This document shows, piece by piece, positions 1 to 64,000 of a stretch of DNA of 64,000 bases (position 1 is its first letter; every line of letters begins with the position of its first letter). The notes under the pieces were generated by a model. It was not told the DNA's origin. It did no database searches and saw only the letters and a list, made by a program, of their open reading frames with translations. Location of the stretch: NCBI RefSeq assembly GCF_002009425.1, contig NZ_CP019936.1:4141297-4205296 (forward strand). The letters run 5' to 3'. The position numbers were made by a program, and so were the translations under genes. Source of the stretch: Thiosocius teredinicola (lineage in GTDB: Bacteria > Pseudomonadota > Gammaproteobacteria > Chromatiales > Chromatiaceae).

Positions 1-1
1 G

Positions 2-919
2 TCGGCGACGATCATGCGCGGCTTCGTCGGCTACCTGCGGGTATTCGTACCGGTGTCCGATGGCCTGGCACTGCCGGTCCTGGCCGCGGTACTCGGCGGG
101 CTCGCGGCATGGGGAATCAAGGAATCCGTGACCGTCGCGGCCCTGCTGACGGTATTCGAGATGCTGGGCCTCGCGCTGATTATCGGCGTCGGGGCACCCT
201 CGTTCGCGACGCTACCGACCGCAGTAATCAACGAGGCAGCTATCCTGCCTGCGGGCGCCTGGACAGGTATTCTTGCCGGGGCCTTCCTCGCCTTTTATGC
301 CTTCATTGGCTTTGAAGACATGGTCAACGTGGCCGAAGAGGTGCGCAAGCCGGAGCGCAATCTTCCGCGCGCCATTCTTTGGGCCCTGGCGCTTTCGACC
401 GTGTTGTACCTGGCCGTGGCTCTCGTGGCCGTCGGCAGCGTCGCGCCTACGCAGCTGGCAGCGTCGGAGGCCCCACTCGCACTGATCTATCAGACACTGA
501 CCGGTCGCGAACCGGTGGTGATCACGTTGATCGGCATGTTCGCGGTGATCAACGGCGCGCTGATCCAGATCATCATGGCGTCGCGCGTGGTCTACGGCAT
601 GGCCGACCGGCGCTGGCTGCCGCAGGTGCTCGGCTTCGTGCACCCCGCCTCGCGCACCCCAGTGCTCGCGACGCTGCTGGTCGCTGCAACCGTCATGTCA
701 CTGGCGCTGCTGGGCGCCACGGAGTCGTTGGCCAAAGCCACCAGCTACGTGCTGCTGATCGTGTTTGCGATGACCAATCTATCCCTGTGGCGGCTCAAGA
801 CCAGCGCACCACACCCGCTTGGCATCTTCTGCGTGCCGGTCTGGGTGCCGGCGCTGGGCACCCTGGCTTCGCTGGTGGTGATCCTGGGTCAGTCCTGGCT
901 GGACCTCCTGCATCCGTGA
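2..919 (+). CDS. APC-family amino acid permease, C-terminal part (5' truncated by window edge)
   Basis: This is the C-terminal part (about 305 residues) of an inner-membrane amino acid/polyamine/organocation transporter. The frame is open to the left edge, so the first ATG at 14 is internal. Successive hydrophobic segments alternate with short loops. The loop IGFEDMVNVAEEVRKPERN, followed by LPRAILWAL, is the conserved cytoplasmic loop of the APC superfamily. A later stretch, MFAVINGALIQIIMASRVVYGMA, fits the segment before TM8-9. The substrate cannot be told from this part. No terminator is visible after the stop; a long non-coding spacer follows. Confidence 0.9.
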   Translation, partial: SATIMRGFVGYLRVFVPVSDGLALPVLAAVLGGLAAWGIKESVTVAALLTVFEMLGLALIIGVGAPSFATLPTAVINEAAILPAGAWTGILAGAFLAFYAFIGFEDMVNVAEEVRKPERNLPRAILWALALSTVLYLAVALVAVGSVAPTQLAASEAPLALIYQTLTGREPVVITLIGMFAVINGALIQIIMASRVVYGMADRRWLPQVLGFVHPASRTPVLATLLVAATVMSLALLGATESLAKATSYVLLIVFAMTNLSLWRLKTSAPHPLGIFCVPVWVPALGTLASLVVILGQSWLDLLHP

Positions 920-1910
920 GCGCACCCAGCCGCCAATTGCTCGCCTGAATCCGCCCCGCCGGTCGGCGCCGTAGATCCTTCAAATCGCAAAACATCCGGT
1001 GGGAGCGCCGCCTGCGCGATGCTGGATCAATGTTGCGATCCCGACCAACGGCTGCACACAACACCCCCAAAACCCGGCTTTTACCTCGTCGAGGCCCGGG
1101 CGGTCGACCGGGATTGTGGGTAATGCCACACCGCGCCCGCCCCGGCAGTGGAAAGGCGTCGGCGGCGGACGAATACTCAAGCCCAGGGAAGTTGCTGTGA
1201 CAAGGATGCTTTGCCGACAAGGACGCCAAGCGAACAGGGACGCCCGACCAACAGGGAGGTTGCACCAACACGGATGTTGCAACAACAAGGATGCCGACCG
1301 GAAAAAGGAGATGTTTGCCAATGGATGCAGTGCGCAGGGAACGCAATTGAAGGATCCATCAGGGCAGGGACGCCCAACTTTTTTCGCAACCGGGATTACG
1401 AAGGACCACCAGGGGCAGTGCAGCGGGACAACAGTTTACAGGGGCATTCGTTGTCCTCACCGCTAGCCCGCCGCCCGGTTGACTCGCTCGACACAATCTA
1501 GAAAACAAGAACAACCGGCCGAAATTCCGGTGCAGCCCGATGAACCACAGGTTCGACTGCTCGCCGCAATGAGGCTCACACGCCAGGGTAGCCGTTCTGC
1601 TGCATTGCGCAGCAGATGCGGTAAGAGATGCTGTTGCCGGGTTTAAACCGCGGCACTCTGTTACTTGACGATGCGATTATCCAGATGTGGAAGGAACTGA
1701 GCTTGCAGATCAAACCTAATGCCCGACACCTCTCCCGGCTCACGGGACTCGATCGGATTTTGCCAGACCGCGTTCAACGCAACTCTGTTGTCTCTGCCTA
1801 TGCGTGACACAACATTTTCAGGGCAGAACCCGCGGCCGATCTACGCGCGCACGCCTCGTCGCAAGGGACACAGCGGTTGGCCAATGAGTGAGTTCATGGA
1901 GGAATTGTCG
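920..1910. other. Long non-coding spacer with minisatellite and hairpin
   Basis: About 990 bp lie between the permease stop and the preferred start of the heme peroxidase. I see no convincing gene: the ORFs here lack ribosome sites and family resemblance. It holds the 17-bp tandem repeat (1184-1336), and a small perfect hairpin at 1597-1615 (7-bp stem CTGCTGC/GCAGCAG, 5-nt loop). Any promoter of the downstream peroxidase should lie in the last 300 bp, but no clear -35/-10 pair can be called. Confidence 0.6.
1184..1336. repeat. 17-bp degenerate tandem repeat (7 units in register plus 2 decayed)
   Basis: Seven consecutive 17-bp units start at 1184, 1201, 1218, 1235, 1252, 1269 and 1286 with no gap. 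The units share the core CARGGAYG and usually end in RA. Examples are caaggatgctttgccga, cagggacgcccgaccaa and cacggatgttgcaacaa. Two weaker units continue at 1303 and 1320, and related GGGACG cores recur to about 1375. A 17-bp period shifts frame at every unit, so this is not a coding repeat. The units diverge too much, and are too short and unspaced, for CRISPR. Confidence 0.8.
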
Positions 1911-3509
1911 ATGAAGCGACTCCGGATTCCCGGATCATTAACGCACGGAGACTTCCCATACGCGTCGCCGGAGAAGACGTTCAATGCCGTGGCATTCGAT
2001 TATCTGTCTCCGGACAGCGCTCAGCGCATTCCGACAAGCGACCCGGCTACCGTCATTACCGCGCTCGACGCCCTCGGTGCTGCGATGGTCGTCGATGAAC
2101 GCAACGACCCGAACAACGGCGATGCCGACTTCTCCCCGATCTACACTTTTTGGGGACAGTTCATCGATCATGACATTACGCTCAACGCCGACCGCAACCC
2201 GGTCGACAGCCCCTTCGATATCACGACCGATGCCTTTGCCCCGGTCGCGCCACAGCAGGTAAGCCAACGCCTGGCGAACTTGCGAAGCCAAGCCCTGAAC
2301 CTGGACAGCGTGTACGCAGGTGGCCCCGGCGGCAACCCGTCGCTGTACTGTCCGGGCGATCCAACGTTTCATTGCTGCAACGTGCGCCCTGGCGCCTTTC
2401 TCACGGGTCTCAACCAAGACGCCGGCGGCGAGACGCCGACCAATGGAGCAAACCCATGCCGTGATCTACCGCGGTCGAACGATGGCTCAGGCCACGCGAT
2501 CATCGGTGATCAACGCAATGACGAGAACCTGATCCTTGCCCAGTTTCACCTGGCAATGCTGCGGTTTCACAACGCAGCGCTCGACAGGCTCGGCGACTTC
2601 GAACGGGCGCGCGAGCAGACCCGGCTGCATCACCAGTGGTTGGTCGTAAACGATTACCTGAAGACCGTCGCCGACCCGCAGATCGTGGACGCCGTCGTCC
2701 ACTCGGGATTGAGTCGCTACAAGTTTGCCGGTGGCTTCATGCCGGTCGAATTCACCGCGGCGGCGTTTCGTTTCGGTCACGCAACCGTCAGGTCAAGCTA
2801 CGACCTCAACGCGCACTTCGGCCGCGGCGGCACTGTTGCCGACCGTGCATCACTTGAACAGGTTCTTGAACTCACCGGCAATGCGCATGCTGCCGGGCAT
2901 GCCGCTCTCGGCGGCAACAGACGCTTGCCCGACACCTGGATTGCCGACTGGTCACGCCTGACCGGTTGTAACCGACGGTTCAACGACGGCGGCCCCGAGC
3001 GCCGCTCGAAAAAGATCGACAGCTACCTTGCCGAACCACTAAGCCATCTGCCGAACGAGCCGTTTGGCGAAGAACCCGGTGCGGCACATCACCTGATGCA
3101 GCACCTCGCGCAACGCAATCTGCGTCGCGGCTTCCTGCTCAGCGTGCCGACCGGGCAGGCAATGGCCGCACTGGCGGACATCGCACCGCTAACCGCTGCG
3201 CAGCTCCTCGATGACACCGGCACAGGCCCGCGGCCTGCACTGAGGGATGCGCTGCTCAAAGACAACGAGCTTCTTCTCGCCCATACGCCCTTGTGGTTCT
3301 ATGTGCTCAGAGAGGCCGAAACCCTGGGAGGAGGCAACCGTCTGGGGCCGATCGGCAGCCACATCGTCGTCGAAACGATCGTCGGCCTGCTGCGCTCGAA
3401 TGATGACTCGTACCTCAACCGCAACTGGTCGCCGTCCGACAGCGAGATACCAGGCGGGCGGGACATTCGTTCGATCGAGGACTTTCTGCAGTTTGCCGGC
3501 GTCGCCTGA
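1911..3509 (+). CDS. Animal-type heme peroxidase (An_peroxidase family)
   Basis: 532-residue member of the peroxidase-cyclooxygenase superfamily (peroxinectin/myeloperoxidase type), predicted to oxidise substrates with H2O2 using heme b. Distal histidine: H87 in FWGQFIDHDI. The GDQRNDEN segment carries the family arginine (R202) and is followed by LAQFHLAMLRFHN. Proximal histidine: H290 in AAFRFGHATVRSSY. The C-terminal part keeps LRRGFLLSVPTGQ and LWFYVLREAE. The start at 1911 is chosen because a GGAGGAA sits about 8 nt upstream; the frame is open further up (ATGs at 1719 and 1884) without such a site. No signal peptide is evident. It is transcribed alone. Bacterial members are usually linked to defence or oxidative chemistry; the substrate is unknown. 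Confidence 0.92.
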   Translation: MKRLRIPGSLTHGDFPYASPEKTFNAVAFDYLSPDSAQRIPTSDPATVITALDALGAAMVVDERNDPNNGDADFSPIYTFWGQFIDHDITLNADRNPVDSPFDITTDAFAPVAPQQVSQRLANLRSQALNLDSVYAGGPGGNPSLYCPGDPTFHCCNVRPGAFLTGLNQDAGGETPTNGANPCRDLPRSNDGSGHAIIGDQRNDENLILAQFHLAMLRFHNAALDRLGDFERAREQTRLHHQWLVVNDYLKTVADPQIVDAVVHSGLSRYKFAGGFMPVEFTAAAFRFGHATVRSSYDLNAHFGRGGTVADRASLEQVLELTGNAHAAGHAALGGNRRLPDTWIADWSRLTGCNRRFNDGGPERRSKKIDSYLAEPLSHLPNEPFGEEPGAAHHLMQHLAQRNLRRGFLLSVPTGQAMAALADIAPLTAAQLLDDTGTGPRPALRDALLKDNELLLAHTPLWFYVLREAETLGGGNRLGPIGSHIVVETIVGLLRSNDDSYLNRNWSPSDSEIPGGRDIRSIEDFLQFAGVA

Positions 3510-3669
3510 ATGCACCAAAGCGGCGCAAGGGAATGAGATGATTTTCCCTTCCCCATCCCATGAGGGTCGCTTTTTCTATTCAACGATCCAACGCGGTATA
3601 TTAGGGCGCAACAAAACGATAACCCGCAACAAAGCTGTCAGGCAGTATGACATCCCCTGGGGTCGGACC

Positions 3670-4929
3670 ATGTCGTCACCACGTTACGAAACTTCGTGCG
3701 TCGAACGGTTCCTGCGATATGTGAAGATCAATACGCAATCGCAGGAAGGCGGCACACGCTTTCCCAGCACGCAGGGTCAGCTGACCTTACAGCAGATGCT
3801 CGCCGAAGAACTGCGTGAGATGGGCGCCGCCGAGGTTGACCTGGACCGACACGGGTACCTGTTCGCAACCATTCCTGCTACCTCTCAGAAAAGTAACGTC
3901 CCGTGCATCGGGTTGCTGGCGCATGCCGACACAACGCCCGGAATCAGCAGCGAGCAGGTCACTCCCCTGCTGCACCATAATTATCAAGGCGACGATATCG
4001 TCTTGCCGAACGCGCCGGAGATTCGCATCCGTGCGCAAGACAATCCCGACCTTCGCGACCAGATCGGTAACACCATCATCACTGCATCGGGCGACACCCT
4101 GCTTGGCGCAGACGACAAGGCGGGAATCGCCGAGATACTCGCTGCTGCCGAATATCTGCTGGGCCATCCCGAGATCGCGCACGGCAAAATCAGAATCGGC
4201 ATCACGCCCGATCAGGAACTCGGCCGGGGTACACAGCATTTCGACACCGAGCGGTTCGGTGCATACCGCGCCTACACGATCGACGGCCAAGGCCTGGGAC
4301 AGCTGCAGACCGAATCATTCTGCGCCGACACGCTGCACATCGAGTTCACCGGGGTCAGCGCACACCCGGGCTATGCCAAGGGCAAACTCGTCAATGCCGT
4401 CAAACTGGCAGCCGAATTCATCCACCGCCTGTCCGCCACCGATTTCAATCCCGAGGCTACTGAGGGCCGTGAAGGCTTCGCCCACCCGGCGCATATCGAG
4501 GGCAACGCGGAACATGCAAAGGTCAGCCTCCTGATACGCAGCTTCGATGTCGACGGCCTGCGTACCATCGCATCAAAGGTCGAAGCCATCGCGAGCGATA
4601 TCATGGCCGAGCATCCGGGCGCACAGCTGACAAGCGCGGTGCAGCCGGGCTACCGCAATATGTGCGAGATCCTCGATGCCCAACCGCAAGTCGTCGAGCG
4701 GGCGAAGAGAGCCATCGAACGCGCCGGATTACGCGTTCGTCACGAACCGCTGCGCGGTGGCACGGACGGCTCGCAGCTCTGCTTCAAAGGCCTGCCGACC
4801 CCGAACCTGTTCGCCGGCCAACACAACTTCCATTCGAAAACCGAGTGGATATCGACATACGATATGCACAAGGCGGTCGAGGTGATCATTGAACTGTGTA
4901 GAGAATGGGAGGAACGTACGCCCGACTGA
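3670..4929 (+). CDS. pepT: Peptidase T (M20B tripeptidase) with altered catalytic base
   Basis: 419 residues, close to the usual length of about 410. Cytosolic aminotripeptidase of the M20 di-zinc family. Ligand motifs are visible: H85 and D87 (LLAHADTTPG), D148-D149 (LLGADDKAGI), the Glu region TPDQELGRG (181-187), the DG loop AYTIDG, and the C-terminal HNFHSKTEWI with the last ligand His. RGGTDGSQL is also typical. Oddity: PepT normally has the pair Glu-Glu after TPD, where the first is the general base and the second binds metal. Here the first is Gln182 (codon CAG) and only Glu183 remains. The start at 3670 gives the family N-terminus; the frame is open upstream. Confidence 0.93.
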   Translation: MSSPRYETSCVERFLRYVKINTQSQEGGTRFPSTQGQLTLQQMLAEELREMGAAEVDLDRHGYLFATIPATSQKSNVPCIGLLAHADTTPGISSEQVTPLLHHNYQGDDIVLPNAPEIRIRAQDNPDLRDQIGNTIITASGDTLLGADDKAGIAEILAAAEYLLGHPEIAHGKIRIGITPDQELGRGTQHFDTERFGAYRAYTIDGQGLGQLQTESFCADTLHIEFTGVSAHPGYAKGKLVNAVKLAAEFIHRLSATDFNPEATEGREGFAHPAHIEGNAEHAKVSLLIRSFDVDGLRTIASKVEAIASDIMAEHPGAQLTSAVQPGYRNMCEILDAQPQVVERAKRAIERAGLRVRHEPLRGGTDGSQLCFKGLPTPNLFAGQHNFHSKTEWISTYDMHKAVEVIIELCREWEERTPD

Positions 4930-5206
4930 CAGGCACCGGCAGCGGCATTACAACGGAAGCGCCAGGCCGGCGCCGACCCAGCGGATACGGGCTTGAACCG
5001 CTGTTCGCCGGAGGAACCCTATAAGATGGCACGGGAAGTCGGACCTACCCGATTTGACCAGCGCCACGGACGACACCAGAAGACACTGACGCACCCGCCC
5101 AGGCTGCCGCGGTAAGCCGGGCACCTGTATGCATGGGTGACGTTGACACAGAAAAAGCGCATCAGCTGCCAAGAACGAAACGCGACGTTTCACGTATGAG
5201 CGAACA

Positions 5207-7003
5207 GTGACTGACAACGAGACAACAAAGGGGAATAAAGAAGCGTCCAATATCACGAGACGCCTTGCCGCCATCGCATTTGCCGATGTGGCCAGCTACT
5301 CGCGCCTGATGTCGATCAACGAGACCGAAACGATGCGCAACTGGAAGACATTGCGCAAATCGATACTCGAGCCCTATGCCGATCATCAGGGCGGCCGTCT
5401 TGTCGAGATGTCCGGCGATGCTTTGCTTTTCGAGTTTCCCAGCGCAGTGAATGCGGTGCGTTGGGCGGTCGATGTTCAACGCGCGACCAAACAGCGAGAA
5501 CAACCGTCGGACCAGTTTACGCTGAGCCTGCGTATCGGCATCAACGTCGACGACGTGATCGACGAAGATGGCTCGCTGCAGGCCGATGGCGTGAACATCG
5601 CATCGCGCATTCATCACGCCGCATCGCCGGGCAGCATTGCCGTGACCTCGATCGTGCGTGATCTGATCATCAACAGGCTGCCGATCACCTTCCGCGACCT
5701 GGGCACCCCGCCGCTCAAGAATATCGCACGCCCAGTGCATGTGTTCGCGGTGGAATGGAAAGAACCGGAACAGCAGATCGCTGCCTATCAACCCTACTTG
5801 CAGTGGTCGACGCGACCGACGATAGCGGTGCTTCCCTTTCGCAGCATCACCGGTGCGGAAGACGATGACTACTTTGGTGAGGGCATTACCGAAGACATCA
5901 TCACCGGCCTGTCACGCAGTCGTTCGTTCTACGTCATCGCCAGAGCATCGACGCTGCGCTACCGGCAGAAACACCGCGATCTTCGCCAGATCGCCAGCGA
6001 ACTGGATGTGCGGTACGTGCTCGATGGCAGCGTGCGCCGACTGGCGGCTGGCCTGCGTATCAATGCTGAGCTGATCGATGTCGTCGCGAATCGATCCGTA
6101 TGGGCCGAACGCTTCGACGGCGACAATGCCGACCTTTTCTCGTTCCAGGACCAGATCGTCGCGCGCATCGTCGGCTCGCTGCAATCACGCGTGCAGGCCG
6201 CCGAGGTCGCCAGGATTCGGGAACGCCCGACCAAAAGCCTCGACGCCTACGACTGCGTATTGATGGCGCTGTCTCAGCTCTACCAGTTCACCGACGAAAG
6301 CTTTGAGAGCTCCGGGCAGTCGCTCGAGCGGGCGATCGCGCTCGACCCCTTCTATGCGCAAGCACATGCGTATGCGGCCTGGCGCCTGAACTTCCAGGTC
6401 GGCGAAGGCCGCTCACGGGATCTGAAGCGCGACAAGGCGCGCGCCATTCAGCTGGCACAACGTGCGATAGAACTCGACCAGGAAGACGCCTTTGCGCTTG
6501 CCGTAGCCGGGCACTTGCAGAGTTTCTTTGGCGGCAATGCCAGGGAGTCGCTGGAGCTGTTCGACCGCGCACTGGCACTCGATGAGAACTCGGCATTCGC
6601 ATGGGGTCTTAGCGCACTGACCAAAGCCTATCTGGGTGAAGCCGATGAGGCACTCGACCGGCTGAGAAACGTCTGGCAGCTAAGCCCATTCGACCCATTG
6701 AATTTCTATTTCTGGATTGTCGCCGGGATTGCCGAATTCGTCGCGGGTCGGTACCCCGAAGCTGTGGTGTGGCTGCACAAATCACAGCGGGCGAACCCAA
6801 GGTTCATTGCCTGCCAACGCATGCTGGCGGCGTCGCTGGCAAAGGCCGGCAAAGAAGATGACGCACGGAGAAAAGCCGAAGAGCTGATGCAAGCCGAACC
6901 ATGGTTTCGAGTCGACGAGTTGCTCGAATGGTATCCGCTTGCGAGAGCCGATGACTTGAAGCGTTTTAAAGACGGGTTGTTGGCTGCCGGATTGCCGCTC
7001 TAA
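5207..7003 (+). CDS. Class III adenylate/guanylate cyclase with TolB-like and TPR regions
   Basis: 598 residues with a GTG start. Residues about 18-185 form a class III nucleotide cyclase domain: metal aspartates D27 (AFADVASYSRLM) and D71 (MSGDALLFEF), and the transition-state Asn in ADGVNIASRIHH. From about 203 (TIAVLPFRSI) comes the TolB-like segment often found in these proteins (YFGEGITEDIITGLSR, YVLDGSVRR), which may dimerise or bind a ligand. Residues about 360-560 are helical TPR-like repeats (ALDPFYAQAHAYAAWRL, ALDENSAFAWGL). No membrane segment is seen, so it is probably a soluble cAMP producer. A Crp-type regulator with an intact cAMP pocket lies 10 kb downstream. Confidence 0.9.
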   Translation: MTDNETTKGNKEASNITRRLAAIAFADVASYSRLMSINETETMRNWKTLRKSILEPYADHQGGRLVEMSGDALLFEFPSAVNAVRWAVDVQRATKQREQPSDQFTLSLRIGINVDDVIDEDGSLQADGVNIASRIHHAASPGSIAVTSIVRDLIINRLPITFRDLGTPPLKNIARPVHVFAVEWKEPEQQIAAYQPYLQWSTRPTIAVLPFRSITGAEDDDYFGEGITEDIITGLSRSRSFYVIARASTLRYRQKHRDLRQIASELDVRYVLDGSVRRLAAGLRINAELIDVVANRSVWAERFDGDNADLFSFQDQIVARIVGSLQSRVQAAEVARIRERPTKSLDAYDCVLMALSQLYQFTDESFESSGQSLERAIALDPFYAQAHAYAAWRLNFQVGEGRSRDLKRDKARAIQLAQRAIELDQEDAFALAVAGHLQSFFGGNARESLELFDRALALDENSAFAWGLSALTKAYLGEADEALDRLRNVWQLSPFDPLNFYFWIVAGIAEFVAGRYPEAVVWLHKSQRANPRFIACQRMLAASLAKAGKEDDARRKAEELMQAEPWFRVDELLEWYPLARADDLKRFKDGLLAAGLPL

Positions 7004-7114
7004 TCACTCGTCACGGACGCATCGAACAAACGATCGCGGGCGGCTGCGTAACACGTCGGACAACGATGGTGCCGCACGCAAAACCAGGGTGAACGAGAAA
7101 GGGGAGATAAGACC

Positions 7115-8449
7115 ATGGCCACAGGAACAGGCGCAGGGGCGGGTGCTGGTGCAGGAGCCGGCGCAGGAGCTGGTGCAGGAGCTGGTGCAGGAGCTGGAGC
7201 TGGAGCCGGAGCGGGTGCTGGTGCCGGAGCGGGTGCTGGTGCCGGAGCGGGTGCTGGTGCCGGAGCGGGTGCTGGCGCCGGAGCGGGGGCTGGCGCCGGT
7301 GCAGGCGCGGGAGCCGGTGCAGGTGCAGGAGCCGGTGCAGGCGCGGGGGCTGGCGCGGGAGCAGGTACATTGAGTCGCGCCTACTATGCGACGCCGGCCG
7401 ACTTGCGCTATCGACCATGGGCGGCGGACGTTACGCCGGACGAGTGCGGCAACCCTCCCTTCCCTCATGACTTCATCGTCAATCCGTATCGCGACCCGAA
7501 CCATCCACTGAAATGGCAGACCGCTGACAGTGATCCGGCGCTGCGTTTCTGGATGCGGCCGTTCGACCCCAACCTCACTGAATGGCTCAAGACGGTCGAT
7601 GCCAACGCGATATCGACGCAGGCGGCATTGGAGTTCGGCAGTCAGTTCCACGACTGGGACAAGTGGGGCAAAGGCGGCAAGAAAGCGCTTCGGCGTTTGA
7701 AGAAATCGGGTTGGCTCGAAGAAATGGATCTATGTTGGGTCGCCCGAAAATCGCAGAAGTCGCGGGACAAAGCTTTCACCGCGATCTGTTCCGAGATCAT
7801 TCAACTACAGCAACTGATGCAGGATGATCGACAACGCTATCTGGCTGAAGCGGAATCACAGGCAGATGGCACAGCGGACTACTTCATCCACTTTCTCGGC
7901 GCAAACAGGGCGCGCCACCCCTGGACCATCGAACTGATCGCGTGTGCCATGTCGATCAGTCACGTGATGCACATGTACTACAAACATCGATTCCTGCGCG
8001 TTCGCCCGTCGTTTTTGTGCCCCGGGCTGGTACCGCCTTTCGGCCCACCGGCTCACCCGGCATTCCCCAGTGGCCACGCCTCTCAGGGACATTTGATCGC
8101 ACTGTTCCTTCTCGAAATCCCGGCACTGGCCAAGCGCTACGGCGTATTCAATCTGGCGACCAAGAAATCACGCCGGAAAAGCTGCGGCAAATACCGCAGC
8201 GAAGGCCGCAAGCCCAAGCCGGAGGACCTGGACGGACGCGGCGAGATCGATTCGCCGCTGTTGTGGCTGGCTCAACGGATTGCCAAGAACCGCGAACGAA
8301 TCGGCGTTCACTACGCGTCCGACTCCAGCGCCGGCAGGCATCTGGCCAGAGGGGTTTGGCGTGACATCGTGCGCAAGCAACGCATCACATGCCCGACACT
8401 TGAAATGGTGATCGAACGGGCGAAAGCCGAGTGGCCGGAACGACGTTAG
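7115..8449 (+). CDS. Vanadium haloperoxidase/PAP2-fold protein with poly-(Gly-Ala) N-terminus
   Basis: 444 residues. The ATG at 7115 follows a good GGGGAG site. Residues 6-84 are an uninterrupted Gly-Ala alternation; a normal globular sequence follows from residue 85. The C-terminal half carries all three motifs of the vanadium haloperoxidase/acid phosphatase fold: K290-x6-R297-P298, S319-G320-H321 (AFPSGHASQ), and R393-xxx-G397-x-H399-xxx-D403 (RERIGVHYASD). It may be a haloperoxidase or a PAP2 phosphatase; the sequence does not decide. No classical signal peptide is present. It is convergent with the metalloprotease-like gene at 8483-11065, with a hairpin in the 33-bp gap. Confidence 0.85.
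   Translation: MATGTGAGAGAGAGAGAGAGAGAGAGAGAGAGAGAGAGAGAGAGAGAGAGAGAGAGAGAGAGAGAGAGAGAGAGAGAGAGAGAGTLSRAYYATPADLRYRPWAADVTPDECGNPPFPHDFIVNPYRDPNHPLKWQTADSDPALRFWMRPFDPNLTEWLKTVDANAISTQAALEFGSQFHDWDKWGKGGKKALRRLKKSGWLEEMDLCWVARKSQKSRDKAFTAICSEIIQLQQLMQDDRQRYLAEAESQADGTADYFIHFLGANRARHPWTIELIACAMSISHVMHMYYKHRFLRVRPSFLCPGLVPPFGPPAHPAFPSGHASQGHLIALFLLEIPALAKRYGVFNLATKKSRRKSCGKYRSEGRKPKPEDLDGRGEIDSPLLWLAQRIAKNRERIGVHYASDSSAGRHLARGVWRDIVRKQRITCPTLEMVIERAKAEWPERR
7130..7366 (+). repeat. In-frame Gly-Ala minisatellite
   Basis: 237 bp of GC-rich repeat encoding about 40 Gly-Ala dipeptides. At DNA level it is built from a 12-bp unit (gcaggagctggt, three copies near 7170) and an 18-bp unit (gccggagcgggtgctggt, about four copies near 7205-7276), plus variants. 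All units are multiples of 6 bp, so copy-number change keeps the reading frame. The repeat also holds other frames open on both strands, producing spurious ORFs. Confidence 0.9.
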
Positions 8450-8461
8450 TCCAATCTCAAG

Positions 8462-8483
8462 GCGCCTCCGACAGTGGAGGCGC
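8462..8483. terminator. Hairpin between convergent genes
   Basis: Perfect 8-bp stem GCGCCTCC/GGAGGCGC with a 6-nt loop, placed between the convergent stops at 8449 (+) and 8483 (-). There is no T-run on either side, so it may be a bidirectional transcript-end hairpin rather than a strong intrinsic terminator. Confidence 0.5.
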
Positions 8484-11065
8484 TAAGGACACTTCCACAG
8501 GGTCAGACTGATATTGTTGTCGTTCGCGACCAACGACGGCAGTGGTACCCGGCCCCGACTGCATGGCAGCTTCGTCTTGGTGTCGATGTTGGCACGGTCC
8601 TCAGGACACGTCGCCTGAGCGAGCACAAGGTAAGTCGCACCCGGCTTTGGTTTCGTCTCCCACGCAAAACGACCGAACACCACCGGCTGTTTGCCGACGC
8701 GCTTCACCGTCGGTTTACCTCTATGCCCTTGCTTGGCTTCGTGCCATTGGTGCTTCCCCTTGGGCGTCCATTTCGGCAGGTGTTTGCCTTTCCATTCGAT
8801 GTAGAAAACCCTGACACTGACATCGTGCGCTTTTTTCGTTCCGCGATTTCCTACCTCGACGTTGATACCTTTGAGCGTGACGCTCACTGCACCTTTCTTC
8901 GGATCCGTCATCCAACGCGGCTGTCGCGATCGCATTGCCGACTTCTTCGGCTTGGTCAATGCGACCGGCACATAGTTACCGGCACCATACTCAACCGCGC
9001 AGTCGCCCCAATCCTCATAGTGCGGACGACTGTCGGCAATGAAAACGTCGACGTTCGGAGGCAAACCGGCGTACGAATCGCAATGCTCCGCATCACCGTA
9101 TAAGCCCTGCGCCTCGAACGCCCAGCGGATCGCTTTATGCGCTATCCCCCCGAGCAACACCTTTCCCGACGTCGACAAGAATCTGGTGGTACCGATGTCG
9201 GCATCAATCAACGCAGAAACCAATTGATCGGGGCTGTTGGCCGGGACTACTCGCGCGTCGCCGAGTAGCCCGAGCGCTTTGATGATCAGGTAAAGCGCGT
9301 ACTCTGATGCCGTTTTCCGGGCATCCATACCACCGGGGTTGGGCGTTGCGCCTCCCAAGCACAGATAGGCGCGAAACAGTGACGTAGACAATATCTGCTC
9401 GGATCGATAGCCTTTGCGGCGCGGCTGTTTCTCGTCCGGCAGTTCGAGGATCGGGCGATGCATAGCACCGCTCCAGCTCCAACCCTGCGTCACGCAGCGG
9501 TCGTGTCGCCTGGGTAGAAACACCCAGGGAAAGGTCGCCCCGCGCCAACGTCGGTTACGTTTTTCGACATCGTCACAGCCTTTCTTGTGCAGGCGTTTTG
9601 CAAGCTTTCCGCGAACCGGCATCCCTGGTACGAAGGCCGACTTCGGGTCGCCGGCAATCGCCGCCAACGCGTCGCCAATGCTGTGCGAGAAACGCATCTC
9701 GAGCTCGCCAGTGGTCGCCACCAAAAGGATATGGCCGATCTCATGCCATACCCATCGCGGGTCGTTGGCGATACTCAGCGGTATTGCCGGCGCCCTACCC
9801 GGATCACAATCGTCCGACCTCCACTTTGCCTCTCGATCGCGACGCGAAAGATCGGCCAGTGCATAGTGAACGTTCAGCCTGGGTGGTGACTGACAAAAAC
9901 TTGGGGCGATCTGATGGCGTTTCCAGTCTCTGGGTTGAACGGCGGCATTCACGGTCTGACCGTCTTTGCCCGGACCATAGGGCATACCGGAGCGATAGTG
10001 CACTGCAAGCGGCAGCTCTGCAGACGCGAAGTAGTGTTCCGGGTGTATGCCGAAATGCAGTAGATGCTCGAACAGCTGGTTGGTGTTGCAATACGCCTTT
10101 ATCTGGGCGGCGGCGTTCGAGCGCACCGATTCGGCCTGCTTGGGCACAGGCTTCAAGATGTACTCGGCAATCGGCTTGATTGCGCCGGACCGCCCACTGC
10201 CGGTGACCGCCTCGATATCGTCGCGCACGAACGGCGAACGCCGCAGGTTCAGGTATTCCAGTTTTTTACCTTTGCACCGCAGCCGCTTACACCGTTCGAT
10301 GGTCGCTGCATGACCGCCATTGGAATCGAGATATTGATTCAACACCTCGCTGGAACGGCTGGGCCGACGCTGTTTGAGCGTGCGCACGACACCATCGCTG
10401 CCTTTCGGCTTCGCCGAAGCCGGGTCTTGCATAGCGAGGATTCCGTTCCCGACAGGGTCATCACAATGCACACCATGGTCTGTCGTGCAGTGGTCGCGAT
10501 GACTGACCGCAGAACCCAGGGTTACCGAACGGCCGGGCATCAGGTAAGCCGACATCGAGGTAACCCGTATCTCCTTGCGGGCTTGGTCTACCTGCGCAAC
10601 AACGCGGATGCCCCGTCGATCGCGGTACTCCACATCATGTTCGGTCGGATCGTCGCCCTTGGCGCCGCAGTAATCGCCGTGATGCAAGGCGGCAAGCAAC
10701 ACCAGGGTGCGCTCGCTGCCCACCGTCTTTCCCTTCGTGTTGTGCAGCGTGCGAAAGAATTCATAGGATGCGCACCATGACGTTCGCTGATCGTCACGAT
10801 CGAGAAATGTCAGCGTTTCGTCGGCGGGCCTTCCGCAGGGCACGAACCTGAACCCGATCTTCGGGATCTTGCCGGCATCGCTCAACGTTCTGAGCCGGAG
10901 AAGATATTGCGAAACGATATCGAAACCGGGGGTTTCAAGCTTGAAACAGCACGGTGTGGAAGGGTGTCGAATCGAGATGGTTGTCGGGCCAACCTTTCCC
11001 GGGTCCGGGCGGATGACAACTGAAACGGCATGATAACGGGGAGTCCAGTCCGGCGCAGCGCCCAT
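8483..11065 (-). CDS. Large HExxH metalloprotease-like protein with CARDB-like C-terminus
   Basis: 860 residues. The start at 11065 has a strong GAGGAGA site 7 nt upstream; the frame is open 25 codons further but without a site. Near the middle is WVWHEIGHILLVA, a zincin HExxH motif, followed about 16 residues later by FSHSIGDALAAIAGDP, which resembles the third-ligand helix of gluzincins though the ligand is not certain. The last 140 residues (VSVTLKGINVEVGNRG, AHDVSVRVFYI, TYLVLAQATCPED) look like a CARDB adhesion/Ig-like domain. Many cysteines are spread over the N-terminal 600 residues, which I do not recognise. No signal peptide is evident. It is convergent with the Gly-Ala haloperoxidase-fold gene. 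Protease activity is inferred from the motif only. Confidence 0.75.
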   Translation of the reverse strand: MGAAPDWTPRYHAVSVVIRPDPGKVGPTTISIRHPSTPCCFKLETPGFDIVSQYLLRLRTLSDAGKIPKIGFRFVPCGRPADETLTFLDRDDQRTSWCASYEFFRTLHNTKGKTVGSERTLVLLAALHHGDYCGAKGDDPTEHDVEYRDRRGIRVVAQVDQARKEIRVTSMSAYLMPGRSVTLGSAVSHRDHCTTDHGVHCDDPVGNGILAMQDPASAKPKGSDGVVRTLKQRRPSRSSEVLNQYLDSNGGHAATIERCKRLRCKGKKLEYLNLRRSPFVRDDIEAVTGSGRSGAIKPIAEYILKPVPKQAESVRSNAAAQIKAYCNTNQLFEHLLHFGIHPEHYFASAELPLAVHYRSGMPYGPGKDGQTVNAAVQPRDWKRHQIAPSFCQSPPRLNVHYALADLSRRDREAKWRSDDCDPGRAPAIPLSIANDPRWVWHEIGHILLVATTGELEMRFSHSIGDALAAIAGDPKSAFVPGMPVRGKLAKRLHKKGCDDVEKRNRRWRGATFPWVFLPRRHDRCVTQGWSWSGAMHRPILELPDEKQPRRKGYRSEQILSTSLFRAYLCLGGATPNPGGMDARKTASEYALYLIIKALGLLGDARVVPANSPDQLVSALIDADIGTTRFLSTSGKVLLGGIAHKAIRWAFEAQGLYGDAEHCDSYAGLPPNVDVFIADSRPHYEDWGDCAVEYGAGNYVPVALTKPKKSAMRSRQPRWMTDPKKGAVSVTLKGINVEVGNRGTKKAHDVSVRVFYIEWKGKHLPKWTPKGKHQWHEAKQGHRGKPTVKRVGKQPVVFGRFAWETKPKPGATYLVLAQATCPEDRANIDTKTKLPCSRGRVPLPSLVANDNNISLTLWKCP

Positions 11066-11193
11066 AGTCACTCTCCTCTTCGATTGAGTTGGCCAGTAGC
11101 GAGCCGGCTCTTCTGAATTATGTGGCCCACCCCGATGCAAACGGCGATCTGCTACATGCCCCGGCGTCGACCACCGCCGTCTCGCTCACGTGC

Positions 11194-12210
11194 TTACAGC
11201 CGCCCTTCATTTACGGCATGGCAGGCTACCATCCGCCGGCCTGCCGATAGCATCTGCGGGCGCTCGCGCCGGCAACGCTCATTGGCGTGCGCACATCGCG
11301 GGTGAAATGCACAACCGCTCGGCGGCGACATCGGGTCCGGCCGCTCACCGATAGACGATTCGCGCGTATGCGATGACGCCTCGAGATTCGGCATCACGTC
11401 TATCAGCAAGCGGGTATATGGGTGCATTGGATTGGCTACCAGTTCATTCGTCTGTGCCATTTCGCACAATCGCCCCAAATACATCACGCCGATGACATCG
11501 GCCATGAAACGCACGACCGCCAGATCGTGGCTGATAAACAGATAGGCCACCCCGGCATCACGCTGGATGTCTTTCATCAGATTCAGGATCTGCGCCTGCA
11601 CCGACACATCGAGGGCCGACGTCGGTTCATCACACACAATGAATCGCGGCTTTGAGGCCAGGGCCCGTGCGATCGCGATACGCTGCCGCTGGCCGCCGGA
11701 GAATTCATGCGGGTAACGCGTCGCATCGCGCGCCGACAATCCCACCTGCTGCAACAGCTGCGCGACAATGGCGTTCCTCGCCGCCCGGCTTTCAGCCAAC
11801 CCGAAGGCACGAATCGGTTCGCCGACGATTTCGCTCACCCGCCACCGGGGGTTGAGACTCGCATAGGGGTCCTGAAACACCATCTGCCAGTTGCGTCTCA
11901 GCCCGGCCCGGGTCGCGGCATCCTGGATCGCATTGATGTCGCTACCATTGAACAACACCTGCCCCGCTGTCGGCCGATCGAGGCCAACCAGTACCCGCGC
12001 CAGGGTCGATTTACCTGAACCCGACTCACCGACAAGGCCCAGGGTTCCGCCTGCTTCGATCGCGAAACTCACGTCGTCCACGGCACGCAGCGACTGGGGG
12101 CCGCCGATCAATCGACTTAACCAGCCGGCGGATACGGCGAAATGCTTGCTGACACCGCGTACGTCGAGCAGAGGGCGTCTGTCCGGCTCGTGCAGCTGCG
12201 ACTCACCCAT
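11194..12210 (-). CDS. Oligopeptide/dipeptide ABC importer, ATP-binding protein (DppF/OppF type)
   Basis: 338 residues, a cytoplasmic ATPase of a peptide-type ABC importer. Walker A GESGSGKST, signature FSGGQRQR, Walker B FIVCDEPTSALD, and the H-loop in FISHDLAVVRFMADV. The C-terminal oligopeptide/dipeptide extension (HPYTRLLI, then [15 protein letters not shown] with its cysteine cluster) is typical of Dpp/Opp ATPases. It is the last gene of the five-gene operon and overlaps the end of the preceding ATPase gene by 8 bp, implying translational coupling. Confidence 0.93.
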   Translation of the reverse strand: MGESQLHEPDRRPLLDVRGVSKHFAVSAGWLSRLIGGPQSLRAVDDVSFAIEAGGTLGLVGESGSGKSTLARVLVGLDRPTAGQVLFNGSDINAIQDAATRAGLRRNWQMVFQDPYASLNPRWRVSEIVGEPIRAFGLAESRAARNAIVAQLLQQVGLSARDATRYPHEFSGGQRQRIAIARALASKPRFIVCDEPTSALDVSVQAQILNLMKDIQRDAGVAYLFISHDLAVVRFMADVIGVMYLGRLCEMAQTNELVANPMHPYTRLLIDVMPNLEASSHTRESSIGERPDPMSPPSGCAFHPRCAHANERCRRERPQMLSAGRRMVACHAVNEGRL

Positions 12211-13180
12211 GGACGGTCCTTTGGTCTACCAACCAGCACGCGACACTGTGCGATGGCTCAATCGATGAGAAAGCGGGATATTCGGACTCGCAACGCTCGC
12301 TACGCCGTGAGCATCGCGGATGAAACGCGCACCCCGTGGGCATCTCGGCGAGTTGCGGCATCACGCCATCGATGTACGCGAGTCGCTCACCGCGACATTC
12401 CATCGTTGGCACCGAACTCAGCAACGCCTGGGTGTAAGGATGCAGGGGCGATCGCATCAAGGTTTGTACATCGCCGGTTTCAACGATCCGCCCGGCATAC
12501 ATGACGGCGACGCGATCGGCCGTTTGTGCGATCACCCCCATGTCGTGGCTGATCAGCACCATGCCCACATCGAACTCGTCGCACAGTCGGCGCAACAGAT
12601 CCAATACCTGAGCCTGGGTGGAGACATCGAGTGCGGTGGTGGGTTCGTCGGCGAGAATCAGCCTCGGCTCGGCACACAACGCCAGGGCGATAACGACACG
12701 CTGTCGCATACCGCCGGAAAACTGGTGAGGATAAAAATCGAAACGCCTCTTCGGCTCCGGTATCCCGACCTCGGCGAGCAATTCGATGGCGCGGCTGCGG
12801 GCCTCTTGCTGACCGACATCCAAGTGGGTCCTGATGGTCTGTACCAACTGGTAACCGACGGTGTACAGCGGATTGAGGCTGGTCATCGGGTCCTGGAATA
12901 CGGTACCTATCTCCTTGCCACGCACGTTGCGAAGCTCGGCGTCTGACAGGTGGTCGATACGCCTTCCGGCGAGATGGATCTCACCTCTGGCCCGCCTGCC
13001 CGGTGGTTCAATCAGGCCGACGATAGCATCGAGCGTCAACGATTTACCCGCACCGCTTTCGCCGACGATGCCGAGAATCTCACCCGCATCCACCGCGAAA
13101 CCGACATTGTCCAGCGCCACCAGTGTTTGCCGGCGCAACGCGAACTCAACCCGCAGACCCTGTACTTCGAGCAAGGCCAC
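12203..13180 (-). CDS. Oligopeptide/dipeptide ABC importer, ATP-binding protein (DppD/OppD type)
   Basis: 325 residues, the second ATPase subunit of the importer. Walker A GESGAGKS, the Q-loop [13 protein letters not shown], signature FSGGMRQRV, Walker [13 protein letters not shown], and switch histidine in [16 protein letters not shown]. It also has the peptide-family C-terminal motif [15 protein letters not shown]. It starts 3 bp after the upstream permease stop and overlaps the downstream ATPase, so the two ATPases are almost certainly made together as a heterodimer. Confidence 0.93.
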
Positions 13181-13183
13181 GAT

Positions 13184-14143
13184 TCAGGATCCACGCAGCT
13201 TCGGATCGAATGCATCGCGCAACCAATCACCCAACACGTTCACCGCCAACACGAGCCCGACCAAGGCCAGCGACGGAAAGAGAACGATCCACCACTCTCC
13301 GGAGAACACGTAGTCGTTGCCGATGCGGATCAAGGTGCCGAGTGACGGTGTCGTCGGCGGCACGCCGACACCGAGAAACGACAGCGTCGCCTCGGCCATG
13401 ATCGCCAATGCGAGCCCGATGGTTGCCAATACCATTACCGGTCCGGCGACATTTGGCAGTATGTGCCTCAGCATGATCGACCGGTGCCCAATGCCGATCA
13501 CCCGCGCAGCCGACACGTAGTCTTTTGTAATCTCCGACATCACCACACCACGCGTCACGCGTGCGTAGCTCGGCCAGTCAGAGATACCGATAGCCAGGAT
13601 CAACACGTAGATCGCAAGCACCTGCTGCTGCTCGAGCGGCAACACTGCACGCGCGACACCGTCGATCAGCAGCGCGGCAAGTATCGATGGAATCGTCAAT
13701 TGGATATCCGCCAGACGCATAACGATCGCGTCGAACCATCCGCCGAAATACCCCGCCAGCAGGCCCAGGCTCACCCCGAGCAGCATGGCAAGCATCACCG
13801 CCGCAAAGCCGACCGTTAGCGAGATTCGGCCGGCATACAGAATGGTCGACAGGATATCGCGCCCTTGCCCGTCGGTGCCCAGCACATACCGCCAGGTCCC
13901 CTGCTCGCCGTGCCACACGGGCGGCGTGAACGCATCGTTGAGGTCCAGTGTCGCAACAGTGAACGGCTCGTGCGGAGCAATCCAGGGTGCCAGTGCAGCA
14001 GCCACGATAAACGTCAAGGTAACCGCAGCTGCCACCATCGCCGTCGGAGACCCGACGAAGCTGTGCCACAAGTCGATGTTCTGCAGCCGCCCCCAGACCA
14101 CACCGGCGACACCCAAGCGGCTTTCCCCTCGTGATTCGTCCAT
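13184..14143 (-). CDS. Oligopeptide/dipeptide ABC importer, permease (DppC/OppC type)
   Basis: 319 residues, inner-membrane permease. The N-terminal helix (AMVAAAVTLTFIVAAALAPW) is followed by the periplasmic loop with HVLGTDGQGRDILS-like sequence (here YVLGTDGQGRDILST), a hallmark of DppC/OppC. The EAA loop region is in EATLSFLGVGVPPTTPSLG. It lies between the DppB-like gene (8-bp gap) and the DppD-like ATPase gene (3-bp gap) and would pair with the DppB-like subunit. Confidence 0.93.
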   Translation of the reverse strand: MDESRGESRLGVAGVVWGRLQNIDLWHSFVGSPTAMVAAAVTLTFIVAAALAPWIAPHEPFTVATLDLNDAFTPPVWHGEQGTWRYVLGTDGQGRDILSTILYAGRISLTVGFAAVMLAMLLGVSLGLLAGYFGGWFDAIVMRLADIQLTIPSILAALLIDGVARAVLPLEQQQVLAIYVLILAIGISDWPSYARVTRGVVMSEITKDYVSAARVIGIGHRSIMLRHILPNVAGPVMVLATIGLALAIMAEATLSFLGVGVPPTTPSLGTLIRIGNDYVFSGEWWIVLFPSLALVGLVLAVNVLGDWLRDAFDPKLRGS

Positions 14144-14151
14144 CTTCGAGC

Positions 14152-15135
14152 CTACCGCTCCGCCACCCTACGAGCACCCCTCAACCGTGGATCAATCGCG
14201 AGGTACAACAGGTCAACGACGAAATTGATACTGATGAACAGCAAGGCCACCAGCAGCAGATAGGCCGCCATGATCGGGATATCCGCGAACCGAACTGCCT
14301 GGATGAACAAGAAGCCCAGCCCGGGCCACTGGAAGACCGTCTCGGTCACGACGGAAAAGGCGATCAAGGTGCCGACGTTCAGCCCAATCACCGTAATGAC
14401 CGGCATCATGGCGTTCTTCAGGGCGTGACCGTAGTGAACCACGTTCGGTGGCAGGCCACGTGCACGTGCGAACTTGATGAAGTCTGAGCAGATCACCTCG
14501 AGCATCGAACTGCGTACGAGCCGCAGGATCAGCGCCATCTGAAACAAGCTCAGCGTCACCGCCGGCAGGATGATCGCCTGCCAACCGGAGACACTCAGCA
14601 ATCCCGTCGACCATCCACCAACATCGGTGACCTCACCGCGGCCAAACGACGGCAGCATACCGAGCGACACCGAAAACACGTAGATCAGAAGAATGCCGAT
14701 GACGAAGGTCGGCAGCGAGACACCAATCAACGACATCGTCATGACGAATCGACTGAACCAGGATTTGCGCCTGATGCCGGTGTGCACGCCGAGCGGTATT
14801 CCGATCACCAGGGCGACGAGAGTGGAAAGGCAAACAAGCTCGACGGTGGCCGGCAGACGTTCGCGAATGAGCGTGCCGACCGGGCGTTGCAAGCGGTACG
14901 AGATGCCGAACTCGCCGTGCAACACGTTGTTCACAAAACGCGCAAATTGCAGCAGCGGCGTATCGTTCAACCCGAGCCGGTCACGCATCGCCTGGCGATC
15001 TGCCAGGCTCGCATCCTGCCCCACCATGTTGTCGACAGGATCGCCGACGAAGTTGAACAACAGAAACGAGACGAAAGCGACAACGAGCAATGCCACCACA
15101 CCCTGCGCCGCCCGTTTGACCAAGAAAGCGACCAT
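14152..15135 (-). CDS. Oligopeptide/dipeptide ABC importer, permease (DppB/OppB type)
   Basis: 327 residues, inner-membrane permease with about six hydrophobic helices. The N-terminal segment VALLVVAFVSFLLFNFVGDP and the DRLGLNDTPLLQFARFV region followed by GEFGISYRLQRPV are typical DppB/OppB features. The EAA-like loop and the C-terminal ETVFQWPGLGFLFIQAV are also family hallmarks. It starts 44 bp after the binding-protein stop and precedes the DppC-like gene. Confidence 0.93.
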   Translation of the reverse strand: MVAFLVKRAAQGVVALLVVAFVSFLLFNFVGDPVDNMVGQDASLADRQAMRDRLGLNDTPLLQFARFVNNVLHGEFGISYRLQRPVGTLIRERLPATVELVCLSTLVALVIGIPLGVHTGIRRKSWFSRFVMTMSLIGVSLPTFVIGILLIYVFSVSLGMLPSFGRGEVTDVGGWSTGLLSVSGWQAIILPAVTLSLFQMALILRLVRSSMLEVICSDFIKFARARGLPPNVVHYGHALKNAMMPVITVIGLNVGTLIAFSVVTETVFQWPGLGFLFIQAVRFADIPIMAAYLLLVALLFISINFVVDLLYLAIDPRLRGARRVAER

Positions 15136-15179
15136 GTCAGCCGCTGAACCGGCCCGCCGGAGTCATCACCCGACGAACA

Positions 15180-16775
15180 TCAATGCGGTTTGATCTCGGC
15201 AAACACGAATCGAACGGCATTATCGGCCGGCACCGGGATATCCAACCAGTCTTTCATTGCCCATACGACCGTCTGGTGATGCAGAGGCAGATAGACGACG
15301 TCGTCTTTCAGGCGTCGCCAGACCTGCGCAATCTGCTCATCGCGCGCCGCAAAGTCGACCTCGACGCCGATCTGATCGATCAGCTTATCGATCTGCGGAT
15401 CATCGAACCCGGTGGCATTCCAGGTGCTCTCACGTGCCAGGTAGGAAAACACATAGTGCGAATCCAGGGTGGGCACGCCCCAACCGAGCAGATAGAAGTC
15501 GGTCTCGCGATTCTTGATCTTGGGAAAGTGCAACGTCTTGGGTTGAGCCGACAAATCGACGTTGATGCCGATCTTGCCGAGCATGCCGGTGACCGCCTGA
15601 CAGATTGCCTCGTCGTTGATGTAACGGTCGTTCGGGCAATCGAGCCGCACGGAGAAGCCGTCGGGATAACCCGCTTCGGCGAGTAGCCACTTCGCAGTTT
15701 CCACGTCATACGAGGCCCGTTGGTCGAGCGCCTCAGTATAGCCGTGCGACACCGGGCCGGTCACGATACCGGCGGGGACCGCGTAGCCACGCATCACCTT
15801 GTCGCGGATCGCTTCGATATCGATCGCTTTGTAAAGCGCCAGGCGAACCCGCTTGTCCTTGAACGGGTTGGCGCCTTTGACGTTGGAGGTCCGCAGTTCG
15901 TCGCTCGCCTGATCCAGGCCGAGGAAGATCGTGCGGTCCTGCGCGGTCTGCACCACCTTGAGCCCAGGGGTGCGCTTGATGCGCTCGATATCCTGCAGCG
16001 GCGGGTCCAACAGCAGGTCGATCTCGCCGGACAGCAGCGCGGCGACACGGGTTGCCTGGTTGGAGATCGGCGTATAGACCAGTTCGTCAACCGCATGCGG
16101 GTGATCCGCGAGCCCCCACCAGGCGGCATTCTTTGCCATCACCGTGCGGATGCCCGGGTCGCGCGTCTGCAGAACAAAAGGCCCGGTTCCCATGGCATGC
16201 CGGACCGCATAGGTCTCCTCGTTGCCACCGAAGTTCTGCGGTTCACTGACGCCGTGCTGCTCGCTCCACGCCTCGGACATCATGAAGATCGTCGTCAGCT
16301 GGTTTGGCAGAATCGGGTTGGGGCCATCGGTAACGATGTGAACCGTGTAGTCATCGACGATCTCAACCTGCTTGATGCTGCCGATCTGCTTGCGGAAATC
16401 CGATGTCTCCGCCAGCGCCCGGGTCAGGCTGAATTTCACATCCTCGGCAGTGAAAGGCGACCCATCCTGCCATTTGACGTCATCGCGCAGCACGAAACGC
16501 CATGTGGTCGGGTCGACCAGCTCCCATGACTTGGCCAACCACGGTATGAGTTTCAGGTCGTTATCCGCGTAAACCAACGAATCGTAGATCTTGCGTATCG
16601 TCGATATCGTCGTGACTTCGTTCGTGGCATGTGGATCCAGTGTGAGGGCGTCGCCCTGACTGGCCCAGCGGATCACGTTTTCAGCGCTGACTACAGCAGG
16701 GACCGAAAACAGCAATGCGAGCACGAATGCCGAAATAGATACGTTTCTGGCCAACATCATTCGACCCCAGTTCAT
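15180..16775 (-). CDS. Peptide ABC transporter substrate-binding protein (SBP_bac_5)
   Basis: 531 residues from the ATG at 16775; the frame is open further upstream but the sequence there is not signal-like. The N-terminal hydrophobic segment ends in VVSA before ENVIRWASQGDALTLDPHA, a good Sec signal peptide and the usual mature start of family 5 binding proteins. Family features include SWELVDPTTWRFVLR and GSPFTAEDVKFSL. It is the first gene of the operon: binding protein, two permeases, two ATPases. The ligand is unknown; these importers take up peptides, nickel, glutathione or opines, and nothing here decides. A weak GGGGG site precedes the ATG. Confidence 0.93.
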   Translation of the reverse strand: MNWGRMMLARNVSISAFVLALLFSVPAVVSAENVIRWASQGDALTLDPHATNEVTTISTIRKIYDSLVYADNDLKLIPWLAKSWELVDPTTWRFVLRDDVKWQDGSPFTAEDVKFSLTRALAETSDFRKQIGSIKQVEIVDDYTVHIVTDGPNPILPNQLTTIFMMSEAWSEQHGVSEPQNFGGNEETYAVRHAMGTGPFVLQTRDPGIRTVMAKNAAWWGLADHPHAVDELVYTPISNQATRVAALLSGEIDLLLDPPLQDIERIKRTPGLKVVQTAQDRTIFLGLDQASDELRTSNVKGANPFKDKRVRLALYKAIDIEAIRDKVMRGYAVPAGIVTGPVSHGYTEALDQRASYDVETAKWLLAEAGYPDGFSVRLDCPNDRYINDEAICQAVTGMLGKIGINVDLSAQPKTLHFPKIKNRETDFYLLGWGVPTLDSHYVFSYLARESTWNATGFDDPQIDKLIDQIGVEVDFAARDEQIAQVWRRLKDDVVYLPLHHQTVVWAMKDWLDIPVPADNAVRFVFAEIKPH

Positions 16776-17529
16776 TGAGCCCCCACTATTGTCTCGATTA
16801 CCCACATTGAGAAGCGCAGCCAACCCTCCGTGAGTGACGGCGTTTACTGCAATCCACCTTGCTCGCACGGCCGAAGTACGCCGTACGACAACCGCATCGA
16901 CGCCCGCACGAGCCGCCAAAGACCGGCACTTCGCGGTCAGCGTCTTCCGGATCGCAAACAACGACGCGAAAAAACACCAACCCACCAACGCTGACTTTGC
17001 GAAATGATGTCAACACGCGTCGGCCACGTAATAACGCACCGGCTCGCGCTCCCTGTCACAACTTTTTGCGCCCCCTGATAGCAGTGCGAGAGCATAAACC
17101 AGTCAGGCGACAATTTTTAGACCCAAGACCCGTTAAAGCGCCCCTTGCAACTCGCCTTGCCGCGTACTCGTCACATCGCGTTGACACAGGCCTATCTCAT
17201 CGCCTTGATTTCCACGCGAAGGCGCGGTCACTCTGCGAACCTGGAGAACGGTTCAGCGTCTCGATCACGAGCGTATTCATAAAACGCCGAGCCACACCCA
17301 TTAGGTCATTTAATAAAATGGCGCCCGGACAGGCCGATGAAGGCCAGATGTCCCTACTTTGGCAAACAAACCTTGTTACGATGGATCACTTATGGGTAAG
17401 GACGCTCACTGGCGACCGGCTCTCCGTTTGGCGAATAGCTGCATTCGGTAACTGCAGCGCAGCCGAACGCCTGCCGGTACCAAGTTTTCGTTTACCAGGT
17501 TTGCGTATCGACGGCGTCCGCGATCTCAT
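16776..17529. other. Divergent intergenic region, no gene seen
   Basis: 754 bp between the divergent ABC importer operon and the Crp-type regulator. ORFs here have no family resemblance or ribosome sites. The region must hold the promoters of both transcripts. I could not identify a convincing promoter pair, a CRP or FNR palindrome, or a riboswitch by eye. Confidence 0.5.
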
Positions 17530-18225
17530 ATGAAAATCAACAGCTCCACGCTCCACTCCATCAGTGTCTTCGAAGGCCTGGAGCGACATCAGCTCGACGA
17601 GATCGCCAGTGAAATGCGGTCTCGCTCGTACACCGCGAAACAGGAAATCCTGGCGCAGAACGATCCCACGTCCGACGTGTTCTTTATCATCAGCGGCACC
17701 GCGCTGGCTGCAGGCTTTTCCAACACCGGCAAAGAGGTGCATTTCGAGGAACTCGGGCCGGGCACGATGTTCGGTGAACTGGCCGCGATCGACGGCGGCA
17801 CGCGCTCAGCGCACGTGATCGCGAAGACCGATACCCAGGTCGCCACACTCAGCGCGGAGAAATTCTGGGAGACGATGCGTCGCTACCCGGTGGTCTCCGC
17901 CAACACCATGAAGCGCCTGTCGCGGCTGATTCGTGACCACTGCGACCGGATCTTCGAGTACCGCACACTGGGTGTGCAGAACCGCATCCACGCCGAACTG
18001 CTTAGGCTCGCCAGAAAACAAGGCGGCACCACCGGCCCCGTAGTGATAACGAATCCGCCGACACATACCGAGATCGCCGATCGCGTCGCCACGCACCGTG
18101 AGGCAGTCAGTCGTGAGCTATCCCGCCTGAAGTCCATCGGTCTGATCGAATGGGACTCCAAGGGCCACATCATCAAGAGCCTCGAAGACCTCGAACGCAT
18201 GGTGCAGGATGTAAAGGGCATGTAA
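17530..18225 (+). CDS. Crp/Fnr-family transcriptional regulator
   Basis: 231 residues. Residues about 10-125 form a cyclic-nucleotide-binding beta-roll with the phosphate-binding cassette FGELAAIDGGTRSAHV. Glu and Arg of the cAMP pocket are both present, so cAMP binding is plausible. A long dimer helix follows (ANTMKRLSRLIRDHCDRIFEY). The C-terminal winged helix has THTEIADRVATHREAVSREL, the Crp-type recognition-helix pattern. No cysteines for an Fe-S cluster are seen, which argues against FNR. It stands alone, upstream of the haloperoxidase homologue, and a class III cyclase is encoded 10 kb away. Confidence 0.9.
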   Translation: MKINSSTLHSISVFEGLERHQLDEIASEMRSRSYTAKQEILAQNDPTSDVFFIISGTALAAGFSNTGKEVHFEELGPGTMFGELAAIDGGTRSAHVIAKTDTQVATLSAEKFWETMRRYPVVSANTMKRLSRLIRDHCDRIFEYRTLGVQNRIHAELLRLARKQGGTTGPVVITNPPTHTEIADRVATHREAVSRELSRLKSIGLIEWDSKGHIIKSLEDLERMVQDVKGM

Positions 18226-18387
18226 TTCGCAGACTGCGACACTCACGCACCGAACCGCCGCCGCTCACGACTTCCCCGCCACCAAAATGCCCCAGCCGTG
18301 TGTTTTCCCACATCGACGCACCGGCTTTGCTGCTGCAATCCACGGCAAAGACAGAAAATATGCCGTATCAGCCGAAGGGGTATGCTC

Positions 18388-20163
18388 ATGCCTGCCAGTC
18401 GCAACAACCGCCGTGACGTGATCTCAGGTAACGTCGGCCTGCGCAATCGCACCAGAATCAACGCACTGGGAAGGACCCCGGAGAATTTCACCGTGTGCCT
18501 GAGCGACGGCCCCTTTGCCGGGGTCGACATCGTCAACAACAAGAACGTGGCGCAACAGCCCAATGGCGACGAGCGACTCAGCCACTTCGGCGGCAGTTTC
18601 TCCAAGGGGCTGGAGCACGCCCCCGACACCGGTCTGGTCGCCACACCTTACGATTACCTCGACCTTGTCGAGATACTGACCGGTATCCGCGCCAATACCG
18701 AGTTCCCCGACCCGGAGGCGCTGTCTTCCATCGACAGCGTGCGACGCGCATTGAGCGTCCCCAAGCAGGACGCACGACGCTACGTCAATCCGCTGGCTGC
18801 AGTCGCCGGCGGCGGAACCGGCGTCGACGCATTCGACGTGAAGCTTCCGCCGGCGCCGCAACTGGCCAGTCGCCAAGCCGGCACCGAACTGGTCGAGCTG
18901 TATTGGATGGCACTGCTGCGCGACACGCCGTTTGCCCAGTGGGACAGCTGTGAGTCGGCAGGTGCCGCGACCGAGGAACTGAACCGCCTCAACGCGCCGG
19001 AGCCGCGGCTCGGCGAAGAGCGTTTTACGCAACACTACGGCGCCGACGGCCAGCTGGCTGCCGACATCACCACCCAGCGCCTGTTTCGCGGCTCGGCTCC
19101 CGGTGACGACGTCGGCCCCTATGTCTCGCAGTTCCTGCTGCAAGACATCCCCTACGGCACCTATACGATCGCGCAAAAACAGCATCGCCTGGCCGACCGC
19201 GCCGACTACCTGGACACCTGGGAGGCATGGCTGACCACGCAGAACGGCCTCGATACCGCGCGCAGCCGTGCTCAACTCGAGGATCGTCAACAGCCGCAGC
19301 GCCACATCGTCACCCTGCGCGACTTGGCGCACTACGTTCACTTCGATGTGTTCCACCAGGCCTTTATGAATGCCGCACTGATCCTGGACGGCATGGCCGC
19401 TCCGCTATCCGACACCAACCCGTACCGCGAATCCTCAACGCAGGAAGGCTTTGGCGTGTTCGGCAAGCCGCATATTTTGAGCGCCATCGCCGAGGTCGGC
19501 GCCCGCGCACTGCGCGTCGCCTGGCACCAGAAATGGCTGGTCCACCGGCGACTCCGCCCCGAGGCCATGGCGGCACGTGCCGAACGCCAACGCACGGGCG
19601 ACGTGGTCGACTTGCTCGATGGCGCGGTGTTCGAATCGACCGCAGCCGAGCGCCTGCTCGCCCGCAACGACAACCTGCTGCTGCCGCAGGCCTATGCGGA
19701 AGGCGCCCCGATGCATCCGTCGTACGCCTCAGGTCACGCCACCGTGGCGGGCGCGTGCGCCACCCTGCTGAAGGCGTTTTTCAAGAACGATTTCGTGCTT
19801 GCAGACGCGAAACAGGCAGTGCTTGCACCGGACGGCTCAACCCGCCTGGAGGATCATGCGCAGGCGTTGACCGTGGAAGGCGAGATCAACAAGCTGGCGG
19901 CCAACATTGCGATCGGGCGCATGGCCGCAGGTGTCAACTACCGCTCGGACTACGCCAAATCGCTCGCTCTCGGCGAAGCGGTCGCCATCGCGATGCTGCA
20001 GGAACAGGCCATGGAACTGAAGGAAGGGACGAGTTGCGACGCAATCGCCTTTGAATTCAACAACTTCTCGGGCCGCAAGGTGCAGATAACCTACGCCGGG
20101 CAAGCGCTCTGCAACCAGTCGGGCTACCAGGCGCCACAGACCTTCCGCTGCGTATCGGCCTGA
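18388..20163 (+). CDS. Vanadium haloperoxidase homologue (algal bromoperoxidase type) lacking the vanadate-binding His
   Basis: 591 residues from ATG 18388 (AAGGGG 8 nt upstream; the ATG at 18382 is too close to that site). It follows the algal/cyanobacterial bromoperoxidase pattern: K382-x7-R390-P391 (KWLVHRRLRP, the K398/R406 spacing of the Corallina enzyme) and S448-G449-H450 (MHPSYASGHATV). Motif 3 is IGRMAAGVNYRSD: R511 is present, but position 517, exactly 6 residues on, is Asn where the family has the His that binds vanadate directly. Activity as a haloperoxidase or phosphatase is therefore doubtful. No signal peptide is obvious. The surrounding sequence is otherwise well conserved, including LGEAVAIAML after the motif. 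Confidence 0.88.
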   Translation: MPASRNNRRDVISGNVGLRNRTRINALGRTPENFTVCLSDGPFAGVDIVNNKNVAQQPNGDERLSHFGGSFSKGLEHAPDTGLVATPYDYLDLVEILTGIRANTEFPDPEALSSIDSVRRALSVPKQDARRYVNPLAAVAGGGTGVDAFDVKLPPAPQLASRQAGTELVELYWMALLRDTPFAQWDSCESAGAATEELNRLNAPEPRLGEERFTQHYGADGQLAADITTQRLFRGSAPGDDVGPYVSQFLLQDIPYGTYTIAQKQHRLADRADYLDTWEAWLTTQNGLDTARSRAQLEDRQQPQRHIVTLRDLAHYVHFDVFHQAFMNAALILDGMAAPLSDTNPYRESSTQEGFGVFGKPHILSAIAEVGARALRVAWHQKWLVHRRLRPEAMAARAERQRTGDVVDLLDGAVFESTAAERLLARNDNLLLPQAYAEGAPMHPSYASGHATVAGACATLLKAFFKNDFVLADAKQAVLAPDGSTRLEDHAQALTVEGEINKLAANIAIGRMAAGVNYRSDYAKSLALGEAVAIAMLQEQAMELKEGTSCDAIAFEFNNFSGRKVQITYAGQALCNQSGYQAPQTFRCVSA

Positions 20164-20205
20164 TCGCAGACGCCAAGGCATGGCGCTTGACGCCGGGCCG
20201 ATCCG

Positions 20206-22635
20206 CTAGCCACCCGCTTCCGAGGCACCGGAAAACTGCTGACGCGCCGCCGTCCATTCGAGCAGGCGTAGCTGGATAAGGCCGTTGCAACTGTCGGCGG
20301 GATACAGGCCATTGGCATCGGGACTGCCGGCCGCGAGCCCGGTCAGCAAGGCGATGACCTGGTCGACGTGATCGGCAGCGTAGACCGAAAAACGCCCGTC
20401 GGCGGCCGCTTGGCGCACATCGTCGCGCAGCATCAGGTCGCCGACGTTGGCGGCCGGAATCACCACCCCCTGCCCGCCGGTCAACCCACGCGCCCGGCAG
20501 ATATCGAAGAAACCTTCGATCTTTTCATTCACGCCGCCGATGGCCTGGACCTGGCCATGCTGGTTGACCGACCCGGTCACCGCCAGCGACTGGTCGATCG
20601 ACAGGTCGCCGATGGCCGACAGCAGTGCGCACAGTTCACCGAGTGAGGCGCTGTCGCCCTCGATCTCCCCGTATGATTGTTCAAAAACCAGACTGGCCGA
20701 TAGCGACAGCGGCTGGTGGCGGGCATAGCGGCTGGCCAGATAGGCCGACAGAATCATCACGCCTTTGCTGTGGATCGCCCCGCTGAGCTTGGCCTCGGTC
20801 TCGATATCGACCACCGATCCGCTGCCCATGCGCGCGGTGGCACTGATCCGCACCGGGCTGCCGAAGGCGTAGTCACCCGCCATGATGACCACCAAGCCAT
20901 TCACCTGGCCGAGCTGCCGACCGCGGGTGTCGATCAACAACGTGTTGTCCAGCACCGCTTCATGCAGGCGGCTGCGCGCCTGGTCGCTGCGCCTCACCTG
21001 GGCATCGATGGCCGTCTGCACCTGCTGCGCGTCAATGCGCTGTAAACCGTCGACCTGGGCGAAATGGTCGGCCTCCAGCAACAGATCGCTGAGGCTGCCG
21101 AGGTGGAGCGACAGCTTTTCGCCATCGCGCGCCCGTCGCGCCGACCAATCGATGATCCGCGCGACACCGTCGCGGCTCACCGGTCGCAGCCCCTCACGCT
21201 GCTGCAAAGTCGCTACCAAGTGTGAATACGCCATCTCCTGGCCGTCCTCGCGCGGCATGTCTTCACTGAAGTCGGCAACCACTTTGAACAGTGGACCGAA
21301 ATCGGCATCGTAGGCCTTGAGCAGGTAATACAGTTCGCGGTCGCCGGTCAGCGCGACCTTGACCTTGAGCGGAATGGGTTCGGGCTCGAGGGTCGCGGTA
21401 CTCATCGCGCCGATGAACCGCTCGATCGACTCGATGCGTATCTCTTCGCCGTGCAGGGCACGCTTCAAGGCATTCCATGCGAACGGCTGGACCAACAGCT
21501 TGTCGGCGTCGATGATCAGATAGCCGCCATTGGCAAGGTGCAATTGCCCGGGTTTGATCAGAGTGAAATTGGTCGACAGCGTGCCCATATGGGCGATGTG
21601 CTCGATCCGGCCGACGAGATTCTGGTAGGTCGGGTTATCGACCGCCACCACCGGCGCACCCTTGCCGTTCGGCCGGCTGACCAGGAGGTTGACGCGGTAA
21701 CGCAGAAAGCGTGGATCACTGGCGTCGGGAGGGTCTTCTTCGCTCAAAGAACGGAACAACTCGCCGTTCTCGATCACGTCGTCGGCCACCGCCTTGAGGT
21801 AGGCGAGTACCTCCGGCAGATCGAAATAGTGCCGTTCGAGATCGCGCATTAGCTGCGAAACGGCCAGTGAGGTGATGTCGGCGTCCAGCTCACGAAAGCG
21901 CTGGCGCGACTCGCGCTGCCACAGGGGCACATGCCCGAGCACCGTGCGCAGCTCGTCCTTCATCTCTTCCATCGCATGCTGAATGCGATTCTGTTCTTCG
22001 TCTTCGAGCGCCTCGAACTCGGTGGAATTCAACACCTTGCCGTCCTTGAGCGGCGCCAGGGTGTAGCCGTTCGGCGTGTGCATCAGGGCAACGTCACGCT
22101 GTGAGGCGTGCTCGCCCATCTCCTTGGCTGCATCGTCTTCACGCCGCCTGAATTCGTCCTGAATCTCCTGAGATCGGCGACGGTACTCGTCGCTTTGAAA
22201 CGCCGCCGGCAACGCGTTGAGCAGATCGTCGACCAACTGGCGCATGTCGGCGCGCAGTTCCACACCGCGTCCGGCGGGCAGCTCAAGGGCATTGGGGCGA
22301 TCGGGATTGGAGAAGTCGGCGACGTAACACCAATCCGCGGCCTCGGCTTGCTGTGCGGCCTTGCGGTCGAGTAACGACTTCAGCAGGCGGTGCTTGCCGA
22401 CGCCCGCTGACCCCATCACGAACAGGTTGTACCCGCTGCGGTCGATACCGGTGGCGAATTCGACGGCTTCGAGCACCCGGTCCTGGCCCAACGGCGCGTC
22501 GTGCGCCGGCAGCTCGCTGGTGTCGCCAAACGACAAGGCCTCGGTGTCACAGGCATGGGCCAGCTGATCCGCGTCCAACGGCACCAGACTGGCGGCGCCT
22601 GCCTGCTGTGCGCCGTCAGTCGAGATATCGTTCAT
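20206..22635 (-). CDS. Lon-like ATP-dependent protease (LonB/YcbZ-type, S16 domain)
   Basis: 809 residues. The N-terminal half is an AAA-like ATPase (Walker A MGSAGVGKH, with His in place of the usual Ser/Thr, as in this subfamily) with a long coiled insertion (about 150-260). The C-terminal part is a Lon S16 proteolytic domain: catalytic Ser662 in EGDSASLGELC and Lys705 in NEKIEGF, 43 residues apart as in Lon. The strand ITGSVNQHGQVQAIGGV-like segment (here AVTGSVNQHGQVQAIGG) is also Lon-typical. Cytosolic quality-control protease by inference. The gene overlaps the upstream host-attachment-family gene by ATGA, so the two are translationally coupled. Confidence 0.9.
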   Translation of the reverse strand: MNDISTDGAQQAGAASLVPLDADQLAHACDTEALSFGDTSELPAHDAPLGQDRVLEAVEFATGIDRSGYNLFVMGSAGVGKHRLLKSLLDRKAAQQAEAADWCYVADFSNPDRPNALELPAGRGVELRADMRQLVDDLLNALPAAFQSDEYRRRSQEIQDEFRRREDDAAKEMGEHASQRDVALMHTPNGYTLAPLKDGKVLNSTEFEALEDEEQNRIQHAMEEMKDELRTVLGHVPLWQRESRQRFRELDADITSLAVSQLMRDLERHYFDLPEVLAYLKAVADDVIENGELFRSLSEEDPPDASDPRFLRYRVNLLVSRPNGKGAPVVAVDNPTYQNLVGRIEHIAHMGTLSTNFTLIKPGQLHLANGGYLIIDADKLLVQPFAWNALKRALHGEEIRIESIERFIGAMSTATLEPEPIPLKVKVALTGDRELYYLLKAYDADFGPLFKVVADFSEDMPREDGQEMAYSHLVATLQQREGLRPVSRDGVARIIDWSARRARDGEKLSLHLGSLSDLLLEADHFAQVDGLQRIDAQQVQTAIDAQVRRSDQARSRLHEAVLDNTLLIDTRGRQLGQVNGLVVIMAGDYAFGSPVRISATARMGSGSVVDIETEAKLSGAIHSKGVMILSAYLASRYARHQPLSLSASLVFEQSYGEIEGDSASLGELCALLSAIGDLSIDQSLAVTGSVNQHGQVQAIGGVNEKIEGFFDICRARGLTGGQGVVIPAANVGDLMLRDDVRQAAADGRFSVYAADHVDQVIALLTGLAAGSPDANGLYPADSCNGLIQLRLLEWTAARQQFSGASEAGG

Positions 22636-23066
22636 AGCCTGTCCGGTAGCTGAGCTCGGATCTGCTCCGGGGTGCGCATCGTCATATCCTTGGCGATCTC
22701 ATCGACTACCAGCCGGCGCAGGCTGGGCGATTGATGCTTGCGCAGCATGCCCAGGAAACTCGGCGAACCCAGCACGTACAGGCGGTAAAACGCATTGCGC
22801 TCACGGCCACTCTCAAGGCGCGCACTGACATCCGCCGCAAACCGGTCGGCGATCTCCTCTTTGGCCGTACCGGCGCTGCCAAAACCATGCGACGAACCGC
22901 CGCTGTCCCGGTCGCGACCGCCGCGGTCGCTGATCAGGTCACCTTCGTGCAGACGCGCCTCCGGATTACTCAGGGTCTCGATCTCGCACAAGGGTGAGGC
23001 AGGCAGTTCTGCCGAAAAGAAGCGGGCGCGACTGGCGTCCGCGACAACAATCCAAGCGCTTTTCAT
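22632..23066 (-). CDS. Host-attachment family protein (PF10116-like)
   Basis: 144 residues. The N-terminus SAWIVVADASRARFF is the hallmark of the host attachment protein family, an eRF1/archaeal-release-factor-like fold first named from Agrobacterium plant attachment. The C-terminal half (FYRLYVLGSPSFLGMLRKH, then EIAKDMTMRTPEQIRAQLP) also matches. The middle is rich in Asp, Gly and Ser. The start at 23066 has GAGGAGAG about 7 nt upstream. The stop overlaps the Lon-like gene start (ATGA). In many proteobacteria this family travels with stress proteins; its role here is unknown. Confidence 0.88.
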   Translation of the reverse strand: MKSAWIVVADASRARFFSAELPASPLCEIETLSNPEARLHEGDLISDRGGRDRDSGGSSHGFGSAGTAKEEIADRFAADVSARLESGRERNAFYRLYVLGSPSFLGMLRKHQSPSLRRLVVDEIAKDMTMRTPEQIRAQLPDRL

Positions 23067-23331
23067 AATGACGCTCTCCTCGTCCGTTTGCTTGACTGGA
23101 GCCTGTCGCACAGGGCTGTTGCCACGTGGCGACATTCCCCCTTCAACCTCAGGCTACACAGCGTCACCAACCCCAGGGGAGCGATTTCGGCGGTTTGTTT
23201 GATGGGCAACAAATGCGCCAATCTCCCGGCCCGTCGGAAACCGCCACGCCACGCCGGAACAACACCCCGGCGGGTCAGGTTGACGCCTCACCCGAAAACA
23301 ATAGACCCTGCGGGCGCCGAAGGAGATCTGC

Positions 23332-23937
23332 ATGCCTGTGACTTTGAACTGCGTCAGCGGCGCGGCGCTCGACGATTGCCTGCCCGACCTGGCGCGCCTG
23401 CGCATCCGCGTGTTCCGCGAATACCCCTATCTGTACGACGGTACGGAGGCCTACGAGCAACAGTACCTCGCCACCTACGTCAGTTCGGGTGAGGCGATGG
23501 CCATCTTGGCCACCGATACCGATCGAAACCCAGGCGAACAGGTGGTCGGTGCGTCGACGGGCATCCCGATGCGCTGCGAGACCGAGGAATTCGTTCGCCC
23601 GTTCGCCGCGGCCGGCATCGACCCGCAGACGCTGTTCTACTGCGGCGAATCGGTATTGTTGCCGGACTATCGCGGGCAGGGCCTCTACAAAGGCTTTTTC
23701 ACCGGCAGGGAAGACTATGCGCGCCGCCACGGCGGTTTCGAAACGATCTGCTTTTGCGGCATCGTGCGGCCGCCGGGTCACCCGCTCAGGCCGCGTGACT
23801 ACCGACCGCTCGACGACGTGTGGCGACATTTCGGCTATCAGCCGCGCCCCGACCTGACCACCGAGTACGTCTGGAAGGACATCGACCAGCCCGAGGAAGC
23901 GCAACACCCGATGATATTCTGGCTGAAATCGCTGTGA
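23332..23937 (+). CDS. GNAT-family N-acetyltransferase
   Basis: 201 residues with a strong AAGGAG site. The GNAT core is visible: an N-terminal strand-helix (ARLRIRVFREYPYLYDG) and motif A with the acetyl-CoA pyrophosphate loop in VLLPDYRGQGLYKGFF. A strand (ICFCGIVRPPGHP) follows and the end is FGYQPRPDL. The substrate is unknown. The frequent annotation is simply GNAT acetyltransferase. It is transcribed alone, divergent from the host-attachment gene. Confidence 0.85.
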   Translation: MPVTLNCVSGAALDDCLPDLARLRIRVFREYPYLYDGTEAYEQQYLATYVSSGEAMAILATDTDRNPGEQVVGASTGIPMRCETEEFVRPFAAAGIDPQTLFYCGESVLLPDYRGQGLYKGFFTGREDYARRHGGFETICFCGIVRPPGHPLRPRDYRPLDDVWRHFGYQPRPDLTTEYVWKDIDQPEEAQHPMIFWLKSL

Positions 23938-24079
23938 AGCCAGCGTTTGACCGCCGACAGACGGCTCCGGGGGCCGGCCAGGACGCAGCGCACAGTCTGT
24001 GATATTCGCCAAGCGTGCGCCTTCAGACCCCGCGACGACAGCCGTTACCAGACCTAGTTAAGGAAATCAGTACATCGCC

Positions 24080-25537
24080 ATGGATGCTCAAGCAGTAAAC
24101 AACCCCCTTCATAACCTGTTCCGCAATCTCGCCGCCGGTGCGCGACTGATCTTTGGACGCCCGATCGGCAGGGATGACTTTGTCTATTCATTGGATCAAA
24201 GCCTGCTGCTGATCGCCGCGGCCATCGGCTTCGAGATCGCGGCCGAATACGCCTTTGTGCAACAACCGGCGACCTACTCGGCCTACGGCCTGACCTATCT
24301 GCTTGCGGTCTACGCGGTCGACATCGTTGCGATCCTGCTCGTCGTTCGCCTGGCCAAAGCCCAACTGCAAGCGGCCGGCGAGCTCATCATCGCAACCCTT
24401 GCGTGCGCGCCCCTGTTCGCGGTGTACCTGCACATCGCGGGCTACCTGCAGGAGTACGTCGCCGAAACTGACTTGCAGGCATGGGCAATCTGGCTGTCTC
24501 CGATCGCTTGGCAACTCTTCATACTGACGCGGCTGCTGCGTGTCGTGCTCGATCTTCGAATTCGCAAGTCGATGCTGTTCGCCGCCATCCAGACCGGTAT
24601 CGGCTTCGGCAGCCTGTGGGTACTGCCCTACACGATGCTGTGGTACGCGGATGAACCCGTCAGCGAACGCAGCTCTCCGTACGAGGCATTGAGCAAACTC
24701 AGCGTCGAAGACCTGTTCTACGATCAGTACCGCCTGGTCGACGATTCGCTCGCACAGTTGGCAGACCAACGCCCAGGGGTCACCGACCTCTACCTGTTGG
24801 CAGTCGGCGGGTACGGCCTCGAAAACGTGTTTCTCAACGAGGTGGAGTACGTGCGCGACCTGTTCGACGAGCGTTTCGACACCGAGCAACATTCCGCCAT
24901 CCTGGTCAACAATGTAGAAACCACGTCGCAATACCCGTTGGCCAACGGACACAATCTGCAAGCACTGTTGAACGGCATGGCCGATCGCATGGATGTCGAC
25001 GAAGACATCCTGTTCCTGTTCATGACCTCGCACGGTAGCGACGATCACCGCTTCTCACTGCACTTCGGGCCGGTGAAGCTCGACGACCTCAATCCACGCC
25101 AGGTCAGGCAGGCGCTCGATGACGCCGGCATCCGCTGGCGCGTTATTGTTGTATCGAGCTGCTACTCCGGCGGTTTTGTCGAACCACTGCGTAACCCACA
25201 AACCCTGATCATCACCGCGGCCGCCGCCAACCGCCGATCGTTCGGCTGCGGCGCCACCAGCGACTTCACCGATTTCGGTACCGCCTACTTCAAACAAGCC
25301 CTGGGTACGCAGATCGATTTCGTTGCGGCATTCGACACTGCAGAACGCTGGGTCAGCGACAAGGAACAACGCGAGCGGCGCGAGGCGTCCTATCCCCAGC
25401 GTTTCGTCGGCGGCGAGATCGAAGCCAAGCTCGCAGCGTATCGCGGCGCATTGCGTGACCCGTCATCGACCACGGCGGCGCTGACGCCACTCTACGACTG
25501 CACAGAGATGTCTGCGTCGACCGGTTGCAGGCAGTAA
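24080..25537 (+). CDS. Membrane-anchored C13-family (legumain/caspase-like) cysteine peptidase
   Basis: 485 residues. The N-terminal half has about five hydrophobic segments between residues 35 and 195 (for example YLLAVYAVDIVAILLVV and LIIATLACAPLFAVYLHIA), resembling a Yip1-type membrane domain. The C-terminal half is a clan CD peptidase: catalytic His318 in FMTSHGSDDH and Cys361 in VVSSCYSGGF, preceded by a substrate-strand region LYLLAVGGYG. This is the legumain/GPI8 type, predicted to sit on one face of the membrane. Bacterial C13 proteins are common in gammaproteobacteria but largely uncharacterised. The start at 24080 has only a distant purine-rich site. Confidence 0.88.
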   Translation: MDAQAVNNPLHNLFRNLAAGARLIFGRPIGRDDFVYSLDQSLLLIAAAIGFEIAAEYAFVQQPATYSAYGLTYLLAVYAVDIVAILLVVRLAKAQLQAAGELIIATLACAPLFAVYLHIAGYLQEYVAETDLQAWAIWLSPIAWQLFILTRLLRVVLDLRIRKSMLFAAIQTGIGFGSLWVLPYTMLWYADEPVSERSSPYEALSKLSVEDLFYDQYRLVDDSLAQLADQRPGVTDLYLLAVGGYGLENVFLNEVEYVRDLFDERFDTEQHSAILVNNVETTSQYPLANGHNLQALLNGMADRMDVDEDILFLFMTSHGSDDHRFSLHFGPVKLDDLNPRQVRQALDDAGIRWRVIVVSSCYSGGFVEPLRNPQTLIITAAAANRRSFGCGATSDFTDFGTAYFKQALGTQIDFVAAFDTAERWVSDKEQRERREASYPQRFVGGEIEAKLAAYRGALRDPSSTTAALTPLYDCTEMSASTGCRQ

Positions 25538-25631
25538 TCGATCACTGCCAAACACCGCACCGGCCACGCAGATACCACAGCCGTCCGCATATTCTCTATG
25601 ATGGTGCAATTGCACAGTCACCACGATCAGC

Positions 25632-26783
25632 ATGCCGGGCGCCCCAATCTTCCATCGTCAATCGATCTCCACCGCGACCGGCTGGATCGATCGCCTGGCC
25701 CCGCGGTTGGATGTTGAATCGGTTCCCCTGAACGACGCGGTGGGTCGATGCCTGGCTGGCGATATCCATGCGCAACACACCTGTCCATCAAACACGATTG
25801 CGACGCTTGATGGCTACGCCCTGGCAGCTTCCGGCACGGTCGGTGCCAGCGACTACAGTCCATTGCCGTTTCGCCAGACCGACGCTGCGACGCCGCTGCA
25901 ATCGGCAGAAGCCGTGCCATTGGCGAACGGCGAAGCCTTACCGGACAACGCCGATGCGGTAATCGAGCAGGAACAGGTCGAGCAACGCGCCCGCACGCTG
26001 GAAGTCTCCGCAACCGTCGCGCCCGGCAGCGGGGTGATCGCCGCGGGCGAGGAGTTCGAGACCGGCGCCCTGCTGCTCAGCGCCGGTCGCCGGTTGCGAC
26101 CGCAGGACATCGCCTGGTTGGCGCTCGACCGACGCGACAAGGTCGATGTGATCAGCCGGCCGCGTATCACGGTCCTGCTCGTCGGTGGTGTACCCCATGA
26201 CGCCAATGGTCCCGCACTGACCGCCGCGATCGCGCGTGACGGCGGCCGCGTCGTGCACGCGGCACGAGTCGACAGCGCAGCGGCGCTCAAAAATGCATTG
26301 GCCTCGATTGACAGCGATGCAGTCATCACCGCCGGTGGTACCGGCCAGGGTGTGAACGATTTCGCCATCGCCACATTGGCCGAAGTCGGCCGCATCGACA
26401 TCTACGGCGTGGCGATGAACCCGGGCGAAAGCACGGCCCTGGGCTTCGCTGCTGAGAGGCCCGTGTTGGCGCTGCCGGGACGACCGCTTGCCTGTCTGTG
26501 CGCCTACGACCGCTTGGGCTCGTACCTGGTGCGTCATCTCGCCGGCAACGCCAGTGGCGCATCACATGACACCCGGCAAATGCCGCTGAAACGGAAGGTG
26601 GTTTCCTCTATCGGCCAGCTCGACATCTGCCGCGTGCGAATCGACGCCGCAGGGGCCGAGCCCTTGGCAACCGCCGAGAACCGGCTGCTGTCGACCCTGG
26701 TTGCTGCCGACGGCTACATCCTGATCCCCGAGAACAGCGAAGGCCATCCTGCGGAAACGATGGTCACCGTCCATCTCTATTAA
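25632..26783 (+). CDS. Divergent MoeA-like molybdopterin biosynthesis protein
   Basis: 383 residues, with MoeA domain order: an N-terminal domain with TIATLDGYALAASG (DGYA is the family motif), a split beta-barrel region, a MogA-like domain, and a short C-terminal domain. Compared with true MoeA the MogA-like part is degenerate. The usual STGDEL motif is replaced by LLVGGVPHDANGP, and the SGG-GD loop reads TAGGTGQGVNDF. The late loop AMNPGESTALGF parallels the KPGKP motif. It lies 33 bp upstream of a second, canonical MoeA-type gene, so the pair is probably one transcript. It may be a paralogue with an altered step in molybdenum insertion. Confidence 0.82.
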   Translation: MPGAPIFHRQSISTATGWIDRLAPRLDVESVPLNDAVGRCLAGDIHAQHTCPSNTIATLDGYALAASGTVGASDYSPLPFRQTDAATPLQSAEAVPLANGEALPDNADAVIEQEQVEQRARTLEVSATVAPGSGVIAAGEEFETGALLLSAGRRLRPQDIAWLALDRRDKVDVISRPRITVLLVGGVPHDANGPALTAAIARDGGRVVHAARVDSAAALKNALASIDSDAVITAGGTGQGVNDFAIATLAEVGRIDIYGVAMNPGESTALGFAAERPVLALPGRPLACLCAYDRLGSYLVRHLAGNASGASHDTRQMPLKRKVVSSIGQLDICRVRIDAAGAEPLATAENRLLSTLVAADGYILIPENSEGHPAETMVTVHLY

Positions 26784-26816
26784 ACTCGACCGTATCAGCC
26801 AGCGAGACCGAACTTC

Positions 26817-28775
26817 ATGACCGACGCCAGCTCCCTCGTCGAACGCAGGCGCGCCGCCAGCCAACGCCAGTTCCTGGACGTTGCGACCGCTGAAGAGGCA
26901 TTGCAGCGTTTCTGGCAGGCCGCCGACCCGCAGCCACTCGGCGACGAGTCGGTCAGCCTCGACGACGCACTCAACCGCGTTCTGGCGAGCGACATCCAGT
27001 CGCCGGTCGATGTGCCCGGTTTCGATCGCGCCAACGTGGACGGCTTTGCCGTGCGCGCACAAGACACCGTCGGCGCACGCGAGGATGCGCCGGTGGTACT
27101 GGCGCTGACCGACGATGTGCTGACGCCCGGTGTCGAGCCGCGCAGCACGGTCACGGCGGGGTTTGCCAGCGTGATCGCGACCGGTGGCATGGTGCCGCGC
27201 GGCGCCGATGCGGTGGTGCTGATCGAAGACACCGAACTGGTCGAGCGCGACGGCCGCCAGAGGGTGCAGATCGGCAAGCCGCTACCGGCCGGCGCCTTTA
27301 TCGCTTTCGCCGGCACCGATGTCGGGCGCGGCGAAACCGTACTGCGGGCAGGCCAGCTGCTGACCTCACGCGAGATCGGTGTGTTGGCTGCGATCGGCCT
27401 GGCCGAAGTGCCGGTGTTTCGCCGCCCGCACGTCGCGGTGATCTCGACCGGCGACGAACTGGTACAACCGGGGCAACTGTTGGCCGCCGGGCAGGTCTAC
27501 GATTCGAACGGCTCGATCGTCGCCTCCGCATTGCGCGAGATCGGTTGTGAGCCGGTCAGGCTCGGCGCACTGCCGGACGAATACGAGGCTCAGCAAAAGG
27601 CACTACGGCATGCGCTCGACTGTGATGCCGTCATTTTGTCCGGCGGCACCTCCAAGGGAGCCGGCGATCTGTCATACGACGTCGTCAGCACCCTGTCGGA
27701 CCCGGGCGTCATCGTGCATGGTGTGGCAATCAAACCGGGCAAGCCATTGTGCCTGGCGGTGACCGGGCGCAAGCCCGTGGTGATCCTGCCGGGATTCCCG
27801 ACCTCGGCGATCTTCACCTTTCATCAGTTCGTCGCGCCGGTGCTGCGCGCGATGGCGGGCATGCCGGTGCAGACGCATGAGCGGGTGGTCGCCGAGCTAC
27901 CGATGCGCCTGAGCTCGGAACGTGGACGTGCCGAGTTCTCGATGGTCAGCCTGATGCGCACCGACGACGGATTCGCCGCCTACCCGATGGGCAAGAGTTC
28001 CGGCGCGGTGACCGCCTTCAGCAAGGCCGACGGCTTTATTCGGGTCGATGCACAGACCGAGTTGCTGCCGGCCGGCAGCAAGGTCGAGGTGCAGTTGTTG
28101 TCGCGCTCGCTTGCGCCGGCAGATCTGGTCACCATCGGCTCACATTGCGTCGGCCTCGACTACCTGCTGCAGCAGTTGCAGAAAGAGGGGCTCGCAACCA
28201 AATCCATGCACGTCGGCAGCCAGGGCGGACTGGCTGCGGTCAGGCGTGGTGAGTGCGATATTGCCGGCATTCACCTGATGGACCCGGAATCGGGCGAATA
28301 CAACACGCCTTACCTCGAACCCGGCATGCGTTTGCTGAAAGGCTACCGCCGCATGCAGGGCTTTGTTTACCGGCGGGGCGATGCACGCTTCAAGGGCATC
28401 GCCACACCCCAGCAGGCGGTCGCCGCCGCGCTGGGCGACGCCGACTGCGTCATGGTCAATCGCAATGCCGGCAGCGGAACCCGCGTGCTGATCGATGAGC
28501 TACTGCACGGCGCCCAGCCGGCCGGCTATGCGGTGCAGACCAAATCGCACAACGCGGTCGCCACGGCGGTAGCCCAGGGGCGGGCCGACTGGGGTATCGC
28601 AATCGATACCGTCGCCCGCCTGTACGAACTCGAGTTCATCCCGCTGCAGGAAGAACACTACGATTTCGTGATTCCGGAGAGCCGCTGGGAACTGCCCGTG
28701 GTGCAGAGATTCGTGGCGCTGTTGCAGGATCCCGACGTCCAGTCCGGTCTGCAGGCATTGGGCTTTCAGCGCTGA
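26817..28775 (+). CDS. moeA: MoeA fused to a periplasmic-binding-like domain
   Basis: 652 residues. Residues about 20-425 are a canonical MoeA: NVDGFAVRAQD, VISTGDELVQPGQ, YDSNGSIVASALREIG, LSGGTSKGAGD, and GVAIKPGKPL. MoeA inserts molybdate into adenylylated molybdopterin. Residues about 430-652 are a PBP-like domain (SHCVGLDYLLQQL, GGLAAVRRGECDIAGIHLMDP, NRNAGSGTRVLIDELL, FVIPESRWELPVVQRF). It has no signal peptide, so it is cytosolic and presumably binds a molybdenum/tungsten-related ligand. Such MoeA-PBP fusions are known in archaea and some bacteria. It follows the degenerate MoeA paralogue by 33 bp. Confidence 0.92.
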   Translation: MTDASSLVERRRAASQRQFLDVATAEEALQRFWQAADPQPLGDESVSLDDALNRVLASDIQSPVDVPGFDRANVDGFAVRAQDTVGAREDAPVVLALTDDVLTPGVEPRSTVTAGFASVIATGGMVPRGADAVVLIEDTELVERDGRQRVQIGKPLPAGAFIAFAGTDVGRGETVLRAGQLLTSREIGVLAAIGLAEVPVFRRPHVAVISTGDELVQPGQLLAAGQVYDSNGSIVASALREIGCEPVRLGALPDEYEAQQKALRHALDCDAVILSGGTSKGAGDLSYDVVSTLSDPGVIVHGVAIKPGKPLCLAVTGRKPVVILPGFPTSAIFTFHQFVAPVLRAMAGMPVQTHERVVAELPMRLSSERGRAEFSMVSLMRTDDGFAAYPMGKSSGAVTAFSKADGFIRVDAQTELLPAGSKVEVQLLSRSLAPADLVTIGSHCVGLDYLLQQLQKEGLATKSMHVGSQGGLAAVRRGECDIAGIHLMDPESGEYNTPYLEPGMRLLKGYRRMQGFVYRRGDARFKGIATPQQAVAAALGDADCVMVNRNAGSGTRVLIDELLHGAQPAGYAVQTKSHNAVATAVAQGRADWGIAIDTVARLYELEFIPLQEEHYDFVIPESRWELPVVQRFVALLQDPDVQSGLQALGFQR

Positions 28776-29097
28776 CGGTGATTTTTGCGGCGCCCCGCTC
28801 GGCGGTTTGTCGAGAACGCGATCACACTCGCTGAACCGGGCTCCCGGCATTCACCTGCGGCGAGCCGCGAACAATTTGCACACCGCCGCGTTTGGGAAGA
28901 CTATTCTTCCTGCGGAAAGTCGTTGCCCGGATCGTGGCGCCGTCCCGGTGCTCCGGGATCGACATTCGGCTTTAAGCAACATGGGTTAATTTCGGACCGG
29001 CGCAACCCCAATTTGGGTGCCGTTTTCCTTCAGGAAGCGGCAAAGTCGACCGATAAAAGTAAAAGAAAGTAAGTGCCGAAGGGTGGAGGGTCGGACA
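28776..29097. other. Intergenic region with two hairpins
   Basis: 322 bp between the MoeA fusion and the AbiTii-domain gene. It holds a perfect hairpin at 28943-28958 (TCCCGG/CCGGGA, 4-nt loop) and a terminator-like structure at 28998-29026. No gene is supported. The promoter of the AbiTii-domain gene presumably lies in the last part, but no clear elements are seen. Confidence 0.5.
28998..29026 (+). terminator. Possible bulged terminator
   Basis: CGGC-gca-ACCC, loop caattt, then GGGT-GCCG followed by TTTT. The stem has a 3-nt bulge on the 5' side, so this is a weak candidate terminator for the MoeA transcript. Confidence 0.3.
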
Positions 29098-29772
29098 ATG
29101 TCGTCCAGTATCGCAGAACTGCGCCAGCTCGTTGAGGATCCGGAGAGTGATCTAGCCGGGCTGTTTTCGCGCGCCGTGTTGTTATCCAACACACTCAAAC
29201 AAAAGAACATTACCGCTTGGCTCAAACACGAGCTCGCTGGTTACAGCGAGACCGAAAAGCTGCCCGACTACCGCCTTGGCGCCTGCGGCACCCTGGTTGC
29301 CTGGTTTCCGGGACAGGGATGGGCCGAGGCACCGATTGAACGCGCCAATACCGACGAGGGGCTGCTTTGCTACTCGCTGTATCAGTCCTTGCCCGATATC
29401 GAAACCGCGTTCAACGAGAACTCGCGAATGGGCGGCCAGCGCGTCGACTTTACGGATGAGAAGTTGGCCAAACTGCAGGAGCAGACCCGCCTGAGTACGC
29501 GCTTGGCACTGGCGGTACCCAGCAAGTCGTTTGCATTCGCCCTGCTCGGTGCGCGCGAAGCGCTGCGCCTCTGGATTGAACGACTGACGCACCTGGGCCT
29601 GCCCGAGGATGCACACCGCTTCACCGACGAGCAGCGCCAGCAGGCCGCGGAAGCCGACGCCGTGCTCGCGGAGATCATTGCCAAGGCCACCACCAAGGCA
29701 CAGGCTGAGGCGGCGACGTTCAAGCCGAAGAAGAAAGGATTTTTCGGCCGCCTGCTGGGTATCGGTGGCTGA
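29098..29772 (+). CDS. AbiTii-domain protein
   Basis: 224 residues from ATG 29098 (GGAGGG 9 nt upstream; the frame extends upstream without a site). Residues about 1-60 match the AbiTii domain pattern: SDLAGLFSRAVLLSNTL, then ITAWLKHELAGY and LPDYRLG. In that family a helical region is followed by a W--EL-GY and PDYR signature. The rest (about 60-205) is helical with QTRLSTRLALAVP and an acidic/Ala segment. The C-terminus is a short basic tail (KPKKKGFFGRLLGIGG) that could be amphipathic and membrane-associating. AbiTii is a domain associated with abortive-infection systems; function here is unproven. No partner effector gene is adjacent. Confidence 0.7.
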   Translation: MSSSIAELRQLVEDPESDLAGLFSRAVLLSNTLKQKNITAWLKHELAGYSETEKLPDYRLGACGTLVAWFPGQGWAEAPIERANTDEGLLCYSLYQSLPDIETAFNENSRMGGQRVDFTDEKLAKLQEQTRLSTRLALAVPSKSFAFALLGAREALRLWIERLTHLGLPEDAHRFTDEQRQQAAEADAVLAEIIAKATTKAQAEAATFKPKKKGFFGRLLGIGG

Positions 29773-29827
29773 TCCGAACGGTTCACGCTTGGGTGCGGTC
29801 AGCATCCACCGTCAGACATATCGACTC

Positions 29828-29869
29828 GCACCGGTCAGGTAGCGCTTAACAGCGCCCTGACGTCGGTGC
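29828..29869. repeat. Long nested inverted repeat (hairpin)
   Basis: GCACCG-GTCAGG-ta-GCGCT-taac-AGCGC-CCTGAC-gt-CGGTGC: three stacked stems (6, 6 and 5 bp) interrupted by a 2-nt bulge on each side. It lies in the 214-bp gap between the AbiTii-domain gene and the HD-like gene. No T-run follows, so it may be a repetitive palindrome or transcript-end structure. Confidence 0.7.
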
Positions 29870-29986
29870 ATGTCTGCTCTTTCAGCGCCGCCACCCGGAT
29901 GATTCGAACAGCCGCGGCCCTGTGCGCCGTACACGATCCTGCTAGACTCGACCGCACTCCTGCACTCGAGAACAGGTGAATCGCCG

Positions 29987-30721
29987 TTGTCGGCCGTCGA
30001 TACCGCACACGCATACGCGCAAACCAATCTGCAGCTGTATACCCAGTTGCGAACCCTCGGCTATTCGGAAGCGTCGCTGGGCGACACCCGCCGCGCCTAC
30101 GACCTGGCGATCGTGTTGTTCAGCGGACGTTATCGTTCGAACGGCAAACCGTTTCTCGCACACCTTGTCGGTACCGCCAGCATCCTGGCCGCACACGGCG
30201 CCGCACCCGATGTTGTCGTCGCCGGTCTGCTGCACGCCTGCTATATGCAGGGGCAGTTCGGCGATGCGGATATCGGTGTGACATCTAAGCGTACCGAGCT
30301 GGTTCGCGCGTATGCGTCGGCATCAGTCGACCGACTGGTGCAGGCGTATTCGCGCATGCCATGGAACAGCGAGACCATCGATGCGATGCACAGCGATCCC
30401 GACGCACTCCGATCACAGGATGCCGACATTGTATTGATGCGCTTGGCCAACGATCTGGAAGATCACCTCGACCTGGGGATGCTGTTCGGCAGAAAGGCGT
30501 CGCAGGCCATGCCGGCAACGGTGGCGATTGCCAAGCAACTCGGTTGCCCAGACCTGGCGGATGCGTTGACCAAGGCCTACGCCGCCGAACGCGACGCCGA
30601 GATACCCGAAGCGCTGCGCATCGATCGCAAGAGTTCATACACGATCCGACCGCGCACCCGCAGTCGGCTGAATGCGCTGCGGGTGTTGATGAAGAAAGTG
30701 CGACGCCGCCTGGGCAGCTGA
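29987..30721 (+). CDS. Degenerate HD-domain (RSH-hydrolase-like) protein, glycan cluster type
   Basis: 244 residues with an apparent TTG start at 29987; no ATG lies in frame before residue 87. The order of elements is that of a SpoT/RSH-type HD hydrolase: YDLAIVLFSGRYRSNGKPFLAH (H59), VVAGLLHACYM, and LMRLANDLEDH (D156). The central His-Asp pair is H83-A84, so a key metal ligand is missing and hydrolysis is doubtful. It resembles the DUF6817-type proteins found next to polysaccharide genes, and indeed two glycosyltransferase genes follow. The C-terminus is strongly basic. The AGGTGA before the TTG could serve as ribosome site. Confidence 0.65.
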   Translation: MSAVDTAHAYAQTNLQLYTQLRTLGYSEASLGDTRRAYDLAIVLFSGRYRSNGKPFLAHLVGTASILAAHGAAPDVVVAGLLHACYMQGQFGDADIGVTSKRTELVRAYASASVDRLVQAYSRMPWNSETIDAMHSDPDALRSQDADIVLMRLANDLEDHLDLGMLFGRKASQAMPATVAIAKQLGCPDLADALTKAYAAERDAEIPEALRIDRKSSYTIRPRTRSRLNALRVLMKKVRRRLGS

Positions 30722-30736
30722 GCGCTGCAGCGGCGA

Positions 30737-31726
30737 TCAGTTACCGCGCAATCGCATCAGGCGCATCATCGCGCGGTTCAACGCACCTTCGATCGGATAG
30801 ATCGTCGCGTTCATCACCTTGACGACACGATCCCTGCCGAACCGTCGCGCCAACCATTGCGTGGTGCGCGTATACCAGGGATCGAGAAAGCGATAGCGCT
30901 GTTTCTTGGTCCAGATCATCAGGTAGGGGATCTGCCCCCGGTCCACGTCCCATTTCTCGCAGAAGTGTTCCAGGGTTTTGCGCGACCAGTCTTCCGACCA
31001 ACGCAGGCTGAAGAAGGCCAGGTCGCTCCACGCGAACGGTGGCGGCCGGGTGTAGGTGATCTGGCTGGCGGGCTCGAACATCACCTTGCCGCCGCGGTTG
31101 CGCACCGTCATGCAGAAATCGATGTGCTCGCGCGTACACATCAGGCCTTCGTCGAGTCCGCCGATGTCGCGCAGCACGTCCGACCGGATCAACACACCAT
31201 GAAACTCGGCAAGCTCGGTCTCGCCACGCTGCACCTTGGGCAGCACTTCATCCAGGGGCTGCCCCTGGTAGTCGTGCGTGGACTTCACGCGCCGCACGCC
31301 GTCGCGCTCAACGATGTGCGCCAAGCCACCGGCCATGTGCACTTCGCGATCTTCACGTCTGCCCTGTCGGTACAAGGGGCCGACAACCTCTGCAGCGGTT
31401 TCTTCGGCGCAGTCGACCAACGACTCCAACCAGCGTGGCTCGACCCAGACATCGTTGTCGAGAAACACCACGTACTTGCTGGAGACCCGGCGGAAGCCGA
31501 TGTTGCGCGCCTGGTTGGGAGCGACATACCCTTCAGTCGCCACAAAGTGGACGCGCCCTGCCCCGATCTTGTGTAGTTTTGCTTTCACCTTGGGAGGTGG
31601 ATTCCCTTCGACGTAGACGACGGGTACGTCTTCGGGTATCTGCGACAATACGTCGCTGAGAGATTCAGCAGCGAGGCTGAAGCGTTCGCGCGGCACAATG
31701 ACCAGAGTGACCGATGTGTTTTCCAT
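30737..31726 (-). CDS. Glycosyltransferase family 2
   Basis: 329 residues. A GT-A fold is indicated by the N-terminal VTLVIVPRERF strand and NQARNIGF, then the DxD-like metal site VVFLDNDVWVEP. The acceptor-side motif EFHGVLIRSDVLRDIGGLDE follows, with REHIDFCMTVRNRGG. The C-terminal third is helical and basic, with no membrane segment evident. It is convergent with the HD-like gene (15-bp gap) and divergent from the GT4 gene. Likely role is adding a sugar to a surface polysaccharide; the sugar is unknown. Confidence 0.9.
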   Translation of the reverse strand: MENTSVTLVIVPRERFSLAAESLSDVLSQIPEDVPVVYVEGNPPPKVKAKLHKIGAGRVHFVATEGYVAPNQARNIGFRRVSSKYVVFLDNDVWVEPRWLESLVDCAEETAAEVVGPLYRQGRREDREVHMAGGLAHIVERDGVRRVKSTHDYQGQPLDEVLPKVQRGETELAEFHGVLIRSDVLRDIGGLDEGLMCTREHIDFCMTVRNRGGKVMFEPASQITYTRPPPFAWSDLAFFSLRWSEDWSRKTLEHFCEKWDVDRGQIPYLMIWTKKQRYRFLDPWYTRTTQWLARRFGRDRVVKVMNATIYPIEGALNRAMMRLMRLRGN

Positions 31727-31802
31727 CTTGGCCCTCAGTGTTATTTGACGTTAATTTTGGTGAGGCTAACACAACTATGTCGTTTCTGTATTGGGGGACC
31801 CG

Positions 31803-32948
31803 TTGCGCGTCTTGATGGTCAGCCAGACCTTTCCGCCTTTGAATCGGACTGGCGCGCCGCTGCAGGCGCTCTATCTCACCCGAGCCCTGGGCCAACTCGG
31901 CGTCGACGTCGAGATGCTGACAAGCTGTCCCTGGAAGCAGCGCACAGCAGTCGCCTGGCCGGATGGGATCCGCGTTCGCGCGATTCCTTTTTCAGATGTC
32001 CGCGGCCTGCGCGGCGCGAGCCGCTTCGCGACATCGATCGGCGTCGGTAAACGCCTTGCCGACTGGGACATCATCCACGGCCATGCCCTGTCCCCCATGG
32101 TGCTGGGCGTGGCGTTGGGCCGCGGGCGAAACGGCCCGCCCATGCTGGCCAAGCCCAGTATCGGCGGCGACCATGCCGAAGGTGAGATCACCCGCATCAC
32201 CCGCAGCCCCGCGGCAAAAATTCTGCGCAAAGCGGCGCAACGCATCGACCGCTTCGCGATCCTCGACGATCTGATCGAAGCGGACATGGAACCGCTCGGC
32301 ATACCCCAAGAGCGCCTGATTCGCGTCGACAACGGTGTCGATCTCGACCGCTTCCAACCCGCGAGCGCCGAAGAAAAGGCACGAATTCGTGAACAGCATG
32401 GGCTCGATGGCAGAACCGTGGTGCTGTTCTGTGGCCAACTGGCGCCACGCAAAGGGCTGCCGGAACTGCTCGATGCATGGTCGGCGATGCGTGGCGATCG
32501 CCACAACACCGTACTTGCGATCGCCGGCAAAGGCCCGCTACTCGACCGCGTGAACGATGAAGTCGCACGCTCCGATGGCGACATCGTCTATCTCGGACAG
32601 CAAAAAGATATCGCACCCATCATGCGCATGAGCGACGTACTTGCCCTGCCCTCGCGCTTCGAGAGCTTCGGCAACGTCATTGTCGAGGCTCTGGCCTCAG
32701 GCGTGCCCGTTGCGGCCACCCGTTGCGGGATCTCGCCCCGGGCAATCAACGAAGGGAAAAGCGGCTGGTTGATCGACGATACCGACACGACAGCGATCAA
32801 ACAGACACTCGGCCATGTCCTTGCACGGCGGGAAAGCCTGGCCGATCTTTCCGCTGGGTGTCGCGAGGTTGCAGAGATGTTCTCGTTCGACCGGATCGCG
32901 CGCCGTTATCTCGAGGTCTATGACGACATGCTCGCGCAACGTCGTTAA
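31803..32948 (+). CDS. Glycosyltransferase family 4 (GT-B fold)
   Basis: About 381 residues. It opens with LRVLMVSQTFPPLNRTGAP, the typical GT4 N-terminus. The likely start is TTG 31803 (GGGGGA 5 nt upstream); TTG 31791 or ATG 31815 are alternatives. Later motifs are IRVDNGVDLDRFQPAS, LFCGQLAPRKGLPELLDAW and the donor-site motif FESFGNVIVEALASGVPV (E-x7-E). It is divergent from the GT2 gene and convergent with the flippase-like gene. Probable surface-polysaccharide enzyme; donor sugar unknown. Confidence 0.9.
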   Translation: MRVLMVSQTFPPLNRTGAPLQALYLTRALGQLGVDVEMLTSCPWKQRTAVAWPDGIRVRAIPFSDVRGLRGASRFATSIGVGKRLADWDIIHGHALSPMVLGVALGRGRNGPPMLAKPSIGGDHAEGEITRITRSPAAKILRKAAQRIDRFAILDDLIEADMEPLGIPQERLIRVDNGVDLDRFQPASAEEKARIREQHGLDGRTVVLFCGQLAPRKGLPELLDAWSAMRGDRHNTVLAIAGKGPLLDRVNDEVARSDGDIVYLGQQKDIAPIMRMSDVLALPSRFESFGNVIVEALASGVPVAATRCGISPRAINEGKSGWLIDDTDTTAIKQTLGHVLARRESLADLSAGCREVAEMFSFDRIARRYLEVYDDMLAQRR

Positions 32949-32966
32949 GCAACCCTGCCAACTCGC

Positions 32967-32990
32967 CGGCCGAGCCATCTCGATCGGCCG
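32967..32990. terminator. Hairpin between convergent glycan genes
   Basis: Stem CGGCCGA/TCGGCCG (7 bp) with a 10-nt loop in the 44-bp gap between stops at 32948 (+) and 32993 (-). Only a weak pyrimidine stretch (tctt) follows. Confidence 0.4.
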
Positions 32991-32992
32991 TC

Positions 32993-33970
32993 TTACCTCG
33001 TCGCGGGGGGCTCGTCACCAAACACCGCATGCCTGGCAGTCACGAGGAAGATCGCACCCAACAACGCCAACACGGCAAACGTCACCAACCTGATAATCAA
33101 GGCCGCCATCACTCCCTGCGCCATGCCGATTCCGACGCCCTGTGCCAACAGACCAAACAGGAATTCGGTTACCCCGAGATTGCCCGGTGTAATGGTGAAT
33201 ATCGTCAGCGCCCGGTTCAGCGTTACGAACAACACCAACAACACCAGTTCCGCCCCGACACCGATCATGCGAAAACACAGGTAGAGCCGCAGCAGCGACA
33301 CCAGCGTAGCGACAACGATGATCCCCGAACTCAGTGTGAACAAAGCCGGATCGCGGATCAGTCGCAACAGAGATCTCACCAACCTCGCCAGGCGCAACAT
33401 CAGCCGGCGCCCCCAAGTTTCTCGCCGTGCCTGCGATGACTCGATCTTTGCGGCGATCAGCACAATGCCCACGGTCGAGACAATCAACACAACAACGCCA
33501 GCCAACAACAACGTCAGGATCGACACGCCGTGGATAGCGAGCGACGGGCGCACTGACCACACCACGATCAGTGCGAGCAGCAAGGACACCATCAATTGCA
33601 CCCAGACCATCGAGCCAAACCCGGTCAGCAGCTCGCCGGCACCGAACCCGCCGGCCTTGCGCAGCACGTGGGCCTTGTAGGCCACACCGGACTGTGGAAC
33701 GAACTTGTTGAGAAAACGCGCCACCACCAGGTAGACAAAGGCCAGCTTCAGCGGCAGACGCTTGCCCAGGTGCTGCGCCGTAATCACGTGACGCAGTGCA
33801 TCCAGCAGAATGTTGCCGACGCTCAACGCGATAACGGGTAACAGATAGCGCCAGTCGAGGTTGGCGACGAACTGATAATCGTCGGACGACCCTACAACAT
33901 GACGCACCAGCAGGTAGACCACCACCGCCAGCAACAAATACCGTATCCAACGTGTATAGCGACCGTTCAT
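32993..33970 (-). CDS. Lysylphosphatidylglycerol synthase-type transmembrane (flippase-like) protein
   Basis: 325 residues with about eight hydrophobic helices (for example YLLLAVVVYLLVRHVV, ILTLLLAGVVVLIVSTVGIV). The family signatures are visible: FVYLVVARFLNKFVPQSGVAYKAHVLRK and TITPGNLGVTEF. This is the membrane domain of the MprF/UPF0104 (AglD) group. The catalytic aminoacyl-transferase domain is absent, so it is not a complete LPG synthase. In glycan clusters such proteins are thought to move lipid-linked substrates. Preceded by a sulfotransferase gene on the same strand (115 bp away). Confidence 0.88.
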   Translation of the reverse strand: MNGRYTRWIRYLLLAVVVYLLVRHVVGSSDDYQFVANLDWRYLLPVIALSVGNILLDALRHVITAQHLGKRLPLKLAFVYLVVARFLNKFVPQSGVAYKAHVLRKAGGFGAGELLTGFGSMVWVQLMVSLLLALIVVWSVRPSLAIHGVSILTLLLAGVVVLIVSTVGIVLIAAKIESSQARRETWGRRLMLRLARLVRSLLRLIRDPALFTLSSGIIVVATLVSLLRLYLCFRMIGVGAELVLLVLFVTLNRALTIFTITPGNLGVTEFLFGLLAQGVGIGMAQGVMAALIIRLVTFAVLALLGAIFLVTARHAVFGDEPPATR

Positions 33971-34085
33971 GGCGTCTGCGTTTGCTCGATCGAAACGGAC
34001 CTACCCGCGCGGCCTGCACACCTGTTCGGTGCACTGCATGCGAGTTGCGTCGACTCTGTCTGATTCAGATACGGCACAACGGCGT

Positions 34086-35078
34086 TCAACGCTTGGACTG
34101 GATGCGCAGAAAGCCATGGCGCAGACCCGCCACCAGGCCCCAGCGACGAACGTGAAACGCCACATTGTTCCAGCCATGCGGAACAAGCCACCATGCGCGC
34201 TCGAACCAGCGTGGTGGTCGATGATCCAAGTCATTGACCGTCGGCGCAGAGCCGAGCTGCCGCGCGATCGGGAACACGATCTGCTCGATTCGGCGCCGCT
34301 GGCGGGTATTCAAGCGGTCGTGAAACCGCCCGACATTGCTCGCGACGATCGTCGATTGCTTGCGCGTTACGTCGTCGGGATCACCTAGATTCTCAACCGG
34401 ACGATCCAGTACCAGCGTGTCGGGCGAGAAATCGATGTCGAGAAACTTGCACACGGAGCGCATCGTTTGTTCCGGGTATGTGAGCAGATCCTCGTAGCGT
34501 ATCGTCTTATAGTCACTACCCAGGGCCTGGGCATCGCGCGCTGCCTGCATCAGAGATTGCCGCCAATCGTCTGCCGAAAGATAAAGATTACCGCCCCATG
34601 CCTGTCTGACTGACAAGGCACGATCCCGCGGGTCGCGCACGATGTGCAGGAAGCGGGCCTGTGGAAACCGGTGTTTGAGCAATCGCATGTGCGCCAGGTA
34701 GCGTGGTGTCTTGTCACCCCAAATCACCCTGGCATCGTCAGCACTGCCGGCGTACAGCCGCAGTACCTGCTCGATGACCTCAAGCCAGGTCGGTCGGCCA
34801 AATGCCTGTTTCAGTTGCTGCCAGTCCGGCACGCTGCCCCGTTGCTGTAGACGTCGCAGAAATGTCGAGCCGCTCAGCAACTCTTCGAACTGCCGCAGTT
34901 TCGGCGAAGTCGGCACGACGTCGTCGCCGATGATCCGTTCGAACAAATGGGGCAAAAAATGGGTTTCAGCGACCGGTATCGCAATATGCGGGTGACGATT
35001 CAACAGGTCGCGAATCAGCTTGGTGCCGCTGCGCGACAGGCCAACGATGAACAAGGGACCGAGAAACGGGGCAGTCAC
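34086..35078 (-). CDS. Sulfotransferase
   Basis: 330 residues, P-loop sulfotransferase fold. The 5'-phosphosulfate loop FIVGLSRSGTKLIRDLL is at residues 9-25, and the 3'-phosphate loop IVRDPRDRALSVRQAW lies near 145-160 (Arg and Ser present). Further fits are IRYEDLLTYPEQTM and the DDVTRKQSTI segment. It uses PAPS to sulfate a carbohydrate, lipid or protein. No signal peptide or membrane helix is evident, so it is cytosolic. The neighbouring glycosyltransferases suggest a sulfated surface glycan, which is inference. Confidence 0.88.
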   Translation of the reverse strand: MTAPFLGPLFIVGLSRSGTKLIRDLLNRHPHIAIPVAETHFLPHLFERIIGDDVVPTSPKLRQFEELLSGSTFLRRLQQRGSVPDWQQLKQAFGRPTWLEVIEQVLRLYAGSADDARVIWGDKTPRYLAHMRLLKHRFPQARFLHIVRDPRDRALSVRQAWGGNLYLSADDWRQSLMQAARDAQALGSDYKTIRYEDLLTYPEQTMRSVCKFLDIDFSPDTLVLDRPVENLGDPDDVTRKQSTIVASNVGRFHDRLNTRQRRRIEQIVFPIARQLGSAPTVNDLDHRPPRWFERAWWLVPHGWNNVAFHVRRWGLVAGLRHGFLRIQSKR

Positions 35079-35191
35079 GGCAACAGACGCTCGAAATCAG
35101 AGATCGACAAGTTTAGCGGGAACGGCTCGATGGGTCGCAACGCTCCGCTAGGCATCTGCCTCGATGCAACAGGGCAGTCGCCGGCACTAGG

Positions 35192-36307
35192 TTAGTCAGC
35201 GAACTCGAAGTAGACACGACAATCCGCACCACCGCCCCTCAGCCGGGTATAGAAATCATAGCGAAAGCTCGCTTCTGTCGCAGGCGGCCCGTAGCTGTCG
35301 GATGACGCGTTGGCCAATCCGATAGCGCCCACCAGGTCATTGTTTGCGCCGACCAAGGCCTTGGGAAGCGACGAGATCCGGCGCGACAACTGGCTGCCCA
35401 GATCGAACTGCTCGATCGCCTGCTTCGCCGCATACCGCCCTGTACGCGCGGCCGTCGCATTCACCCCCTGCCTCACCGCCGCCTTGCTGAGTGTCTTGGT
35501 GCCGCGCGTAAGCGCAAAGTCAACAGCGATCTCTGTCAGGCTATCAACCAGCGGTCCGCCATCGTCATACTCCCACATCACGACCTGCACGTTGATCGGC
35601 TGATCGACGCCGCGCCAGACGGTCTTGCCGATGCGACGCTTCGCTCCCTTCTTGATCCCTTTGTAGACACCGCTCTTCGATGGCAGCGCCGTGCTCTGGT
35701 AACCACCGCCGGCATCCGTTACCACCACGTCGATATGAATCTCGTTGGCCGGGTAGAAAACGCTGTCGCGTTGCACGCTGGGGCACCACATCCCATTCAA
35801 CACCAGGGATGTCGGCTGCGGGCGTAGCGACTCTTCGTAATATCGATACTGATCATCGATCTCCTGCGCGGTCTCACGCGCGGCCCGCTCGTACTCTGCG
35901 TTGTGACCGAAGCGCAACGCTGTATCGAAGTCCGCCTGAGCCTCGCCGAGATTACCCAGCTCGCGCTGCGACCAACCGCGATAGAAATAGGCCTCGGCGT
36001 CGTTGGGATTGATCTCCAGTGCATCCGTAAAATCGGATATCGCCTTGCCGTGCTGTCCGCCGTCTTGTTGGTGGATGCCCTTCATGAAGTAAAGGTCGGC
36101 CAGATTGGTGCCGGAATAATTTCCGGAATGGATCGCGCGCAGGCAGACAAACACCTTGCCGGCGCGACTACCTCCTTCGCGCATGCAATCGTCATAGTAG
36201 TTGTCGGACTGTTCGCGGGTCAGCTGAGTATTGCAGCCACTGAGTGAAGCAAGCGTGACGAGAAAAACGAGAAACAGGGAGGATCTGGTATGAGCATTCA
36301 TGGCCAT
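35192..36307 (-). CDS. TPR-repeat lipoprotein
   Basis: 371 residues. The N-terminal hydrophobic segment ends in the lipobox LASLSGC (Cys25), so a lipoprotein is expected. Residues about 70-140 contain TPR motifs (LADLYFMKGIHQQDGGQHGKA, AEAYFYRGWSQRELGN, AQADFDTALRFG). The C-terminal 220 residues are not recognised and contain several Lys/Arg-rich and glycine segments, ending in CRVYFEFAD. ATGs at 36307 and 36301 both fit; no ribosome site decides. Divergent from the pentaheme cytochrome gene. Confidence 0.82.
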   Translation of the reverse strand: MAMNAHTRSSLFLVFLVTLASLSGCNTQLTREQSDNYYDDCMREGGSRAGKVFVCLRAIHSGNYSGTNLADLYFMKGIHQQDGGQHGKAISDFTDALEINPNDAEAYFYRGWSQRELGNLGEAQADFDTALRFGHNAEYERAARETAQEIDDQYRYYEESLRPQPTSLVLNGMWCPSVQRDSVFYPANEIHIDVVVTDAGGGYQSTALPSKSGVYKGIKKGAKRRIGKTVWRGVDQPINVQVVMWEYDDGGPLVDSLTEIAVDFALTRGTKTLSKAAVRQGVNATAARTGRYAAKQAIEQFDLGSQLSRRISSLPKALVGANNDLVGAIGLANASSDSYGPPATEASFRYDFYTRLRGGGADCRVYFEFAD

Positions 36308-36732
36308 TGTTGTTCTTTGTTATTGTTTCAGACGGGCACATGCCGTACACGAATCCAAAGTCCAACAGGATTGGCCGCCACATAGCTCTCAAGCTTAGCC
36401 TAAGTTAACACGTCTGATTTAGCGGGTCCGGCCACCGGTTGCCACACGCCGCTCGACATCGCCGAACGCGAGTTCGTCGTCACCAGCACACCCGACGTTT
36501 GTTTTTCGGCCACAGCGCGCACAATCAAACAGCCGCCGGCGACATAAATTTGCGTTGTGAAAAGCGCCACGCTGGGGGGTTGAAACACTCTCGGCAAAAT
36601 CCGCATCCCGTTAACCTGCGCACATTCAAGGCACGTCAGAAGTCTGTCGCGATCAGTTCGCGCAGCGACCGCCGATAGCGCGTGCATCCATCAATTTCCA
36701 CGTATTTCGAGTGGCCGACGGGAGGTCCTGAG
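36308..36732. other. Divergent intergenic region, no gene seen
   Basis: 425 bp between the TPR lipoprotein and the pentaheme cytochrome, which are divergently transcribed. It must hold both promoters. No repeat, hairpin or recognisable operator is evident by eye. Confidence 0.5.
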
Positions 36733-38454
36733 ATGTCTTTTGCTGTTCGTACTGCGCTGATCGGTTCAGTTTTATTTGCCGCAGTCTTCACCCATGCACA
36801 CGCCCGCGCCGATAGCGATCCGGCATCGCCGAATATTCCTACAGCTGAATCGACTGCCCATAGCGAATCCATCGTTCCCGAGCCGAATTTCGACGAGGCA
36901 TTTGAATCGACGCATTTTTCCGGTTCCGCCAACTGCTCGTCGTGCCATGACGATCTACGTGATCGGAACGGTGAAGACGTCTCCCTGGTTCGAGACTGGT
37001 CTGCCACGATGATGGCCCATGCTGCACGTGACCCGGTGTTCCAGGCCAAGGTCGCGAGCGAAATCAAGCGTCATCCGGAACTCGAAGAGGTGATCTCCGA
37101 GAAATGTCTGCGCTGTCACGCGCCGATGGCCGGTGTCGACGCCGACTATGACGGCAACCAGCTGACGCTGCTCGACGACGAAGGCATTCTCGACCCCGAC
37201 AATCCCTATCACAGCCAGGCAATGGAGGGTGTCGGTTGCACCGCCTGCCACCAGATCGAGGACAACGGGCTCGGCGAGTTGTCGTCGTTCTCCGGCGGAT
37301 TCGACATTCCGACCATCGATGACAAGTGGCAACGCGTTTCCTACGGCCAGTACGAGTCACCGGTGACGGACACGATGCAGCGCCAGTCGGGATTCACGGC
37401 GCAACACGCAGCGCATATGGATGACTCGGCGATGTGCGCCACCTGTCACAACCTGAACACGCCGGTCGTGAACAGCGACGGCGTGGTGATCAGCACGACG
37501 ACCGGCCACGAGTTTCCGGAACAGGCGGTGTATACCGAGTGGCAGAACAGCGATTACGCCGACAACGGCACCAATCCACAGAGTTGCCAGGACTGCCACA
37601 TGCCCTCTGCCGATGGCGTGCGCATGGCGACCCGGCCGCGCCGCTTGGCGCCGGTAGACGATTTCAAGCGCCACCTGTTCGCTGGCGCAAACACCGTGGT
37701 GCTCGACATGCTCGACAAGAACCGCGACGAACTGGGCGTGACCACATCCGGCATTGCCGACGCGGTCGAAACAGCCCGCGGCTTTCTGAAAACCTCCGCC
37801 GAACTGCGATTGGTTTCCGCTGAACGTAGCGACGGAATACTCGATGTCGAGCTCGAGGTCATCAACTTGAGTGGCCATAAACTCCCGACCGGCTACCCAT
37901 CGCGCCGGGTGTGGATCGACTTCCAGGTTGTCGATGCCGATGGGCAGCAAGTGTTCCGCTCGGGCGAGATGCACGCCGACGGGCGCATCGAGGGTGTCGA
38001 CGACGACGCCACGCAAGTCGCCTACCAACCGCATCATACGCTGATCAGCGAACCGAGCCAGGTGCAGGTGTATGAAACCGTGATGGGCGATACCGACGAG
38101 GCTTTGACTCATACACTGCTTTCGGCAAATGCCTATCTCAAAGACAACCGCCTGACGCCCAGCGGCTTCAACAAACATGTCGCGACCGATGACATCGCGG
38201 TAATCGGTGAGGCCATGACTGATGATGATTTCAACAACGGAAGCGATACGGTGGTGTACCGGGTACCGATCCAGACCGATGGACCGGTAACGATAAAAGC
38301 GGCATTGCGTTATCAGCCGCTGTCCGCGAACTACCTGCAGGATCTGTTCACCGATGCGGACCTGGCCCTGGTCGCGCGCCTGCAGCGTCTATGGGCTACC
38401 GCCGCGGTACGTGCAGAGACCCTGGCCGAGGTCGAGTTGCAGATCGTCCAATGA
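36733..38454 (+). CDS. Pentaheme c-type cytochrome
   Basis: 573 residues from ATG 36733 (GGGAGG nearby). A signal peptide (ending HARA) precedes the mature chain, so it is periplasmic. Five CxxCH heme sites are present: CSSCH, CLRCH, CTACH, CATCH and CQDCH, all in the first 300 residues. Additional His residues that could be axial ligands include those in AQHAAHMDDS and THTLLS. The C-terminal 280 residues have a beta-rich region (ILDVELEVINLSGHKLPTGYPSRRVW) seen in multiheme cytochromes of this type. A terminator-like hairpin follows. The electron partners are not encoded next to it. Confidence 0.9.
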   Translation: MSFAVRTALIGSVLFAAVFTHAHARADSDPASPNIPTAESTAHSESIVPEPNFDEAFESTHFSGSANCSSCHDDLRDRNGEDVSLVRDWSATMMAHAARDPVFQAKVASEIKRHPELEEVISEKCLRCHAPMAGVDADYDGNQLTLLDDEGILDPDNPYHSQAMEGVGCTACHQIEDNGLGELSSFSGGFDIPTIDDKWQRVSYGQYESPVTDTMQRQSGFTAQHAAHMDDSAMCATCHNLNTPVVNSDGVVISTTTGHEFPEQAVYTEWQNSDYADNGTNPQSCQDCHMPSADGVRMATRPRRLAPVDDFKRHLFAGANTVVLDMLDKNRDELGVTTSGIADAVETARGFLKTSAELRLVSAERSDGILDVELEVINLSGHKLPTGYPSRRVWIDFQVVDADGQQVFRSGEMHADGRIEGVDDDATQVAYQPHHTLISEPSQVQVYETVMGDTDEALTHTLLSANAYLKDNRLTPSGFNKHVATDDIAVIGEAMTDDDFNNGSDTVVYRVPIQTDGPVTIKAALRYQPLSANYLQDLFTDADLALVARLQRLWATAAVRAETLAEVELQIVQ

Positions 38455-38474
38455 TCTGATGCAGCGTGTATCGA

Positions 38475-38504
38475 GCGCCGGCCGGCACCAAGCAAGGCCG
38501 GCGC
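38475..38504. terminator. Strong hairpin between convergent genes
   Basis: Perfect 9-bp stem GCGCCGGCC/GGCCGGCGC with a 12-nt loop, in the 103-bp gap between convergent stops at 38454 (+) and 38558 (-). No T-run follows. Confidence 0.5.
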
Positions 38505-38557
38505 CGCAGCTAAAGCTCGACGACGGCGCATCGCGCTGATCAGCGCAGTTTGAAAGT

Positions 38558-40120
38558 TCACTGGGTGGCGCAGCGCTCGCTGTAGATCTGCGGATAACAC
38601 GTGGTGCCGCGCAGCGAGTTCGCCCGATCCAGTTCTTCCTTGGCCTCATCGCAACGCCCCTCGCTGGCGAGAATCATCCCGGAGACCGTCAATCGCTCTT
38701 CTTCGAGCGAGCTCGCTTCGACCCGCTCCAACAGCGTGCGGGCCGCATCGACAAGGCCATCGTCAAGCAACGTTCTGGCAGCACTCAGACGTTTGTTGTC
38801 GCGATACCTCAGTTCAAGTTCCTCTTCCATATTCGCGCGCGTCAGGTCCGCGTAGTTACCCAAGGCCAGCAATGTTTCGGTTTCGACGATTCGTTTACCT
38901 TTCAATAGCAGACTTGTCCGGCGTGACGCTCCCCCGCTGTCACTCAGCAACTTTCCGCTGCTGTCGAAGGCAAACACCTGCACCGCGTACTCGTGATCAT
39001 CGCCCGCCCCGTCGTCGACTATCTCAAAGTCAGTCAAGGGTACTTGCTGTGCGTCTGTGTTGACCCAGGCCACCGGTGAGTAGATTGTGGACGAGCCGTC
39101 ACGCGTAACCTGCATCAGCTGCAGCTGATAACGGCTGGCGGATTCGAAGGACTCCCAGGCGATCGTGTGCTGCGCCCCATCTGCCGATTCACGCTCGCCG
39201 GCGGGCGAGGTAACTTGCACGTTGGGGCGGATCGCCAGCTGCAATTCAGGTAACGGGACGGGCCGCGCGGTGGCAACGACGGTCAGACCCTCTGATTGGA
39301 AGGATGGACCTTCTGTGAACTGCCGCTCGGTCAGCGGTGGGTTCGGCCCGCCGACAACACTGAACTCGCCATCGGCCGGGCGTTCGCTCCAGCCCTCGAT
39401 CTCGATGCGATTCAGCACCCATTCCCCTGGCGGCACCGAGACTGAAAACAAACCATCGTCATCGGTGATCAACAAGGCCGAGACATACTTGCTGCCGATG
39501 ATCAGCATCAGCGAAACGCCGGCTGCGGGACGCTCATTGAACAGTATCCGACCAGAGAGATAGGCATCGCCGGCAGGCAGGTCCTCGAGGTCGGCAGCCG
39601 ACACCCACTCTCCGCCGAAACGAACCGTCTGGTGAAAGAACCGGGAGGAAAAGCTGTAGGTTCTGACCCGCTCGCCACTGTCGTCAGCTTCGACATCGTC
39701 GAAGCCGCCGGCAGGCTGCCACGTGGAGAGTTCGAGGTAGCTGAGGTCGGCCACGCCGATCCAGAACGTGAGCGGAATACTGATCAGCGAAGCCAACATA
39801 CCGCCGACCACACCGGCCTTGCTCAGCGCAGGCCGCTCCGCTGCCCGCCGGGCCCCGACGAAACTGACGACAACGCTTGTCAGTATGAATACAGCCAAGA
39901 CTGCCAGTAGTGCGTAGGCCATGGTTCTCAGCGAAGGACCGGCGCTCAATATCGCACCGGCGTCCGAACCCCACAGGAACAACGGAACAAAGTAGAACGA
40001 CCCCACGCTGAGCAGGAGAAGGGCGGTAAAAAATAACAACGCGAGGTCTAGCCGGCGATTGAGAACATGCCCGCCGACCACAGTGAACAACGACAATAGC
40101 GGATTGAAAAAACGGCGCAT
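38558..40120 (-). CDS. Membrane protein of unknown function with TPR-like C-terminus
   Basis: 520 residues, not recognised as a named family. The first 135 residues have about three or four hydrophobic segments (LALLFFTALLLLSVGSFYFV, ALLAVLAVFILTSVVVSFVG, GMLASLISIPLTFWIG). A periplasmic-looking beta region follows (about 165-410), including an Ig/carboxypeptidase-like strand pattern (LSGRILFNERPAAGVSLMLI, FSVSVPPGEWVLNRIEI). The last 80 residues are helical repeats (LELRYRDNKRLSAARTLLDDG) with a Cys-containing end. An AGGGA site precedes the ATG. Convergent with the pentaheme cytochrome. Confidence 0.7.
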   Translation of the reverse strand: MRRFFNPLLSLFTVVGGHVLNRRLDLALLFFTALLLLSVGSFYFVPLFLWGSDAGAILSAGPSLRTMAYALLAVLAVFILTSVVVSFVGARRAAERPALSKAGVVGGMLASLISIPLTFWIGVADLSYLELSTWQPAGGFDDVEADDSGERVRTYSFSSRFFHQTVRFGGEWVSAADLEDLPAGDAYLSGRILFNERPAAGVSLMLIIGSKYVSALLITDDDGLFSVSVPPGEWVLNRIEIEGWSERPADGEFSVVGGPNPPLTERQFTEGPSFQSEGLTVVATARPVPLPELQLAIRPNVQVTSPAGERESADGAQHTIAWESFESASRYQLQLMQVTRDGSSTIYSPVAWVNTDAQQVPLTDFEIVDDGAGDDHEYAVQVFAFDSSGKLLSDSGGASRRTSLLLKGKRIVETETLLALGNYADLTRANMEEELELRYRDNKRLSAARTLLDDGLVDAARTLLERVEASSLEEERLTVSGMILASEGRCDEAKEELDRANSLRGTTCYPQIYSERCATQ

Positions 40121-40377
40121 CGAATTTCCCTGTTGTTGATTGTCGGCTTCTATGCCGGATTGCAGGTATCGCCCATTTTAACCTTTCGAGACGTATACGT
40201 CGGAACGGGAATTCGGTTCAGCGCCGTAGACAACCGCGCGGCTTTCGCCACAGGCAGCTTGTGACAGCCAGATGCGTTCTATCAATGCACGAAACCGATT
40301 ACTGCTCTTAGATGAGCTATCGGCGATACGGCTTTCACGGCCGGGCCGATATACCCACAGATCTCGAGGACACAGCG

Positions 40378-40719
40378 ATGCTGATCGGCGTAACCAGTCA
40401 GAATTTTCGAACGATCACCGGTCATGCCGGAAAGGCACGGCGCTTCATCGTGTACCGGACCGATGCCGGTGAGGCTCTCAGCGAGGTGGAACGTTTGGAC
40501 CTGCCGAAATCGATGAGCCTGCACGAATACCACGGCGACGAACATCCACTGTTTGCGCTCGACGTGCTCGTGACGGCGGGTTGTGGCGATAACTTTCGCC
40601 AACGTCTTACCTCGCGTGGGCTGAAGGTGATCACCACCTCGGAGACCGACCCGGCAACCGCCGTCAGCGCCATCGCCAACGGGCAGTCGTTGCCGCCCGC
40701 GTTGCCGCATGACGATTGA
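40378..40719 (+). CDS. NifX/NifB C-terminal-type FeMo-co-binding domain protein
   Basis: 113 residues from ATG 40378 (GAGG about 9 nt upstream). The whole chain is a Dinitrogenase FeMo-cofactor biosynthesis fold: IGVTSQNFRTITGHAGKARRF, LFALDVLVTAGCGDNFRQRL, and GLKVITTSETDPATAV. The motif T-GHAGK-RRF is family typical. There is no nif gene in the window. Such orphans are widespread and may handle metal clusters in general. Convergent with the SLAC1/TehA gene. Confidence 0.85.
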   Translation: MLIGVTSQNFRTITGHAGKARRFIVYRTDAGEALSEVERLDLPKSMSLHEYHGDEHPLFALDVLVTAGCGDNFRQRLTSRGLKVITTSETDPATAVSAIANGQSLPPALPHDD

Positions 40720-40755
40720 ACGTCTGCATCGACGCCAAACCGCCGTGCCTGTTGC

Positions 40756-41727
40756 TCAGTGTTCGGGCACGCAGATCTTATGCGCGATGACCGCCTTTGC
40801 GGTCAGCGCGATCAGCATACCGACGACTGCCGTCAACACCAGCAACAACACACCGCCGATCCAGGCATAAGCCGATGCAGCCGTTTTCTCGAACATCAGC
40901 AGGCTGGCGATGCTGATGGCCGCCAGCGGAAACGAATAGGCCCACCAAGACAGAAAGAAACGCAGTTTGAAGAAACGCGGTGTCTGCGTAAGCAGCAGCA
41001 ACGTGAGAAACAGCGCACTGAAATAGAGAATGCGGGCGAAAGCATCGAGCTCGCCGACCAGGCGCATATAGGCGATGAAGCCGACCGCCGGCGGTGCGAT
41101 CAGGATGAACAGGGTCGGCATGAGCTTCTCGTCGATCGGGTGATGAAACAGCATGCGGTAGAAGATGATCGTCATCAGCAGCACCCAGAACAGCATGCCG
41201 ATACTGAAAAAGAACCACGAGATGTCGACATGACCGAGCGGTACACCGGCCACCGGCACCAGGACGTTGCCGACCGCCGGAATGAACCATGCCGGGTTCA
41301 CGTGATGGACCTCGAACCGCTCGTGATGCATCCAGATGTTCACGACATACAACGTGAACAGCAGGTGCATGCCCATCCCCACGAACCACACGACATGGCT
41401 GGCCTCCCGCGCCAGCGGCAGAAACACAATGGCCAGCAGCAACAGGCTGATCGAGATGGTCGGGAAGAAGTTGAGCTTGATCGGATGATGCAGTTCGGCC
41501 ATCACCGCCGGCCGATGTCGCACCCATTTCGCGGCGAACAATCCGCTGAGCACGACAAACACGGCCAGCGTTATGCCCGCCAAGGGGATATCCAGATGCA
41601 GATCGACGCCGGCGAGGTGTTGCGCCTTCTCCCAAGCGATGGTGAGGCCGGCAAGCCCCATGACCACGGCGAAGAACGAGATAGGCATATGCTGCAGTCT
41701 CGGCGCTTTCTCGACTGACGGTTCCAT
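40756..41727 (-). CDS. SLAC1/TehA-family anion channel
   Basis: 323 residues with about ten hydrophobic helices. The N-terminus RLQHMPISFFAVVMGLAGLTIAWEKAQ is the family start, and the chain has the quasi-repeated helix-hairpin pattern of TehA (helices such as VWFVGMGMHLLFTLYVVNIWM, VLLMTIIFYRMLFHHP, ALFLTLLLLTQTPRFF). Members conduct chloride, nitrate, sulfite or tellurite-related anions; the selectivity cannot be read here. AGGGAA before the ATG supports the start. Confidence 0.88.
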   Translation of the reverse strand: MEPSVEKAPRLQHMPISFFAVVMGLAGLTIAWEKAQHLAGVDLHLDIPLAGITLAVFVVLSGLFAAKWVRHRPAVMAELHHPIKLNFFPTISISLLLLAIVFLPLAREASHVVWFVGMGMHLLFTLYVVNIWMHHERFEVHHVNPAWFIPAVGNVLVPVAGVPLGHVDISWFFFSIGMLFWVLLMTIIFYRMLFHHPIDEKLMPTLFILIAPPAVGFIAYMRLVGELDAFARILYFSALFLTLLLLTQTPRFFKLRFFLSWWAYSFPLAAISIASLLMFEKTAASAYAWIGGVLLLVLTAVVGMLIALTAKAVIAHKICVPEH

Positions 41728-41967
41728 TTGCGTTCCCTGATGCGGACAAAACCTAGGAAAATTGTAAAGAATTTGCCTGGGCCGTCATTGAAGATCGTCA
41801 AACCATGCGGCGGCACCAAGGGCTGATGCACCGGGAATACCGTTCACACGCGATTCCCCCTCTCAGTATTGAAGAACGAATAGTCAAGAATCGCCATCCT
41901 CAGCCGCTGGACAGATGTGGACCCCGGATGCCTCACGGTCCTTCGCAAGCGCTTGGGAAGCACACGG

Positions 41968-42834
41968 ATGAAAACAACGCTGTTCAACGCAAAACTGGTG
42001 CTTATATCGGCTCGGTCCCTGACCCTGCTGATCGCCTGCATAGTGCTGGTTCTCAGTTCTCCAGCGCACTGCGAGTCACGAGTCTACACGGTCGGTGTTG
42101 TACCGCAGTTCGACGCGCACACGCTGCACGCCATCTGGCGACCGATTCTGGACCGCCTGGAGCAAGAGACCGGGGAGCGCTTCAAACTGCGCGGCTCCAC
42201 CAGCATCCCGGATTTCGAAGAGGAATTCGAAACGGGGCGTTTCGACTTCGCCTACATGAACCCGTACCACATCGTCGTCGCCAACCGGCTTGCCGGCTAT
42301 CAACCCCTGGTTCGCGACCACGGACATAGGCTGCAGGGTGTATTGGTGGTACGCAAGGACAGCCGCATCGAATCGCCGGCCGACCTCGACGGTAAGGCGA
42401 TAGCTTTCCCGGCTGCCAATGCACTTGGCGCCTCGCTGCAGATTCGCCAGGAGCTCACCGACAAGTTCGGCATCAGCTTTCAGCCACAGTACGTCAAGAC
42501 GCATGACTCGGTGTATCTCAACGTGCTGCTCAACGAAACTGCCGCGGGCGGCGGTGTGCAGAACACTCTGAACCGCCAGCCACCAGAGTACCGTGATGGT
42601 CTCAGGATCATTCACCGCACCACAACGGTTCCGCCACATCCGTTCTGTGTGTCGCCGGATGTGCCACAAACGGTTCGCGACAAGGTTGCAGCGGCATTTC
42701 TCAGAATGGGCACGGACAACGAGGGAAAACGCCTGCTGGCTCAAGTCCCGATAGAACGGGTCGGTATCGCAAGCCTGGAGGACTACCTCGTGCTCAAGCA
42801 GATGCATCTGGATCGGTTCTTCGTCAAACGCTGA
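41968..42834 (+). CDS. PhnD-like periplasmic binding protein (phosphate/phosphonate family)
   Basis: 288 residues from ATG 41968 (GGGAAG 8 nt upstream). A signal peptide ends at HCESRVYTVGVVPQ. The PhnD-like pattern is present: VGVVPQFDAHTLHAIWRPIL, FDFAYMNPYHIVVANRLAG, VVRKDSRIESPADLDGKAIAF, PAANALGASLQIRQELTDK and the typical TTVPPHPFCVSPDVP. There is no adjacent ABC transporter. Instead a hybrid histidine kinase gene starts 7 bp downstream, so it is likely the ligand-binding sensor of that kinase. Confidence 0.88.
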   Translation: MKTTLFNAKLVLISARSLTLLIACIVLVLSSPAHCESRVYTVGVVPQFDAHTLHAIWRPILDRLEQETGERFKLRGSTSIPDFEEEFETGRFDFAYMNPYHIVVANRLAGYQPLVRDHGHRLQGVLVVRKDSRIESPADLDGKAIAFPAANALGASLQIRQELTDKFGISFQPQYVKTHDSVYLNVLLNETAAGGGVQNTLNRQPPEYRDGLRIIHRTTTVPPHPFCVSPDVPQTVRDKVAAAFLRMGTDNEGKRLLAQVPIERVGIASLEDYLVLKQMHLDRFFVKR

Positions 42835-42841
42835 TCAGCCG

Positions 42842-45877
<3,036 letters not shown>

Positions 45878-45933
45878 GCGTTGCCTTACCCGGCTCACAC
45901 CTTGCCGATCTTCGTCACCATACCGATCGAACG

Positions 45934-46695
45934 CTAATGCTCAATCTGCGGGGATGCATCCTGGCAGACTGCAGCGACGAACTGCGACATCGACTCCCAA
46001 TGACTCCCCTGCCAATAGACCTTGCCGCAATCGACACAGGACCAAAAACGATCGAACACCGCGAACACGCCGGGCGGGACGATATCGCGAACCGCCGTCG
46101 CGTTCGCGGCAACGATCCGCCCGTTACATACGGTGCAGCGCGTGAACGGATTGATCTCGTCACACAGTTGATAGCGCTGCAACAGGTAACGCATTTGCTC
46201 GTCCGTTGATCTGGGATAGACATAACATCCCAGGTCTACCTCGCGCCGCATCAGCAATTTGCGATCGCGCGTCAACAGCACGCGCTCTTGTTGGTGTGAG
46301 AGTCTTGCAAGCTCGGGATCGCCAACATCGTTGAACCACAGCGTGTCGAAGCCTAGCAGGCGAAGGCGTCGGGCGAGCTCACCCAGGTGGGCATCGGCGA
46401 CAAAGCGTAGCGGCCTTGGACCGCTGTTATGAAAAGACAAGCCACCGCTTGCAGCGATACCTTCAAACGCAGGATAAACCGAGATGCGGTCACCGTCTTC
46501 GACCGTCTCTTCGCCGGACGCACGCGCACCGTTTCGCAAGATCAGTGCAACCTCGGTATGCGGTACGCCGCAGTCCTCGATCAGGTGCAGGATCGACCGG
46601 TGCCCCGCAAGCGGCTGCATCCAGTCGGCCTGCCGGTGAGCGTGCGGCACAAACACGTTCAGTTCTGCATAGAAACGCAACACGCAATGCGGCAT
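45934..46695 (-). CDS. Mut7-C RNase-domain protein with ubiquitin-like N-terminus
   Basis: 253 residues. Residues about 1-80 resemble a ThiS/ubiquitin-like domain (VLRFYAELNVFVPHA, RNGARASGEETVEDGDRISVYP). Residues about 90-240 are Mut7-C: RPLRFVADAHLGELARRLRLLGFDTLWF, VLLTRDRKLLMRR and a zinc-ribbon with two Cys pairs (FTRCTVCNGRI and FWSCVDCGKVYWQG). Family proteins are predicted PIN-type RNases. It is convergent with the hybrid kinase and has no partner gene. Confidence 0.88.
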   Translation of the reverse strand: MPHCVLRFYAELNVFVPHAHRQADWMQPLAGHRSILHLIEDCGVPHTEVALILRNGARASGEETVEDGDRISVYPAFEGIAASGGLSFHNSGPRPLRFVADAHLGELARRLRLLGFDTLWFNDVGDPELARLSHQQERVLLTRDRKLLMRREVDLGCYVYPRSTDEQMRYLLQRYQLCDEINPFTRCTVCNGRIVAANATAVRDIVPPGVFAVFDRFWSCVDCGKVYWQGSHWESMSQFVAAVCQDASPQIEH

Positions 46696-46812
46696 GCATT
46701 GACCCGGATCGAAAGCGACTTGGCGTTACCCTACCTTTCGGCAGTCGACTGCTTCAAGCCATGTTTGTACGCAAGCTCGCAGTCGCCCCGGCACAATGGC
46801 CAAAGACGGCCG

Positions 46813-48057
46813 TCAGCCCGAGTGTCTGCGCCTCAACTCCTCTGCCATGTCCTTGATCTCCGTGAGATCGCGCACCATAGCGCTCCAGCCGTACCACAGC
46901 GAATAATCGGGGTTGCCGTGGAAGGCGCCTTGAAATGCCCGCATGCGATGACTCAGATGCATAACGAACAACTTCTGTTCTATCGGTCGCGGTGCATCGT
47001 GAAAGGTCAACAGGTCGGGGAACGGATAGGCATAGCCCTCGGGCTTGCTGAGCACGCCATCGCGATACAGTCCAGCAATCACGCGGATCGCTTCGGCCAA
47101 CAGGTGATCGGCGCGACGAATCATGTCGTCGCCCTTGGCGAGTTCCGCCTCGGCGAAGTCCTTGGCGTGACACTGGCTGCAGGCACCGATCATCTTGTTG
47201 CGTTCCTTGTTGAACGCCTCCTGATCGAGGCGCGCCACGTCGGCGGCCTTGACCACTTCCAGCCGATCGGTCGGCTGACCATCCGGGTCCAACACACCGA
47301 GTGCCTGCAAGATGGTCACCTGGTCTTTCTGCCATTGTTCGTCTTCAGGCAACGGCAAGCGGACGGCAAGAAAACCCCACGCCGTGCGCACTTCGTGATT
47401 GCCATCCTGCATATGGCAGGTCTGGCAAGTCGGCGCCGACGCATGTTCCGGGATGATCCTGAGCTGTTTCAGTTTGTGGCGGACGCCGTGTTTCGAGCTT
47501 TCGTACATCTCCCACTGCGGATGATCGAATCCCATATGACAGGTCTGGCATGCCTGCGGCTGGCGAGCCTCTTCTTTCGAGAACAGGTGGCGCGTGTGGC
47601 ACGAATCGCAGGCGGCATGACCGAAGTGCGAGCCGCTCTGCTTGAGCTTCAACACCTCTTCTTCAGACTTCTCACCGATCTTATGACAGCCTCCGCAGCC
47701 CTTGTGACCATCGGTCAATGCAGAGGGGAGCTGATGGGTTGTCGGCATCGCCTTGTAAGCCGCCCAGGCAATCGAGTGCTTACCGCTACGGTATTGCTTC
47801 ACCTGGTCTTCATGGCATTTGGCACAGGTTTCGACGATCGGTAGCTTGGCCCGGTCGATGTCGTGCTTGGTCGTATGTTCGCTACCGTGGCAATCGGCAC
47901 AGCCGACATCTTCTTTGCTGTGTTCGCTGGCCTGCCAATCGGCGACCACCCCGGGCGTCGCCTCTTTGTGGCAACTTACGCAGCCCTCGGCCGCCGCAGC
48001 CGAATGTGACAAGACAAAAAAACCGAACAACACCCAGACCACGGTCATCGATCGCAT
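46813..48057 (-). CDS. Octaheme hydroxylamine oxidoreductase-like cytochrome c
   Basis: 414 residues. A signal peptide (ends HSAAAAEG) is followed by eight CxxCH sites: CVSCH, CADCH, CAKCH, CGGCH, CDSCH, CQTCH, CQTCH and CSQCH, the count of HAO. MGFDHPQWEMYESSKHG is a segment typical of the HAO family, and the C-terminal part keeps AFHGNPDYSLWYGW. It is shorter than nitrifier HAO. Presence of the heme-crosslinking Tyr cannot be judged by eye; without it the family acts as nitrite/hydroxylamine reductases. Start: ATG 48057 has GGGAG 10 nt upstream; GTG 48066 is an alternative. It may take part in respiratory nitrogen metabolism. Confidence 0.9.
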   Translation of the reverse strand: MRSMTVVWVLFGFFVLSHSAAAAEGCVSCHKEATPGVVADWQASEHSKEDVGCADCHGSEHTTKHDIDRAKLPIVETCAKCHEDQVKQYRSGKHSIAWAAYKAMPTTHQLPSALTDGHKGCGGCHKIGEKSEEEVLKLKQSGSHFGHAACDSCHTRHLFSKEEARQPQACQTCHMGFDHPQWEMYESSKHGVRHKLKQLRIIPEHASAPTCQTCHMQDGNHEVRTAWGFLAVRLPLPEDEQWQKDQVTILQALGVLDPDGQPTDRLEVVKAADVARLDQEAFNKERNKMIGACSQCHAKDFAEAELAKGDDMIRRADHLLAEAIRVIAGLYRDGVLSKPEGYAYPFPDLLTFHDAPRPIEQKLFVMHLSHRMRAFQGAFHGNPDYSLWYGWSAMVRDLTEIKDMAEELRRRHSG

Positions 48058-48417
48058 CGCACTCACGCTCCCTCGTTGTCCAGGGTGATTCCATCCCTGG
48101 CGCTAAGCTGTCGCTCACCCGGCAGCGCGAATCCCACTGCGATCTGCACGGCATTGAACAATCAGTGTAGATAGGCGATTTGCCCGGGCTGTTGACGCAG
48201 GTCATGTGACCGTGTGCGACAAATAGGAGGGATAAACTTAATGCAAATCAAGGAATTGGGTGGACTGCGCAATCTTCGCCTCGGCTGCGCACAACGGACT
48301 GCAACCTACCGCGAGCGATTGAAACCGCCCTCGCCGTAGCGGCCGGTCAGGGTATGTACCCAGCCAACCATCGGCGTCGATAGTGGAGCATCGCGAGGCG
48401 TACCACGCCGAATGCGC
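48058..48417. other. Intergenic region, no gene seen
   Basis: 360 bp between the PagL-like stop and the octaheme cytochrome start on the same strand. No gene, terminator or clear promoter can be supported by eye. Confidence 0.5.
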
Positions 48418-48885
48418 TCAGTAAGCGAAACTGAAGCTGAAGTAGGCGAGCTGCGCGCCCGGATTGTGATCGCCAAGGCTTGCATTGGATATGTGCGCGA
48501 TACCCAAGCCCAATTGCGTCGTGTCTGAGAGTCGATAGGCCAGGCGTAGCTGCGAATAGAACTCAAGGTCGTAGCCAAGATCAATATCGGCGCCGTCGTG
48601 ATAGAACCCCGCCGAGATGCTCGGCTGCAACGTCCAGCGGTCGGTAATCGACAGCGGGTAGCCGATGCCTGCATAGAGATAGGCTGCGCTGTCACTGGTT
48701 GCAAAGGCGCCCAGCTGCGGCCTGAACCCGGACCAATCCATGCCTGGGCGATACTCGACCTGGAGCATGGCGCTACCCGTATGCCGATAATCGAAGGCAC
48801 CTGCCGCCAACGTGATGTCACCGTCTTGCGCATGCGCAACAGCACTGAAAAGACAATACGCCAAACACAATACGGACAGTCTCAT
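48418..48885 (-). CDS. PagL-like lipid A 3-O-deacylase family protein
   Basis: 155 residues. A signal peptide ends at VAHAQ, followed by an eight-stranded outer-membrane beta-barrel pattern ending in the aromatic YFSFSFAY. The catalytic motif H131-x-S133-N134 (IAHISNASLGDHNPG) matches PagL/acyloxyacyl hydrolases, where His and Ser form the dyad. The Glu found 14 residues after His in PagL falls on Gln145 here, so activity is not assured. PagL removes the 3-O acyl chain of lipid A. The gene upstream of the octaheme cytochrome is on the same strand but separated by 360 bp. Confidence 0.8.
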   Translation of the reverse strand: MRLSVLCLAYCLFSAVAHAQDGDITLAAGAFDYRHTGSAMLQVEYRPGMDWSGFRPQLGAFATSDSAAYLYAGIGYPLSITDRWTLQPSISAGFYHDGADIDLGYDLEFYSQLRLAYRLSDTTQLGLGIAHISNASLGDHNPGAQLAYFSFSFAY

Positions 48886-49125
48886 CGAGGCTCCTTTGCT
48901 ATTCAGTCAAGTTTTATTCGCCAATGGCCAGCGTGGATTCGTATCACATCGGTTGCCTATCGCAGACCGTCGCGCTGATCGATAGCAGACTCGCACTACC
49001 CCTGGATTTCGCAGGCCGGCAATAAACATACTGAAATATGCAAAAGGCAACAAATCACTGTTGTGCCGGAGCGTCGCCTACGGGCCGAACAGCGCGCCAT
49101 TCGTGCAAGGCATGCGGCCAGCGCG

Positions 49126-49497
49126 TCACTGGCTCGGCGACCTAAGGTCAGCTGCTTCGTTGTTCTGTTCGGCGCGATCCGTTTCCGGGTCGGTCGTGCA
49201 CTGCCAGCCCCAGGATTCGAGCTTGGCCACAAGCTCTTCGGCCTTCCGCTCACAAAAGCCTTCTTCGCTGTTCGCCTTCCAGACCGCTCGGGGCATGGCA
49301 CGCTCGGTGCGCTTGGTGTAATACACGCTGCATGGCAACCGTGCAGGTGCGGCCCGGTAATCGATCGTGACCTCGCGTATCAACTCGCCCTGGGTGCAGA
49401 TCCACGCATCCGCAAGGGCATCGGACACGACGAACATGCTGACCAATAGCGCTGCCATGCCACGCGCCAGCCATCGATTCAAATCATCCAAGGACAT
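49126..49497 (-). CDS. Conserved secreted Cys-rich protein (unknown function)
   Basis: 123 residues from ATG 49497, preceded by GGAGGA at unusually close spacing; a TTG two codons on is possible. A hydrophobic N-terminal segment (MAALLVSMFVVSDALA) fits a signal peptide. The mature part has four cysteines in a pattern I know from many gammaproteobacterial proteins of unknown function: AWICTQGELIREVTIDY, LPCSVYYTKR, GFCERKAEELVAKLESWGWQC. The C-terminus is acidic. It is divergent from the RND efflux pair. Confidence 0.7.
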   Translation of the reverse strand: MSLDDLNRWLARGMAALLVSMFVVSDALADAWICTQGELIREVTIDYRAAPARLPCSVYYTKRTERAMPRAVWKANSEEGFCERKAEELVAKLESWGWQCTTDPETDRAEQNNEAADLRSPSQ

Positions 49498-49833
49498 TCC
49501 TCCAAATAGAACCAGTCCAAGAAGGCGTCGACAAGCGGCACGGGTTGCCCACCAATTGGCCGCTGGCGTACTCGGCAGTGTCGAAACTGGACTCGAAGCG
49601 CCTGAGTATAACGGTTCGCCGGATCCGAAGGCGATGACAGGCACGCCGGCAATAGCTCGCCACCTTGCGCAGCGGCTGCGCACCAATCCTGACCGGATTC
49701 AACGCTTTTCACAGGCCTGTCAGGCAACAGTCCGCGCTGTGCAGCAGCGGGGATCGCGCGCGACTCGTCATGTACTTGCATAGGTAACACGCTAAGATGA
49801 AATAACAATCAAAGCCAGCTGCAGAGAATCCAG
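49498..49833. other. Divergent intergenic region, no gene seen
   Basis: 336 bp between the secreted Cys-rich protein and the RND adaptor gene. It should hold both promoters. No operator or repeat is evident by eye. Confidence 0.5.
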
Positions 49834-50922
49834 ATGCCCCCGAATTCGATCGCTCGCCTGCTGTTTGGCATCCTGACGTCGGCCAGCCTCACTGCTTGCC
49901 AGCAGGTCGACGAAACCGCAGCCACAGAATCAAAGCCCCGGCTCGTTCGGACCATGGTCGTTTCCAGCGATATCGAGGGTAGCTGGCGCGAACTACCCGG
50001 CGTGGTCGATGCCGCCAAGAAAGCGGACTTGAGCTTTCGCATTCCAGGCAAACTTGTAAGCCTGTCAGCGAAAGAAGGCGACGATGTGTCGCGTGACGAC
50101 GTGCTCGCCAAAATCGACGACGCCGAAGTACGCATTCAACTCAAAAGCCGGGAGGCCGAATATGCGTCGGCGCATGCGGACTATCGGCGTGGCAGCGAGC
50201 TGATCAAGACCGGTGTCATCTCCAAATCGGATTTCAACAAACTCCAGGCGCAGGACGCCACCGCCAAGGCGAACCTCGACGCTGCCCGCAAAAGCCTCGA
50301 ATACACGCAGCTGGAGGCACCGTTCGACGGACGCATCGCGATCCGGCACGTGGACAATTTCGAAGAGGTCAACGCGAAACAGCCGGTTTACACACTGCAG
50401 GACACCTCGAACCTGCTGATCAAAATCAACGTGCCCGAGAGCCTGATGATCCGCGTGCGCGAAGGTGCCCGCCCCGACGTGTGGGCCCAGTTCAGCCAGC
50501 TACCGGACAAGAGTTTTCCGCTGACGCTCAAAGAGGTCTCGACCCGCGCAGACAAGGATACCAACACCTTCGCAGTCACCTTCTCAATGGAGAACGATGG
50601 CGCGTACAACATCCTACCGGGCATGTCGGCGACGGTGCGCGGCAAACCGCCGTCGGATAGGGCCGCTAGCGATGGTGTGTTCCAGGTGCCGGCACATGCC
50701 GTACTCGAAGACAACGACGGCCGCTATCTGTTCACGGTCGAATCCGCTGCGGATGGACACAGCGTCGTACAGCGCCGCGCAGTCGAGACCGGCCGACTTT
50801 CTCAGCTGGGCCTCGAGATCACATCCGGGCTCTCCGAAGGCGATCGCATCGTGACCGCGGGGATGAGCAAAATGCGACCGGGGCTCGAAGTCCGGCTCTC
50901 CACGGATGCAGCGGGCCGGTGA
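49834..50922 (+). CDS. RND efflux periplasmic adaptor (membrane fusion protein, lipoprotein)
   Basis: 362 residues. The N-terminus ends in the lipobox SLTAC (Cys22), so it is a lipid-anchored periplasmic adaptor. The biotinyl-lipoyl-like halves are KADLSFRIPGKLVSL and LEYTQLEAPFDGRIAI. A helical hairpin between them (about 100-150) is rich in Ala, Glu and Lys. The C-terminal barrel includes VEVRLSTD-type strands (here LEVRLSTDA). It overlaps the permease gene by 4 bp (GTGA), implying coupled translation. Confidence 0.93.
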   Translation: MPPNSIARLLFGILTSASLTACQQVDETAATESKPRLVRTMVVSSDIEGSWRELPGVVDAAKKADLSFRIPGKLVSLSAKEGDDVSRDDVLAKIDDAEVRIQLKSREAEYASAHADYRRGSELIKTGVISKSDFNKLQAQDATAKANLDAARKSLEYTQLEAPFDGRIAIRHVDNFEEVNAKQPVYTLQDTSNLLIKINVPESLMIRVREGARPDVWAQFSQLPDKSFPLTLKEVSTRADKDTNTFAVTFSMENDGAYNILPGMSATVRGKPPSDRAASDGVFQVPAHAVLEDNDGRYLFTVESAADGHSVVQRRAVETGRLSQLGLEITSGLSEGDRIVTAGMSKMRPGLEVRLSTDAAGR

Positions 50923-53900
50923 ATATCACCCGTCTGGCCCTCGATAACGATCGCCTGACCCTGGTGATCGTTCTGACCATCGTCGCCACTGGCATCGTCA
51001 CGTTCCTGAATATGCCGCGTGCCTACGATCCGGGCTATATCGTGCGTGCAGCGCAGGTCATCACCTACTTCCCCGGCGCGAGCCCGGAGCGTGTCGAACA
51101 GCTCGTGTCGTCAAAGCTCGAAGAATCGATCAAGCAGATTCCCGAGGTCGACTTCATCAACTCCGAATCGCGCACCGGCGTATCGATCGTAACAGTCAAC
51201 GTCAAAGACAGTTTCGACAAGATGCGCCCGATCTGGGACAACCTGCGACGCAAGATGGAGAGCGCCACCGGCGACCTGCCACAGGGGGTGAACGGCCCGT
51301 ATGTGAACGATGAATTTGGTGATGTCTTCGGCATCGTGCTGACGATCACCGGCGAGGGATACTCCGATGCCGAGCTGAACGACATCGCCGAGACGGTTCG
51401 CGACGATCTGCAACGCCTGCCGGATGCAGCCAAGGTGGAGATCCATGGCGACCAGGAACAACGGGTGTTCGTCGAGTACGACGATGCCGTTCTCGCCGAG
51501 CTGGATTACTCCCCCAATCAACTGTCACAGGCGTTAGCGACCCGCAACATCGTGCTGTCCGGCGGTTCGGTAACGCTCGGTACGGAAACGATCACACTCG
51601 AACCGAGCGGCAATTTCGAGTCGATCGACGATATTCGCAAGACCATCCTGCGCATTCCCGGCAGTGATCGGCTCGTGTATCTCAAAGACATCGCGAACGT
51701 CTATCGCGGGTACGTGGACCCACCCAGCACGTTGCTGCGCTCGACCGGACAGCGGGCCCTTGGGATCGCGATATCGATGCGCGAAGGCGGCAACAACATC
51801 GCGCTGGGTGAACAGGTCTCGCGGCAGATCGAGGTTTTCGAGCAACGCTATCCCTACGGTATCGAGTTCGAGCTGGTGAGCTTTTCACCGCAAGAGGTCG
51901 CGCAGAAGGTCAGCGACTTCGTCAGCAGCCTGCTGCAGGCGATCGCCGTCGTCACGGCTGTGATGCTGCTTACGCTGGGCTTGCGTACCGGACTGGTCGT
52001 CGCCCTGCTGATCCCGCTCGCCATGCTCCTGGCGGTACTGGTGATGTCGGTATTTTCGATCGGGCTCGATCAGATTTCGCTCGCCGCACTCATCATCGCG
52101 CTCGGCATGCTGGTCGACAACGGTATCGTGATGTCGGAAAACATCATGGTGCAGATGGAAGGCGGCAAGGATGCTTCGGCTGCTGCGATCGAGGCAGCGG
52201 CAGAATTACGTACACCTTTGCTGACCGCATCGCTGACCACGGCCGCCGCTTTCCTGCCGATCTACCTGGCGGAATCCGATGTCGGTGAGTTCACAGCGTC
52301 GCTGTTCAAGGTGGTCACCATCACGCTGCTCAGCTCATGGCTGATCTCACTGACGGTGATCCCGATGTTGTGCGTCGCCTTTCTGAAGGTGAAACAGAAA
52401 GCCGAGAGCTACGACGGGCCGCTGTATTCAGCCTATCGCCGCATTCTGGGCGTGATGCTTCGGCAGCGCGTGCTTACCCTGTTGCTGACGGCTGTGATAT
52501 TCGCGGTCAGCATGGGTGGCTTCGGCTTGCTGCCCAAAGTGTTCTTCCCGCCATCCGACCGAACCTATTTCAAAATCGAACTCGAGATGCCGACCGGCAC
52601 CTCGATCGAGACGACGACCCGGGTCGTCACCGATATCGAGCGCTTCCTGCTCGAGCAGCAATCCGCCGACACCGATCCGGCCACCAAGATCGGAAACTGG
52701 GTCAGCTATATAGGCTATGCCGGCCCGCGTTTCATCCTGTCACACAACCCGAAACCGGCACGTCCGGGTTATGCGCTGCTGATCGTCAACATGCCGTCGG
52801 TGTCCGCGATTGAGGATCTGATGCCGCAGATTCGACGCTACGCGCTCGATCGCCATCCGGACCTGGATATCAAACTGCGCAAGATGGAGATCGGTCCTGC
52901 GATCGAAAACCCGGTAGAGGTGCGACTGTCGAGCAAGAACAGCGCGGCACTGTTCAACGCCGTCGACAGCTTGAAAGACGAGATGGAACAGATCGGTGGG
53001 CTGCGCAACATCGGCGACGACTGGGGGCAGCGCATCAAACAACTCGATATCCGCATCGACCAGGCAAGAGCGCTGCGCGCCGACATCAGCAGCCAGGACA
53101 TTGCGATCTCGTTGCAGGCAGGCCTCAGCGGGCTGCAACTGACCGAGTATCGCGAAGGTGAGGATGTGATACCGGTGCTGCTGCGTTCGAACACGTCGAA
53201 GCAAGAGGACATCAGCCGACTCGAGGCGCTTTCGGTATTTGCCCAGGCCACCGGTAAATCGGTATCGCTGCGCCAGGTCGCGGATATCGAAGTGGCCTGG
53301 GATGCCTCACGCATCTATCGGCGCGACGGTCTGCGCACGGTGACAGTAGGCGCACAACTCGAGGAAGGGGTTACCGCCAGCGAGAAGTTCCGGCAACTTC
53401 AACCCTGGCTCGCATCCGCGGAAACCGAATGGGGCGGCGCGGTGCGCTATGAACTCGGCGGTGAAATCGAAACCTCGAGCAAGTCCAGCGATTCGATCAG
53501 CGAGCAGCTTCCGGTCGCCGGTTTCCTGATACTGATCCTGCTGGTCGCTCAGTTCAATTCCCTGCGAAAATCGTTCATCGTACTGATGACGATACCGCTC
53601 GGACTGATCGGCGTGGTCATTGGCTTATTACTGGCCAACTCGTTCTTCGGCTTCATGACCTTGCTGGGCGTTATCTCGCTGGCCGGCATCGTGATCAACA
53701 ATGCGATCGTGCTGTTGGAGCGTATCCAAGCGGAACTCGATGAAGGTGTGGAGCACGCGCAAGCCATCATATCGGCGGCGATGCAGCGCGCCCGGCCAAT
53801 CCTATTGACGACCGCAACGACCGTGCTTGGCCTGATTCCCCTCTATCTGGGGGGCGGTGAGATGTGGGAGCCGATGGCGATCGCGATCATGGCTGGGCTG

Positions 53901-53972
53901 ATCTTCTCTACCTTGCTGACTCTGGGCGTGGTGCCGGTACTCTACAGCCTGCTTTATCGGGTTCGCGCCTGA
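50919..53972 (+). CDS. RND efflux permease (AcrB-type inner-membrane pump)
   Basis: 1017 residues starting with GTG at 50919, 4 bp inside the adaptor gene. It has the RND layout: TM1 (LTLVIVLTIVATGIVTFL), two large periplasmic loops, and conserved TM4 with ALIIALGMLVDNGIVMSENI. The second half repeats this with LLGVISLAGIVINNAIVLLERI. The Asp of the TM4 proton-relay is in MLVDNG. The substrate cannot be told from sequence. It would assemble with the adaptor and an outer-membrane TolC-like protein encoded elsewhere. Confidence 0.93.
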   Translation: MNITRLALDNDRLTLVIVLTIVATGIVTFLNMPRAYDPGYIVRAAQVITYFPGASPERVEQLVSSKLEESIKQIPEVDFINSESRTGVSIVTVNVKDSFDKMRPIWDNLRRKMESATGDLPQGVNGPYVNDEFGDVFGIVLTITGEGYSDAELNDIAETVRDDLQRLPDAAKVEIHGDQEQRVFVEYDDAVLAELDYSPNQLSQALATRNIVLSGGSVTLGTETITLEPSGNFESIDDIRKTILRIPGSDRLVYLKDIANVYRGYVDPPSTLLRSTGQRALGIAISMREGGNNIALGEQVSRQIEVFEQRYPYGIEFELVSFSPQEVAQKVSDFVSSLLQAIAVVTAVMLLTLGLRTGLVVALLIPLAMLLAVLVMSVFSIGLDQISLAALIIALGMLVDNGIVMSENIMVQMEGGKDASAAAIEAAAELRTPLLTASLTTAAAFLPIYLAESDVGEFTASLFKVVTITLLSSWLISLTVIPMLCVAFLKVKQKAESYDGPLYSAYRRILGVMLRQRVLTLLLTAVIFAVSMGGFGLLPKVFFPPSDRTYFKIELEMPTGTSIETTTRVVTDIERFLLEQQSADTDPATKIGNWVSYIGYAGPRFILSHNPKPARPGYALLIVNMPSVSAIEDLMPQIRRYALDRHPDLDIKLRKMEIGPAIENPVEVRLSSKNSAALFNAVDSLKDEMEQIGGLRNIGDDWGQRIKQLDIRIDQARALRADISSQDIAISLQAGLSGLQLTEYREGEDVIPVLLRSNTSKQEDISRLEALSVFAQATGKSVSLRQVADIEVAWDASRIYRRDGLRTVTVGAQLEEGVTASEKFRQLQPWLASAETEWGGAVRYELGGEIETSSKSSDSISEQLPVAGFLILILLVAQFNSLRKSFIVLMTIPLGLIGVVIGLLLANSFFGFMTLLGVISLAGIVINNAIVLLERIQAELDEGVEHAQAIISAAMQRARPILLTTATTVLGLIPLYLGGGEMWEPMAIAIMAGLIFSTLLTLGVVPVLYSLLYRVRA

Positions 53973-54022
53973 GGTTTGTCGGCGAGCCGGCCCGCTGCCG
54001 CGAATCGCACTCGTATAAGACG

Positions 54023-54053
54023 AAAAAAAACGCCGGCCCTGAGGCCGGCGTTT
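54023..54053 (-). terminator. Intrinsic terminator of the EF-G2 gene
   Basis: Read on the minus strand: an 11-bp stem (AAACGCCGGCC paired with GGCCGGCGTTT, loop tcag) followed by a run of eight T. It lies 24 bp after the EF-G2 stop at 54077. On the plus strand only TTT follows, so the main direction is minus, though it also ends the RND transcript region. Confidence 0.9.
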
Positions 54054-54076
54054 CGTTGAGGCGATCAAGAAGCGGA

Positions 54077-56161
<2,085 letters not shown>

Positions 56162-56435
56162 TTCAATGATCTCAAAGGGTATGCAAAATTCTGAGGGTGC
56201 GTAGCATAAACGTACTTGGCCAAAATTTCCCCAAGTATCCGCAGTTTCCGGGTGAATCGGCGGGTCGGTTCGAGGTCGGCCAGGCCCGCTCGACGGCCGC
56301 GCAGCGGCGGAATTTCGCAGCCCGCACCATTCGGGGGCATTCAGCGGCGCGCTCGGGCGTGGCCACGATGCCGAGCGGCGACCGCAGCCGGTGTCGCGAG
56401 CCTGCCGCCGGCGGCGGTTTCAAGCTCGCCGGCGC

Positions 56436-56681
56436 CTAGCCGGCGTGTGACTTGAGCATGGCGTACAGCTTGTCCTTGAGCTGGACGCGCCGGTACTTCA
56501 TCTCCTCGGCCACCTCGTCGCTGACCGGCTCGCCCTTCTGCTCCAGATCGAGGATTTCGGCATCCAGATCGTCGTACTGCTTGTACAGGGCGGCGAATTC
56601 CTGATCGCTGCCCAACAGCCGATGAATCAATTCGGCGTGCTCTGGAAACTCGTGGTGTAGGTCGTGTCGCTCTCCGAACAT
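56436..56681 (-). CDS. YdcH/DUF465-family small protein
   Basis: 81 residues. The whole chain matches DUF465/YdcH: a helical hairpin with EFPEHAELIHRLLGSDQEFAALYKQYDDLDAEILDLE and a basic C-terminal KYRRVQLKDKLYAML. Likely a coiled-coil small protein of unknown role. It lies between the EF-G2 promoter region and the hydrolase gene on the same strand. Confidence 0.88.
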   Translation of the reverse strand: MFGERHDLHHEFPEHAELIHRLLGSDQEFAALYKQYDDLDAEILDLEQKGEPVSDEVAEEMKYRRVQLKDKLYAMLKSHAG

Positions 56682-56886
56682 AAGGCCAATCCCTCGGGGT
56701 CGCGTCAGTCGGTGGGTGAAGGTGAATTATCGGCCAATCGGCAGCAGGCGACTACCCGACCGGATCGATATTTCCCGGCCGCGGCGCGAATCCGTTCTCG
56801 CAGGGAGCCGCTTTCGCAAGGGCCATCGGAGATTTCGCAGCCCGCTTCGGCCGCACCCGCGGCACCGAATACCGACACCCACCCGA

Positions 56887-57831
56887 TCAGCGGTCACGCT
56901 CGCCGAACCCCGGAGGCAGCCCGTTCAGCGCATAGCCCGACCAACAATCGTCGAAGCGCGCCCACTGCGCCTCTTCCGGCCCGCCGCTGTGGCTGACCGG
57001 AAATTCCATGATCTCGCAAGGGACATTAAAGTGATTGGCGATGCCGTAAACAGTCTTGGCCGGAACCACGTCGTCCTCGAGCCCGAGCGCCAGCAGCACG
57101 GGGCAGGAAACCCGATCGGCGAAGTTGACCGCGTCGAAGTAGCGCAAAACGACCATCGCATCCTCGACATGATCGGGGCGCTGCGCGAGATACCTGCTGA
57201 TCTCGGCGCCCGACCCCGATTTGACGAACAGATTGCGGCCCTCGGCCCATCCGAACGTCGGTACGCCTATCGCCAGCAGGTCCGAATCGCGGCCGACCGC
57301 CTGCGCCATCAGTGCGAGCCCCCCGGCGAAACTCACGCCTTCGAACACGCAGCGCGTAAGGCGATCGCCGTGCAGCAAACGGCCAACTCGGGCGGCCTGC
57401 AGGTAGTCGCATACCGCGAGCCGGATCACCGACATCTCCGGCGACTCGATGCCGGTGAGCACATAACCCCAGCGCGACGGATTCGGCAGGGCATCGCGCG
57501 ACATACCGAATCCGCGGATGTCGACAGCCAGCACATTGACGCCGCGCCGCGCCCAGTCCCAGCGCGGCCGGCATTGCGAACCGTAGCCGTGACTGGAGAT
57601 GACCAGCGGCCGAGCAACAGCGTCGTTCCAGTGCAGCCAATTGGCGAAAATGCGGACACCGCCAAGCGACAGGAACGACACGATTTCCAGATCCACGCTG
57701 CCGTCTTCGGCAGATTCCAGATGACGGCGCTCGACGGCGGGATCGACCCGCGATAGCTGCAGGCGCGTGCTTTCCCAGAAGATGTCGAAATCTTCCGGGC
57801 GGGTGGTGGCCGGTTTGAAGGCGCGTCGCAT
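56887..57831 (-). CDS. Alpha/beta hydrolase, acetyl xylan esterase/cephalosporin deacetylase type
   Basis: 314 residues. Alpha/beta-hydrolase features: ISSHGYGSQC oxyanion region, VLAVDIRGFGMS, nucleophile Ser in EGVSFAGGLALMAQAV (G-x-S-x-x-G type), acid Asp in LGLEDDVVP, and His in FPVSHSG. The N-terminal RPEDFDIFWESTRLQL is typical of the AXE1 family. No signal peptide is seen. The substrate is unknown; family members deacetylate sugars or antibiotics. It is divergent from the CNB-acyltransferase gene with a 57-bp gap. Confidence 0.85.
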   Translation of the reverse strand: MRRAFKPATTRPEDFDIFWESTRLQLSRVDPAVERRHLESAEDGSVDLEIVSFLSLGGVRIFANWLHWNDAVARPLVISSHGYGSQCRPRWDWARRGVNVLAVDIRGFGMSRDALPNPSRWGYVLTGIESPEMSVIRLAVCDYLQAARVGRLLHGDRLTRCVFEGVSFAGGLALMAQAVGRDSDLLAIGVPTFGWAEGRNLFVKSGSGAEISRYLAQRPDHVEDAMVVLRYFDAVNFADRVSCPVLLALGLEDDVVPAKTVYGIANHFNVPCEIMEFPVSHSGGPEEAQWARFDDCWSGYALNGLPPGFGERDR

Positions 57832-57888
57832 GATCTAAACTCTACCCCAGGCCGACACGAGCGGCAGCCAGCGTCGAGGATACCGGGC

Positions 57889-59898
57889 ATGGTGACGATC
57901 GACACACTCAATGAGCTGGAGTTCTTTCGCGGCCTGCCCAGGTCGGTGCTCGGCACACTGGCCGACGCCGCATCCATCGTCGAACCGGAACACAACGCGC
58001 TGGTCGCCAGGCAGCACGATCGTGCGATCGCGATGTTCCTGTTGCTGTCCGGGCATGTGCAGTTCCTGATCGACGTCGAAGGCAGCGGCAGCCTGCTGGT
58101 GGGGGTCGGCCGCGAACCCGGGCTGATCATCGGCTGGTCGATCTTCAGGCCACCGTATCGCTACACCACGAATGTACGCTGCGAAGGCGCATGCCGGCTG
58201 CTACGCATCCCGCACCACATCGTCGACGACCTGCTGGCGAACGACCCGGCCAGCGGCCTCACGCTGCTGCGCCGCGTGAATCAATCGCTGGCAGGCCGGC
58301 TCGAAGCCGAGCGCGCGAGATTGCTCGAAACGGCCGGCGGGCAGGAGGCGGCGCCCAAGCGCATGCCTGAGCCGATCGTTCAGACCGACCTGCCGTGGAC
58401 GCCCAGCAGCCTGCAGTCGTCGCAGGTCATGGTCGATTTTCTGAATCATTCACAGCTGTTCGAAGGCCTCGAACCGCGCATGCTCGACTGGCTGGCGCAC
58501 CAGGCGATCGTCAAGACCTTCGCCCCCAACATGGAGCTGTTCCGTCAACACGAGATCGCCGAGTTCCTGTACCTGCTGGTCGATGGCCGGGTCGGCATGT
58601 CGTATTGCGACGACGGCGGTGCACGCTGCGTTTTCCTGCGTGCGCTCGAAGGCGTGGGTGATCCCATCGGCTGGTCTGCGCTGGTCGATCCGCGCCGCTA
58701 CCGGACCTCGGCATTCGCCATCGATGTGACCCACGCGGTCGCCCTGCCGAGCGATAGCCTCGAAAAGCTGTGCGACCAGGAGCCGGCGCTCGGGCTGCAG
58801 ATCATGCGACGTATACTGCAAGCCATCGGCTCTCGCCTGCGCTTCACCCGGGTCAGGATGGTGGCCCAACGCTACGGCGCGCAGATACAGGCCATGCGAA
58901 CGATCATCGATCAGGCCGCCGAATCGCTGCCGGTGACCTCGCCGCTGCACAAGATTCCGTACCTGCTGGAAAACCGCCTGACCCTGTCCGACGCCTTCCA
59001 TGCCCTCGAGTTGACCCGCGAACATGGCGACCCGACGGAGCGCAACCTCGCGGAACTCTCGCTGGAGGTGTTGCAGGACGTACATCGCGAACTCGATTTC
59101 TACCAGGGACTGCAAAACGCCTACGAGGCCGTCGCCAATGCGCCCGCCAACCTGTCGCCGGAACAGGTCCGTACCCGCAGCATGCAGGCGTTTCTCGCGC
59201 TGTTCGAGCCGCTGTCGTGGCGCACCGCCGGCGAAGACCTGCTACCGGAGCAACCCGGCAACATCGTGATCATGAACCATCTGGAAAACCACATGGACAC
59301 GATGCTGCCCAATGCCTTTCGCCTCACCCTCGACAGCCATTTCGTCTCCAGTGTGATCCTGTACAGGTGCTACGGTGAGGCGCCGGTCAGGGTCGTGCGC
59401 AAACCCGAGATGGGCTGGTTCGGTTATCAGCAGTATTTCGATCGGCTGGACTATCTGTACGTCTATCCGGGTGACGTCGACGAGGAAGATCAAGACCAGG
59501 CGCTGACGCGCGACAGCCGCAATCGCCGTTTCATCGAACGTGCGGCGCAGCATCTGCGATCGGGAAAAAACCTGCTGATCGCACCGGAGGGCCGTTGCAG
59601 CAGCACAGAGGCATCGCCGGGCACGTTCCGCCCCGGAGCCTTCCGCCTTGCAGCCGCGGTCGATCCCGAGCCGCTGATCGTGCCCATTGCGGTTGCCAAC
59701 TTCGATAAACGGCTGACCGAGACGACCACCGCGGCAATCGTATTCGAGCCATTTCGCCTTTCGGAACGGGTACGCGATCCGAACGACAAGGCGGCGTTGC
59801 TCGACTTCGTCGATCAACTGCAGCGCAACTACCAGGGCTACGTGCGACAGGCGATCAGCCTGGCGGGCCGAGGCGAGAAGATCAAAGCTCGCGCCTGA
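57889..59898 (+). CDS. Double CNB-domain acyltransferase fusion (PlsC-like)
   Basis: 669 residues. Two cyclic-nucleotide-binding-type beta-rolls (about 1-140 and about 180-330) precede a PlsC-like acyltransferase domain (about 440-640). In both rolls the usual Gly-Glu-Leu cassette reads IGWS, without the pocket Glu, so ligand binding may be altered. The acyltransferase has VIMNHLENHMDTM (the His-Asp pair is separated by 5 residues instead of 4) and APEGRCSSTEASPGTF (the EGxxS motif). A long helix region links the parts. It may link a cytosolic signal to phospholipid synthesis; unproven. Confidence 0.8.
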   Translation: MVTIDTLNELEFFRGLPRSVLGTLADAASIVEPEHNALVARQHDRAIAMFLLLSGHVQFLIDVEGSGSLLVGVGREPGLIIGWSIFRPPYRYTTNVRCEGACRLLRIPHHIVDDLLANDPASGLTLLRRVNQSLAGRLEAERARLLETAGGQEAAPKRMPEPIVQTDLPWTPSSLQSSQVMVDFLNHSQLFEGLEPRMLDWLAHQAIVKTFAPNMELFRQHEIAEFLYLLVDGRVGMSYCDDGGARCVFLRALEGVGDPIGWSALVDPRRYRTSAFAIDVTHAVALPSDSLEKLCDQEPALGLQIMRRILQAIGSRLRFTRVRMVAQRYGAQIQAMRTIIDQAAESLPVTSPLHKIPYLLENRLTLSDAFHALELTREHGDPTERNLAELSLEVLQDVHRELDFYQGLQNAYEAVANAPANLSPEQVRTRSMQAFLALFEPLSWRTAGEDLLPEQPGNIVIMNHLENHMDTMLPNAFRLTLDSHFVSSVILYRCYGEAPVRVVRKPEMGWFGYQQYFDRLDYLYVYPGDVDEEDQDQALTRDSRNRRFIERAAQHLRSGKNLLIAPEGRCSSTEASPGTFRPGAFRLAAAVDPEPLIVPIAVANFDKRLTETTTAAIVFEPFRLSERVRDPNDKAALLDFVDQLQRNYQGYVRQAISLAGRGEKIKARA

Positions 59899-59937
59899 GC
59901 GTCGTCGAATGTCTCGGTCCGGCAATCACGCAGCGGA

Positions 59938-62604
59938 TCAGTTCGAACGCACAGCATCCAACCCGGGCATATCAGGCAGCGCGGCCGGGCGTTCAATGGC
60001 ATAACCCTGTGCATAGTCGACGCCCATCGCCCTGAGCCGATCGACGACGTCGGCCGTCTCCACCCACTCGGCTATCACCTTGAGGTCGGCCGTGTGTGCA
60101 ACGTGGGTGATCGCTTCGACCATGGCGGCATTCATGGGATCGCCGAACAGATCCTTGATGAACACGCCGTCGATCTTTACGAAATCGACCTGCAGCGATT
60201 TGAGGTAGGAAAACGAACTCATGCCGGTGCCGAAATCATCCAGGGCGAACTTGAAACCACGCTCTGCAAGTTGCCGAATGAAGCGGTTCGCCACCTCGAT
60301 ATTGCCGATTGCGACGGTCTCGGTGATCTCGAAACAGATACTGGCCGGTTCGACGCCGTGCCGCCGCGATTCGCCGATCACGAAGTCGACGAAACCATCG
60401 TCGGTGAATACCTGGCCCGACAGGTTGATGAACGCGAGTATGCCGGCACGAGCGGATGCCCTGTCGTCGCGGTCTTGATGCAGAAACTCGAACACGCGAC
60501 CGACCACCCAACGATCCAGTCGCGACATCAACTCGAAGCGCTCCGCCGCAGGCAGGAAGGCATCCGGATAGATCAGCTCTCCCTGCTCGTCGAACAAGCG
60601 CAGCAGGTACTCATGGCATGTGCTGTCTGCTGAGCCATCGGACAACGGCGCGATGCACTGTCTGTGCAGGACGAAACGATCCTCTTCCAAGGCATGGTTG
60701 ATGCGGCCGACCCACTGCATCTCGCCATGCCGACGCACCAGTTCGACATCGTCGTGCGAGTAGATGTGTATCCGGTTGCGGCCACGCTCCTTGGCCGCAT
60801 AGCAGGCCATATCGGCGGCGCTCAACAGATCGAGCTCGCTGAGGTGATCGTCTTCGAGCATCACCAGGCCGATACTCGCACCGACCGAAAAGCGTTGTTC
60901 CGCCCATACGAAGCGGAAGCCCTTGATCAATTCCAGCAGCTGTTGCGCCAGCGCATCGGCGCGTTCCAGCGAGATGTTGCGCAAGATCACGCCGAACTCG
61001 TCGCCACCCAGGCGTGCGATCACACCGTGCGGATCGACCGCGTCCTGCAACAATCCCGCAAGCCTGATGAGCATCTTGTCGCCGGCCGTATGTCCGCAGG
61101 TATCGTTGACGACCTTGAACTGGTCGAGGTCTATGTACAGCAAGGCATGCCGGGCCTGCGTCGACGGCTTGTCTTTGATCAGTTGCACCAGCTCGCGCTC
61201 GAACGCAAACCTGTTCAGCATGCGGGTCAAAGGATCATGCATCGCCATAAAGTTGATCTTTTCCTCGGCCCGTTTGCGGCTGGTGATGTCCTCGGCGATG
61301 CCCGCGATCTTGACGACCTTGCCCTGCTCGTCGACGATCGGATAGGCACGCGCAAAGATCCAATGCGTGTCGCCCGCTGCAGAGATTACGCGATACTCCC
61401 TGAAGGCAGGATCGGAGAGATCACCGGATACCTTGCGTTCGATATCGCTGCGGACCTGCTCCTTATCGTCGGGATGCACCGACTCGAGCCAGGCCAACGG
61501 ATCGGCATACAGCTCTTCGCACTTGCGCCCCCATACCCGCTCATAGGCCGGGCTGACGTAGTGCACAGCGTTCCAGTCGGGCGAGCCGATCCAGAACACC
61601 TCGTTGATGTTCTCGGCCAACTGGCGGAAGCGCAGCTCGCTGTCGGTCAGTTCCTGCGTGCGCTGAACCACCTTGCGCCGGATCAGGTGGTTCGTCAGCG
61701 TGAGCACCACCAGCAGCCCCGCGATCATCGCGCCCAGGTAGACCAGCCACATCGGCAGCTCTGCCCGTCCCGTCGCGCTGAACCATTTCGCCAGGGAGCG
61801 GTGGTAGGCCGATGCCGGGTCCTGCTTCTGGGCCGTGAGATGGCGATCGATCGTCGCCAGCAGCGCGGCGTGCCTGCCCTTCGGCGAAGCAAAACGGACT
61901 TCCACGGGATTGAACATCACGCCGGTTTCGATCACGTCGTATTGGGCGCCGTTCAACAGGCTGATGACGCGGTTGATCACCGCCGCATCGGCGTCGCCGG
62001 CCTCCGTGACAGCAAGCGCGTCGAGGTAAGACGACACCTCGACCGGTTCGAACTCGAATCCGAATTCGTCCATCAACTGACGGAACACGCGGCTGTGAAT
62101 GCTGCGCGCCATCATCGCCACCCGTTTCCCCTGCAGGTCCGCCAGCGAGGTAATCGAGACCGATGGATTGCGGTAGACAACGCCCCAGTTGTTGATCAGT
62201 GTCTGGGTCGTGAAATCGAACTGCTGCGCCCTCTCTGCGGTGTACGCGATACCGACAAGCAGGTCGATCTCGCCCGCCTCGAGTTGCGACAGCACGTCCT
62301 TCCAGGTGCCGTAGACGTAATCGAACGTCAGTGATTCGCTGGCTGCGACCGAATCGAGGAACTCGACCGAAAGGCCGGCGTACCTGCCGGGCTCTTGCTG
62401 AAAGACGATCGGGCTGTTGTCGAAAACGCCGATCTTGAATCGCGGAGATTCGGCGGCAATCGTGGCTGACGCCAGCATCGCCATCAGCAGCAGATACAAG
62501 CAGCCCAGCCGGATGCGGGATATGAGGCTGCATCGCCTGCGGCCAGCTTCAGCGCCAGGTGACGCTGCGGCCAGGGCCGGATTCTGCGAAAGAATTAAGT
62601 TCAT
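59938..62604 (-). CDS. Sensor protein: periplasmic binding domain, PAS, GGDEF and EAL
   Basis: 888 residues. A signal peptide/TM at the N-terminus is followed by a SBP_bac_3-type binding domain (IGVFDNSPIVFQQEPGRYAG, DLLVGIAYTAERAQQFDFT). A TM helix (WLVYLGAMIAGLLVVLTL) then leads to a PAS/PAC region (VFWIGSPDWNAVHYVSPAYE). The GGDEF domain has an intact RLGGDEFGV (about 531). The EAL-type domain has EYLLR in place of the usual EAL core (about 664), but keeps CFEITET, DDFGTG and AEWVET. A periplasmic ligand may thus set c-di-GMP levels; whether synthesis or degradation dominates is unknown. Confidence 0.92.
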   Translation of the reverse strand: MNLILSQNPALAAASPGAEAGRRRCSLISRIRLGCLYLLLMAMLASATIAAESPRFKIGVFDNSPIVFQQEPGRYAGLSVEFLDSVAASESLTFDYVYGTWKDVLSQLEAGEIDLLVGIAYTAERAQQFDFTTQTLINNWGVVYRNPSVSITSLADLQGKRVAMMARSIHSRVFRQLMDEFGFEFEPVEVSSYLDALAVTEAGDADAAVINRVISLLNGAQYDVIETGVMFNPVEVRFASPKGRHAALLATIDRHLTAQKQDPASAYHRSLAKWFSATGRAELPMWLVYLGAMIAGLLVVLTLTNHLIRRKVVQRTQELTDSELRFRQLAENINEVFWIGSPDWNAVHYVSPAYERVWGRKCEELYADPLAWLESVHPDDKEQVRSDIERKVSGDLSDPAFREYRVISAAGDTHWIFARAYPIVDEQGKVVKIAGIAEDITSRKRAEEKINFMAMHDPLTRMLNRFAFERELVQLIKDKPSTQARHALLYIDLDQFKVVNDTCGHTAGDKMLIRLAGLLQDAVDPHGVIARLGGDEFGVILRNISLERADALAQQLLELIKGFRFVWAEQRFSVGASIGLVMLEDDHLSELDLLSAADMACYAAKERGRNRIHIYSHDDVELVRRHGEMQWVGRINHALEEDRFVLHRQCIAPLSDGSADSTCHEYLLRLFDEQGELIYPDAFLPAAERFELMSRLDRWVVGRVFEFLHQDRDDRASARAGILAFINLSGQVFTDDGFVDFVIGESRRHGVEPASICFEITETVAIGNIEVANRFIRQLAERGFKFALDDFGTGMSSFSYLKSLQVDFVKIDGVFIKDLFGDPMNAAMVEAITHVAHTADLKVIAEWVETADVVDRLRAMGVDYAQGYAIERPAALPDMPGLDAVRSN

Positions 62605-62696
62605 CCCTGGGTCATCGGCCTGCCGCCCGCCGACTTGAAGATCCTTTTTCCCACACCGGGCGGCGCCGTAGCGGGCGGCCCAGCCGGAGTTGACGG

Positions 62697-62963
62697 CTAG
62701 TCGACCGCCAGCGGTTTCTTCGACTTCACCTCGTCCTCGTCCTGCCAGGTGATGCGCACCGTGATCCGGTTGCGCGAGTCGTCCTGACTCGCCGTAACCT
62801 TGAGATTCAGCAGATCGCGCGGCTGCAGCACGATCTCGCCGTCTTCATCGCTGAAGGTGAGTTTGCCCTTGCCAAGGCCCTTGGTGATCGCCTTCAGGAT
62901 GTCCTGAATCGTTTTGCGGTTCTGCAGGGATTCGTGTCTGAAGCTCTGTTTGCTCTGGCGCAT
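62697..62963 (-). CDS. Amphi-Trp domain protein, intact copy
   Basis: 88 residues. The short family pattern is present: KTIQDILKAITKGLGKGKL, GEIVLQPRDLLNLKVTA, and the C-terminal conserved Trp in RITVRITWQDED. Function unknown. Its first 72 codons and its upstream region lie inside the 355-bp tandem duplication; only this copy has the natural C-terminus with Trp. Confidence 0.88.
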   Translation of the reverse strand: MRQSKQSFRHESLQNRKTIQDILKAITKGLGKGKLTFSDEDGEIVLQPRDLLNLKVTASQDDSRNRITVRITWQDEDEVKSKKPLAVD

Positions 62964-62974
62964 GGGTGTGCAGC

Positions 62975-63103
62975 TTACTCCTTGTTCAGGGCGTCGGGCC
63001 TGAGAACCTTGGCATGTGGATAATCGGTGCTGATGCCGAGGACATAGCCCGCAGGATCGATGATCGTGACGCCGGCACCGTAACCGTCCATGTTCTCCTT
63101 GCG
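62975..63103 (-). pseudogene. Duplicated 3' fragment of the metallophosphoesterase gene
   Basis: This segment repeats the last 43 codons of the downstream phosphoesterase gene (MDGYGAGVTIIDPAGYV and following), with the same TAA stop at 62975. It has lost everything upstream and is read through in another frame by the truncated amphi-Trp copy. Confidence 0.85.
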
Positions 63104-63318
63104 GTGATGCGCACCGTGATCCGGTTGCGCGAGTCGTCCTGACTCGCCGTAACCTTGAGATTCAGCAGATCGCGCGGCTGCAGCACGATCTCGCCGTCTT
63201 CATCGCTGAAGGTGAGTTTGCCCTTGCCAAGGCCCTTGGTGATCGCCTTCAGGATGTCCTGAATCGTTTTGCGGTTCTGCAGGGATTCGTGTCTGAAGCT
63301 CTGTTTGCTCTGGCGCAT
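62986..63318 (-). pseudogene. Truncated, chimeric second amphi-Trp copy
   Basis: Residues 1-72 are identical to the intact copy; from residue 73 the frame runs into the duplicated phosphoesterase tail (ARRTWTVTVPASRSS), giving 110 residues. It lacks the conserved C-terminal Trp that defines the family. It starts 12 bp after the phosphoesterase stop, as the ancestral gene must have done, so it may still be transcribed first. Confidence 0.8.
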
Positions 63319-63329
63319 GGGTGTGCAGC

Positions 63330-64000
63330 TTACTCCTTGTTCAGGGCGTCGGGCCTGAGAACCTTGGCATGTGGATAATCGGTGCTGATGCCGAGGACAT
63401 AGCCCGCAGGATCGATGATCGTGACGCCGGCACCGTAACCGTCCATGTTCTCCTTGCGCCGCGAATTGCGGTCCATGGTGATATCACTTTCGATATGCAA
63501 CATGCCGCGACGCAATGTCAGACGCTGACCGGTCGTGCGGTTGCGATGGCCGTGCACCACGGTGTGCAGGCCCTGACGATAGGCACGCTCGACACCGTGC
63601 CGGGTCAGCGGCATATCCACCCCGCGGTACTTGGTGCGCATCGTGTTGGCCAGGGGCCCGTAATAAAACTCGAACAGATCGTGTCTGATCTGTTGGCGAA
63701 ACTGTTCGTTCAGATAGGCGACGCTCTCCTCTTCGATCAGGGTCGCGATCCGATCATCGAGCCCGGCATGGACGAACAGGAATGAACCAGCACGATGGGC
63801 AAGCTGCATGTCGCCGAAGAACCAGCCGAATTCGCCGTCGGGTTCGAGGAACAATTGTTGAGAGCGCATCGCGGCCGCATAGACATCGCGCAGCGACAGG
63901 CCGGCATCGGCACAGGCCTGTTCGAAACCGTCCACCTTCTTGCGCATCCTCACCAGTTCACGCTCGATCGCGCGGGGCGGCATCAACCATTGCGCGATCT
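63330..64000 (-). CDS. Metallophosphoesterase, C-terminal part (5' truncated by window edge)
   Basis: About 223 residues of the C-terminal part; the frame is open to the right edge, so the TTG at 63986 is not a real start. Calcineurin-like phosphoesterase motifs: AGSFLFVHAGLDDR and LHTVVHGHRN (metal-binding His in each), and DITMDRNSRR. The N-terminal GD and GNH motifs lie outside the window. It is followed 12 bp later by the amphi-Trp gene on the same strand, which suggests an operon. Confidence 0.85.
   Translation of the reverse strand, partial: IAQWLMPPRAIERELVRMRKKVDGFEQACADAGLSLRDVYAAAMRSQQLFLEPDGEFGWFFGDMQLAHRAGSFLFVHAGLDDRIATLIEEESVAYLNEQFRQQIRHDLFEFYYGPLANTMRTKYRGVDMPLTRHGVERAYRQGLHTVVHGHRNRTTGQRLTLRRGMLHIESDITMDRNSRRKENMDGYGAGVTIIDPAGYVLGISTDYPHAKVLRPDALNKE

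Follow-up and report, generated by a model that had tools for sequence, protein, structure and literature searches.

Why should a bacterial enzyme with an intact active site begin with a long and perfectly pure Gly-Ala repeat? The question arises from an open reading frame (7115–8449, plus strand; 444 residues) in a 64,000-nucleotide stretch of the Thiosocius teredinicola genome, here called the window. The encoded protein begins MATGT(GA)39G-TLSRAYYATP, and the tract reported in the first-pass annotation is exact: residues 6–84 (nucleotides 7130–7366, plus strand) comprise 79 Gly and Ala residues in a row without interruption. The underlying DNA repeat is imperfect, with periods of 12, 18 and 36 bp and 75–83% matches (Tandem Repeats Finder), and all eight Gly and Ala codons are used. 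Between adjacent units there are 67 codon differences at the third position and none at the first or second; without selection, about two thirds of differences would be expected at positions 1 and 2. The chance of finding 67 of 67 at position 3 is ~1e-32, a figure that treats the differences as independent and that repeated duplication makes only approximate. This pattern shows that the amino-acid sequence has been kept by selection and that the tract is no artefact.

Two explanations that had been raised at the outset are both unlikely. An assembly artefact is disfavored because the repeat lies on a complete contig and uses varied codons, and because the same GA head occurs at the same position in four genomes from other genera (loci L072, L073, L082 and L090). 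Within the 4.79-Mb single-contig genome, it is the only coding tract of its kind, the sole other match being antisense to an OmpA-like gene, where the coding strand specifies a Pro-Ala linker. A translation start after the repeat is disfavored because a strong ribosome-binding site, the Shine-Dalgarno-like GGGGAG (7101–7106, plus strand), lies 8 nt 5′ of the ATG at 7115, and because across the family such a motif precedes the start ahead of the head in 78 of 92 members (control stretch, 17 of 92); the candidate later start, a TTG, lies near residue 86. The repeat is thus translated, as first proposed. The head is predicted to be disordered, residues 1–90 having a pLDDT of about 30–39 in the AF2 model.

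The enzyme that follows the head is a member of the PAP2 superfamily. Its active-site motifs, K-x6-RP (residues 290–298), PSGH (318–321) and R-x5-H-x3-D (393–403), are encoded at 7982–8323 (plus strand) and are intact, in agreement with the initial reading; K290, R297, P298, P318, S319, H321, R393, H399 and D403 are invariant among 49 homologues (alignment A3), and G320 is kept in 90% or more of them. PF01569 (PAP2) is matched in all 49 aligned family members, although the window protein alone reaches 17.3 bits, below the cut-off of 27.2. In the AF2 model the core has pLDDT values mostly above 90. The same reading had labelled it a haloperoxidase/PAP2-fold enzyme; the haloperoxidase label is not favored over phosphatase: by sequence profile the best PDB match is to class A acid phosphatases (E 1e-19), and the top 23 Foldseek matches to the predicted structure are all acid phosphatases (TM about 0.70 on the target), whereas vanadium haloperoxidase structures give weaker profile matches and Foldseek TM values of about 0.11–0.33 on the target, and their overall fold and size do not fit. 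Both comparisons thus bring the core nearer to the class A enzymes than to haloperoxidases. The gene was not found in the eight genus-mates and 26 other members of the family searched, which makes it accessory in T. teredinicola. Further along the window, a Crp-type regulator and then a second PAP2-superfamily protein (621 residues), a distant match to the core profile, are encoded at 17530–20163 (plus strand).

A single-sequence search of genome contigs and plasmids with the window protein gave no match, and a four-row core alignment was required. A class-wide search returned weak homologues, three of which carried differing simple repeats near the N-terminus, (SM)n, (SGGA)n and (RN)n; aligned with the window protein (alignment A2), these drew 80 loci from named genomes. 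A phylum sample supplied further loci (L152 onward), collected after the pattern had been seen in the first set, and a search of viral contigs yielded no homologues. Nearly all Pseudomonadota homologues that lie in the gene module described below bear a short-period N-terminal repeat, beginning within a median of six residues of the initiator Met, but the sequences differ, with GA replaced by about 40 other units. Period-2 heads include GA, GL, GM, GV, GQ, GT, SM, RS, KN and MT. Also seen are DSS, DSA, GTD, GMD, GAD, ATD, ARD, GTS, GNS, GNA, GNT, GDM, NEG, TSN, GSS, GMH, GGF, GGA, GVT, GVA, GAS, GNQ, GRA, AEN, FNS, AMT, QQT and GGW, together with SGGA, GGLN, GGMN, GGMD, DGGV, DGAS, HGNS, GGGN, GGQS and GGNWF. 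Their chemistry ranges from charged (KN, RS, AEN) through polar (GNQ) to hydrophobic (GL, GF). Repeats of this kind had been thought rare in bacterial enzymes; in this PAP2 family they are not, and Gly-Ala is one of many. In three loci (L110, L111 and L136), some 300–400 extra residues lie between an NEG head and the PAP2 core.

The heads belong to a conserved trio of genes, in which the two partners of the PAP2 gene, above all the adjacent peptidase, had been overlooked by the first-pass annotation. Neighbor clustering and profile searches recovered 84 complete triples of a TPR-containing regulator, a headed PAP2 enzyme and a peptidase, and the trio was again present in the loci from L152 onward. 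In the window, the regulator (5207–7003, plus strand; class III cyclase-homology, TolB_N/FlgO-like and TPR regions, the Pfam matches to the first two falling just under the cut-offs) ends 111 bp upstream of the PAP2 gene. Of 83 loci scored, 80 have a regulator homologue immediately 5′ of the PAP2 gene and in the same orientation, with a median gap of 44.5 bp; at the N-terminus of the regulator, some clades have a class III cyclase-homology domain, whereas others have BTAD or a winged helix. An animal-haem-peroxidase-type protein is encoded near the window module (1719–3509, plus strand), and a homologue lies near the module of L130 (1758–3296), so that this neighborhood may be recurrent. At the far end of the window, 62748–63458 holds a perfect (100%) 355-bp tandem duplication in two copies, which either arose very recently or reflects the assembly.

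On the other side of the PAP2 gene, and convergent with it, lies a gene for an 885-residue protein (8483–11140, minus strand) with a HEIGH motif. H466, E467 and H470 are invariant across 20 homologues, and homologues share a locus with dipeptide-headed PAP2 genes in 24 cases. The protein has no Pfam, NCBIfam or PDB match, and its AF2 model, of medium confidence, gave no PDB match in Foldseek. It is likely to represent an undescribed metallopeptidase family, its putative peptidase role being read from the HExxH motif only. At least four peptidase types occur in the module: these large HExxH metallopeptidases, papain-like C1, Peptidase_A4 and S8. A second metallopeptidase type is probable in L132 (2948–4720) and L183 (2866–5052), where the genes with (RS)n and (SM)n heads are followed by genes for homologous HExxHxxGxxH proteins with no Pfam match.

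Where enough sequence is available, a peptidase almost always shares the locus; it accompanies the PAP2 gene in 96 loci, and in 94 of these the enzyme is headed. The peptidase gene lies directly 3′ in most groups and is convergent in the window and in most metallopeptidase loci; in one S8 clade it lies past the regulator and is divergent. In L114, head, PAP2 core and papain-like peptidase form a single open reading frame. In L085 and L089 the metallopeptidase gene has been transferred to the opposite flank of the regulator, still within the module, and L079 is a decayed or low-quality copy, with both partner genes split and the head out of frame (GMGMGN to RHGQ).

The head goes together with these partners. 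Of 101 PAP2 genes accompanied by one partner or more, 96 have a head, as do none of the 17 that stand without a partner; of the five headless exceptions, L119 is truncated by the end of its contig, L142 comes from a contig of 3 kb, and the regulator matches of L125, L129 and L138 are only weak. Comparable repeats are absent from the regulator and peptidase proteins of the same loci (0 of 180). The Gly-Ala tract is the form that a conserved component of this three-gene module takes in the window. Neutral replication slippage, or an artefact, could account for strains differing by whole repeat units, but it is strongly contradicted already, by protein sequences that stay pure despite diverse codons and by a head that is family-wide, missing from partnerless homologues and without parallel in the partner proteins.

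What, then, is being conserved? A tree built from the head-free core requires four changes of peptidase class, five of repeat period and 64 of repeat motif, the last being an upper-side figure for distinct chemistry in that it includes compound variants such as GLGLGN. Sister pairs show true turnover of letters (SGGA/GGW in L033/L151, GFG/FNS in L164/L167), and three genomes hold two modules with differing heads (GLGLGN and FNS; GFG and AEN; GNQ and AMT). Peptidase class and repeat period (2, 3 or 4) are, by contrast, stable within clades. Length also varies between close homologues, and Phaeobacter strains with a relative carry NSF in four, five or six copies, in steps of whole 9-bp units, which bears out the expectation of frame-neutral length change. 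Selection at the protein level is seen here too: heads built only of fourfold-degenerate codons have 448 third-position differences against two at the first and second positions, and the serine codons of DSS heads vary even at their first and second positions, the residue always being kept. The head is thus selected at the protein level, with a stable period and letters that turn over.

This combination makes functions derived from Gly-Ala chemistry, as first suggested (self-assembly, display or protease resistance), wrong or too narrow, the period being kept while the chemistry drifts. A broader form of self-assembly deserves more weight, although we consider it rather improbable. A sticky or fiber-forming periodic head would cluster the enzyme, dipeptide heads as silk-like strands and tripeptide heads as polyglycine-II-like rods, with the peptidase only trimming or disassembling the product. 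That the period is kept while letters change (about five against 64 changes) is as expected if geometry matters, and Gly alternates with another residue in many heads. However, charged heads (KN, RS, RN, AEN, ARD) and heads of only about 9–20 residues (L095, L103, L034) are poor fiber formers, the head is disordered in the AF2 prediction (albeit a model of the monomer only), and the ever-present peptidase gene in the locus is left unexplained.

The peptidase is the partner to which the period is linked. Period 2 goes with the large metallopeptidase, period 4 with papain-like peptidases, and period 3 with A4 and with the two main S8 groups, a match that rests on only about six or seven independent events, since both features follow deep clades. 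Once common descent is allowed for, the composition of the head is not correlated with peptidase sequence inside any class (partial Mantel r between −0.15 and 0.15, p no lower than 0.07), so that no cleavage site tuned by coevolution is seen within peptidase classes. A correlation between head and regulator among the metallopeptidase loci (r = 0.34, p < 0.001) is given no weight, since the other classes fail to repeat it.

The link between head and peptidase, together with a tolerance of changes in letters but not in periodicity, suggests a pro-segment or tether on which the peptidase acts. Tentatively, and as something less than a probable account, we propose that the head is a disordered, repetitive pro-segment or docking tether, processed or docked on by the partner peptidase, that gates a cytoplasmic PAP2 enzyme. 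The peptidase would bind and clip it, either one repeat unit at a time or at numerous like positions, and upon clipping or release a phosphatase-like enzyme, otherwise quiet in the cytoplasm, would be activated, set free or moved elsewhere; the regulator would control this peptidase–PAP2 switch. Repeats would offer many equivalent sites, allowing length and letters to drift while function is kept. Prolysostaphin and the protease-gated pro-nucleases, both taken up below, set a precedent for parts of this scheme. Counted against processing are the variable gene order, the few events behind the match of class and period, and the lack of covariation within classes. The last would fit a peptidase that senses step or accessibility rather than residues, or else a structural role.

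A stricter form of this proposal is very unlikely. The peptidase would remove fixed units of two, three or four residues from the N-terminus, making the head a molecular fuse in which the number of units sets the delay before release. With identical units, each cut would restore the same end, and letters would be free as long as the period equalled the step of the peptidase. If true, this would explain at once the conserved period, the free composition and the absence of finer coevolution within classes. A slightly more doubtful reading makes the head itself the product, chopped by the peptidase into many copies of a signal of two to four residues. Identical tandem units next to a peptidase would suit such a precursor, and an Opp-type oligopeptide ABC transporter (11194–16988) adjoins the window module; the transporter is, however, not a recurrent neighbor in other loci, and GA and GGA units, as ordinary breakdown products, would make poor signals.

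The head could instead be protective, slippery to ATP-dependent unfoldases or resistant to the module peptidase, and so shield the enzyme. Low-complexity tracts, including Gly-Ala, are reported to frustrate AAA+ proteases depending on context, which speaks for such a shield, yet GA repeats do not promote ClpX release (PMC9531181). A shield would tolerate changes in letters, but it gives no reason for a clade-specific period and does not require exact repeats; we regard it as unlikely.

The cellular location of the module bears on a further explanation. As judged by hydropathy only, the headed PAP2 enzymes, the peptidases and nearly all regulators are without a hydrophobic N-terminus, which is present in 13 of 17 headless relatives; the head occupies the place of the signal peptide in secreted relatives. 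The module therefore looks cytoplasmic, a placing that would be unusual for acid phosphatases and equally for S8, papain-like and A4 peptidases, which are usually secreted. The replacement of a signal peptide by the head, and the usual secretion of these peptidase types, could be taken to mean that the head is a tag for export or display by a non-Sec route. With no export signals in the module proteins (nearly all, for the regulators), a regulator of cytoplasmic type and no recurrent secretion gene in the module neighborhoods, this too seems an unlikely explanation.

The distribution of the module offers a hint of what it may serve. On Phaeobacter plasmids, 11 of 21 of those with the trio are predicted to be conjugative, which points to a mobile accessory function; RefSeq names the three products there 'winged helix-turn-helix', 'phosphatase PAP2 family' and 'S8 family serine peptidase'. 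A known anti-phage defense system was considered and set aside, as PADLOC models matched none of eight module proteins. Neither a repeat-headed PAP2 or haloperoxidase protein nor the gene trio was found described in the open-licence literature, to which the search was confined and which gives weak evidence of absence. Simple repeats are usually dismissed as low-complexity filler. Here, a part of a protein is conserved for its repetitiveness and period rather than its residues, and is inherited with an interchangeable peptidase, an architecture we did not find described. The natural variants, in which the same enzyme comes with another repeat and another peptidase, make the function of a simple repeat directly testable.

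Among known systems, the PhoN/PhoC-type class A acid phosphatases of the PAP2 superfamily share the core fold and the motifs K-x6-RP, PSGH and R-x5-H-x3-D; they are secreted with a signal peptide, which the module PAP2 appears to lack (hydropathy only), and they have neither the repeat head nor the extra N-terminal helical region nor the regulator–peptidase module. Vanadium-dependent haloperoxidases have the superfamily active site in common, but the module core is shorter and less similar, and the motif is one shared with phosphatases. Silk fibroin and EBNA1 resemble the window head in their Gly-Ala dipeptide repetition, without homology; a silk-like structural protein was rejected because Gly-Ala chemistry is not conserved among homologues and is interchangeable with other repeats. 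Also comparable are protease-gated immunity effectors (pro-nuclease/protease and caspase–nuclease loci), in which an enzyme gene lies next to a protease of varying family and pro-nucleases are gated by partner proteases in bacterial immunity (PMC12799240); the module differs in its PAP2-type effector, in a supposed pro-segment made of a short-period repeat and in having no PADLOC match. Prolysostaphin, although secreted, built of 13-residue units, unrelated as an enzyme and not part of such a module, likewise carries an N-terminal tandem-repeat segment, and there a separate cysteine protease cuts off the 15-repeat propeptide with about 4.5-fold activation (PMC3492699).
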